From a virus: 44,956 nucleotides of DNA. Below, piece by piece: positions 1 to 44,956 of the stretch; positions within the stretch are counted from its first letter, which is position 1, and each line of letters begins with the position of its first letter. Location: positions 1-44,956 of the IMG/VR virus record IMGVR_UViG_3300002140_000145; one strand, 5' to 3'. Under the pieces are notes generated by a model. It searched no databases. It was not told where the DNA came from and was given only the letters and a program-made list of their open reading frames with translations. Made by a program: the position numbers and the translations under genes.

Positions 1-539
1 CCACTAAAAACATACTTCTGATTAACAAAATCTTCTGCACGTAGCTCGCCGTGGTCGGGCATTTGCACCATTGCGTTCATAAAAAACGTAGGAAGTTCAA
101 AGTGACCAAAGATATACTTGCTTTTTAGATGTTTTAGCTTCTTCCACTCATCGCCTACCAGCCACGGAACAATAGTTACATCGTCTATAGTGGTCATTTC
201 ATCAATAAATGTAATACCTGGAATATGTTTAGCAAATGCAGTTGAATTAACAGTGCGCTTGTCTTTGTAATACAAGTCATGATTACCATCAAAGAAGAAA
301 AACTGCTCAAACGCTGCACCTAACTTCTCCATGCTACGGATGGTTGCATCCATAGTAGTAAGATTCAAGCTATTTCTATTGTGATGCCAGTCACCGCAAA
401 AGATACCAGTTTCACAACCGTTAGCTTTTGCAGTTTCAATAAACCAATCAACAAAATCTTCACAATCTTGATTGTGAACCTTTGAATTGCCCTTCATTCC
501 GAAGTGGATGTCTGTAAAGACTGCTGCTTTTTTAAACAA
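1..539 (-). CDS. 47: gp47-like recombination endonuclease subunit (SbcD/Mre11-type phosphoesterase), 3' part outside window
   Basis: Partial gene read on the minus strand and cut by the left window edge; about 179 N-terminal residues are visible. The product is the nuclease subunit of the T4 gp46/gp47 complex, which resects DNA ends for recombination-dependent replication. Calcineurin-like phosphoesterase motifs are visible in order: VFTDIHFG near residue 8 (the D-x-H metal motif), FCGDWHHNR (GDxH-type) near residue 50, DGNHDLYY (GNHD) near residue 85, and IFGHFELP (GHxE) further on. The best start is TTG at 539: the coding frame has no upstream ATG, and a GGAGAAG ribosome site lies six bases before this TTG. 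The motif set and the position next to gene 55, as in T4-like phages, make the call firm. The missing C-terminus and gp46 should lie to the left of this window. Confidence 0.9.
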   Translation of the reverse strand, partial: MFKKAAVFTDIHFGMKGNSKVHNQDCEDFVDWFIETAKANGCETGIFCGDWHHNRNSLNLTTMDATIRSMEKLGAAFEQFFFFDGNHDLYYKDKRTVNSTAFAKHIPGITFIDEMTTIDDVTIVPWLVGDEWKKLKHLKSKYIFGHFELPTFFMNAMVQMPDHGELRAEDFVNQKYVFS

Positions 540-571
540 GAATTACTTCTCCATAAAATATGTATTGTTTA

Positions 572-600
572 AGTATATACTACTTTTTAACACCTGTCAA
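572..600 (-). promoter_or_regulatory. Sigma70-type promoter of gene 47
   Basis: On the minus strand, TTGACA (600-595), a 17-base spacer and TATACT (577-572) lie about 35 bases before the TTG start of gene 47. The -35 hexamer contains the TGA stop codon of gene 55, so promoter and coding end overlap. This is host RNA polymerase style, suited to early or middle expression. The call comes from sequence match only. Confidence 0.8.
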
Positions 601-1445
601 CTGTTTTTTGAATTAAATATTGAAGCACTAGCGTCTTCGTTTCTTTTAACACTTGCTTCCCATTCGCCTTGACTTTGTCTAGTAAAACTAGGATTTAAAT
701 TATTCATCTCAAGAATATCGTCGCGAATGTTTTGATTACGTTTTTCAATATTAATAACACGAACAAAACTATTAGTTACTGCTGCGGTGTAGTATGCAAA
801 CGGATTGTCTGATTTAGATTCGTCAAACTGTAATCCAATTTGCGAAAGTTGCAAAATTGCTTGTCCTTTCATTTCGTCATTGTACGTGTATCCACGAACA
901 TTGCCTCGAGTAGCATATCTTTCAACAAGTTTTAACCACATCATTGCAAGATTATTTGTTGCTCTTCCGTGCTCTCTTGAAAAACTACCATTTTCCATAC
1001 CACCTGACCAATGACTTTTACCTACAAGTATTAGCTCTCCGTCGTCGTTGTATTTCCAATGTTGAAAGGGTGGAAAGTTTAGTTTTGTTTTAGTATCGGC
1101 TACTGTTTTTGGATTTTTCTTACGCCCGGGTTCTTCTGGAATGTGTTCAAACGTCATTACACGAAATATTAATTCTTCTTTTGTAATTTCTTTGTAGTCA
1201 ACTTCGCATTCTGCTTGTTTGACTTTTTCACCAGCATTTTTTCTTGCTTCGTATGCTTCGTTACTTAATCGTTTAGCTTTTTTTCGTTTTGCTTCTGTAA
1301 TAGTCAATCTATTAATTTTATCTACGCTAGGTAAAATAAGATCGTAATCACCATATTCCTTTTCAATGTAGCTATTAAAGGTATTTTTTGATCTGTGTAT
1401 CTCTTTTAAGATATCTTTGTTATTTAGATAATTTTTTTTACGCAT
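597..1445 (-). CDS. 55: gp55-like late-transcription sigma factor
   Basis: A 282-aa relative of T4 gp55, the phage sigma factor that directs host RNA polymerase to late promoters. The recognisable core lies in the C-terminal half: SHWSGGMENGSFSREHGR, then LVERYA and GYTYNDEMKGQAILQL, QIGLQFDESKSDNPFAYY, and RVINIEKRNQNIRDDILEMN, which correspond to the conserved sigma region 2-like segment of this family. The N-terminal ~110 residues are lysine-rich and less conserved; the protein is longer than T4 gp55 (185 aa). I choose ATG at 1445 (MRKKNYL) rather than an ATG 42 bases upstream, because GGAGATC precedes 1445 at proper spacing and the upstream ATG lies next to the -10 box. It sits head to head with the late baseplate genes, whose ATAAATA promoters it should recognise. 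Confidence 0.92.
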   Translation of the reverse strand: MRKKNYLNNKDILKEIHRSKNTFNSYIEKEYGDYDLILPSVDKINRLTITEAKRKKAKRLSNEAYEARKNAGEKVKQAECEVDYKEITKEELIFRVMTFEHIPEEPGRKKNPKTVADTKTKLNFPPFQHWKYNDDGELILVGKSHWSGGMENGSFSREHGRATNNLAMMWLKLVERYATRGNVRGYTYNDEMKGQAILQLSQIGLQFDESKSDNPFAYYTAAVTNSFVRVINIEKRNQNIRDDILEMNNLNPSFTRQSQGEWEASVKRNEDASASIFNSKNS

Positions 1446-1469
1446 GTGATCTCCAGTTATGTTAATACT

Positions 1470-1498
1470 ATTATAATATACATACATAATTTTGTCAA
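1470..1498 (-). promoter_or_regulatory. Consensus sigma70 promoter of gene 55
   Basis: On the minus strand, TTGACA (1498-1493), exactly 17 bases, then TATAAT (1475-1470): a perfect match to the bacterial housekeeping promoter. Transcription would start near 1463 and give a short leader with GGAGATC before ATG 1445. This fits expression of the late sigma factor by unmodified host polymerase. Confidence 0.88.
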
Positions 1499-1499
1499 C

Positions 1500-1505
1500 T
1501 AAATA
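1500..1505 (+). promoter_or_regulatory. T4-type late promoter core (TAAATA) for baseplate operon
   Basis: CTAAATAC lies 20 bases before the first baseplate ATG (1526), with GGAGAA at 1511-1516 as ribosome site. It matches the core of the T4 late promoter TATAAATA. It is one base away from the -35 box of the divergent gene 55 promoter. Confidence 0.65.
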
Positions 1506-1525
1506 CTAATGGAGAAACATGAATT

Positions 1526-2494
1526 ATGGCAATCTTTTCAGGATTTAATCAGCTCAACAGTAAAATAAGCAGTGCGTTTAGTAATGTGCGTCAAGTCACG
1601 CAGAATATTAATTCATTCACAGCTAACATTGGAAGAGTAAGCAGTCAATTTAATAGTTTTGTTAGTAACAATCCTATTATGAAAACTATTGGCGAAGTAT
1701 CAGACACAGTTAGGAATGTTCAAGGATTATTTGGCACCGGCGGTGTTAATTCTAAAAACGTAGGTAGCTCAATTAGAATGATTGGCAACGCTGTACAAAA
1801 TGTAGGATATAACGCTGCTCCGCCAGACAGGACAATTTCTCGTGCAGTTATATCATCTGACATTGGAACAGCCGATGCAAGCGATTGGCGTGTAAGCATT
1901 AGTATACCTTCGATATTATTACAAGGAAACGTACTAGCTCCGCTTAAAGAAAGTAGCGATAATTCAAGTGCATGGAATACAGGCAACAGGATGATATTTC
2001 CATTCAACCCGACTATATTGTTAGGTCATAGTGCAAACTATGCTCAGATACAACCTACTCATACAAATTATGTATTCAACGCATTTGAAAATAGTCAAGT
2101 AGATAATATCACAATTACTGGCGAATTTATTAACGAAAATGAATATGATGCAAGATACTGGATAGCATGCTTGCACTTCTTAAGAACTGCGACAAAAATG
2201 TTTTACGGAGAAAGTTTTCCTGCAGGAAATCCGCCCCCAGTATGCAGACTTAACGGTTACGGAAAACATGTTTTAAACAATATTCCAGTTATTATTACAA
2301 ACTTTACAACGGACATGCCAGCAGATGTTGACTACATCGAGTGTCAAGTTGACGGACAAAAAAATATGGTACCTGTCCAGAGTACCTTTACTATAACATG
2401 TGCGCCAAACTACGCAAGAAGAACTACTGCAAGGTTTAGTTTAAATGATTTTGCCAAAGGCGGATTTGTCGGCGGCAATGAAGGATTTGTATAA
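1526..2494 (+). CDS. Baseplate tail-tube protein, gp48/gp54-type
   Basis: A 322-aa virion protein that opens the baseplate operon. Residues 1-60 are rich in N, S and Q with a helical look. The folded part starts near residue 110 (ASDWRVSISIP) and includes FPFNPTILLGHSANYAQIQP, HFLRTATKMFYGES and PPPVCRLNGYGKHVLNNIPV, ending with FAKGGF. This pattern (substrate-strand 'RLNGYG..VLNNIPVIITNF' and a preceding 'YW....LRT.TKM.YG' helix) is what I associate with marine T4-like tail-tube cap or initiator proteins, which join the baseplate hub to the tail tube and share the tube-protein fold. It could be either gp48 or gp54; adjacency to gp53 does not separate these. The start at 1526 is supported by GGAGAA upstream; an ATG at 1519 is out of frame. 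The stop overlaps the next start (TAATG), suggesting coupled translation. Confidence 0.62.
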   Translation: MAIFSGFNQLNSKISSAFSNVRQVTQNINSFTANIGRVSSQFNSFVSNNPIMKTIGEVSDTVRNVQGLFGTGGVNSKNVGSSIRMIGNAVQNVGYNAAPPDRTISRAVISSDIGTADASDWRVSISIPSILLQGNVLAPLKESSDNSSAWNTGNRMIFPFNPTILLGHSANYAQIQPTHTNYVFNAFENSQVDNITITGEFINENEYDARYWIACLHFLRTATKMFYGESFPAGNPPPVCRLNGYGKHVLNNIPVIITNFTTDMPADVDYIECQVDGQKNMVPVQSTFTITCAPNYARRTTARFSLNDFAKGGFVGGNEGFV

Positions 2495-2790
2495 TGGGTA
2501 AAAGTAAAAGTCCATATGGAAATACTCCTGTAACAAGATCAGGATATTTAGATATATTAAAGCCACGGGCAGTTCCTGTTGCAGGCGACGATGTAATATA
2601 CGAAGTTACAACTGCTTATACTTACAGACCGGATCTGTTAGCACACGACTTATACGGTAGTAAAGAACTTTGGTGGGTGTTTGCTCAACGAAATCCAGAT
2701 GTACTAAAAGATCCTGTATTTGACTTTGTTGCTGGTACAAAGATTTATTTGCCACAAGGCAGAAACTTAACTGAGAAATTAGGATTATAA
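2494..2790 (+). CDS. 53: gp53 baseplate wedge subunit
   Basis: A 98-aa member of the gp53 baseplate wedge family. gp53 joins wedge sectors around the hub during baseplate assembly. Diagnostic segment: TYRPDLLAHDLYGSKELWWV followed by FAQRNPDVLKDPVFDFVAGT and KIYLP, a LysM-like fold; the 'YRPD.LA.DLYG...LWWVF..RNP....DP..DF..G..IY.P' pattern is characteristic. It is about half the length of T4 gp53 (196 aa), keeping essentially only the LysM-like part. Its start overlaps the previous stop by one base (TAATG), with AAGGA ten bases upstream, and its own stop overlaps the next start in the same way. This indicates three coupled baseplate genes. Confidence 0.88.
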   Translation: MGKSKSPYGNTPVTRSGYLDILKPRAVPVAGDDVIYEVTTAYTYRPDLLAHDLYGSKELWWVFAQRNPDVLKDPVFDFVAGTKIYLPQGRNLTEKLGL

Positions 2791-5700
2791 TGGCAATCAG
2801 CTTTGGAAATATTTCAAATCAGCTCACTAACAAGTTAGGCCAAATTAAAGCCACAGCATCGTCAGTTAATCAAGTAACGGCTGGACTTAATCGTGTGTCT
2901 AGTCAGATAAGCGGCATTTCGGGGTCTATTCCTTCAAGTGTTAATGCTGCATTAGGTGGAGATATTTCTAATAAGTTAAAAAATTTAACCGGTGGGTTAG
3001 GCGGCATAAACTTAGGATCTGTGTTAGGCGGCAATTTACCAAGCGTATCAGATGCAATATCTAAAATAGCAGGGTCTGCAACAGAACTAAGTCAGTTAGT
3101 TGCCGAACCGTTGCGTGTTGTACAACGAAGCCAATCTGAATTATTTAATGCATCGGGAGAAAGATTTGAATCACTTCGTCAGCAAGTAGAACAATTAAGT
3201 AATATATCTGCATTTGATCAATTTACTAATTTAACCTTTGCACCACTCGGCGGAAATAACATATCTGGAAATAGAGTTTCAAACAGCGGATCAGCAGCAA
3301 GTAAAATTCCTAATCCTTTAAGAGATCATAATAGCTTTAACTATGTTATTACCCTTGGTATTTTAAGTGCAAGAGAATACAATAATCCAAGTAAGTATCG
3401 ACAGTCTGGCGGCTTTACAAATTATATAATTAGAAGTGGCGGCGGTGACTACAGTAAGCGCTACCAAGTATTAGATGAAATGGGCGATACTCAATCAGAT
3501 GACCCAGGTGCAAAGTCAGGTCACGCAGAATACTTTATCGAAGATTTAGAATTTGATGCAGTAATTGCACCAAATCCTAACACAGGTGTTAGTCTTGGAA
3601 CATCAATGAGTTTTAGAGTTACTGAACCGTTCTCAATGGGAAACTTTATTGAGGCACTAATTGGGGCTGCTGCCGAAGCAGGATTTACTAATTACCTTGA
3701 TGCTCCCTTCTGTTTAAGAATTGATTTTGTAGGATGGAACGAAGATGGCCAAACTGCGGCTAATTTTATTCAGCGTCCGATATTCATGCCTATTAAAATT
3801 ATTAATATGGATTTTAATGTAAGCGGCAGAGGAAGTGCATACGAAGTTAAAGCAGTTCCTATGAGCGAAACCGGCCTTAATGATAATATTAATCAAACTA
3901 AAACATCAGTTAATGCTAACGGATCTCTTGTACACGAGGTTCTTGAAACATCAGCTCGCTCGGTAACAGGTACAATTAATTCTCAAATCCAAGGATTAGA
4001 AGAGTCTGGTGCAGTTACACAATATGATCGATATGTTATTTGTTTTCCAAAAAATAAACAAGATGTAACTAATGCAGTACAAGCACAAACAATTGACGAA
4101 ACTGTACTGCGTACTACATTAGAAGAATCAATTGACATTCAAAAAGGAACAACGTCGGGCCACGGCGAAGGACAAATTGATCCTCGACTTGCAAATGCAG
4201 TTGCAGCAAGACAAAAACAAGAAATTAATGTTGCATCTGTATCTAGAATGTATGCGGTTCTTAAAACCTATGCCGAAAACCAATCGCTAATGAACGAAAT
4301 TGGTATTAGTGGATTAACTATTGACACCGGCGATGGAGGTAATCAAGCACAACCTGATAGAGCAGCAGTTACTGATGAAGACAGAAGTGTAATTGCAAGA
4401 AATGCTCCGGGAACGGCTCCTGCTGAAAAATCTAGAGATTACCAATTTAGTCAAGGTGAACAAATTACTAAGATTATTGAAAAGGTTCTTTTAAACAGTG
4501 AGTATGCACGAGAAAATGCCAGCGGCGAAGCAAAGAATGGTATTATTAAATGGTTTAGAATAGATACACAAGTATTTTACGAAGAAAATTCAGAATCTGA
4601 AGCATCTATAGGCAGACCTCCAAGAGTATATGTTTACAGTGTTGTTCCGTACGAAGCTGATGAAGCAAAACGTCTTGCTCCAAATGAGCGTCCTGCAAAT
4701 ACAGAAGGGTTAAAAGCTGCCGCAGCAAAAGAATACAATTTTATCTATACCGGAAAAAACGAAGATGTATTAGATTTTAATATTAGTTTTAATAATGCAT
4801 TTATGCAAACTGCATTTGCAAACTACGGTATGGGAGGAGGCGCTGATAGAGCAGGCGCAGGTAACCGAGCAACCGCAGCTAAAGATTCCGGAAACACGTC
4901 GGGTCCAAGAAAAGATTCAGATAAATCAACAGCAAATGCCCCAGGCGGCGAAGTAGGATTTGTAAACCAAACAACAACAGTTTCTTCGGGGTCAAGAAGT
5001 CCAGATATTAAGACAAGAATTGCTGAAACTTTTCACGATAGAATTACAAATCAAATCACCGATATGGTCACTGCTGAAATGACAATTATGGGAGATCCGT
5101 TTTTCATTCCTCAAGAAACTGGAAATTATGTAGCAGAAAACGGCGGAAGCCCTAACGCTGCCGGTGACGGCACCATGACATATCAAAGAGCCGAAGTATT
5201 TTGTGTAGTTAATTTTAAAACTCCATTTGATTATCAAGAGTCAGGAGCAACTATGGAAATGCCGCGTGTTGTACCGCAGTTTAGCGGGCTATTTCAAGTG
5301 TGGGCAGTAACTAATAATTTTAGCGGCGGAAAATTTTCACAGGTTCTTAAATTAATTAGACGCCGTGGCCAAGACGATGCTGCTACTACAAATAATAAAG
5401 GCCCAGTACAAGAGCGTTCAGATGTTACTTACGGTAAAACTCCAGTATCTGATCAGTCAGCAGCTGAAAGTCAACGCCTGCTGAGACAAACAGTTCGTCC
5501 TACTAATAATCAGTCTTCTGCAGAAACTGCAAGATTAGCAGGATATCAACCGGGACAAGTAGATCCGAGATTAGCCGCAGCAGCAGCAGCAAATCGGTCG
5601 ACGGTTGCTGCGTCAACTGCAGGCGGCGGACGAGGAAGTGTAAATGAGCGAGCCGGTGACCGCGCTGCTTACATTACTGCTAATCAACCGTATACTAGTG

Positions 5701-6008
5701 CAACTGTTAATAATGCTACAACAGCAGCTATTGCAAAAGGCCCTGATGCAACTATAAATTACACTGATAGTACAGAAGCAAACACAGGTAACTGGAAACC
5801 ACCGATACGGGCGTTAACACCGGCAGTTGCAACTACATCGCAAAGTGCTAGATCACCTAACGGTACAGATTTAGGCATTTCACAAACAGAGTATAATGCA
5901 TTAAGTGGTAAAGAAAAGTTTGAACTTAGAAGTCGTACACCGGGAACTAATGCAAATACTAGATCTCTTAACCGTAACGTAAGAATAAACGGAAACAATA
6001 ACTTTTAA
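2790..6008 (+). CDS. Large baseplate hub-like structural protein (possible gp27 analogue)
   Basis: A 1072-aa virion protein between gp53 and the spike gp5. No enzyme motif is seen. Residues 1-60 resemble the start of the upstream tube protein (NQLxxK... RVSSQ). A folded region at about 175-430 contains NYVITLGILSAREYNNPSKY, SAYEVKAVPMSETG and a conserved FRVTEPFSMGNFIEAL strand/helix. A second folded region at about 580-870 contains NEDVLDFNISFNNAF and MVTAEMTIMGDPFFIP, a 'GDPxFxxP' signature I associate with hub or tail proteins that contact the tube. The linkers (about 440-560, 680-740, 885-1072) are low-complexity and rich in A, G, S, T and N. Two copies of GQ(I/V)DPRL sit at residues 461-467 and 922-928 inside linkers. 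Position suggests the hub role that gp27 has in T4; that is inference. The start overlaps the gp53 stop (TAATG). Confidence 0.6.
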   Translation: MAISFGNISNQLTNKLGQIKATASSVNQVTAGLNRVSSQISGISGSIPSSVNAALGGDISNKLKNLTGGLGGINLGSVLGGNLPSVSDAISKIAGSATELSQLVAEPLRVVQRSQSELFNASGERFESLRQQVEQLSNISAFDQFTNLTFAPLGGNNISGNRVSNSGSAASKIPNPLRDHNSFNYVITLGILSAREYNNPSKYRQSGGFTNYIIRSGGGDYSKRYQVLDEMGDTQSDDPGAKSGHAEYFIEDLEFDAVIAPNPNTGVSLGTSMSFRVTEPFSMGNFIEALIGAAAEAGFTNYLDAPFCLRIDFVGWNEDGQTAANFIQRPIFMPIKIINMDFNVSGRGSAYEVKAVPMSETGLNDNINQTKTSVNANGSLVHEVLETSARSVTGTINSQIQGLEESGAVTQYDRYVICFPKNKQDVTNAVQAQTIDETVLRTTLEESIDIQKGTTSGHGEGQIDPRLANAVAARQKQEINVASVSRMYAVLKTYAENQSLMNEIGISGLTIDTGDGGNQAQPDRAAVTDEDRSVIARNAPGTAPAEKSRDYQFSQGEQITKIIEKVLLNSEYARENASGEAKNGIIKWFRIDTQVFYEENSESEASIGRPPRVYVYSVVPYEADEAKRLAPNERPANTEGLKAAAAKEYNFIYTGKNEDVLDFNISFNNAFMQTAFANYGMGGGADRAGAGNRATAAKDSGNTSGPRKDSDKSTANAPGGEVGFVNQTTTVSSGSRSPDIKTRIAETFHDRITNQITDMVTAEMTIMGDPFFIPQETGNYVAENGGSPNAAGDGTMTYQRAEVFCVVNFKTPFDYQESGATMEMPRVVPQFSGLFQVWAVTNNFSGGKFSQVLKLIRRRGQDDAATTNNKGPVQERSDVTYGKTPVSDQSAAESQRLLRQTVRPTNNQSSAETARLAGYQPGQVDPRLAAAAAANRSTVAASTAGGGRGSVNERAGDRAAYITANQPYTSATVNNATTAAIAKGPDATINYTDSTEANTGNWKPPIRALTPAVATTSQSARSPNGTDLGISQTEYNALSGKEKFELRSRTPGTNANTRSLNRNVRINGNNNF
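4170..4190 (+). repeat. GQIDPRL motif, copy 1 (hub-like protein residues 461-467)
   Basis: GGA CAA ATT GAT CCT CGA CTT encodes GQIDPRL, followed by an Ala-rich stretch (ANAVAA). It is the first of four copies of the same short motif in two neighbouring baseplate genes. Confidence 0.8.
5553..5573 (+). repeat. GQVDPRL motif, copy 2 (hub-like protein residues 922-928)
   Basis: Encodes GQVDPRL followed by AAAAAANR, in the C-terminal low-complexity tail. Codons differ from the other copies (for example CCG AGA TTA here, CCT CGA CTT in copy 1), so the peptide rather than the DNA is conserved. Confidence 0.8.
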
Positions 6009-6019
6009 AAGGATTAAGA

Positions 6020-7075
6020 ATGGCTGAAGACTCTGGCTTAGAAGAAACCCAACTACGTGGCGCTCCTGGACCGAGTGTTGCGTCGTCTGTCGATGCTCCT
6101 ATATATACAGTAGGCGATAGTCATGCAGTTGCAATTGCACAAGCTGGCGGCTTTCAGAATTTAGCTGTTAATGGAGCACAAATTAGTGCAATCGTTTCTC
6201 AGATAACATCTGTAGCTAATGGTGCAAATGTTATCCTTAGTGCAGGTAACAACAATATTGCTGATAGACCAGAAGTTGTTATTGCTACAGTTAAAAATAT
6301 TATACAAAGATTGAATGCAAAAAATTGTAAAGTATTATATGTTGTTTTTCCTTTAATTAATTTAAACGGTCCTTATTCAGGTGCATATGGAAAATACACT
6401 AGTAACTACAACAATGTTAGAAACGGTTTAGCTATAAATGTTATAGCAGATTTTAATCTTGCATTAAGAACTGAAGAAATTAATCCAAACGATCCGATGA
6501 AGATCCATGCAACTAGTGCAGCATATACAAGAATTGCAAATGCTGCTGTGGCTGCATTTAGTGGAGTATCAATAACTGATACTGCAAATGCGGCACCTGA
6601 TGCCGCAGTAACTTCTGCTACAGAAACTACACCTGCAAATCTTAACACTACGCAATTTAGTGGCCCAAGTCCTATTACACAACAAACAAATAATAATGAT
6701 AATTTAAATCCATTCGTGTATCAACCTATAGACTATTTTGATGATCGTTACGATTTTAAAACAGGACAAAAAATTAAATCAGGCGGAATACCCGGCGCTT
6801 ATGGGGGCGGGCAAGCACCTAGTCCGGCTACTACTCCGCCACTCCCTACACAAACAACTCCGGAAACTGTTCCAGGCGCTGCATCAACAGGGTATAGTGT
6901 TGGACAAGTAGATCCAAGATTAGCAGCAGCAGCCGCACAGGCAGCAGTACCAATTCCGGGAACAACCGGATTTGGAATCGGACAAATTGATCCAAGATTA
7001 TCAGCAGCGGCCGGCGCTGCTGCCAAAATAAAAAGCGTGTCCAGCACTGCCCGTAGTCTACCAAGGCCTCAATAA
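6020..7075 (+). CDS. SGNH-hydrolase-like baseplate protein with GQ(V/I)DPRL repeats
   Basis: A 351-aa protein between the hub-like gene and gp5. Residues 28-190 look like an SGNH/GDSL hydrolase: block I GDSHA with Ser34, a glycine in the block II region (AGGFQNLAVNG), block III GNNN with Asn77/78, and a final His163 in DPMKIHATSAAYTRIA. The usual catalytic Asp three residues before His is replaced by Met160; Asp158 lies two residues further back, so the enzyme may work as a Ser-His dyad or be inactive. Family members remove acyl groups from polysaccharides or peptidoglycan, so a tail-borne esterase acting on host surface glycan is plausible but inferred. Residues 200-351 are a Pro/Ala/Thr-rich tail ending with two GQ(V/I)DPRL copies, also found in the preceding protein. 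AAAAGGA precedes the ATG. Its TAA stop forms part of the next late promoter. Confidence 0.6.
   Translation: MAEDSGLEETQLRGAPGPSVASSVDAPIYTVGDSHAVAIAQAGGFQNLAVNGAQISAIVSQITSVANGANVILSAGNNNIADRPEVVIATVKNIIQRLNAKNCKVLYVVFPLINLNGPYSGAYGKYTSNYNNVRNGLAINVIADFNLALRTEEINPNDPMKIHATSAAYTRIANAAVAAFSGVSITDTANAAPDAAVTSATETTPANLNTTQFSGPSPITQQTNNNDNLNPFVYQPIDYFDDRYDFKTGQKIKSGGIPGAYGGGQAPSPATTPPLPTQTTPETVPGAASTGYSVGQVDPRLAAAAAQAAVPIPGTTGFGIGQIDPRLSAAAGAAAKIKSVSSTARSLPRPQ
6902..7000 (+). repeat. GQ(V/I)DPRL motif, copies 3 and 4
   Basis: Two copies 26 residues apart: 6902-6922 encodes GQVDPRL (residues 295-301) and 6980-7000 encodes GQIDPRL (residues 321-327). Both are preceded by G-Y/F-x-x and followed by Ala-rich sequence. 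They repeat the motif seen twice in the upstream hub-like gene. Confidence 0.8.
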
Positions 7076-7078
7076 ATA
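7073..7078 (+). promoter_or_regulatory. T4-type late promoter core (TAAATA) before gp5
   Basis: AATAAATA at the end of the SGNH-like gene; the first three bases are that gene's TAA stop. It lies 31 bases before ATG 7110. The leader holds only a weak AGAGA ribosome site. Confidence 0.65.
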
Positions 7079-7109
7079 TGCAATATAATATAGTAAAAAG
7101 AGACAGCTA

Positions 7110-9578
7110 ATGGCTAATGGAAATTATACAAGGACCCCAGCAAATAGGACTTTATTTAAAGATAGAGGTCCTTATGAAGCTATTGTAGTTAATAACTTAG
7201 ATACCCGTTACATGGGAGGTTTAGAAGTTGAACTTCTAAAATATAATAGTGCTGGCGGCACTCCAGAACGTAGTGGACAATTACTTAACGTTAGATACCT
7301 TTCTCCATTTTATGGAGTAACTCCGTCTGCTGGGCTTACAGCAAACGACGGATATCAATATACTCAAAAAAGTTACGGCATGTGGATGGTCCCGCCTGAC
7401 ATTGGTACAAAAGTACTAGTTCTATTTTCCGAAGGTGATGCAAACTTTGGATATTGGATAGGATGTATTCCAGAAGATTATATGAACTTTATGATTCCGG
7501 ATGGGAGAGCAAGTACTGAAAAAACAACCAGTATAACGCCACCTGATTTAGCCGGAAGAAAACTACCAGTAGGTGAATATAATAAAGCATTAGAAACTGG
7601 CGCACTGGTTGATGCTACTCTATTTGATAAACCATACAATAAAGACTTTGCAGAAATCTTACAAGTTCAAGGTTTAATAAGTGACGAAACAAGGGGTCTA
7701 ACAACTACAAGTGCAAGACGCGAGATACCAAGTGCAGTATTTGGTATTAGTACCCCAGGACCGTTAGATAAAAGAGACGGCGCACCTAAAACTCCAATCG
7801 GCGCAACTGATTTAAAAGCAAATACACCGTTTAGTAGATTAGGCGGCAGTAGCTTTGTAATGGATGACGGCGACGATAAATTTATTAGAGAAAATCATCC
7901 TGCAGATGGCCCTCCAATTTATATTAACAAAGAAGCAAGTCAGCCAGGCGGTGACGAAACTATTCCACAAAACGAATTAGTACGATTCCGCACACGTACA
8001 GGCCATCAAATACTGATGCATAATAGTGAAGATTTAATCTACATTGGTAATGCCCGTGGTACAACTTGGATCGAAATGACCAGTGATGGTAAAATTGATA
8101 TTCATGCACAAGATAGTGTTAGTATCATGACAGCAAATGATTTAAACATAACGGCAGACAGAGATATTAATTTAGAAGCTGGCCGCAATGTTAATATAAA
8201 AGCATCTGCAAGATTTAGTCAGGGTGCAGAAACTGATGCAGCAGGTCAAGAAAGTGGAAGAGTGCAAATTGAAGCTGGATTTAATCACAATCTAGTTGTA
8301 GGAAAAAACTCAAAAATTACAGTTGCAAATAATATGCATACTACTGTAAATAATTCGCAATTTATTACAAACAAGCAGAGCTTACATGTTAAATCAGGAC
8401 AAGACAATAGACTTACTGCTGGCGGATACACACATATTAATAGCGGCAAAGAGCATAGAGAAACTGCAACATATATTCACATGAACGGTCCAAATGCAGC
8501 AGTAGCTAATCTGGCACAGCTTGCAAAACCGTTAGATACAATTGTATTGCCGTATGTTGTACCGGGAAATTCTGTACCTGTACCTTATGATAGTATACTA
8601 ACAAGAGCACCGCAGCACGAACCTTGGCCGCACCATGAAAACATGGACCCGCAAGCATTTAAAAAGTCGTTAACTGACAGAGAAAACCCCGGAGGTTTGC
8701 CTACTGCTGATACAATTGTAACACCAGATACATTCTTCAAAAACAAAGGTGGACGAATTTCTTCTGCATACGTAACAGGCAGCGGCGGCTCAATAAATTC
8801 AGGCGTGCAAACTTCTGGAGGTGGCTCTGCAACAGGCACAGGACAAACACCAGTTGACAACTATACAAGTAATTTTGAATTTAGCGACGAGTTAGGATCA
8901 CTAAGTGCAAAATATGAATCTCGTGGTGATCCTACTATTATTGGGTATGACAGCACAGGCGGATGGAGTTATGGAACTTATCAACTTGCAGCAGCAACAG
9001 GAGCAATGAACGAGTTTATAACTTATTGCAATCAAACTAATCCGCAATTAGGACAATTGTTAGATCAAGCAGGCGGCGCCGCCGCTGCAAGAGCAGGCAC
9101 TGATGCATTTAAGTCTTCCTGGAAAACAATAATGAACGATGCCGGAAATGCAAGAGTTCAACACGATTATGCAGTAAAACAATATTTTGTTCCAGCGGCA
9201 AATAAGATTAGAAACTCTTCAGGATTAGATGTAACGACTAAATCTAAGACATTACAAGACGTTGTATGGAGTTCGTCAATTCAACACGGCGCAGGCGGAG
9301 CAAATAACGTCTTTAAACGTTCTCTCGCTACATTAGGAAATAATGCCCCGGCTGAAGACGCATTAATTAGAGCAGTATATGCAGAACGTAGCAGAGATAA
9401 CGGAATGGCTTATTTTGGACGTAGTACTCCTAATGTAAGATCGGGTGTAGTAAAACGTTTTCAAAATGAATTAGCAGATGCATTAAAAAGTTTACAACAA
9501 GAAGTAGAAGCTGCCGGAACCCCTACAATGTCTACTACTGATACTACAACTGATGTGCCTCCGATCGGCGCAAGATAA
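7110..9578 (+). CDS. 5: gp5 baseplate spike with C-terminal muramidase-like domain
   Basis: An 822-aa central spike protein. Residues 12-135 form the gp5/VgrG-type OB domain (YEAIVVNNLDTRYMGGLEVE, MWMVPPDIGTKVLVLFSEGD, GYWIGCIPEDY). Residues about 300-460 form a triple-stranded beta-helix needle with short repeats such as TWIEMTSDGKIDIHAQDSVS and INLEAGRNVNIKA. Residues about 590-800 are a lysozyme-like peptidoglycan hydrolase domain of the kind seen on evolved VgrG and other phage tail proteins: KYESRGDP with the likely catalytic Glu603, then GGWSYGTYQLA. T4 gp5 is 575 aa and carries its lysozyme between the OB domain and the needle; here the enzyme follows the needle. The spike should puncture the outer membrane and open the cell wall at injection. 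The start follows a late core and weak SD. Confidence 0.88.
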   Translation: MANGNYTRTPANRTLFKDRGPYEAIVVNNLDTRYMGGLEVELLKYNSAGGTPERSGQLLNVRYLSPFYGVTPSAGLTANDGYQYTQKSYGMWMVPPDIGTKVLVLFSEGDANFGYWIGCIPEDYMNFMIPDGRASTEKTTSITPPDLAGRKLPVGEYNKALETGALVDATLFDKPYNKDFAEILQVQGLISDETRGLTTTSARREIPSAVFGISTPGPLDKRDGAPKTPIGATDLKANTPFSRLGGSSFVMDDGDDKFIRENHPADGPPIYINKEASQPGGDETIPQNELVRFRTRTGHQILMHNSEDLIYIGNARGTTWIEMTSDGKIDIHAQDSVSIMTANDLNITADRDINLEAGRNVNIKASARFSQGAETDAAGQESGRVQIEAGFNHNLVVGKNSKITVANNMHTTVNNSQFITNKQSLHVKSGQDNRLTAGGYTHINSGKEHRETATYIHMNGPNAAVANLAQLAKPLDTIVLPYVVPGNSVPVPYDSILTRAPQHEPWPHHENMDPQAFKKSLTDRENPGGLPTADTIVTPDTFFKNKGGRISSAYVTGSGGSINSGVQTSGGGSATGTGQTPVDNYTSNFEFSDELGSLSAKYESRGDPTIIGYDSTGGWSYGTYQLAAATGAMNEFITYCNQTNPQLGQLLDQAGGAAAARAGTDAFKSSWKTIMNDAGNARVQHDYAVKQYFVPAANKIRNSSGLDVTTKSKTLQDVVWSSSIQHGAGGANNVFKRSLATLGNNAPAEDALIRAVYAERSRDNGMAYFGRSTPNVRSGVVKRFQNELADALKSLQQEVEAAGTPTMSTTDTTTDVPPIGAR

Positions 9579-9583
9579 TAAGA

Positions 9584-9589
9584 TAAATA
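9584..9589 (+). promoter_or_regulatory. T4-type late promoter core (TAAATA) immediately before gp25
   Basis: GATAAATAC ends only four bases before the gp25 ATG (9594). By T4 spacing (start about six bases after the core) transcription would begin inside or beside the start codon, so it may give a leaderless message or mainly serve gp6 downstream. Confidence 0.55.
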
Positions 9590-9593
9590 CTGT

Positions 9594-10031
9594 ATGAGCC
9601 AATTAGAAAAGAACTTATACAAGCGGGTAACAGTAACTCAACCAGCAAGACCTGCACAAGCAGGTAGAACTTATAGAGGATTTTCTTCTGTAAGTTCAGA
9701 CTCTATGAATTATTCATTATATGATTTTGACTTAATCAAACAAGATTTAATTAATCATTTCCATATAAGACAAGGCGAAAAATTATCAGATCCTACTTTT
9801 GGTACTATTATATGGGATTTACTTTACGAACCATTTACTATTGATGTGCAAGAAGCTATTATAGAAAATGTAACAACTATTGTAAATTACGATGTTCGAT
9901 TAAGTGTTGAAAGCGTGATAGTAGATACGTACGAACAAGGTATAAGCGTAGAATGCCTTGTAACATTCCGTCCATATGATATATCTGAATCATTAAGATT
10001 TAGATTTGATCAGAAAAACGGATTACTATAA
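9594..10031 (+). CDS. 25: gp25 baseplate wedge subunit
   Basis: A 145-aa member of the GPW/gp25 family, the sheath-like wedge protein that starts sheath polymerisation. Conserved core: DFDLIKQDLINHFHIRQGEK, LSDPTFGTIIWDLLYEPFT (the 'G....L.FEP.T' signature), IIENVTTIVNYDVRLSVESV. It is close to T4 gp25 (132 aa), with an N-terminal extension of about 35 residues rich in T, R and S before the folded part. The ATG has no recognisable Shine-Dalgarno; the bases before it are AGATAAATACTGT. The next in-frame ATG (9705) also lacks one and would start just before the conserved region. Located between gp5 and gp6, as expected for wedge genes in marine T4-like phages. Confidence 0.9.
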   Translation: MSQLEKNLYKRVTVTQPARPAQAGRTYRGFSSVSSDSMNYSLYDFDLIKQDLINHFHIRQGEKLSDPTFGTIIWDLLYEPFTIDVQEAIIENVTTIVNYDVRLSVESVIVDTYEQGISVECLVTFRPYDISESLRFRFDQKNGLL

Positions 10032-10057
10032 TAATATACGCAGTTTTTCTTTTCAGA

Positions 10058-10063
10058 TAAATA
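10058..10063 (+). promoter_or_regulatory. T4-type late promoter core (TAAATA) before gp6
   Basis: GATAAATATTATC, 24 bases before ATG 10088, in the 56-base gp25-gp6 gap. An AAGGAA ribosome site follows at about 10076. Confidence 0.65.
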
Positions 10064-10087
10064 TTATCAGTAAACAAGGAAACGTAC

Positions 10088-13000
10088 ATGTCTTCAAGCG
10101 ATAGACAGTCAAGGTTATTAGTAGCTGAAGACTGGAAAAGAATTTACCAATCATTTAGAAACGCTGATTTCCAGAGTTATGACTTTGACAATCTTCGTCG
10201 TACAATGATTAATTATCTGCGTCAAAATTATCCAGAAGATTTTAACGATTATGTTGAGTCAAGTGAGTATCTTGCACTAATTGATATGATTGCTTTCCTT
10301 GGGCAAAACTTATCATTCCGTATTGATTTAAACGCTAGAGAAAACTTTTTAGAAACAGCAGAACGTAGAGAAAGTATTCTCCGTCTTGCACGTATGTTAT
10401 CTTATAATCCTCGTAGAAATCAAGCAGCAAACGGCTTATTAAAAGTTGATACAGTAAAGACAACAGAAACAATTTACGATAGTACTGGATTAAATTTATC
10501 TAATATTGTTGTAAAATGGAACGATCAATCAAATACTAATTACTTCGAGCAGTTTGTTAAAATTATGAACGCTGCATTGCCGTTAGCAAACACAATCGGC
10601 AATCCTTTAAAGTCTGCATCAATTGCAGGAGTGCAAACACAAAAATATCGATTCAATGCAACTAATACAGACAGTGCAATATTTCCGTTTACTAAACGTG
10701 TTGAAGGTGTAAGTACTCGATTTGAAGTAGTAAGTGTTGATATTAACGATCAAAGTTTAGTTGAAGAAGCACCGTTGCCCGGCACAAGTCCTGCATTTTT
10801 ATTCCGTGACGACGGCCAAGGAGCAGGTAGTAGTAATACTGGTTTCTTTATGCACTTCCGTCAAGGTCGACTTGAGACCGGTAACTTCTCAGTAACAAAT
10901 CCTACCCCAAATCAAGCAGTTGCAATTGATAGCACCGACATTAACGATAGCGATGTTTGGTTGTACAGTGTAGATAGTAACGGATTTGAAACAAATCAGT
11001 GGACAAAGATTGACAGCGTTGAAGGCAACAACATTATCTATAATAGCTTATTCCAAAGTATTAGAAATGTGTATGCTGTAACTACTCGTATCGGCGATAG
11101 AATTAATTTAGTATTCAGCGACGGCGTATTCGGCAACTTACCAGCAGGTAATTTTAAAGTATTTTATCGTACAAGTGCTAATTCTTCAATGGTTATTTCG
11201 CCTAACGATTTTAGTACAGTTACAATTGAAGTACCGTACCAAGGACGTACCGGTAGTTTAGAAACAATGACAATTGGGTTACGTTTAAAGTACTCAATAT
11301 CGAACGGAACTTCATCAGAAACTGATGACGAAATTAGACAAAACGCTCCTGCAACATATTATACACAAAATAGATTAATTACTGGTGAAGATTATAATAT
11401 TGGACCGTTATCTATTAGCCAAGAAATTATCAAAACAAAAAGTGTTAACCGCATATCAAGCGGCATCAGTAGATTTTATGACTTAAAAGATGCAAGCGGA
11501 AAGTATTCAAACACAAGTTTATTTGCAGATGACGGTGTATTATTTAAAGAAGAATTTACTGAAAAATTAGACTTTACATTTGCTACACAAAGTGATATTG
11601 AAGGCGTAATTTATAATACGATTCAGCCTATAATTGAAAGTGTAAATGCAACGAATTTTTATCTTGCAAAATATCCACAAATTATTGTTAGTGATCTAAA
11701 TGCAGTATGGTCGCAAGCTACAACATCAACTAATTTTACATCTGGATTGTTTAATGATGTTGACGGCAGGGCTTATAGTGTAGGCTCATTTACTGCTAAC
11801 AGTTTGCGATTAATAGAAGCCGGTACTATGTGTAGATTTGTTGCTCCGACTGGTCAGCATTTTATGCCAGACGGCACATTAATGAACGATACAGGTGTTG
11901 ATCATCTTGGACAATCGTCATACAAATGGGCAAAAATTATTTCAGTATCAAGTGACGGCACTACATTAACTATTGCCGGAGAAGGTCCGATAACGTTTAA
12001 TGATGTAATACCTAACGGAGCAATATTACAACAGATCATTCCTGTTTATTCTAAAACACTAATTGATGATGTTAAGATACAATTACTTGATCAGGCATTT
12101 GCTTACAAAGACTTTGCTCTTAGATATGATGCATACAACCGTCAGTGGATTATTATTCTAGCAGAAGATGTTAATACAATTAATAATTTTGCATTAGGTA
12201 AAGCAGGAGATACAAGCGGACAGAATCTAGATGCAAGCTGGATGCTATATTTTAAAACAAACGGCGAAAAATATACAATCACTTACCGCAACTTACGTTA
12301 CTTGTTTGAGAGTGAAAATGAGTTGCGCTTCTTCTTTGATAGTGCTGACAAAATTTACGATCCTTACACTGGACAAGTTATTAGAGACAGAATTGATGTA
12401 TTAAATATTAATCGCCGACCAGGTAGTTTATCACCGTTTACTACTGATTACACTTGGACAATTACAGATGCATACCGAGACAACGAAGGTTACGTAGATA
12501 GTCGTAAAATTCAAGTGCAGTTTATCGACTTAGACGATGACGGTGTAGTTGATGATCCTGAATTATTTGAACAAATAGTTGGAGAAACAAATTCTTTAGT
12601 TAGTGCTGAAGCAAAACTTATCCTTCAAAAGAAATTCACTACTACTGACGGAGTAGAAGACTTTAAGTATTTTTCAAACACTGATGGGTCTGTTACATTT
12701 GTACAAAATGAAGCAGCCATTGCTCCTTACAGTACACGAACTGAAGGACAAGTATTTTATTTGTTAGACGAAGGCGTGTTTAAAACATTAAATAAAGCAT
12801 TAAACAATACTGCACTTAATACTAATTACAAGGCTTATTTTGGAAGAGCAGGTCTAAAGTTTCATTACGTGCATGTAGCGGATAGCAATTATAGAATTGA
12901 TCCAAGTTCAAGTAATATCATTGACACATACTTGTTAACAAAAACATACGATACTCAAGTAAAACAATATATTTCTGGAGCAAGAAGTACTGCACCGTTG

Positions 13001-13573
13001 CCGCCAAGTAATGATGAATTATTTAGGTCATACGGTAAAGAAATTAATAAAATTAAATCAATCAGCGACGAAGTAATTTATCATCCAGTAAAATACAAAA
13101 TCTTATTTGGTGCAAAGGCTAACACGGATCTACAAGTGAAATTTAAAATTGTTAAAAATAAAGATATTGTATTAAATGACAATGAACTTAAATCTGATAT
13201 TATTACAGAGGTCAACCGATTCTTTGAAACTGAAAATTGGGACTTCGGTGAAACATTCTACTTTCAAGAACTTAGTGCATATATTATGAATGCACTAACT
13301 CCAAAATTAGTAAGTATAATTATTGTTCCGAGACAATCAACACAATCATTTGGTAGCTTGTTTGAAATAAAATCCGAAGTTGACGAAATTTTTGCAAGCG
13401 GTGCAACAGTAAGTGACGTAGAGCTAATAGACGAGCTTACTGCAACCGAATTACAATCAAGCGGAGCAGTAATTACAAGTGTAACAACTGCAATAACATC
13501 TGGGCTAACAAGCGCAGCAAGTACACCGAGTACAACAAATACCAGTAACACAGGTGGAGGATACAGTTACTAA
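10088..13573 (+). CDS. 6: gp6 baseplate wedge subunit (long form)
   Basis: A 1161-aa relative of T4 gp6, which forms the inner ring of the baseplate that holds the wedges together. The N-terminus is diagnostic: [60 protein letters not shown] and [10 protein letters not shown]. The C-terminus contains [20 protein letters not shown] followed by LSAYIMNAL and VSIIIVP, a baseplate-J-like dimer region. It is much longer than T4 gp6 (660 aa); the middle part, about residues 480-960, is beta-rich and carries an acidic [10 protein letters not shown] segment that could bind a divalent ion. The last 60 residues are Ser/Thr/Ala-rich. ATG 10088 has AAGGAA upstream. Its TAA overlaps the next ATG (TAATG), with GGTGGAGG just before. 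Confidence 0.92.
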
Positions 13574-16500
13574 TGGCTTACAATAACGATCAAAACGAGA
13601 GCGCACTACCTACACCTGAAGGTAATAATAAGCGAACTGCTGCTGACTTCCTTCCTAAGTTCTTTAGAACTGAAGCAAACAAAAAATTCCTTCAAGGAAC
13701 AATTGACCAGTTAATACAGCCGGGCGTTGCAGAAAAAATTAATGGCTACTATGGTAGAAAAATTGCTAAGGCATTTACACCGTCGGACAATTATATTTCT
13801 GATGTATCAGGCGCACGTAGTAACTATCAACTAGAACCTGCTACTGTAATTAAAGACAATTATGACAATGTAACTTTTTATAAAGACTACAATGATTATA
13901 TGGGACAGTTAGGCGTCTTCGGAGCAAACACAGATAATCATAGCCGTCTAAACAGCCAAGAAACATATGCATGGAATCCAAATATTGATTGGGATAAATT
14001 TGTAAACTTTCGCGAATACTACTGGTTACCTAACGGCCCTACAAGTGTAATTGTTAGAGGCCAAGGACGTGAAATTGAAAGCACATACTCTGTTTCTTTA
14101 TCAGACGAAGTAGATAATATTGCTTACGTATTCAATAATAATTTAGAAAAAAATCCTACTTTAAAATTGTATAGAGGTCAAACATATCGATTTGACATCA
14201 ATGCAGTTGGTGATCCAATGGCATTTGCAATTTCAAGATCATTTACTCCGGGTGCAGATGTTATTGATCCAAACGTGTCAACATTATATAATGACGGTAT
14301 TACTAAGTTTGATGTTGACGGTAATATAATAACTGACACATATATCGATGTAGGTACAATAGAATTTACTATTCCTGTAAATGCTCCTGACAGGCTTTTT
14401 TATATTAGCAAAAATGATATTGATACAAGCGGTTCGATTAGAGTATATGATGTAGAAGAAAATACCTTCCTTGATGTTGATGCTGATATCCTTGGTAAAA
14501 AATATTATACAAGTTCTAATGGGGTTGAACTTAGTAACGGAATGAAGATTCGCTTCCAAGGCGAAATTACTCCTGCACAATTTAATTCTAATAACTGGTA
14601 TGTAGAAGGCGTCGGAACTGCAATTAAATTAATAAAAGATCAAGATTTGGTTATTCCAGCAGCATACAGTACTAATCAACTTGTTCCGTATGATTCTGAA
14701 AACTTTGATAGTTTGCCTTTTGCTAATGCAAGTGCATATGCAGCGGATAAAGATTATATTGTTGTTAACCGCGCAAGTACTGATCGCAATGCATGGAGCC
14801 GTTACAACTGTTGGCACCATAAATCTGTTATTCTAAAAAGTGCTGAATATAACGAATTACCGGAAACAATTGACGAATCATCGCGAGCAAAGCGTCCGAT
14901 TATTGAATTTGAAGCAGGGCTTAAATTAAACAATTCTGGTAGTTTTGCAAAACAAGATGTTGATTTAGTTGATACGTTTACAACTGATGTCTTTTCAACA
15001 ATTGAAGGACAAATTGGATACAACATTGACGGAATTGATTTAGCTGATGATATGCGTATATTGTTTACTGCTGATACAGATGTGTTAGTAAGTGGAAAAA
15101 TATATCAGGTTAAATTTATTACAATTAATTCAACTACTCGCCAAATTAGTTTAATAGAAACAACAGATACTAATCCACAAGAGCTAGAAACTGTGCTTGT
15201 AACACAGGGTGTTAAAAATGCCGGCAAGAGTTATTACTATCAAAACGGTGTTTGGAAAATTGCTCAAGAAAAAACTCAACGTAATCAAGCTCCGTTGTTT
15301 GACGTGTTTGATTTAAACGGAAACAGCTTTAGCGATACTGCATATTATGCATCGTCTACATTTAAAGGGTCTAAACTATTTTCATATAAAATAGGCAACG
15401 GCGCAACTGATACTGAATTAGATTTTGCATTAAGTTACAGATCGTTAGAAAACTCAGGCGACATTACATTTAGCTTTGATTTGTTAAATGATACATTTGA
15501 ATATCAAGATGAAACTGATTTGTATGTACAAGATATTAGTACAGGCTATCTTAAAAAGTTTACATCTTTAACTAATTTTAATTATGTTAATGGATTTAGT
15601 AGCACGCCTACTAAAAGCGTACAAAAAGCTATCCGTCAATACGTTGCTACAGATGTACAATTAAACAACTTTGAAATTGATGTTTACAATCAAGCTGGAA
15701 ATTTAAACGATCTTACAGTATCTATTTTTGTTAATAATACATTTAAATTATCTCAACAAGAATATGAAATTGACAGAATTAATTCAAAAGCATTTGTAAG
15801 ATTTTATAATGATTTATCGATAAACGATGTTGTTGAAATTAAAACAACTAGTGCTACTGCTATTAATTCAAACGGACATTATGAATTTCCGTTTAACTTA
15901 GAGCGCAATCCACTTAACCAAGATGTTAGTGAATTTACATTAGGCGAAGTAATTGATCATGTTGATAGCATGGTTGAAGATATTACTGGATTTACTGGAG
16001 TATATCCGGGAATAAGTAATCTTCGTGACTTAGGCGATTTAGACAAATACGGAAAACGATTTGTTAAGCACAGCGGCCCAATTAACTTACCGCTATATCA
16101 CATAACTAATAAAAGCTATAATATTGTTAAAGCACTAAGATCTGCTAAGTCTGAATATTCAAGATTCAAAAGAGTATTCTTAGAAACTGCTGCTTCATTA
16201 GGATATGATGGTCCAGTAAAACAACACGTTGATAAGATCTTACAAGAACTTAATAAAGATAAAATTAAATCGCAACCGTTCTACTTCTCGGACATGTTAG
16301 CATATGGCCCAAACAATAGAATTGAATATACAGTATTAGATTCAAGAATTACTTCTTATGCAATTACTTCAAGATTTTCATTAGCAGCATTGTCTGCAAC
16401 AAGTGTTGATGTTTATTTAAACGGATCACAATTAGTTCATGAAAAGGACTACACGTTTGATGGCACTGGATTTGTAATAATTGATGCAGGACAAGTAGAA

Positions 16501-19500
16501 GGCGATATCATTGAATGTTACGAATACACGTCTACAGACGGCAGCTTTATTGCACCAACACCTACTAAGTTAGGATTATTTCCAAAATACTATCCTGAGC
16601 TAACAATTGACGACACGTATCAAACCGAAGAGCCTGTTACTGAAGGACCGTACAAAGTTTACGGTGACAGGAACGGTGTTCGCGGATGGTTCTATCCAGT
16701 GTATACTACAAAAACAGCAGCACAAACGGATGACGTTGACAGTGCATCGGTTACTGTACAGTTTGCAGGCCTTGCAAGAATTCTATATATGCCGCAAACT
16801 GGTAGCAGCTACGGCGCACAGGATAATGTCGAAATAACAGCATATCCTGTAGGTGTTCCTTTTGTAAGAGGACACGACGGCAGCTATGTGAGAGCATACC
16901 TTGATTATAGAGACGAATTACTACTTGATTTAGAAAAACGTATTTTTAACAATATCAAAGCAGAATATTCAGTTGATCGTTTAGATGTTAACGAGTTTTT
17001 AGGCGGCGATTTTAGAACAGGTGAATTTACTAAAACTGAAATTGACAATAGCTTGCTCAGCGACTTTACGCAGTGGTTAAGATTAATCGATAATGATTAT
17101 ACAGATAATTATTTTTATAATAGATTAAACGAATTTACTTTTAACTATTCAAATATGAATTCGCCCGCTGGCAATGCTTTGCCGGGTTTCTGGCGCGGCA
17201 TTTATGCAAGAATGCTCGACACTGATCGTCCTCATACTAATCCTTGGGAAATGTTAGGAATATCAAACAAGCCTTCTTGGTGGAATGAAGTATATGGTCC
17301 TGCACCTTATACAAGTAATAACTTAATTCTTTGGAGAGACCTAGAAGAAGGAAAGATTAGCGATCCTAGTAATGTTAGAATTAATTCAAAATATGCTCGT
17401 CCAGGTTTAACAGGATTTATTCCTGTTGATACTCAAGGTAGATTGCGTTCACCGTTAGCGTCTAGTTATACTAGAAACTTTATTTTACGTTATACTACAC
17501 AAACTTTTAAGTTCGGCGATTATGCACCTGTTGAAACAGCATGGAGACGTAGCTCTGAATATCCGTTTGCAGTGTTAACTGCATTTTTGTTAAACAAACC
17601 TGCTAAAGTTATGGGACTAGGTTTTGATATATCAAGAATTAATAGAGATTTAGCCGGGCAGTGGGTATACTCGGAAACAAATAAACCTCTAACCATAGCA
17701 GATTTAAAATTACCAAATACATATGAATCAAATACACGTACTAATACAGCAGGACTAGTAAATTACATTTATAATTTAGTTGCAAGTGATGTTCTTACAG
17801 TATACGATGACTACAAAAACGACCTAAAAGGAATATCAAATCAACTTGGTATTAAGATTGCAGGATTTACTGATAAGAATAAATTTAATCTAATCCTTGA
17901 TAGTCGTACTCCTACACAACAAGAAGCCCGCGACGGCGTATTTGTGCCTCAAGAAAATTATCAAGTATTCTTAAATACTAGCAGTCCGTCTGAGTTAGCA
18001 GTTTATAGTGGGGTTGCTATTGAAAAAACAGCCAACGGATATGTAGTTAGAGGTTACAATAAAGAAAAACCGTATTTTGAATATTACTTACCTCGCTCAG
18101 GATCGACAAATATAACTGTTACAGTAGGTGGCATTTCAGAAAATACTACAGAATGGGCAGCCGAAACTCGTTACGTCACTGGCCAAGTGATTGATTATAA
18201 CGGAAAATTTTATAGAGTGAATACATCATTCACTAGCGGAAGTACTTTTGATACAACTAATATATCAATTTTAGCAACACTGCCAATTGTTGGAGGTAAG
18301 GTTGCTGAGTTTAAGCGTACATTTAATTCAGTTGTAAATAGAATGCCATACGGTACAAAACTTACAACTTCGCAAGAAGTTGTAGATTTCTTGTTAGGTT
18401 ACAACGAAACACTACTTGATATAGGATTTGATTTCCAGTCAGTTACTGTTGATAATACTGTTGATAACTGGGATCATGCAGCAAGAGAATTTTTGTTCTG
18501 GACAACGCAAGGTTGGGCAAGTGGTACAGTTATTACACTAAGTCCGGGTGCCAATCGACTAGACTTTAAAAGAGCTTACAATGTAGTTGACGATCTTAAC
18601 GATCCGTTCTACGGTTATAGTGTATTAAAGGCAGACGGTCAGCCATTGCCGACTGAATTTGGTAGTTTGTTACGTGACCAAAATAGCTTTGGATTACAAA
18701 CAGTTAACACCGATGAAGGATTGTATCATATTGCATTACCTTTAGTACAAAAAGAACACGTTGTATTATTAGATAATACAACCGCGTTTAATGATGTCAT
18801 TTATCAACCTGCGACTGGTTATAGACAAGAGCGTATTAAGGTTAACGGATATAGATCAGATAATTGGAATGGCGGACTAAACATACCTGGGTTTGTTTAT
18901 GATGATGCAAGATACGATGATTGGAATCAGTGGAAAGATTATAAGATTGGAAGTCTTGTAAAATATAAACAGTATTATTATGTTGCAATTGAAAACATAG
19001 TAGGCACAGAAGATTTTGTATCTAGTAGTTGGTACAGATTAAGTGATAAACCAGAATCTGAATTAATTACAAACTTTGATTACAGAATTAATCAATTTGC
19101 AGACTTTTATGATTTAGACAGCGACGGATTTGATACTGAGCAGCAGAAAATGGCTCAACATTTGATTGGCTATCAAAAGCGCCAATATCTTGCAAACATT
19201 ATTAATGACGATGTTAGTCAGTTCAAATTCTACAGAGGGTTTATTGCTGATAAAGGTACAATGAATGCACTTACTAAATTATTTGATGCATTAGGATCTG
19301 CTGATACTGATAATCTAGATTTCTACGAAGAATGGGCAATTCAAGTAGGTCGATTTGGCGCAGTTGACGACATTCAACAAGTAGAATATAATATAAAACA
19401 AGATAAGTTACAAGAATCGCCCCAAGCAGTTGAGTTATTGTCGAAACTTCCTGCAACTAACTTTGATAAAATTTACAGAATTCTTCCTTATGAAGTTTAC

Positions 19501-22500
19501 GATAAGCCTGCAGACTATAATCATGCTCCGTTCCCTACAATTAATGTAGATAAAGAGTATATTAAAACTGGCGGCTACGTAAATGAAGAAGACATTACGT
19601 ATATTGCAGGAACAATTAATGAGTTAGCGTTAGCAGATGTTAACCAAATTTCGTTAGGTGAGTATATTTGGATAGTTTCTGATGCAACAGGCAACTGGAC
19701 AGTACAACAACTAGTAAGAACTACGGTTAATATATTATCGTCTACTAAACTACTCAATAGATTTGCAGACAACGGTGCTGCATTAGTTGAATTAACCACA
19801 GATAAATGGACTACTAGTTTATTTGAAACTGGCGATATTATAGGCGTTGTAGGCGCAGAAACTTATAATTTAACTGGGTTATATGAAGTTGATAATACTA
19901 ATTTAGAAAAAATACAAATTCGTATTCCTACAACTGCAACTGTTTTAGATTTCACAGACAAACTTTTTGTTGTCATAAAATTAAGAACAGTTAGAATAAA
20001 CTCAGATGCTGATATTAACAATGCAATACAGCAAGACATATATGATCAACAACGTATATGGGTTGATAATTATAATGGCACTTGGACAGTTCTCGAAAAT
20101 AACAAAGTCTACGAAAATAGACAAACTATTACAAATGTATCAACATATGACAGTACTGCACAAGAATTTAGTAAATCAATAACAGCATCGTCTGACAATA
20201 ACAACTTGTTTGTTTCTGCTCCGGGTGACGGAGACGGAAAGGTATCATACTACCGAAGAACTAAAGAAACATTTAACCTACAACTAGATCAAGAAATTAT
20301 TCTTAATGACAGCGACTTGTTTGATTATGCAAATAGTAAATTTGGAGAAAGTATTGATGTTTCACCGGACGGCGAATTTTTAGCTGTAGGCATTCCAAAT
20401 GCTAGCGGTGTAAAAACTCGATTAGCATACAACGAAGCAGGCACATTTGATTTTGATCCTAATAAAACATATACTAAAAATGAAATTTTAAGATATAGAG
20501 AAAGTTTATGGAAGGCAAATAGAGAAATTTTACCTCAGATTGCTTCGCAACCTTTCTCGACCTTTGATAGTTATATTAATCTAGCTAGTCTTGCAGAAGT
20601 TGACTCAACTACATTAAATCTAATAGTTGCCGGAGATCCTGGATTAGCAGGAAATACAGTTGATCACTTACTTGTAAGAGCACCAAAAGACATGTATCTC
20701 GGAACAAAAGCAGGCGATACAATAAATTTATTCTGGAACTCAGTTAGTTATGCTTATCCAACTTTAGACGAGTATCTACCATTCGGCGGAGCAATATCTG
20801 AAATTTCAGAAGATGTACTAAGTCAAGAATTCGTAATTGATGAAAAGATAGATCACATATTCTTTATTGAAACATTTGTAACACTTCCGGCAGCGGGAGA
20901 CATTGTTACTACTGATACAGGTAGTGCCGAAGTTGTATATGTTTCAACAAGAAGTGATAGTGCTGTAATTTATCTTAAAAATACTAACGGTATATTTGAA
21001 ATATATGGCGAGTTGTTTATATCTGATGAAGGGTTTGTTGGATTCTATACCGAAGAAGCTACATACGACATTAGCGATGCAGTTGCAGGATTCTGGTTAA
21101 TTAAAACTAAAGATCCAGTCACTAGTATACCGTTTAGCTATTCTAACAACGGAACATACTACGACACCGGACGAGGATTAACGTATAGTGATATTAGATT
21201 GCAATCATCGATTAGAAATATTAACGAATATTATAATATACAAAAAACTATTAGCAGAATAGGAACATATGTTCTTAATAAAAACCGTGCAAGCTATATA
21301 ACTCAACTTTCTTATCGTGGCGACCCAGCTGGACAAGATGGCATTGACGGAGTTGAAGCACCCCAACCTGATAATCGTTGGGTAGTTAGAGTAGGTAAGG
21401 TGTTTTCTGATACACTTACAACAGGAGATTCTTATGAATTTCGACTGTATGATCTTGATAATAGAATAATTGATGTTGGCGCAGCAGGATTTTCGTATAA
21501 TCAATTAAATAAATTTCAAACAATATCTGACATCTGGAGCGGGTATATCGATATTGAATTTACTCGATTCGACTTTGGAGGATTTGCATTTGAACCTCAA
21601 ATAGGCGACATTATTGAAGATGTACAATTTCCACGTGATGGCGCAGGCGGCCTTGCATTAACTAGTGTTACTACAAGTAGTGCTGAAATTGTAATGATTC
21701 AACGTCAGTTTAATAATATAAGAGTTTATGTAAATGTACTAACAGGAACTTGGGCCCAACAGAATAATATCGGACGCTACGATATTCGCAGAAAAGCAAG
21801 CGTAAGTATTCGAGGTGTAGGTGACGTAGATCGTGTGATAGGTACAGTTAATGATGCTGACAACGATATTGTTGTAGGTACTAGTTTAGTTGGAAAGTTA
21901 CTAGTATTTGAAGCAGACTTTAATTTTGATATAGTTACAAATCCAGAAATCGTTGATGAAGAATATTGGTTCTTTAATGAAATAACAGAATCGGGTATTG
22001 CTCGTTTAGCAAATCCGCCGTTTAGCTTAAACAAAGATTATACACAAGTTTATAATATTCCTGCTGATGAATTTGGTACTGCCGGTGACAACGATGAAGG
22101 CGCTGTAGCAATTTATAGACGTTCAAAATCAGGTGATTACAGACTACAAAATGTATTTGTTTCGGAATATAGAACTGCTAATAGGCACTTTGGATCAAAA
22201 ATAAAACTAGTACAAACTGGCAACTATTATACATTATTAGTAGGAACAGATCCTGATACTTCATCAAGAAATGACCCCGGCAGTATTGAAATATTCCGCC
22301 ATGGTACAAAACCGACTGATAGCTTTAAAGGCGAATATAAACTTACTGGTTATTCTAAAGATGATATTGTTATCTACAGAGATGATTATTACATTGCAAG
22401 AAAAAACATTGATGTTGGCGCAAACGTAATATTAGATAATATTTACTGGAATAAAATTAGTTGGCAGTACGGTAAAGATAAAGACTACCGTGGCGAATTT

Positions 22501-25500
22501 AACAATAGTTATAGATACGCAGAAAATACTGTAGTTGTTTATAATAATCAGTTGTGGAGAGCAACTACTAATATTTCTGTAGGAGCAGCAGTTCCGAGTG
22601 ATGCAAACACCGAATGGACTACATTAAGTTCAAACATTGATTACCTAGGATACCTGCCTAACTTAACTGCATCTGCATTCTATGATGAAGAAGTGTTTGA
22701 TCCTGCAGAAAATATCGAACAGTTCAGTAGAAGTTTTGACATAAGTGATGATGCTCAAGTACTAGTAGTAACAAGTAGACAAATTGATACTGATAGTGTA
22801 GCTAGTACTAAGATAGTAATCTACAGAGCAATAGGCGATAAATTTGTATTTGATCAAATTATTACTGCTCCAAACAATGTTGATGGATTTGCTGATGCAG
22901 TAAGCCTAAACCCAGCCGGTACACAATTTGCAGTTGGCGCACCGTTAACTGACAGTAATAAAATTAATCAAGGTGTAGTTTTTGTATATACTCAAGTTAA
23001 CGGACAGTTTACACTAACTCAAACACTAACTCCGCCTAACAATGAAGAAAGTGAAAACTTTGGATATCGTTTAGACTTTGGTAATTCATCATTAGTAATA
23101 TCGAGCCTAAACGGTGATCAAAAGATTCCGACTACATTTGATCTATCTAGTGATAACGAAACAACATTTGATAATAACTTTACAGAGTTTAAAAATATTA
23201 ATCTTGACAAAGGCGTAGTTTACATATATGAAACTGTTAATAACAATTTAATATATTCGGAACAGTTTGTATATCCGTTGACACAAACAACATTTGGTGA
23301 GAACTTATATGTTCAAGATAATCATGTGTATGTAGGACTGCCATCACAGTTTAACGATTTATCACGCGGTACATTAGTTGACTTCCGTAAGCCAAAGAAT
23401 ACGACCGCCTGGTCAACTGTTAGACAAAGTGTACTTCCTGTAGACGTAAGCAAGATTCGAGGCGCCTTTATATACAATAAGCGTACTAATTCAATTGTAT
23501 CTTATATTGATTATATCGATCCTATCCAAGGCAAGATTGCAGGATCAGCAGATCAAGAAATAACATATAAAGTAGGTTACGATCCTGCTACTTACAATAC
23601 CGGATCAACAGCAGACTTTAGTGTAGATGCACGTAGAGGATGGACCGGCACCTACGTAGGACAAGTTTGGTGGAACATTAATACTGCTAAGTTTGCACAT
23701 CCGTATCAAGGCACAACTACGTTCCAAAAGAATAACTGGAATAAACTGTTAGAAGGCTCATCAATTAATGTATACGAATGGGTAGAAAGTAATTATCTTC
23801 CAAGTACATGGGATAATATTGCTGACTCTGATGCAGGAACTGCGGAAGGAATAAGTGGACAAAGTCTATACGGTGATAGTCGTTATAGTACAAAGCTAAC
23901 TTATGATGATGCAAGTCAAACATTTAGAACAACTTATTATTTCTGGGTAACAGGGAAGCGTACAGTTCCTGTTATGGAAAATAGAATACTAAGTATTGAA
24001 GAAATTGCATTATTGATAGAGAATCCTAGAGTGCAAGGATATAGATTTCTAAGTATGTTAACGGACAATAAGTTTGTTATTAACAATTGTGAAAATATTA
24101 TTACTAGCGACGATTTAGTGTTAAACATTAGGTATGCAACCGGGCCTAAAGAAGTACAAAACGTACATGCTCAATATCATATTATGTCAGATAATTTAGC
24201 AACAAGCATTCCTCATCCTGATATTGAACGTAAATGGTTTGATAGTTTAATTGGCTTTGACACTAATAGCAGAGCAGTACCAGATAATTCTGTTACTATT
24301 AAAAATCGCTATGGCATACAAAATCGTCCACGTCAAAGTATGTTTGTTAATCGCTTCGAAGCATTAAAGCAGTTATTTGAACGAGTTAATATCGTATTCT
24401 ATAATACGTTGCTAACTGACGAGTATGATATTAGTAATTTACTACAAAAAGAAGAAACACCTTCTTTGATTAGAGGAGAGTACGACTTATCTGTTGATAC
24501 CGTAAGCGAGCTGCAATATATTAGTACTAGTAAAATTTCTCCAGCAATCTTGACTCCAGTAATAACGAACGGTAAAATTATTAGAATTGATATTACTCAA
24601 TCTGGTAGAGGATATAAAGTTGCTCCGAGTTATGTTATCAACGGCGACGGCAGTAATGTAGAATTTGAAATTACTATTAACAACTTAGGTCAAGTCACTG
24701 GTGTTACGCTAATTAATGGTGGAACTGGTTATAACAACAACACTAGTATTAGTGTCAGACCATTTACAGTGCTTGTTCAGGCTGATGACACTGTGTTTGG
24801 TAAATGGAGTTTATACTCTTGGTCAAATACACAAACACAATGGTACAGAAGAAGTGTACAAGATTATGATGTAAGTGCATACTGGTCGTATACTGATTGG
24901 TATGCAACTGGGTACAACCAGTTCACTGATATTGTATATGCAATATCAGAGTCGTATAAACTATCGGCACTTAACGATAATATTGGAGATGTTGTAAAGA
25001 TTGAAAATATTGGGTCAGGCGGTTGGTTGCTATTAGAAAAAATTGCAAACGAAGATACTGAAGATTATACAATTAACTACAATACTATAGGAAGACAGAA
25101 CGGAACAATTCAATTTAACGATAGTCTATATGATTACAGTAAAAATACAGTAGGATTTGATAACCGTAGCTTTGATAGCTTCTTCTATGACAACCATCCT
25201 GCTAAAGAGTTAAGAATCATACTTGAAACTCTTAGAGATAAGGTTTTTACAGCAGATCTAGCAATTGAATACAATCAGTTATTCTTTGCAGGATTACGTT
25301 ATGTATTAGCGGAACAGCAAAGTGTTGACTGGATGTTTAAAACAAGTTTTGTTAAAGCAAAACATAATCTTGGTAAGTTATATCAAGATGTTACCTTCAA
25401 TAACAATAACTTACCAAGTTATCAATCGTATGTTGAAGAAGTTAAACCTTATTCTACTAAAATAAGAGAATTTATTAGCAACTACGATGCACTTGATAAC

Positions 25501-28500
25501 ACTCAGACTAGCACTACTGACTTTGATCTATCACCTCATTACGATAAAGTAGCAAAGTCTATACAACCAAGCAAAGCAACTATTTCTAAAAATGTATTTT
25601 TTGGGTTAAACAGTAATACATCTGTTTACCCAAGAAAACACTGGCTTGAAAATGCAGGTTATAAGATTAAAGAAATTCTTATAAGCAAAAGTGGCACAGG
25701 CTACACCTATGCCCCAGTTGTTAAAATTATAGGCGGCGGTGGTACTGGTGCAACGGCAACAGCTTACATAGGTTACGGAGCAATAACTAAAATTGAAGTA
25801 ACTAATGCAGGTTCGGGATATACAAGCGCACCTTCAGTAGTTCTTGAAGGATCGCAAGATGAAAACGGTGTTGTTGCAGTAGCAAGTGCTGTACTTGGTA
25901 ACGGTCTAGTTAGAAGCTCACGCATAAAAATTAAGTTTGATAGAATTGCTGGCACATATTTCTTCCAAGATTTGTCTGAAGTAGAAACATTTACCGGTAC
26001 AGGTGCCGAAACAAGATTCTTCTTAGAATGGCCAATGGACTTAGATACTAGAAAAGTTAAAGTATACGTTGATGAAGTAGAACAGCTACGTAGCAAATAC
26101 ACTTATTCAAATATTGCAAACAGCGATGTTTCATATGATAGAGAACAAGGTAAAATATTATTCACAGCTTCGCCTGCACTTGATGCAGTAATTAGAGTAG
26201 AATACTACAAACCTTTGAGTATGTTAAGTGCAGAAGATAGAATACAATTTGCATACAACCCTTTAAGCGGAATGTTTGGTAAAAATCTAGCGCAGTTAAT
26301 GACAGGAGTTGATTACGGCGGTGTCGAAGTACGCAGCTTAGACTTTGCAGGTACAAGCGGCTGGGATAGTCAAGGTTGGTATACTGATACATGGGACACT
26401 TATGATAACACGTTTGAAGATGAAATTTTTATTGCAGACGGGTCGACTATCTTTGTAGAAGTATCAACACCTTTAGAAACAGGCGTTGTTTACACAATTT
26501 ACAAAAACGGTGTAAGAATTGATGATCCCAACTATACTGCTGGTACTCCTACAAATGTAAATGCTATTGTAAATAGTATCACAGGCGACGGCATTACTAC
26601 AGTTATTGAGTTAGACGACTTAGGCATTCGTATGCTTGACGGAGACATTCTAGTTATAAGAAAAATTACCAGCGACGGTAGTATTATACCTGACGCAGAC
26701 AGTTACGATACTGCACTTAGCGGAGGCGACTTAGCTTACTCAACAGCAAAAGGTATCAATGCAGAAGAAATTATTGTAGACGGCGACGGTTTCGTTACTC
26801 CTACAACAAGCGGTGGTCCTGAAGAACTTGTACCAGGACAAGTACTTGACACACTTGATATTAAAGTGTTTACTAAAGAAAGTGGCGGCCAAGGCATAGT
26901 TTATAGTCAAAGTTACATTATGAATGGATCAATTGACACTTATGACTTAGGAGTTATTCCAGGAAGCAGTGCTTCTATATTTGTTAAAGTTGATAATATA
27001 CTACTTGCTGATACTGAATATTCTGTAAATTGGTCTAACAACTCTATTGTAATTAATAATCCAGTAGACGGGGTCGAATTTAATATTATTGCAGTAGCAC
27101 AAGGAACTAGTAATATTATTGATTACGGTAGACTGTTAGGAGATGAATCAACAACGGATTATGAAACTACAGTAGATTTTGTAACCGGCGCAAGTGCTTA
27201 TGCAAGTGTTAACGGCGTACAAGAAAATGTTGTAATTTATGAATCTGAAACTACAGGTAACACAGTAATAAGATTTAACAATCCGATCTTAACCGGTGAC
27301 ATAATTAACTATACTATTTTTAACGGAAACACGCAAGTTAATTACAGTCAAATTACTAAAGATGTTTATACAGCAGACGGAATTTTGAAGGTGTTTGAAC
27401 TAGGAATTGCACCGTTCTACGCAATTCCTACAGAACATAATATAATGATAAAAGTTGGTAATAGTATCCTAAATCCAGGGTACAATATTCAGTTCACTAT
27501 TCCAGAAAATCTACAGAGAGAATATGCTTTAGAAGCATTCCAGCAACCACAGGGTTCGCTAACACTAGAGGATGTTAAAGTATTCTTAAACGGTGATGAA
27601 ATATCTGCTCCTATACAATGGCGTTTTGAAATTGCAAACTCTGCTGTTGTACTTGCAAACGAAGTAGGAGCAGCCGGCGATTTACTTGAAATCTATGTAG
27701 TTACTGACGGCGACTACCGAGTTAGCGGAACTACAGTTACATTTGATACTGCTCCTGCCAACGGTGAAATAGTCGAAGTATTCCAGTTTAGTAATCATAA
27801 TATTATCGGAATAGAGCGTATTAACTATGATGTTGTGGCAAGAAGTACACTAATTCCAGAAGATATTGAGTATGTGACTTACAACCGATTAACAGTAGGT
27901 GAAATCAAACTTCGTAGTTCTGCTATTGATGCACAGTATGTATGGGTAAGTGTAAACGGTGAATTATTAACACCAAGTGTTGATTATTATGTTACAAACG
28001 ACAGACTAAAAGTTCAGTTAGTTAATACTCCTGCTCAAAATGATGTAATTGACATATTACATTTTAGTGCAGATGTTAACGTGCCTAAGTTTGCATACAG
28101 ACAGTTTAAAGATATGCTTAACAGAACACACTTTAAGCGTTTAGATAGTGCAGTTACTACACTTGCTCAACCATTAAATTATTATGATTTAAGAATTGAA
28201 TTAGTTGATGGTACAAATGTGTCTGAACCAAATAAGTCGCAAAACTTGCCAGGTGTAATCTTTATTGCAGGCGAACGTATTGAATATTTTGTTAAACAAG
28301 ATAATACACTACGTCAACTACGTAGAGGTACATTAGGAACTGGTGTAAAGGAAATACATGCACAGAGATCAAATGTGTACGATCAAAATATTAGCAAAAC
28401 TGTTCCGTACAAAGACAGAACACTTGCACAAAACTTCATAGCCGACGGCGTATCTAATACATATGCTATTGATTATCTGGTTAAATCAGTTAACGAAATT

Positions 28501-28785
28501 GAAGTATTTGCTGCTGGTGTACGTTTGCGCAAGAATAGTATTGAAGTTTTTGACCCGACTGTGGCCCTAGACAGTCCGTTAGGCGATATTACTATTCCGG
28601 CAGAATTTACTTTTGATGCAGAAACAAATACTATTACAATAGCAGACGTTCCTGTAGAAGAATCTAAGATAATTGTTGTGAAAAAAGTAGGCCAGATATG
28701 GACACCTGTGGGTGTTGCGCTAGGTGACGTGGAAAATTCAATTGGTCGATTCTTGAGAGCAGGAACTTCTGCGCTGCCAGAATAA
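13573..28785 (+). CDS. Giant 5070-aa virion protein in the gp7/gp8 position (baseplate/fibre adhesin-like)
   Basis: One uninterrupted frame of 15.2 kb, about a third of the window. The N-terminus (residues 1-160, [32 protein letters not shown]) and a segment near 1120-1300 ([33 protein letters not shown]) match my memory of very large structural proteins behind gp6 in marine T4-like phages. Repeats follow: CBM5/12-like aromatic modules near residues 1525, 1783, 2293, 2921 and 2972 (for example [20 protein letters not shown]); FG-GAP-like propeller blades near 2207-2280, 2834-2910 and 3050-3260 ([19 protein letters not shown]); paired GxGYxxxP modules near 3674 and 4036; and, from about 4180, repeated 'VNGxxL....DY' beta modules. 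No enzyme signature or long coiled coil is visible. It probably forms outer baseplate or a host-contact fibre; a gp7 role is inferred from position only. Confidence 0.75.
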
Positions 28786-28788
28786 ATA
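28783..28788 (+). promoter_or_regulatory. T4-type late promoter core (TAAATA) overlapping giant-gene stop
   Basis: AATAAATACAG; the TAA is the stop of the 5070-aa gene. It lies 16 bases before ATG 28805, with AGGA between. Confidence 0.65.
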
Positions 28789-28804
28789 CAGTATAGGAAA
28801 ATAA

Positions 28805-29407
28805 ATGAGCGATAACATGCAAGACACAAACGGAGTACTAGTTCAGGGACATATTAAGATATTTGACCCTGATACAAAAGAAGTTTACATTGATAAACGC
28901 AATGCAATTCATTATGAAAATATGAGTATTGCACTTGCAGAAAGTTTATCTAATGCAGGACAAGGATTCATTTATGAAATGAGTTTTGGTAACGGCGGAA
29001 CAAGTGTTGATCCGACTGGGATTATTACGTATCTTACTCCTAATAGCACAGGCACTAATGCTAGTTTGTATAATCAAACTTATACAAAGGTAGTAGATGA
29101 TCGCAGTGTTAATAATACTGATCCTGCAAGAAATAAACTTGATACTCGCCACGTAAGTGGAACAAATTATACTGACATTATTGTAAGTTGTTTGCTTGAT
29201 TATGGTGAACCAAATGGCCAAGATGCTTTTGATACTGCAAGCAATACAGATAGCGCATATGTGTTTGATGAATTAGGCTTACGTAGTTATAATTCATCAA
29301 ACACTGGCAGGTTACTAACTCATGTTATTTTTCATCCTGTACAAAAATCACTCAATCGCTTGATTCAAATTGATTACACAGTACGTGTACAAAGTTTAGC
29401 AGGTTAA
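28805..29407 (+). CDS. Conserved virion structural protein, function unknown
   Basis: A 200-aa protein between the giant virion gene and the fibre paralogues. The N-terminal segment LVQGHIKIFDPDTKEVYIDK followed by RNAIHYENMSIALAESLS is a pattern I recall from small structural proteins in many marine myoviruses ('GH..I.D..T.EV..DK.NAIHYEN'). The rest is beta-rich with no enzyme motif. It has its own late promoter core and an AGGA site, so it is expected late with the virion proteins. It may be a baseplate periphery or fibre-attachment component; I cannot assign it to a T4 gene. Confidence 0.6.
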   Translation: MSDNMQDTNGVLVQGHIKIFDPDTKEVYIDKRNAIHYENMSIALAESLSNAGQGFIYEMSFGNGGTSVDPTGIITYLTPNSTGTNASLYNQTYTKVVDDRSVNNTDPARNKLDTRHVSGTNYTDIIVSCLLDYGEPNGQDAFDTASNTDSAYVFDELGLRSYNSSNTGRLLTHVIFHPVQKSLNRLIQIDYTVRVQSLAG

Positions 29408-29417
29408 GGAATATATA

Positions 29418-31472
29418 ATGGCATACGAAATTAATTATACCGATACTGTTAACAAAGGATCGATTGTTGTAGAAGACGGAGCACTTAATACTGAAACTAG
29501 TTTAAGTTTACCTGGAAGATATACAACGGCATACGGTCAAGCAGTAAGCGAAAACTTTTTACATTTGTTAGAAAACTTTGCAAACGATACTGCGCCAAAT
29601 CGTCCTGTAGAAGGGCAATTATGGTACGACACAACTAGTGGAGTAGATCAACTTAAAATATATGACGGTACTAATTGGGTAGCAAGTGGCGGACTTAAAA
29701 AAGCCAGCGCAGCACCGGCAGTATCAAATTCAAGTGCAGGTGATTTGTGGGTTAACACAGAAAGCCAACAGCTATATTTGTTTACAGGCAGTGCATGGGT
29801 ACTAGTAGGACCAGACTTTAGCGACGGACTGCTAACTGGTGCGCAATCACAAGCAATTGTAGGAACAGATGACGTTACTTATAATGTGTTAGTAATTAAA
29901 ATTGAAGATCAACCTGCAATTATTATTAGTACTCAGGCGTTTATTCCTAAAACTGCAATTAAAGGATTTAGATCAGGTATCAGTCCTGGTATGAATATTG
30001 CTAACGAGGCAATTGTCGGTACACAAACTTTAAAATATTATGGTACTGCTGAAAAAGCCGAAGCATTGGTTATAGCAGGAGAAACAATTGCTGCAAGTAA
30101 TTTCTTAAGAGGCAATGCAAGTTCAACAACTGACTTTGATTTAAAAATTAAAAATAATGAAGGTGTTAAAATCGGAACCGGCGGCCAGTTAAGTATTGGT
30201 ATTGACGGCGAGTTAGGAGTTATTCAGCATAATACAAGTGGATCTAGTATTAATTTTAGATTACGCAACGGAACTTCAACACCGACAGTACTTACAGTTG
30301 ATTCTAGCGGTAGTGTTGGCATTAATAATAGTGCTCCAGAGGAAAACTTAGATCTAAAAGGCAACTTTAAAATTTCGCCTATTACTGGATTGCCAGACAC
30401 TGGATTTATACAAATCGATAGTACTACTAACAGTACTAATATTAATACAGGTACACTTATTACTAAAGGCGGCGCAGGCATTGCAAAGGACGTTTATGTT
30501 GGCGGAAATATTGATGTAGGCGGAATATTACAAACTGGAAATATTGTGCCCGACTTAAATAGTTCAAGAAATATCGGAAACACAGCACAGCGTTATGACC
30601 AAGTTTATGCAAATACATTTTACGGAAACGTACAAGGTAACGTAAGTGGAACGATTAGTGGTAGAGCAGGCAGTGCCGACAGACTAGCAAGTGCTACAAC
30701 TTTTGCACTAAGCGGTGATGTAGATCCTGCAAGTTTTGAGTTTGATGGGCAAACAGGTGGCAGCACAAAAACATTTGATGTAAGAATTGGAAACAGTTTT
30801 ATCTCAAATAAAAATGTAATATACGATGCTGGCAATGCAGATGAACTATTATTAAACGTAACAACTGGCACAACTGGTGTTTATAGAATTACAAAGCGTA
30901 ACTTCTTAAAATCAATACCGCTTGTACCGGCAGGGGCAATGATGCCGTATGGTGGAGAAGAAGCACCTGATGGTTGGTTACTATGTGATGGTTCAGAAGT
31001 TAGAAAATCAGATTTTACATTACTATGGGAATCAATTGGTCATAATTTTAAAGATGCAAGTTTGATTTCTGATTCAGGCGTTAACTTTTTTGCACTGCCT
31101 GATATGAGAGGCAGATTTCCGTTAGGTCTTGATAACCTAGGCGGTCCGAGTGCAAACCGTGTAACTAATATTGCTGCTGACGCAATTGGCGGAAATGCAG
31201 GCACAGAAGCAACTAATATTTCAGTTGCAAACTTACCTGAACATGAACACGACTTAGAAGGCGAAAGCGGCACGCAATTCTACGGAGTTAGAGTAGGTGC
31301 AGGAGAACCAACAGACGATAATGCTATTACATTGCCTATCGAACCCGGCTTAGGTGGTACACAAGGTATTGCATCTAGTGGTGGTATTAAAACTACTAGT
31401 ACACTAGGCACTGCTTTGAATGTTATGAATCCTTTCTTAGCCCTTAACTTTATAATTTACACTGGACAATAA
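29418..31472 (+). CDS. Tail fibre paralogue 1 with C-terminal tail-collar domain
   Basis: A 684-aa fibre protein. Residues 1-150 are the module shared with the next two genes: NFLHLLENFAND..., EGQLWYDTT, LKIYDGTNW, then a second turn GDLWVNTESQQLYLFTGSAW ending VGP. The middle (about 200-480) is a repetitive beta shaft with GSVGINNSAPEENLDLKGNF and NIGNTAQRYDQVYANTFYG, typical of phage fibre stems. Residues about 505-684 form a phage tail-collar domain (PAGAMMPYGGEEAPDGWLLC, DGSEV, FALPDMRGRFPLGLDN) like that of T4 gp12-type short fibres, with histidines in LPEHEHDLEG that could bind metal in a trimer tip. AAGGA precedes the ATG. It likely acts as a receptor-contact fibre. Confidence 0.8.
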   Translation: MAYEINYTDTVNKGSIVVEDGALNTETSLSLPGRYTTAYGQAVSENFLHLLENFANDTAPNRPVEGQLWYDTTSGVDQLKIYDGTNWVASGGLKKASAAPAVSNSSAGDLWVNTESQQLYLFTGSAWVLVGPDFSDGLLTGAQSQAIVGTDDVTYNVLVIKIEDQPAIIISTQAFIPKTAIKGFRSGISPGMNIANEAIVGTQTLKYYGTAEKAEALVIAGETIAASNFLRGNASSTTDFDLKIKNNEGVKIGTGGQLSIGIDGELGVIQHNTSGSSINFRLRNGTSTPTVLTVDSSGSVGINNSAPEENLDLKGNFKISPITGLPDTGFIQIDSTTNSTNINTGTLITKGGAGIAKDVYVGGNIDVGGILQTGNIVPDLNSSRNIGNTAQRYDQVYANTFYGNVQGNVSGTISGRAGSADRLASATTFALSGDVDPASFEFDGQTGGSTKTFDVRIGNSFISNKNVIYDAGNADELLLNVTTGTTGVYRITKRNFLKSIPLVPAGAMMPYGGEEAPDGWLLCDGSEVRKSDFTLLWESIGHNFKDASLISDSGVNFFALPDMRGRFPLGLDNLGGPSANRVTNIAADAIGGNAGTEATNISVANLPEHEHDLEGESGTQFYGVRVGAGEPTDDNAITLPIEPGLGGTQGIASSGGIKTTSTLGTALNVMNPFLALNFIIYTGQ

Positions 31473-31474
31473 AA

Positions 31475-33364
31475 ATGAGCTATCAACTAAACAAGACAGA
31501 CGGAACACTGCTAATAGATCTAATTGATGGGCAGTTAGATACAAACAGTACTAACCTTACTCTTGTTGGTAGGAATTATAGCGGATATGGCGAAGCATTT
31601 AACGAAAACTTTATTAAGTTATTAGAAAATTTTGCAAATACTGCTGCTCCTAGTAATCCTCTAACTGGGCAAATTTGGTGGGATACTAACGCCCAAAGAT
31701 TAAAAGTTTATGACGGCAGTGTATGGAAAGCAAGCGGCGGCCCGTTCGTACAAGATACTAGACCACAAATGGTTGCAGGCGACTTGTGGATTGATAATCT
31801 AAATAACCAAGTATATGCATATGACGGTACTGATACTATTTTAATTGGCCCACAATATACTGAGTCTCAAGGTAAAAGTGGATTTGAAATAGGCAGTATA
31901 TTAGATTCTCAAAGTCGATCACGTACTGTAGTTTATCTATATATTGGAGGCACACTTGCTGGATTGTATTCTAATTTAGAATTTACACCAATATATGCTC
32001 AACGTATTGCAGGATTAATTACTGATACAAATCCTAACAGCATAATCTACGAAGGGTTTAACGTTATTAATAAAGCTACGTTTAAGTTCTTAGGCATTGC
32101 TGAGTCAGCAAACGCACTGGTTACAGCTGGCGGCACAGTTAGAACTGCTGACAGTTTCCTTCCATCAACTGCTAACGGTATTACCACAGGTACACTAACG
32201 ATTCAAAACTCAGGTGGTTTAACAATCGGTACTTCACAAAATAACGTACAAAAAGTCATCGGTTCTCGTTTTTATATTGAGAATCAATTACGTGATCATG
32301 ATATCAGTTTGCGTGTACGTTCAAGTGCATTTGAATCTGTTATTGTTGACGGTATCTACATTGATGCAAGTGCAGCACGAGTTGGTATATTTACAACTAA
32401 CAGACTTCCGGAATACACACTTGATGTTGAAGGTGATTTAAGAGTTACTGGCGATTTAATTGTTGAAGGCGATGCAACTAGAGTAGAAGTTGCTATATTA
32501 CAAGTTGAAGATAAAAATATTGAGTTAGGATACATTAATGATAGTACCGGCGCTGATGATGTTTTAGCAGACGGCGGCGGCATTACATTATTATCGTCAG
32601 ATGGTAATAAAACAATTAACTGGATTAATGCAACAAATTCATGGACATCAAACCAAATATTTAATTTATCAACATCTAGTTTGACATACAACATTGGTGG
32701 CAGCGTTAAGTTAACAAATACAAGTTTAACAAATATCACTAAAGCATTAGACTTAAATGAAATCGGAACTCTAATTAGTTTACAAGTTGATGAAATTAAT
32801 GTTAACGGTAAGACTATTTCTTCAACTAACGATCTAAGAATAACATCGACTGCTGGAATTGCCATTGTTGCTAACGGAGACATATCAGTTGATTCACACA
32901 AAATTACAGGAGTATCAAATCCGACCAATGCCCAAGATGTAGCAACTAAAATTTATACTGACACAGAAATTGCAAATGAAACAATTGTATTCAGCATGGA
33001 TATCACGGGTCTAGGATCAGGTACAGTATTACAAAATGCAGTTGCATTATATTTACAAGACTTATATCCTGCGTCTGCATTAGCTTTTGGAAAAATTGCT
33101 AAAATTCATACTACTTCTTATGCTGGTGCAACAGTTAGCGGTATTCCTGTAACAGTTACAATTGCTCCTAATAATACAGGAACATTAACTAAGTCCTACA
33201 TCAGTGTAGATGCCAACGGCACACTTAATGAACCAGTAGTGCAGGATATTGTTGCATCTAATACAACATCGGGTGCTATTGTTTTAACACCGACACGGGC
33301 ATTAATGACTTATGCAGCGAGTAGTACATCGTGGATTCATCAGGCAACAGTCGCCTATCCGTAA
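31475..33364 (+). CDS. Tail fibre paralogue 2
   Basis: A 629-aa fibre protein starting two bases after the previous stop, so probably translated by re-initiation (only a weak GGA upstream). Residues 1-150 carry the same module as its neighbours: NENFIKLLENFANT, GQIWWDTN, LKVYDGSVW, GDLWIDNLNNQVYAYDGTD, LIGP. The middle includes a paired 'GIAESANALVTAGGTVRTAD' shaft segment like that of paralogue 1 (YYGTAEKAEALVIAGETIAA). Later come YTLDVEGDLRVTGDLIVEGD, a shaft repeat, and AQDVATKIYTDTEI near 490, a common fibre motif. The C-terminal ~130 residues (VFSMDITGLGSGTVLQNAVA...) match no domain I know; no collar is present. Confidence 0.75.
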   Translation: MSYQLNKTDGTLLIDLIDGQLDTNSTNLTLVGRNYSGYGEAFNENFIKLLENFANTAAPSNPLTGQIWWDTNAQRLKVYDGSVWKASGGPFVQDTRPQMVAGDLWIDNLNNQVYAYDGTDTILIGPQYTESQGKSGFEIGSILDSQSRSRTVVYLYIGGTLAGLYSNLEFTPIYAQRIAGLITDTNPNSIIYEGFNVINKATFKFLGIAESANALVTAGGTVRTADSFLPSTANGITTGTLTIQNSGGLTIGTSQNNVQKVIGSRFYIENQLRDHDISLRVRSSAFESVIVDGIYIDASAARVGIFTTNRLPEYTLDVEGDLRVTGDLIVEGDATRVEVAILQVEDKNIELGYINDSTGADDVLADGGGITLLSSDGNKTINWINATNSWTSNQIFNLSTSSLTYNIGGSVKLTNTSLTNITKALDLNEIGTLISLQVDEINVNGKTISSTNDLRITSTAGIAIVANGDISVDSHKITGVSNPTNAQDVATKIYTDTEIANETIVFSMDITGLGSGTVLQNAVALYLQDLYPASALAFGKIAKIHTTSYAGATVSGIPVTVTIAPNNTGTLTKSYISVDANGTLNEPVVQDIVASNTTSGAIVLTPTRALMTYAASSTSWIHQATVAYP

Positions 33365-33370
33365 AAACGA

Positions 33371-33376
33371 TAAATA
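33371..33376 (+). promoter_or_regulatory. T4-type late promoter core (TAAATA) before fibre paralogue 3
   Basis: GATAAATAAC in the 40-base gap, 28 bases before ATG 33405; AGGGG at 33390-33394 serves as ribosome site. Confidence 0.62.
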
Positions 33377-33404
33377 ACATAATAGCACTAGGGGTTACAC
33401 AAAC

Positions 33405-34895
33405 ATGGCTTATCAGATTGATAGATATAATAATACATTATTAGCAGTAGTCGAAGACGGCACTGTTGATCAAACAACCGATCTAAAGTTTATCGGCAAA
33501 AACTATGCCGGTTACGGCGAAATACAAAACGAAAACTTTTTGTTTCTTCTAGAAAACTTTGCAGGCGCAAATACACCGGCAAGACCCTTAGGCGGGCAAG
33601 TATGGTTTGATAGTGCAAATAGTAAATTAAAGTTTTATGATGGTACTCAGTGGAGAACAACAGGCGGATCTGAAACTTCAGCTTCTGAACCGACTGGACT
33701 AGCCGCTGGTGATTTTTGGTGGGATAGCGCTAACGATCAGTTATATGTATACAATGGTGTTAATTTTATTCTAATCGGACCACAAAATGCAGGCGAAGGT
33801 GTAACTCAAATGCAAAGCATAGAAGTATTAGATACAACTAGTGCTACTAGAGGTATTATTGCTGCAACAATCGAAGACGAAGTCGTATTTATTATTAGTC
33901 CAAATGAATTTGACTTAAATGTAACTACACCAATTACTGGATTTGACAGAATCAAACGCGGCCAGACTATGGCATGGACAAAAATTGCTGACGCAGGTGT
34001 AACTAACAGCGAAAGTGTTGTAGGACGCGACTTTAGATTCTGGGGAACAGCATCAAACGCTGAAAAACTAGGTGGCGTAGCAGCTTCAAACTTTGTACAA
34101 ACAGGTGCAGGTAATACAGTATTTGCAAGTGCAGTTGAATTTCCAGATAGCGGACTTCTTATCGGAGATTCACAAGATTTTCAAATAATTGTAGAAAATG
34201 GTTCTGAAGGTGTCATTCAAAATGTGAGCGGTAATAATAGCGTTATCAAATTAAAAACAACTAATACTACAGGTACAGTAACACATGTAGCAACTGTTAG
34301 TGCAACTGGAATAATAGCAGCGGCTGATAATACATTTGATTTGGGGTCAGCAAGTTTACGCTGGAAAGATATATATGCAGTTAACTTTGTAGGCGAAGCA
34401 ACAAAGGCATCTACATTAAGAGTCGGAACTGATTTCCGCAGTGCAAGCGTTAGTACAACAAACAATACAGTTGCAGTTAGAGATGCAACGGGTAATATTG
34501 CTGCAAACCTATTCCAAGGTACTGCAACGCAAGCACGTTACGCTGACTTAGCAGAAAAATATTCAACAGCAGAAGAATTAGCTGCTGGAACAGCAGTAGC
34601 AGTATGTACATGTGAAGATCACGAAGTAGAGCCTGCAACTGCAAGTAATCATTGCATAGGAGTTGTTTCAACGCAGCCGGCTATTATGATGAACAGCGAT
34701 GCTGAAGGGCAATATATAGCACTTAAAGGTCGAGTTCCGGTAAGAGTTAAAGGCGCAGTTGTTAAAGGCCAAGCAGTATATGCAATGGCAGACGGCGTGT
34801 CTACTACACTTGCAACAACAGCACTAGTGGGAATTGCATTAGAGAGCAATAGCGATGAGGGTGAAAAATTAGTCGAATGTGTACTTAAGGTATAA
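33405..34895 (+). CDS. Tail fibre paralogue 3 with peptidase-G2-like C-terminus
   Basis: A 496-aa fibre protein. The N-terminal 150 residues repeat the shared module (NENFLFLLENFAG, GGQVWFDSANSKLKFYDGTQ, GDFWWDSANDQLYVYNGVNF, LIGP). A short shaft contains NTFDLGSASLRWKDIYAVNF and an ATQARYADLAEKY motif. The last ~115 residues (AGTAVAVCTC, HCIGVVSTQPAIMMN, YIALKGRVPVRVKGAVVKGQ) are the fibre-tip domain related to peptidase G2/autoproteolytic fibre domains in marine phages. Three cysteines (CTCEDH and NHC) occur close together here, unusual for the structural genes in this window. Whether it self-cleaves cannot be read from sequence. Late core plus AGGGG lie upstream. Confidence 0.75.
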   Translation: MAYQIDRYNNTLLAVVEDGTVDQTTDLKFIGKNYAGYGEIQNENFLFLLENFAGANTPARPLGGQVWFDSANSKLKFYDGTQWRTTGGSETSASEPTGLAAGDFWWDSANDQLYVYNGVNFILIGPQNAGEGVTQMQSIEVLDTTSATRGIIAATIEDEVVFIISPNEFDLNVTTPITGFDRIKRGQTMAWTKIADAGVTNSESVVGRDFRFWGTASNAEKLGGVAASNFVQTGAGNTVFASAVEFPDSGLLIGDSQDFQIIVENGSEGVIQNVSGNNSVIKLKTTNTTGTVTHVATVSATGIIAAADNTFDLGSASLRWKDIYAVNFVGEATKASTLRVGTDFRSASVSTTNNTVAVRDATGNIAANLFQGTATQARYADLAEKYSTAEELAAGTAVAVCTCEDHEVEPATASNHCIGVVSTQPAIMMNSDAEGQYIALKGRVPVRVKGAVVKGQAVYAMADGVSTTLATTALVGIALESNSDEGEKLVECVLKV

Positions 34896-34906
34896 AAGGA
34901 ACCATC

Positions 34907-35836
34907 ATGGCAGATATTACAGCAGCACGAATTAATAATTTACAGTCTAGAGTTGAATTAATTTTAGGAACAGGCGCAGGACAGCGAGGATACGGTCAAT
35001 CTATATCAAGTGGTCCTGTAGATCCGTTACTTGGTATTATACAAGCTGAAGATTTAAATAATATTTATGCTGACACCTTAGCTGCAAGAATCCATCAAGT
35101 AGGAGTAAGCGATATTGGCGTCGCCGAAGTTATTCAAAACTTGAACATTGTCGCAGAAGAAACTAGTAACTTTATTAACGACAGCGGCACAACTTCTACA
35201 GATCCTGCTGGCACTAAAAAAGGTATTGCAGACTTTGAACGACTAATGACTAGTATCGAAGTTGATCGATTTTTAATTAATGCGTCACAGGCGTCGCTTG
35301 AACCTGCAATTAACTCAACTCGAACATCTGCATGGAATGGTCTAATTTATCATGAAATATCCGTTACGTTTGCTGATGCAGATCATCGTCGTTATTTCTT
35401 TAATACAGGCGGAGAAATTAGATTTAATCCTGCTAACACTTCAGCAAGCACTCCAAAAGGTCTAGACTGGTTTGATCTATGTGACGATGTCGGCACAGTA
35501 AAATTTAATTACAATTCAACAGTGTCAACAGGAGACGGCTCTGGGCAACTAATCGGTAATTATCAGCTAACTACAACATACCAAACTGTATTTCGAAAAA
35601 TAGGCACCGGTACATATAGTAATGTATATGCTGGAAATATTTTTACTATTAAGGCTAAGCAAAACAGTAGTAATATAATTATGTTTAGAATTGAATTTGA
35701 AGATGCTGTATTTGATAATGCTATTGATAACAATGTTGATGGCAGACTAACCAGCACAGTAGAACATTTTAGAGCTGATTCAGAATTTGTATCAGTTGCT
35801 GCTCCTAGTTACTTTAACAATCATTCTCTGGCATAA
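34907..35836 (+). CDS. Putative fibre/structural protein A, paralogue of next gene
   Basis: A 309-aa protein behind the fibres, preceded by AAAGGAACC. It shares a full-length plan with the next gene: RINNLQSRVELILGTGAGQR-type N-terminus, a glycine/tyrosine GYGQ, 'ADTLAARIHQVG', 'EVDRFLINAS', a central 'WNGLIYHEISVTFADADHRR' with 'FFNTGGEIRF', 'IGNYQLTTTYQ' and a final 'RIEFEDA.. LTSTVEHF'. The conserved FFNTGGEIR resembles a beta-rich distal fibre or accessory domain. No catalytic motif is visible. Position suggests a virion accessory protein that co-assembles with the fibres. Confidence 0.6.
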   Translation: MADITAARINNLQSRVELILGTGAGQRGYGQSISSGPVDPLLGIIQAEDLNNIYADTLAARIHQVGVSDIGVAEVIQNLNIVAEETSNFINDSGTTSTDPAGTKKGIADFERLMTSIEVDRFLINASQASLEPAINSTRTSAWNGLIYHEISVTFADADHRRYFFNTGGEIRFNPANTSASTPKGLDWFDLCDDVGTVKFNYNSTVSTGDGSGQLIGNYQLTTTYQTVFRKIGTGTYSNVYAGNIFTIKAKQNSSNIIMFRIEFEDAVFDNAIDNNVDGRLTSTVEHFRADSEFVSVAAPSYFNNHSLA

Positions 35837-35864
35837 TAAATTTTATGTGAGATAACTACTTACA

Positions 35865-35870
35865 TAAATA
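35865..35870 (+). promoter_or_regulatory. T4-type late promoter core (TAAATA) before structural protein B
   Basis: CATAAATACTT, 16 bases before ATG 35887, with GAGAGA as ribosome site. This is the last late core I see on the plus strand before the sigma70-type promoter at 36906. Confidence 0.62.
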
Positions 35871-35886
35871 CTTTGAGAGAAAACGA

Positions 35887-36894
35887 ATGCCAACAACTAC
35901 ACCTATTGAAGCCACTAGATATAATACCTTAAGGACACTAGTAAATAAGATATTAGGGCCGTCTACAGTAGCGACTAAAAACTATGGATACGGTCAGGCA
36001 TTTAATTCTTTAGCTGTGAGCGGTAGTAGAGCTAATCCAACACTAGTTAATGCTGATACAATTACTGCTGAACAATACGAAGAATTATATCTTGATTTGA
36101 TAAGGACTCGTATTCACCAAATAGGATCAGCAGCAGTATCAGTTGATCCATATGTAACTGGCAATTATAATACTAATTTATCAAACACTGATAAAGTTGA
36201 ACTTGCATATACACAAGCACTCGAATCACTAGCAGCAACAATCGAAACTAATAGATTTTTAATACATACTAGCACTCAAGCAGACGTTGTAAACTTGACT
36301 ACATCTGCATCTGCTCCTATTGTAAGTATTCGGTTGAACGCCGTTTCGGGCAATTGGAACGGCGTACTAACTCACATATTTCAAGTAAAATTTGCAACAG
36401 CATTAGAGCGTCAACAATTTTTTAATGCAGGCGGCGAAGTTCGAATGAGTGCAAGAGTCACTTACGGCGGAAGTAACCCTAAAACAGTTGACTGGCAAAC
36501 TGAATTATCTGCTATGGGAGTTATCAGTTTTAAGGCTAACCAAACATTATCAAATAATGCAGTTGGCACAGGTTACAGTATTGGCAATTTTAATCTTACA
36601 AGCTCTTATCAATTATGTTATTCTAAAGCTGGAGGCTCGGCATATTTTAGAAACGATTATACAATATGGGCATTAGCAGTGAACGATACTACAGTTCAAA
36701 TTAAAGTAGAATTTGACGACGGACAGCCTAATAATACTACTTACGGTATTGACGAACCGGTTCTTGGTGACTTAACAAGTACAGTACAATTATTACAACC
36801 GAGCGGTTCTGCAACAATAAACGGTGTAGTGTACGATACAGTAGTAATACCTGATAATCAATTACCTGACGGCGTTCCAATTTCTAATCTTTAA
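35887..36894 (+). CDS. Putative fibre/structural protein B, paralogue of previous gene
   Basis: A 335-aa protein with the same block order as protein A: RYNTLRTLVNKILG, YGYGQAFN, LYLDLIRTRIHQIG, ETNRFLIHTS, a central NWNGVLTHIFQVKFATALER and QQFFNAGGEVRM, IGNFNLTSSYQLCY, and VEFDDG...GDLTSTVQLLQP. The pair therefore arose by duplication, with diverged loops. B has an extra C-terminal tail (VPISNL). A GC-rich inverted repeat (ACGCCGTT at 36338-36345 and AACGGCGT at 36358-36365) lies inside the gene. It has its own late core and GAGAGA site. Function unknown; virion accessory role inferred from location and promoter. Confidence 0.6.
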   Translation: MPTTTPIEATRYNTLRTLVNKILGPSTVATKNYGYGQAFNSLAVSGSRANPTLVNADTITAEQYEELYLDLIRTRIHQIGSAAVSVDPYVTGNYNTNLSNTDKVELAYTQALESLAATIETNRFLIHTSTQADVVNLTTSASAPIVSIRLNAVSGNWNGVLTHIFQVKFATALERQQFFNAGGEVRMSARVTYGGSNPKTVDWQTELSAMGVISFKANQTLSNNAVGTGYSIGNFNLTSSYQLCYSKAGGSAYFRNDYTIWALAVNDTTVQIKVEFDDGQPNNTTYGIDEPVLGDLTSTVQLLQPSGSATINGVVYDTVVIPDNQLPDGVPISNL

Positions 36895-36905
36895 TCAATA
36901 ATCAC

Positions 36906-36934
36906 TTGACAATCTTAGGTATCTAATATATAAT
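36906..36934 (+). promoter_or_regulatory. Consensus sigma70 promoter of the glycosyltransferase/radical SAM operon
   Basis: TTGACA (36906-36911), a 17-base spacer, TATAAT (36929-36934): perfect consensus, equal to that of gene 55. Start expected near 36941, with TTGGAG before ATG 36958. No TAAATA core accompanies it, unlike the upstream structural genes. Confidence 0.87.
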
Positions 36935-36957
36935 AGTAGTATATATTGGAGATTAAT

Positions 36958-37308
36958 ATGGATGAACGCTTAGAAAAAGCATTAGAGTTTGGTAACTTTA
37001 CTAAAACACTAAACGATCAGCGCCGGATGCTCACTGAAAAATATCATGAAGATTTAATATTTTTCTATCAAGGTGCTCAATTTACATTGACTCAGACGTT
37101 AATATCATTTGTAGCAACTTTAATACAAACAGGCAACAATACATCTGTTATAGCAGATGATAATAACACTCCTATTAGAATTGACAACTTAAAAGACTTT
37201 AATGAAGATATTTTAAACTTGTATACAAGCGCCTCAAATAGTTACTTTACTGAATATCAACAAATAAAATCTAATAGAAGTATAGAAAAATTAATTAGTC
37301 ATGAGTAA
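36958..37308 (+). CDS. Small conserved phage protein, function unknown
   Basis: A 116-aa, mostly helical, acidic protein, first in the sigma70-driven operon. I place the start at ATG 36958 (MDERLEKALEFGNF), because GGAG lies at 36948-36951; a TTG twelve bases earlier would overlap that site. The pattern 'MDE.LEKALEF.N....L..Q' with a later '[20 protein letters not shown]' and 'EYQQIKSNRSIEKLI' resembles a small protein I recall from marine T4-like phages, without known function. No membrane segment or enzyme motif is visible. It overlaps the next gene by eight bases. Confidence 0.65.
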   Translation: MDERLEKALEFGNFTKTLNDQRRMLTEKYHEDLIFFYQGAQFTLTQTLISFVATLIQTGNNTSVIADDNNTPIRIDNLKDFNEDILNLYTSASNSYFTEYQQIKSNRSIEKLISHE

Positions 37309-38155
37309 GGGTGTAGTATTACTAGCAGTTAATACTACTAATGTTGATTATGTAAAGCAAGCATATTATCTTGCCAAACGTATTCACAAATACATAAATG
37401 TACCAGTTAGTATTATAACCAATTCTGTTGAATATGTAAATAAAAACTTCAATGATGGCGTGTTTGATAATGTTATTAAAGTACCTGACGATAGTACACA
37501 GTCTAATACTCGTTTAATATTTGACGGAGCATTTAGTAAAAAAACAATAAACTGGAAAAACGGTAATAGAGCAAGTGTATATGAGTTAACGCCGTATGAT
37601 GAAACATTAGTGTTAGATACTGATTTTATTATTTCTAATTCTATACTTGCTAACTGTTTTAATAGTATACATGATTTTCTAATATATAAACATTCACTGG
37701 ATGTTTCTAATATTCGTACTGTAACTGAATTTACTCGTGTTAGTGATACAAGCATAGACTTTTACTGGGCTACTTGTGTATTTTTTAGAAAGACTGATAT
37801 TAATAAAATATTTTTTGATCTAATTAATCATATTAAACAAGAATGGAATCATTACAAGTCAGTCTATCAACTATCAACTAATACATTTAGAAATGATTAT
37901 GCATTTAGTATTGCTATTCACATAATGAACGGGTTCCAACGTGGTAATTTTGCACATGCTCTACCGGGTAAGATGTATTATTCTATTGATCAAGATATCC
38001 TGCATGATATAATTGATGATAAAATTATACTGCTTATACAAAAACTGGACTACTTTGGAGAATATACTCTTTTAAAAACAACCGGTCTAAACATACACGT
38101 AATGAATAAGGCTAGTCTCGAACGAGTAATTGACAAGGAGATAACAGATGAGTAA
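37301..38155 (+). CDS. GT-A-like glycosyltransferase, paralogue 1
   Basis: A 284-aa putative sugar transferase. The N-terminus GVVLLAVNTTNVDYVKQAYY followed by LAKRIHK and VPVSIITN is a Rossmann-like nucleotide-sugar domain; LVLDTDFIIS near residues 103-112 is the DxD metal motif of GT-A enzymes. The C-terminal half is variable and rich in N, I and F. It shares the same layout with the next gene (LAxxSxxVxYVxQA, SIIT, YxETxVLDTDxI), so the two are duplicates, about as diverged as separate substrates would allow. Start overlaps the previous gene's end by eight bases (ATGAGTAA). The acceptor is unknown; fibres or host surface glycan are guesses from position. Confidence 0.7.
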   Translation: MSKGVVLLAVNTTNVDYVKQAYYLAKRIHKYINVPVSIITNSVEYVNKNFNDGVFDNVIKVPDDSTQSNTRLIFDGAFSKKTINWKNGNRASVYELTPYDETLVLDTDFIISNSILANCFNSIHDFLIYKHSLDVSNIRTVTEFTRVSDTSIDFYWATCVFFRKTDINKIFFDLINHIKQEWNHYKSVYQLSTNTFRNDYAFSIAIHIMNGFQRGNFAHALPGKMYYSIDQDILHDIIDDKIILLIQKLDYFGEYTLLKTTGLNIHVMNKASLERVIDKEITDE

Positions 38156-38990
38156 TGGTATTTTGGTATTAGCGCAAAATAGTGAAAAAGTTAATTATGT
38201 TGATCAAGCATGTGCGTTAGCATTAAGCATTAAAAAATCTAACCCAACTACACCTATATCTATTATTACAGATGACATTATAGAAGAGTATGCAGTTAAC
38301 TTGTTTGATAAAATTATTCCAATTCCGTGGGGCGATCTTGCAAATAAATCAAACTGGAAAATAGAAAATCGTTGGAAAATTTATCACTGTTCTCCGTACA
38401 ACGAAACTATAGTGTTAGATACCGATATGATTGTATTACAGGATATAAGTCATTGGTGGAAATTTTTAAAAAATTATGATGTATTTTTCACAACAAATGT
38501 TATGACTTATCGAGATACATTGTTAACAAGTAATTTTTATCGAAAAACATTTGAGTCAAATAATCTACCTAATTTCTATAGCGGATTCCATTATTTTAAA
38601 AAGTCTGATTTTGCACATCAGTTTTATACATATTTAGAATTAGTAATGAATGAATGGAAAAAGTTTTATGATATATTTTTATTAACAAATTGTCCCCAGA
38701 ATGTAAGTGTAGATGTATGTGCAGCAATAGTAGCAGTGTTACTTGATTGTGTAGATGACGTTTCAAATCGTTTAGCAAAGATTCCGTATTTTATTCATAT
38801 GAAGCCGCAAGCACAAGACTGGACTACTCCGTCGACGTATTGGCAAGATAGTGTAAATGCGTATGTTTCAAACGATGGTTCTATTAAAATAGGTAACCAC
38901 TTACAATCTGGTATATTACATTATACAGAAAAAAACTTTTTAGAAAATACAAATATTATAAAAAAATATAGAGGACTGTTAAATGTCTAA
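38148..38990 (+). CDS. GT-A-like glycosyltransferase, paralogue 2
   Basis: A 280-aa homologue of the preceding gene. It has GILVLAQNSEKVNYVDQACA, PISIITDD, then NWKIENRWKIYHCSPYNETI, and the DxD motif in VLDTDMIVLQD near residue 88; NFYSGFHYFKKSDFAHQFYT lies in the acceptor half, and IHMKPQAQDW with a C-terminal LHYTEKNF complete the pattern. The 'SGFHYFKKS' segment is GT8-like in style. AAGGAG is well placed before the ATG, which overlaps the previous stop by eight bases. No membrane segment is seen, so it is probably cytoplasmic. Substrate unknown. Confidence 0.72.
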   Translation: MSNGILVLAQNSEKVNYVDQACALALSIKKSNPTTPISIITDDIIEEYAVNLFDKIIPIPWGDLANKSNWKIENRWKIYHCSPYNETIVLDTDMIVLQDISHWWKFLKNYDVFFTTNVMTYRDTLLTSNFYRKTFESNNLPNFYSGFHYFKKSDFAHQFYTYLELVMNEWKKFYDIFLLTNCPQNVSVDVCAAIVAVLLDCVDDVSNRLAKIPYFIHMKPQAQDWTTPSTYWQDSVNAYVSNDGSIKIGNHLQSGILHYTEKNFLENTNIIKKYRGLLNV

Positions 38991-39594
38991 TATGATAAAT
39001 TTTTTAAATCAATTAAAGTTACAGTGTTCTAATGAATTAATAACTTATGTTTATTACAATAAAGACGATGGCTGCATACATAAAATTTCATCAAGAAATA
39101 TCCCAACTATTGATTACAACATCTTAGAAGTACCCACTTCGCAAGCAGAGCCGTTGACGTCGGGTACTAAGCAAACGTCTGACTATAAAGTTACATTTGA
39201 TGTAATAACTAAAACTATACAGTTAAAAGAAGTACTGCGAGATAATAAATTAACAGTTAATGAAAAACTTTATCGTATACCAGATACTACAGGAGAAGTC
39301 GACCTTTCTATTATTAAAGACAACAATAAAAATAAATGGGTATTCACATTAAGTGACGAACTTACATATTTTTTTACCAATCATTCTCCAGCACCTGCTA
39401 CTGGATTGTTACAATTTAGTGTAACGACATTTGACGATCCTAATATATTATATAGAACAATTAATATTAATGTAGAAAATTTAATAGCAAACCGTATTGA
39501 AATACCATTTCAATACTTGTTTGAAACAGATGGCACAGATGTAAGTATATACACTAGTAAATATTTTCAACTATATGGATTCACCGTACTATGA
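38983..39594 (+). CDS. Beta-rich protein of unknown function within the modification operon
   Basis: A 203-aa orphan between two glycosyltransferase-like genes. After a short helical start (MINFLNQLKLQCSNELITYV) it is predicted by eye as mostly beta: KVTFDVITKTIQLKEVL, NKWVFTLSDELTYFFT, RTININVENL. Only one cysteine is present and there are no catalytic motifs or signal peptide. It overlaps its neighbours by eight and four bases, so it is made with them. It may be a small structural or acceptor protein for the operon's enzymes; I do not recognise it. Confidence 0.6.
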   Translation: MSNMINFLNQLKLQCSNELITYVYYNKDDGCIHKISSRNIPTIDYNILEVPTSQAEPLTSGTKQTSDYKVTFDVITKTIQLKEVLRDNKLTVNEKLYRIPDTTGEVDLSIIKDNNKNKWVFTLSDELTYFFTNHSPAPATGLLQFSVTTFDDPNILYRTININVENLIANRIEIPFQYLFETDGTDVSIYTSKYFQLYGFTVL

Positions 39595-40529
39595 CAACTA
39601 AACTTAAAGTAATTGATTGTGATATAATCTATCTCAGCTATGATGAGCCTAATGCAGAGAAAAATTATGCAGACCTTTGCAAAAAAATTCCATGGGCAAA
39701 ACGTGTACACGGCGTAGAAGGCAGTGATGCTGCTCACAAGGCTTGCGCAGAAATAAGCGAGACAAATCGGTTTATTACAGTTGACGGTGATAACACTATT
39801 GAGACAGAATTCTTACAACAAGAAATAGAGTTTAAAGACACTACTGATTTTGAAGAGTGCGTTGTTAGTTGGGCTGCTTACAATCAAATTAACGGTTTAA
39901 TTTACGGCAACGGCGGACTTAAATGCTGGCCAAAAAAATATGTACAAAATATGCGCACACACGAAGCAGCAGATCCGAATAATAAACAAGCTCAAGTAGA
40001 ATTTTGCTGGGATGCCCGGTATATACAAATAGATAAATGTTTCTCAGTAATTCATAATAATGCAACTCCGCATCAAGCATGGAGAGCAGGATTTCGTGAA
40101 GGTGTTAAGATGTGTTTAAATGTTGGAACTAAACCGGCATCGTCAGAAGATTTTTTTAAAAATCATTGGTTAAATTTACATAGAGCATATATTTGGATGA
40201 ATGTCGGAGCTGACGTAAAAAACGGCCTATGGGCAATCTACGGTGCAAGAGAAGGCCTACATAAAACAATGTGTACGGATTGGGACTATGTTCAAGTCCG
40301 TGATTTTAAATATCTTAACAGTCTTTGGGATAATGAATACAGTAAAATTACAGAAGATATGTTGAGATATGAAATTATGGGATTAGGTGAAACATTAATA
40401 CACGAACTTGATCTTCCTATTGGAGTAACGCCATTAGATGAACAGCAAAGTAAATTTTTTAAAACAGTATATCAAAGTCCTGCAAGAAGAATTAATCTTC
40501 GCAACCAACATGTTATAGATACAGAATGA
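39591..40529 (+). CDS. Glycosyltransferase-like protein (DxD type, phage family)
   Basis: A 312-aa protein. CDIIYLSYDEPNAEKNYADL opens the protein, followed by KRVHGVEGSDAAHKACAEIS and FITVDGDNTIE near residues 58-68, where DGD is a likely DxD nucleotide-sugar/metal motif. NGLIYGNGGLKCWPKKYVQN and HQAWRAGFREGVKM follow. This set recurs in phage proteins I know as glycosyltransferase-like, often beside radical SAM genes. It is unrelated in detail to the two paralogues upstream. ATGA overlaps join it to both neighbours. Activity is inferred; acceptor unknown. Confidence 0.62.
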   Translation: MTTKLKVIDCDIIYLSYDEPNAEKNYADLCKKIPWAKRVHGVEGSDAAHKACAEISETNRFITVDGDNTIETEFLQQEIEFKDTTDFEECVVSWAAYNQINGLIYGNGGLKCWPKKYVQNMRTHEAADPNNKQAQVEFCWDARYIQIDKCFSVIHNNATPHQAWRAGFREGVKMCLNVGTKPASSEDFFKNHWLNLHRAYIWMNVGADVKNGLWAIYGAREGLHKTMCTDWDYVQVRDFKYLNSLWDNEYSKITEDMLRYEIMGLGETLIHELDLPIGVTPLDEQQSKFFKTVYQSPARRINLRNQHVIDTE

Positions 40530-41947
40530 AAGATAATTTAAAAGGTGACGAGGTCAAACTGCTCAAAGGAAAATATTTATCGAAATATTTTGAAAGCAGT
40601 AAAGACTTATTACAAGCACTAAATTCAATTAGTCCTAGTTTCTGTTTAGCTAAATGGTTTAACGTAAGTTTACATTTGCCTACAGGTAAAACTCACAGTT
40701 GCTATCATCCGCCTGCACATTATATTCCGTTAGACGAATTAAATGCATCGCCTGACGCACTGCATAATACAAAACACAAGCAAGAGCAGCGTAAAACTAT
40801 GCTTGAGGGTAAACGGCCCAAAGAGTGTGAATTCTGTTGGGCAATTGAAGATCAAGGTAACATAAGTGATCGAGCTTACCGTAGTCAAGATGTGTATGAG
40901 CCTGGACTAATTGAAGAAGCAATAAAAGAAGTTAAATCACCTAAACCTAGATATGTAGAAGTTAATTTTAATCAAGCATGCAATTTAAAGTGTGCTTATT
41001 GTAGCCCGCACTTGTCCACTGAATGGCACAAAGAAGTAAAACAACACGGTGCATATAAGTTAATCAACGGCAATCATAATGATCCAGTTTGGGTAGACAA
41101 TTTAGGTATTGATAATAGCCCTACTAGTCCGTATGTACAAGCATTTTGGGAATGGTTCCCTACAGTATATCCGACACTAAAAACTTTTAGGATGACAGGC
41201 GGCGAACCTTTAATGGACAAAAATACATTTAAAGTATTTGACTACGTTAAAGAGAATCCAAATAAGCAACTTCAATTAAGTATAACAAGTAATTGTTGTC
41301 CGCCGAAAGGACAATGGCAAAAGTTCATTGCTGACTTAAAAGAAATTACAGATTTAGATGCTATTGATCACTTTATGCTGTTTTGCAGTCTCGATAGTTG
41401 GGGTAAGCAAGCTGAGTATATACGGCATGGACTCGACTTTGATCAACTATACAAGAACGTTACACATTATTTAAAGCACAGTTCTAAGCACAGTGTAACA
41501 TTTATCATTACTGCTAATTTATTAAGTTTACCAAATTGGGTAGAATACATTAAAAATATACACACGTTACGTTGTGAATATAATACAGATAGGCAATTGA
41601 TATGGTTTGATACGCCAATGCTTCATGATCCAAAATGGATGAGCATGAAGCTAGCAAATAAAGAAATGTTACAATCTTTGCTAGATAGCATTGTGTTCAT
41701 GGAACAAAATATTGAAACTTCAAATAATAGATTTAAAGGATTTAAGGATTATGAAATTGATAAAGTCAGAAGACTGTACGAATGGGCAAGTGTACCGTTA
41801 AATACAAAAGACGACGTATTAGCTAGAAAAAATTTCGATTTGTTTTTTAAACAGCACGATATTAGACGCAGTACAGACATTAGGAAAACCTTTCCACAAT
41901 TAGAATTATTTATTGAAGAATGCAGGATATTAAATGAGCAGAGATAA
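40526..41947 (+). CDS. Radical SAM protein with N-terminal twitch/SPASM-like cysteines, paralogue 1
   Basis: A 473-aa putative radical SAM enzyme, which would cleave S-adenosylmethionine at a 4Fe-4S cluster to start radical chemistry. The cluster motif CNLKCAYC gives Cys152, Cys156 and Cys159 (CxxxCxxC); the SAM-binding GGEP is at 225-228. Ahead of it lie Cys40, Cys59 (SCYHP), Cys101 and Cys104 (CEFCWAIED), spaced like ligands of an auxiliary cluster such as in twitch/SPASM domains, which normally follow the core. Start overlaps the previous stop (ATGA); no clear Shine-Dalgarno, so translation is probably coupled. It is a clear duplicate of the next gene. Substrate unknown; peptide, sugar or nucleotide modification are all possible. 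Confidence 0.82.
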   Translation: MKDNLKGDEVKLLKGKYLSKYFESSKDLLQALNSISPSFCLAKWFNVSLHLPTGKTHSCYHPPAHYIPLDELNASPDALHNTKHKQEQRKTMLEGKRPKECEFCWAIEDQGNISDRAYRSQDVYEPGLIEEAIKEVKSPKPRYVEVNFNQACNLKCAYCSPHLSTEWHKEVKQHGAYKLINGNHNDPVWVDNLGIDNSPTSPYVQAFWEWFPTVYPTLKTFRMTGGEPLMDKNTFKVFDYVKENPNKQLQLSITSNCCPPKGQWQKFIADLKEITDLDAIDHFMLFCSLDSWGKQAEYIRHGLDFDQLYKNVTHYLKHSSKHSVTFIITANLLSLPNWVEYIKNIHTLRCEYNTDRQLIWFDTPMLHDPKWMSMKLANKEMLQSLLDSIVFMEQNIETSNNRFKGFKDYEIDKVRRLYEWASVPLNTKDDVLARKNFDLFFKQHDIRRSTDIRKTFPQLELFIEECRILNEQR

Positions 41948-43289
41948 AAGAGTAGACGATGTAGCAAAGCGATTAAACGCAATTGGTCCTGGATTTTGTA
42001 CTCAAAAATGGCTACACGAAACGCTATATTTGCATACTGGTGACAATCATAGTTGTTACCATCCTCGTCCTCAACATATTCCCTTAGAGGAAATTGCAGC
42101 AGATCCGAGTGCATTACATAATACTAAATGGAAAAAGCAACAACGTAAAACTATGCTTGAAGGCGGCAGACCAAAAGAGTGTTACTATTGTTGGAACATT
42201 GAAGACTTGCCCGGTGAACATTTGTCGGATAGAATGTTTCATAGTGCTAGTAGTTATTCAGAGCCTATAATTGAAGAAGTAGCTAAACTTCCATGGGACG
42301 CTAATATTAATCCTCGATACTTAGAAGTTAGTTTTGGCAACGGCTGCAACTATCGTTGTGGATATTGTTGCCCGCAATCAAGTACATTGTGGATGGATGA
42401 AATTAAAAAACACGGCAACTACGATCTAACATACAACCAATACGGAATTGAATTTTTAGAAAACGGTACATACTACGGTCCTAAAGATGAAAATCCGTAT
42501 ATTGAAGCATTTTGGAAATGGTGGCCTGATTTGCGTAAAGACTTACATACATTACGCATTACTGGCGGCGAACCTTTAATGAATCCGGGCGCTATGCAAT
42601 TTTTTGATCTATTAGAAAAAGAACCTGCTCCGCAATTAGCGGTTAGCATTAATAGTAACTTAGGAGTAAGTTTTGCTAAGACAGATCGTATGCTTGAAAG
42701 AGTACAAAGTTTACTCGATCAAAAGAAAATTAAACAGTTTACCCTTTTTACTAGTATTGACACATGGGGACCTCAAGCAGAATATATGCGTACAGGCATG
42801 AATTTAGAACATTGGGAACGTAATCTTAAAAAAGCGCTATCTATGGGATTTGAAGTTAACTTGATGTGTACATTCAATGTATTATGTGTAACAAACTATA
42901 AAAGTTTGATGCATAAGATGATAGAATGGAGAGCAGAGTTTGGTAAGAACGCAATTAGATTCGATGTTCCTTATTTAAAAGAGCCGCCGCACTGGATGAT
43001 TAATATACTACCAGTTGAATTTATGTCATACATGGATGATACATTAAAATTTATTGATGACAACATGGATAACTTTAAACCTCAAGAATACGAAAAATTT
43101 AAACGATTAACGCAATATATGAGGACAAATCCTGTAGATCCAAAAACGATTAAACAAGGTCAACGAGACTTTTATAGCTTTTTTAAAGAAAACGATAAAC
43201 GAGTGGGATTAAACTTATTAGAAGTTTTTCCTGAGTATGCAGAATTTTATGATTACTGCAAAGGAGTATACGAAAATTATGATCAATGA
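41934..43289 (+). CDS. Radical SAM protein with N-terminal twitch/SPASM-like cysteines, paralogue 2
   Basis: A 451-aa homologue of the preceding gene. Shared N-terminal block: Cys22 (GFCTQKW), Cys41 (HSCYHP), ALHNTKWKKQQRKTMLEGG, and Cys83/Cys86 (CYYCWNIED). The radical SAM motif CNYRCGYC gives Cys138, Cys142 and Cys145, followed by another Cys146; GGEP is at 211-214. TFNVLCVTNYKSL and the late HWMINILPVEF agree in position with paralogue 1 (TANLLSLPNWVEY, KWMSMKLANKE). It overlaps the previous gene by 14 bases with AGGATA as ribosome site. Two near copies kept side by side suggest two related substrates or a heterodimer; this is inference. Confidence 0.83.
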   Translation: MSRDKRVDDVAKRLNAIGPGFCTQKWLHETLYLHTGDNHSCYHPRPQHIPLEEIAADPSALHNTKWKKQQRKTMLEGGRPKECYYCWNIEDLPGEHLSDRMFHSASSYSEPIIEEVAKLPWDANINPRYLEVSFGNGCNYRCGYCCPQSSTLWMDEIKKHGNYDLTYNQYGIEFLENGTYYGPKDENPYIEAFWKWWPDLRKDLHTLRITGGEPLMNPGAMQFFDLLEKEPAPQLAVSINSNLGVSFAKTDRMLERVQSLLDQKKIKQFTLFTSIDTWGPQAEYMRTGMNLEHWERNLKKALSMGFEVNLMCTFNVLCVTNYKSLMHKMIEWRAEFGKNAIRFDVPYLKEPPHWMINILPVEFMSYMDDTLKFIDDNMDNFKPQEYEKFKRLTQYMRTNPVDPKTIKQGQRDFYSFFKENDKRVGLNLLEVFPEYAEFYDYCKGVYENYDQ

Positions 43290-44484
43290 CACTAATAAAA
43301 CTTCTTGGTGTGTAAATGCATATCATGCAATGTCAGGTATGAACGACGGCACAACAAAAATTTGTTGTATGCATCGGCCCAAAGAACGTTCAATGACATT
43401 AGGTAATAATACACTTGATGAAATAATGAGTAAAGATGAATTTGTTGATATTCGTAATTCTTTAACAACTGGTGAGAGACATCAAGGTTGTAATTTATGC
43501 TGGGACGAAGAAGATGCCGGACGCCAAAGTAAACGACTAAGAGATAATGAACGGTACTTTCACGAAATTAAATACAGCGGACGAACACCTTATCAGGGAC
43601 TAGCAAAAGTAGAATTAAACCTAGGTAACACTTGCAATATTAGTTGTAGAACCTGTAATGCTTGTGTAAGTAGTGGGTGGATGAAAGAAGCATTTGAAGT
43701 ATACGAAAGTGACAAAACAACATTTAAAGAATTTGCTAAATCTTTAAAAAAATATCATCAATCGTACGATGATAAAAGTCCGTTTTGGAAAGACATTGAG
43801 GACCATTTACCTACTATAAAACAGTTTGACTTTTACGGCGGCGAGCCCTTTATGATTAAAAAACAGTGGAGTCTTTTAGAAACGGCTGTTAGCCTAGGAT
43901 ATGCATCTGAAATTGAATTACACTATAATACAAACGGTACACATTGGCCTAAAGAAGTTGAATTATGGAAACACTTTAAAAAAGTTAATTTAAGTTTTAG
44001 TATTGACGGATTTGGTAAACAATTTGAATATATGCGTTATCCCGCAAAATGGGATCTAGTACAAACAAATATGGAAAATGCTAGAAAGTTAGCAGCAGAA
44101 TATAAAAATATTGATCTAAGTTGGTGTGTAACTATTAGTACACTTAATGTATTTAATGTTCCTGAAACCGTAGAATATTGGAGAAATAATTATAGAGATA
44201 TAGGGTTGTATCTTAATCTAGTACACGAACCGGCACACTACAGCATAAGAAATCTTCCAATAGACATAAAGGATATAGTAATTGAAAAATTAAATACAGT
44301 TCCTAAGTCAGATGGCAAGTCTTGGAGTTATCTACCAGGAATAATTAATATGATAAAAGATTCACATCCTAACGAAAAAGAATGGAAAGTATTTTTAGAA
44401 ACAACAAAAAAGCACGACAGTTACAGGAAGCAAACGTTTAAAGATACATTTCCTGAATATGCTAAACACATTAAAGGTCTATAA
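43279..44484 (+). CDS. Radical SAM protein with N-terminal SPASM-like cysteines, third copy
   Basis: A 401-aa enzyme more distant from the two before. I start it at ATG 43279 (MINDTNKTSW), because AAGGAG lies at 43261-43265; an upstream in-frame ATG (43237) has no such site. Cys11 (SWCVNAYH), Cys29/Cys30 (KICCMH), a 'LGNNTLDEIM...IRNSLTTGE' helix and Cys71/Cys74 (GCNLCWDEED) closely follow the SPASM layout. The radical SAM motif CNISCRTC gives Cys119, Cys123 and Cys126, and GGEP is at 187-190. The C-terminal ~190 residues have only one late Cys (SWCVTIST). It overlaps the previous gene by 11 bases and the next by one. Confidence 0.83.
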   Translation: MINDTNKTSWCVNAYHAMSGMNDGTTKICCMHRPKERSMTLGNNTLDEIMSKDEFVDIRNSLTTGERHQGCNLCWDEEDAGRQSKRLRDNERYFHEIKYSGRTPYQGLAKVELNLGNTCNISCRTCNACVSSGWMKEAFEVYESDKTTFKEFAKSLKKYHQSYDDKSPFWKDIEDHLPTIKQFDFYGGEPFMIKKQWSLLETAVSLGYASEIELHYNTNGTHWPKEVELWKHFKKVNLSFSIDGFGKQFEYMRYPAKWDLVQTNMENARKLAAEYKNIDLSWCVTISTLNVFNVPETVEYWRNNYRDIGLYLNLVHEPAHYSIRNLPIDIKDIVIEKLNTVPKSDGKSWSYLPGIINMIKDSHPNEKEWKVFLETTKKHDSYRKQTFKDTFPEYAKHIKGL

Positions 44485-44956
44485 TGAATAATTTTTGGAA
44501 TTATACAGAACTTGATCAGCTACATATTGAATTAACTAACGCATGTAACGCAGCGTGTCCTATGTGTGTAAGATTTCATAATTCTAGCACATTAACACGA
44601 CCAGATCTAACAATCCAACAAATTACTTTAGAAAAATTTAAAGAATGGTTACCTCCTGAAATTATTAAAAAATGTAAATTAATCTTATTCTGCGGTGTAC
44701 ACGGTGATCCGTGTATTGCTAAAGACTTTTTAGAAATTTGCCAATATATATCAGAAGTAAGTAATACGACACGAGTTCAGTTTAATAGTAACGGCGGCAT
44801 GCGCACACCTGAATGGTGGGCCAAAGTAGGAAAATTATTTGCTGATAATAAAAATAGAGAATGGTCTGCTGTGTTTAGTATTGACGGACTTGCAGATACT
44901 AACCATATATATCGACGACATGTTGTTTGGGAAAAATTAGAATCAAATGTAAAAGC
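44484..44956 (+). CDS. Radical SAM protein, different subfamily, 3' part outside window
   Basis: The first ~157 residues of a fourth radical SAM gene, cut by the right window edge. HIELTNACNAACPMCVRF carries Cys21, Cys25 and Cys28 (CxxxCxxC) near the very N-terminus, with no preceding cysteine block. The GGEP position is replaced by CGVHGDPCIAKDF, a variant seen in some radical SAM families. VFSIDGLADTNHIYRR then follows, a typical core strand. Start overlaps the previous stop (TAATG) with AAAGG upstream. Because its architecture differs, it probably does another step than its three neighbours; any C-terminal auxiliary domain would lie outside the window. Confidence 0.8.
   Translation, partial: MNNFWNYTELDQLHIELTNACNAACPMCVRFHNSSTLTRPDLTIQQITLEKFKEWLPPEIIKKCKLILFCGVHGDPCIAKDFLEICQYISEVSNTTRVQFNSNGGMRTPEWWAKVGKLFADNKNREWSAVFSIDGLADTNHIYRRHVVWEKLESNVK

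Follow-up and report, generated by a model that had tools for sequence, protein, structure and literature searches.

A candidate glycan-modification operon behind the tail fibre genes of a large marine T4-like virus

The tail fibre genes of a large, uncultured, marine T4-like virus are followed by a run of overlapping genes in which, judging from comparison with related viral contigs, the first five form a fixed core and the radical SAM genes behind them are interchangeable cargo. Our preferred reading, held tentatively and at a little under an even chance, is that the run is a separately transcribed glycan-modification operon within a hypervariable host-recognition island, and that it alters the surface glycan of the infected cell. 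The argument draws on gene order, protein families, catalytic motifs, two promoter classes and the swapping of cargo, all of which can be read directly from the DNA, and from these we infer the time of expression, the substrate and the biological effect. Systems of this general kind have been described before, in the form of hypervariable islands for host recognition that carry GT8 and radical SAM cassettes in marine T4-like phages. The earlier note had suspected an undescribed kind of system, a suspicion that does not survive the published account of the pelagimyophage host recognition cluster (HRC) with its fibres, GT8 genes and radical SAM cassettes (PMC7029224, in the parts that deal with this cluster).

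Setting and layout of the cassette

The window, by which we mean the whole stretch of DNA analysed, is a 44,956-nt fragment of a virus in IMG/VR (record IMGVR_UViG_3300002140_000145). Its markers are those of T4-related myoviruses, namely a gp55-type late sigma factor gene (597-1487, minus strand, in the upstream part of the window) and gp25-, gp5- and gp6-type baseplate genes; the baseplate hub protein encoded upstream resembles gp5, the wedge proteins resemble gp25 and gp6, and there are three fibre genes. The gp6-like protein is closest to those of the jumbo phages Phosso, Atu_ph07 and SCTP-2 (35-37% identity), and contigs with the same core reach 382 kb. The gene for a giant virion protein (phrog_10938, 5070 aa, at 13573), which we take to be the equivalent of VrlC, is followed by the fibres and then by the cassette, the gene order of an HRC-type island of T4-like marine phages. 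The HRC of pelagimyophages, whose host is SAR11, starts behind a VrlC-type baseplate gene and ends at the neck gene gp14, according to the sections of PMC7029224 on this island. In the window, the tail-fibre cluster (29418-36894, plus strand) consists of the three fibre genes and two related genes at 34907 and 35887, and such a cluster precedes the core in relatives as well. Late-type ATAAATA motifs are present within it at 33370 and 35864.

The cassette itself comprises nine plus-strand open reading frames with every junction overlapping (by 8, 8, 8, 4, 4, 14, 11 and 1 nt), exactly as the earlier note had listed them. The 11-nt overlap holds only when the eighth gene, S8, is started at 43279, after the ribosome-binding site AAAGGAG, and not at the longer ORF start of 43237. 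For the first gene, g1 (36958-37308, 116 aa), the most probable start is ATG 36958, since members of its family begin MDERLEKAL; the ORF list puts the start at TTG 36946. The ninth gene, S9 (44484-44956), is cut by the end of the window, and its complete product of 427 aa is encoded at positions 12153-13436 of a second contig, L006, which is identical to the window end at 12615 of 12625 bases. The gene run continues past gene nine on this contig, where a tenth gene, G10, follows 109 nt further on and encodes a protein of 446 aa whose C-terminal part is homologous to the fifth protein of the core, G5. The opposite strand of L006 carries methyltransferase and carbamoyltransferase genes. Both the window and L006 stop within the variable island.

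Core proteins, radical SAM proteins and their relatives

How well does the expectation of three glycosyltransferase-like proteins hold up? Two of them can be placed with some assurance. GTb (38148-38990, 280 aa) gives a profile match to glycogenin (E 5e-7), has the DxD motif and is GT8/glycogenin-like, while GTa (37301-38155, 284 aa), which on its own reaches only E 0.8 against solved GT8 structures, is by profile alignment a paralogue of GTb (hhalign 99.9%). A Pfam search returned no match for either protein. We regard both as GT8-like transferases with a predicted function in sugar transfer. The third, G5 (39591-40529, 312 aa), is a weaker case: its sequence gave a chance-level match at most against solved structures, and profile comparison did not connect it with GTa or GTb. 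Its AlphaFold model (pLDDT 87) was matched by Foldseek to GT-A and nucleotidyltransferase folds with probabilities of 0.9-0.99 but E values near 1e-3 and TM scores near 0.3, so that the modelled fold can be said to resemble GT-A and sugar-nucleotidyltransferase folds only weakly. The DxD motif is invariant in all three families (D106xD108 in GTa, D91xD93 in GTb, D65xD67 in G5). The gene between GTb and G5, g4 (38983-39594, 203 aa), encodes a fast-evolving, beta-rich protein with a mean column identity of 36%. Its model is confident (pLDDT 91), its structural relatives are confined to uncultured phages, and comparison of the fold with solved structures gave no convincing match.

The claim that the remaining four genes encode radical SAM proteins was borne out, since all four products retain the CxxxCxxC motif, three of them belong to the N-twitch family NF033640 (N_Twi_rSAM) and the ninth gene encodes a probable SPASM-type protein. 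The curated cut-off of NF033640 is 170 bits, and it is exceeded by S6 (40526-41947, 473 aa; 316 bits), S7 (41934-43289, 451 aa, 36% identical to S6; 309 bits) and S8 (43279-44484, about 401 aa; 335 bits). The motif cysteines are C152xxxC156xxC159 in S6, C138/142/145 in S7 and C133/137/140 in S8, and each protein has additional N-terminal cysteines (C40, 59, 101 and 104; C22, 41, 83 and 86; and C25, 43/44, 85 and 88, respectively). S9 falls outside NF033640, because its fragment in the window scores 53 bits, below the cut-off. It also stays under the Pfam cut-offs, with 21.6 bits against 29.5 for PF04055 and 21.4 bits against 21.5 for PF13186. The cysteines invariant in its family are C21, C25, C28, C294, C320, C321, C388 and C392, and it is probably a SPASM-like radical SAM protein, of a different class from S6-S8.

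The substrates of these enzymes are not betrayed by their relatives. Among solved structures the S8 profile matches SkfB best (1.5e-9), and the profile matches of the radical SAM proteins include the peptide-acting SkfB as well as the sugar-acting BtrN and BlsE. Bacterial NF033640-type relatives come mostly from Bdellovibrionota, are 24-31% identical and often lie beside other radical SAM genes. An attempt to read the substrate from these neighbourhoods was uninformative, as 22 of the 76 neighbours were themselves other radical SAM genes, with two GT2 genes and one carbamoyltransferase gene also found.

Two scans of viral contigs yielded 138 loci, and GTa and GTb are adjacent in 113 of them. 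Within this set, g1 directly precedes the pair in 109 loci and G5 follows it in 112, separated from it by a single gene slot that profile comparison assigns to the g4 family in 108. Some 110 related viral contigs keep one order, fibres - g1 - GTa - GTb - g4 - G5, and fibre-type genes lie directly upstream of the core, with few exceptions, wherever the locus extends that far. What follows G5 is swapped. The next gene in 59 dereplicated lineages is S6-like in 26 and S7-like in 13, with G10, S8, a methyltransferase and other genes making up the rest, and at least 16 changes of state are needed on a 52-lineage tree of GTa, GTb and G5. The cargo includes radical SAM proteins, UDP-sugar dehydrogenase (UDP-glucose/GDP-mannose dehydrogenase families), an epimerase of the GDP-mannose dehydratase type, methyltransferase and others. 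The check proposed with the earlier note, whether the whole cassette travels together beside fibres, therefore has a divided answer: the core from g1 to G5 does travel with fibres, but the radical SAM cargo does not stay the same.

The notion that all nine genes form one conserved multistep pathway must be given up on the same grounds, because the cargo varies among relatives and the radical SAM genes also appear on contigs on which the core was not detected. The S6-S7-S8/S9 quartet occurs 37 times, and nine of these loci show no G5 upstream; on nine fragments of this kind neither a core G5 nor a GTb match was found, the GTb search having been run without a positive control. Three of the nine fragments give weaker G10-type matches only. 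The earlier note had taken four radical SAM genes in series with three transferases to be rather rare, but four such genes are not unusual. Twelve long related contigs hold 4-15 matches apiece to the N-twitch radical SAM model, together with one G5 and one G10-type domain each, and 12 radical SAM genes are present in the marine T4-like genome TARA_ERS488813_N000010, published in 2017 (PMC5332604, in its description of that genome).

Two classes of promoter

The cassette is headed by a consensus sigma70-type promoter, TTGACA-17-TATAAT (36906-36934, plus strand), which matches at 12 of 12 positions, as the earlier note had it, and lies within the 63 nt that separate the fibre cluster's last gene from g1. 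The window has just one further 12/12 site, in front of the gp55-like late sigma gene (1498, minus strand). Among 50 dereplicated lineages, a site with at least 10 of 12 matches is found before g1 in 36 (7% expected under a Markov model), and one with at least 11 of 12 in 31 (0.4% expected); about 28% of lineages have no sigma70 promoter at this position. Elsewhere such sites are rare, preceding 1% of fibre genes, 8% of adjoining genes and 2-5% of S6-S9.

The fibre genes have a signal of another class. ATAAATA is depleted in the window (10 copies found, 29.6 expected), and each of the six plus-strand copies is found 11-38 nt ahead of a structural gene, with none in the cassette; the related CTAAATA at 1499 precedes the first structural gene of the window. 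Across loci, 219 of 349 plus-strand ATAAATA copies fall within the 5.5% of sequence that lies just upstream of plus-strand genes. Of the fibre-cluster genes, 37-88% have [AC]TAAATA in front of them, as opposed to 0-3% of the cassette genes after g1, and a late-type motif is present in about 9% of g1 upstream regions. The T4-type late promoter TATAAATA was also sought and has no copies, the motif used here being ATAAATA/CTAAATA; a literature search turned up no paper on marine phages with a TAAATA late promoter.

A place behind the fibres need not mean expression with them. Considering that the cassette starts from a sigma70-type promoter of its own and has almost none of the late motifs that precede the fibre genes, it is probably transcribed separately, by the host polymerase. 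That the gp55-like late sigma gene has a promoter of the same 12/12 type is a further point for a separate, early start. Late read-through from the fibre genes into g1 is possible as well. Separate transcription fits remodelling of the host surface somewhat better than modification of the fibres.

Proposed function, competing readings and known systems

In the mechanism that we favour, the fixed core would supply glycosyltransferase-like enzymes and a fast-evolving partner protein, and the swappable tail, here four radical SAM enzymes and then a G5-like protein, would supply unusual sugar chemistry, to which the tails of relatives may add a UDP-sugar dehydrogenase, an epimerase or a methyltransferase. 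Host RNA polymerase with its primary sigma factor could start the operon before the late sigma factor turns on the fibres. The most likely action would be a lineage-specific decoration of the infected cell's surface glycan, and such a decoration could hide the receptor from competing or sister phages (receptor masking, superinfection exclusion). Sugar dehydrogenases, epimerases and carbamoyltransferases are the usual enzymes of surface-sugar pathways, and their presence in the cargo or nearby, along with GT8-like transferases and radical SAM proteins, points to the building or altering of a glycan. A fixed core with swapped cargo is also what an arms race over decoration would be expected to produce. 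The GT8 genes of the analogous pelagimyophage island have been given a host-surface reading by others (PMC7029224, where these genes are discussed). Against host-surface remodelling, such a role does not need the strict physical tie to the fibre genes, the core contains no recognisable membrane, flippase or polymerase gene, and the bacterial radical SAM relatives are not mainly in polysaccharide loci.

In a first competing reading, the targets of the glycosyltransferase-like and radical SAM enzymes would be fibre or tail proteins, or g4 itself as the acceptor, modified at assembly so as to tune receptor binding or mask the virion. We think this rather unlikely, given that the cassette is under its own sigma70-type promoter rather than the fibre genes' late motif and that the sugar-nucleotide cargo suits surface glycans equally well or better. 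Nevertheless, virion glycosylation is established in mycobacteriophages (Freeman et al. 2023, as cited in PMC12619734), and the position of the core right behind the fibre genes in nearly all relatives, with a small, fast-evolving, beta-rich protein set between its transferases, keeps virion modification a serious rival. A hybrid in which g4 is a hypervariable acceptor, glycosylated by the core transferases and diversified by the swappable radical SAM enzymes to give a sigma70-switched, lineage-specific glycoprotein or surface tag, seems to us a long shot. The best match of S8 to SkfB, and the appearance of the S-glycosyltransferases SunS and ThuS among the weak Foldseek matches of G5, might instead suggest that the radical SAM proteins process a peptide or protein, in the manner of a RiPP, and that the transferases glycosylate the product. 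These matches are generic to their superfamilies, however, and we recognised neither a precursor-peptide gene (among the annotated ORFs, with systematic coverage from 60 aa upwards) nor a RiPP recognition domain, peptidase or exporter, which makes a peptide product improbable. Phage glycosyltransferases often act on DNA (noted in both PMC7029224 and PMC12619734, in their remarks on such enzymes), but we consider modification of nucleic acid or nucleotides, whether DNA hypermodification or tRNA or nucleoside chemistry, very improbable for a cassette that lies in a host-recognition island rather than a replication module, shows no nucleotide-modification gene near it, and is associated with sugar-nucleotide cargo and a carbamoyltransferase that point to surface sugars.

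The retention of the first five genes and the swapping of the rest suggest a toolkit for re-decorating either the host surface or the virus particle. A fixed core, swappable chemistry and a separate host-type promoter together make a defined and testable unit, in which the choice between fibre and host surface becomes answerable by expression timing and mass spectrometry. If the cargo does alter host surface sugars, these phages would offer a large and so far unexplored supply of radical enzymes that modify sugars.

Several known systems resemble the cassette in part. The HRC of pelagimyophages and cyanomyophages is likewise a hypervariable island of T4-like marine phages, with fibres, GT8-type transferases, UDP-glucose dehydrogenase and a shifting set of radical SAM cassettes; the treatment of it in PMC7029224 mentions neither a fixed five-gene core nor a conserved sigma70 promoter. 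The isolates nearest to the window by baseplate protein are the jumbo phages named above, and a search of 50,697 phage records found no relative of g1, GTb, G5, G10 or S6. The comparison with TARA_ERS488813_N000010 is one of descriptions: it too is marine, T4-like and rich in radical SAM genes, and the account of it in PMC5332604 does not describe the glycosyltransferase core or the promoter arrangement. The NF033640 family takes in S6, S7 and S8 at high scores, but the bacterial members that were found are distant. The cultured Vibrio phages K566 and K567 (marine, about 255 kb) have interleaved radical SAM and GT8 genes, in another order, with no relatives of g1, GTb or G5 detected and no clear sigma70 promoter (the best site matches at 10 of 12 positions with an 18-nt spacer). 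A PagP annotation in K566 was unconfirmed by Pfam and was dropped as support. The two phages do encode NF033640-like proteins, at 23% identity, and their distant radical SAM-GT8 cluster offers an experimental way in.

A candidate late promoter

Copies of the motif [AC]TAAATA lie on the plus strand of the window at 1499-1505, 7072, 9583, 10057, 28782, 33370 and 35864, and structural genes start 11-38 nt downstream of them, even though ATAAATA is under-represented across the window as a whole (10 found, 29.6 expected). [AC]TAAATA is likely to be the late promoter of this phage group. Both promoter types occur, on opposite strands, in the gap that separates the first structural gene from the gp55-like late sigma gene, with a sigma70 promoter (12/12 match) at 1498 on the minus strand and the late motif at 1499 on the plus strand.

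The giant virion protein and the third fibre gene

A single open reading frame of 5070 aa (window 13573-28785) matches phrog_10938 at its N-terminus, and its predicted product is probably this phage's VrlC-type baseplate protein. Separately, the third fibre gene (33405-34895) matches the autoproteolytic fibre domain Peptidase_G2, though with a score below threshold.

The cassette and its relatives

The core protein G5 and the related G10 are connected by their fusion, since domains of both types occur within one 1058-aa open frame (L077 region, G008:C1:54217-55857, minus strand). Past the window end, on the overlapping contig L006, a methyltransferase and a Nod/Cmc-type carbamoyltransferase (L006:14873-16286, minus strand) face the cassette, and the cargo of a relative includes a B12-binding radical SAM protein (L017:16647-18569). 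Same-strand gene runs surround an N-twitch radical SAM gene on the bacterial MAG contigs L147, L162 and L175 (MED685, MED657), contigs that may be mis-binned phage.
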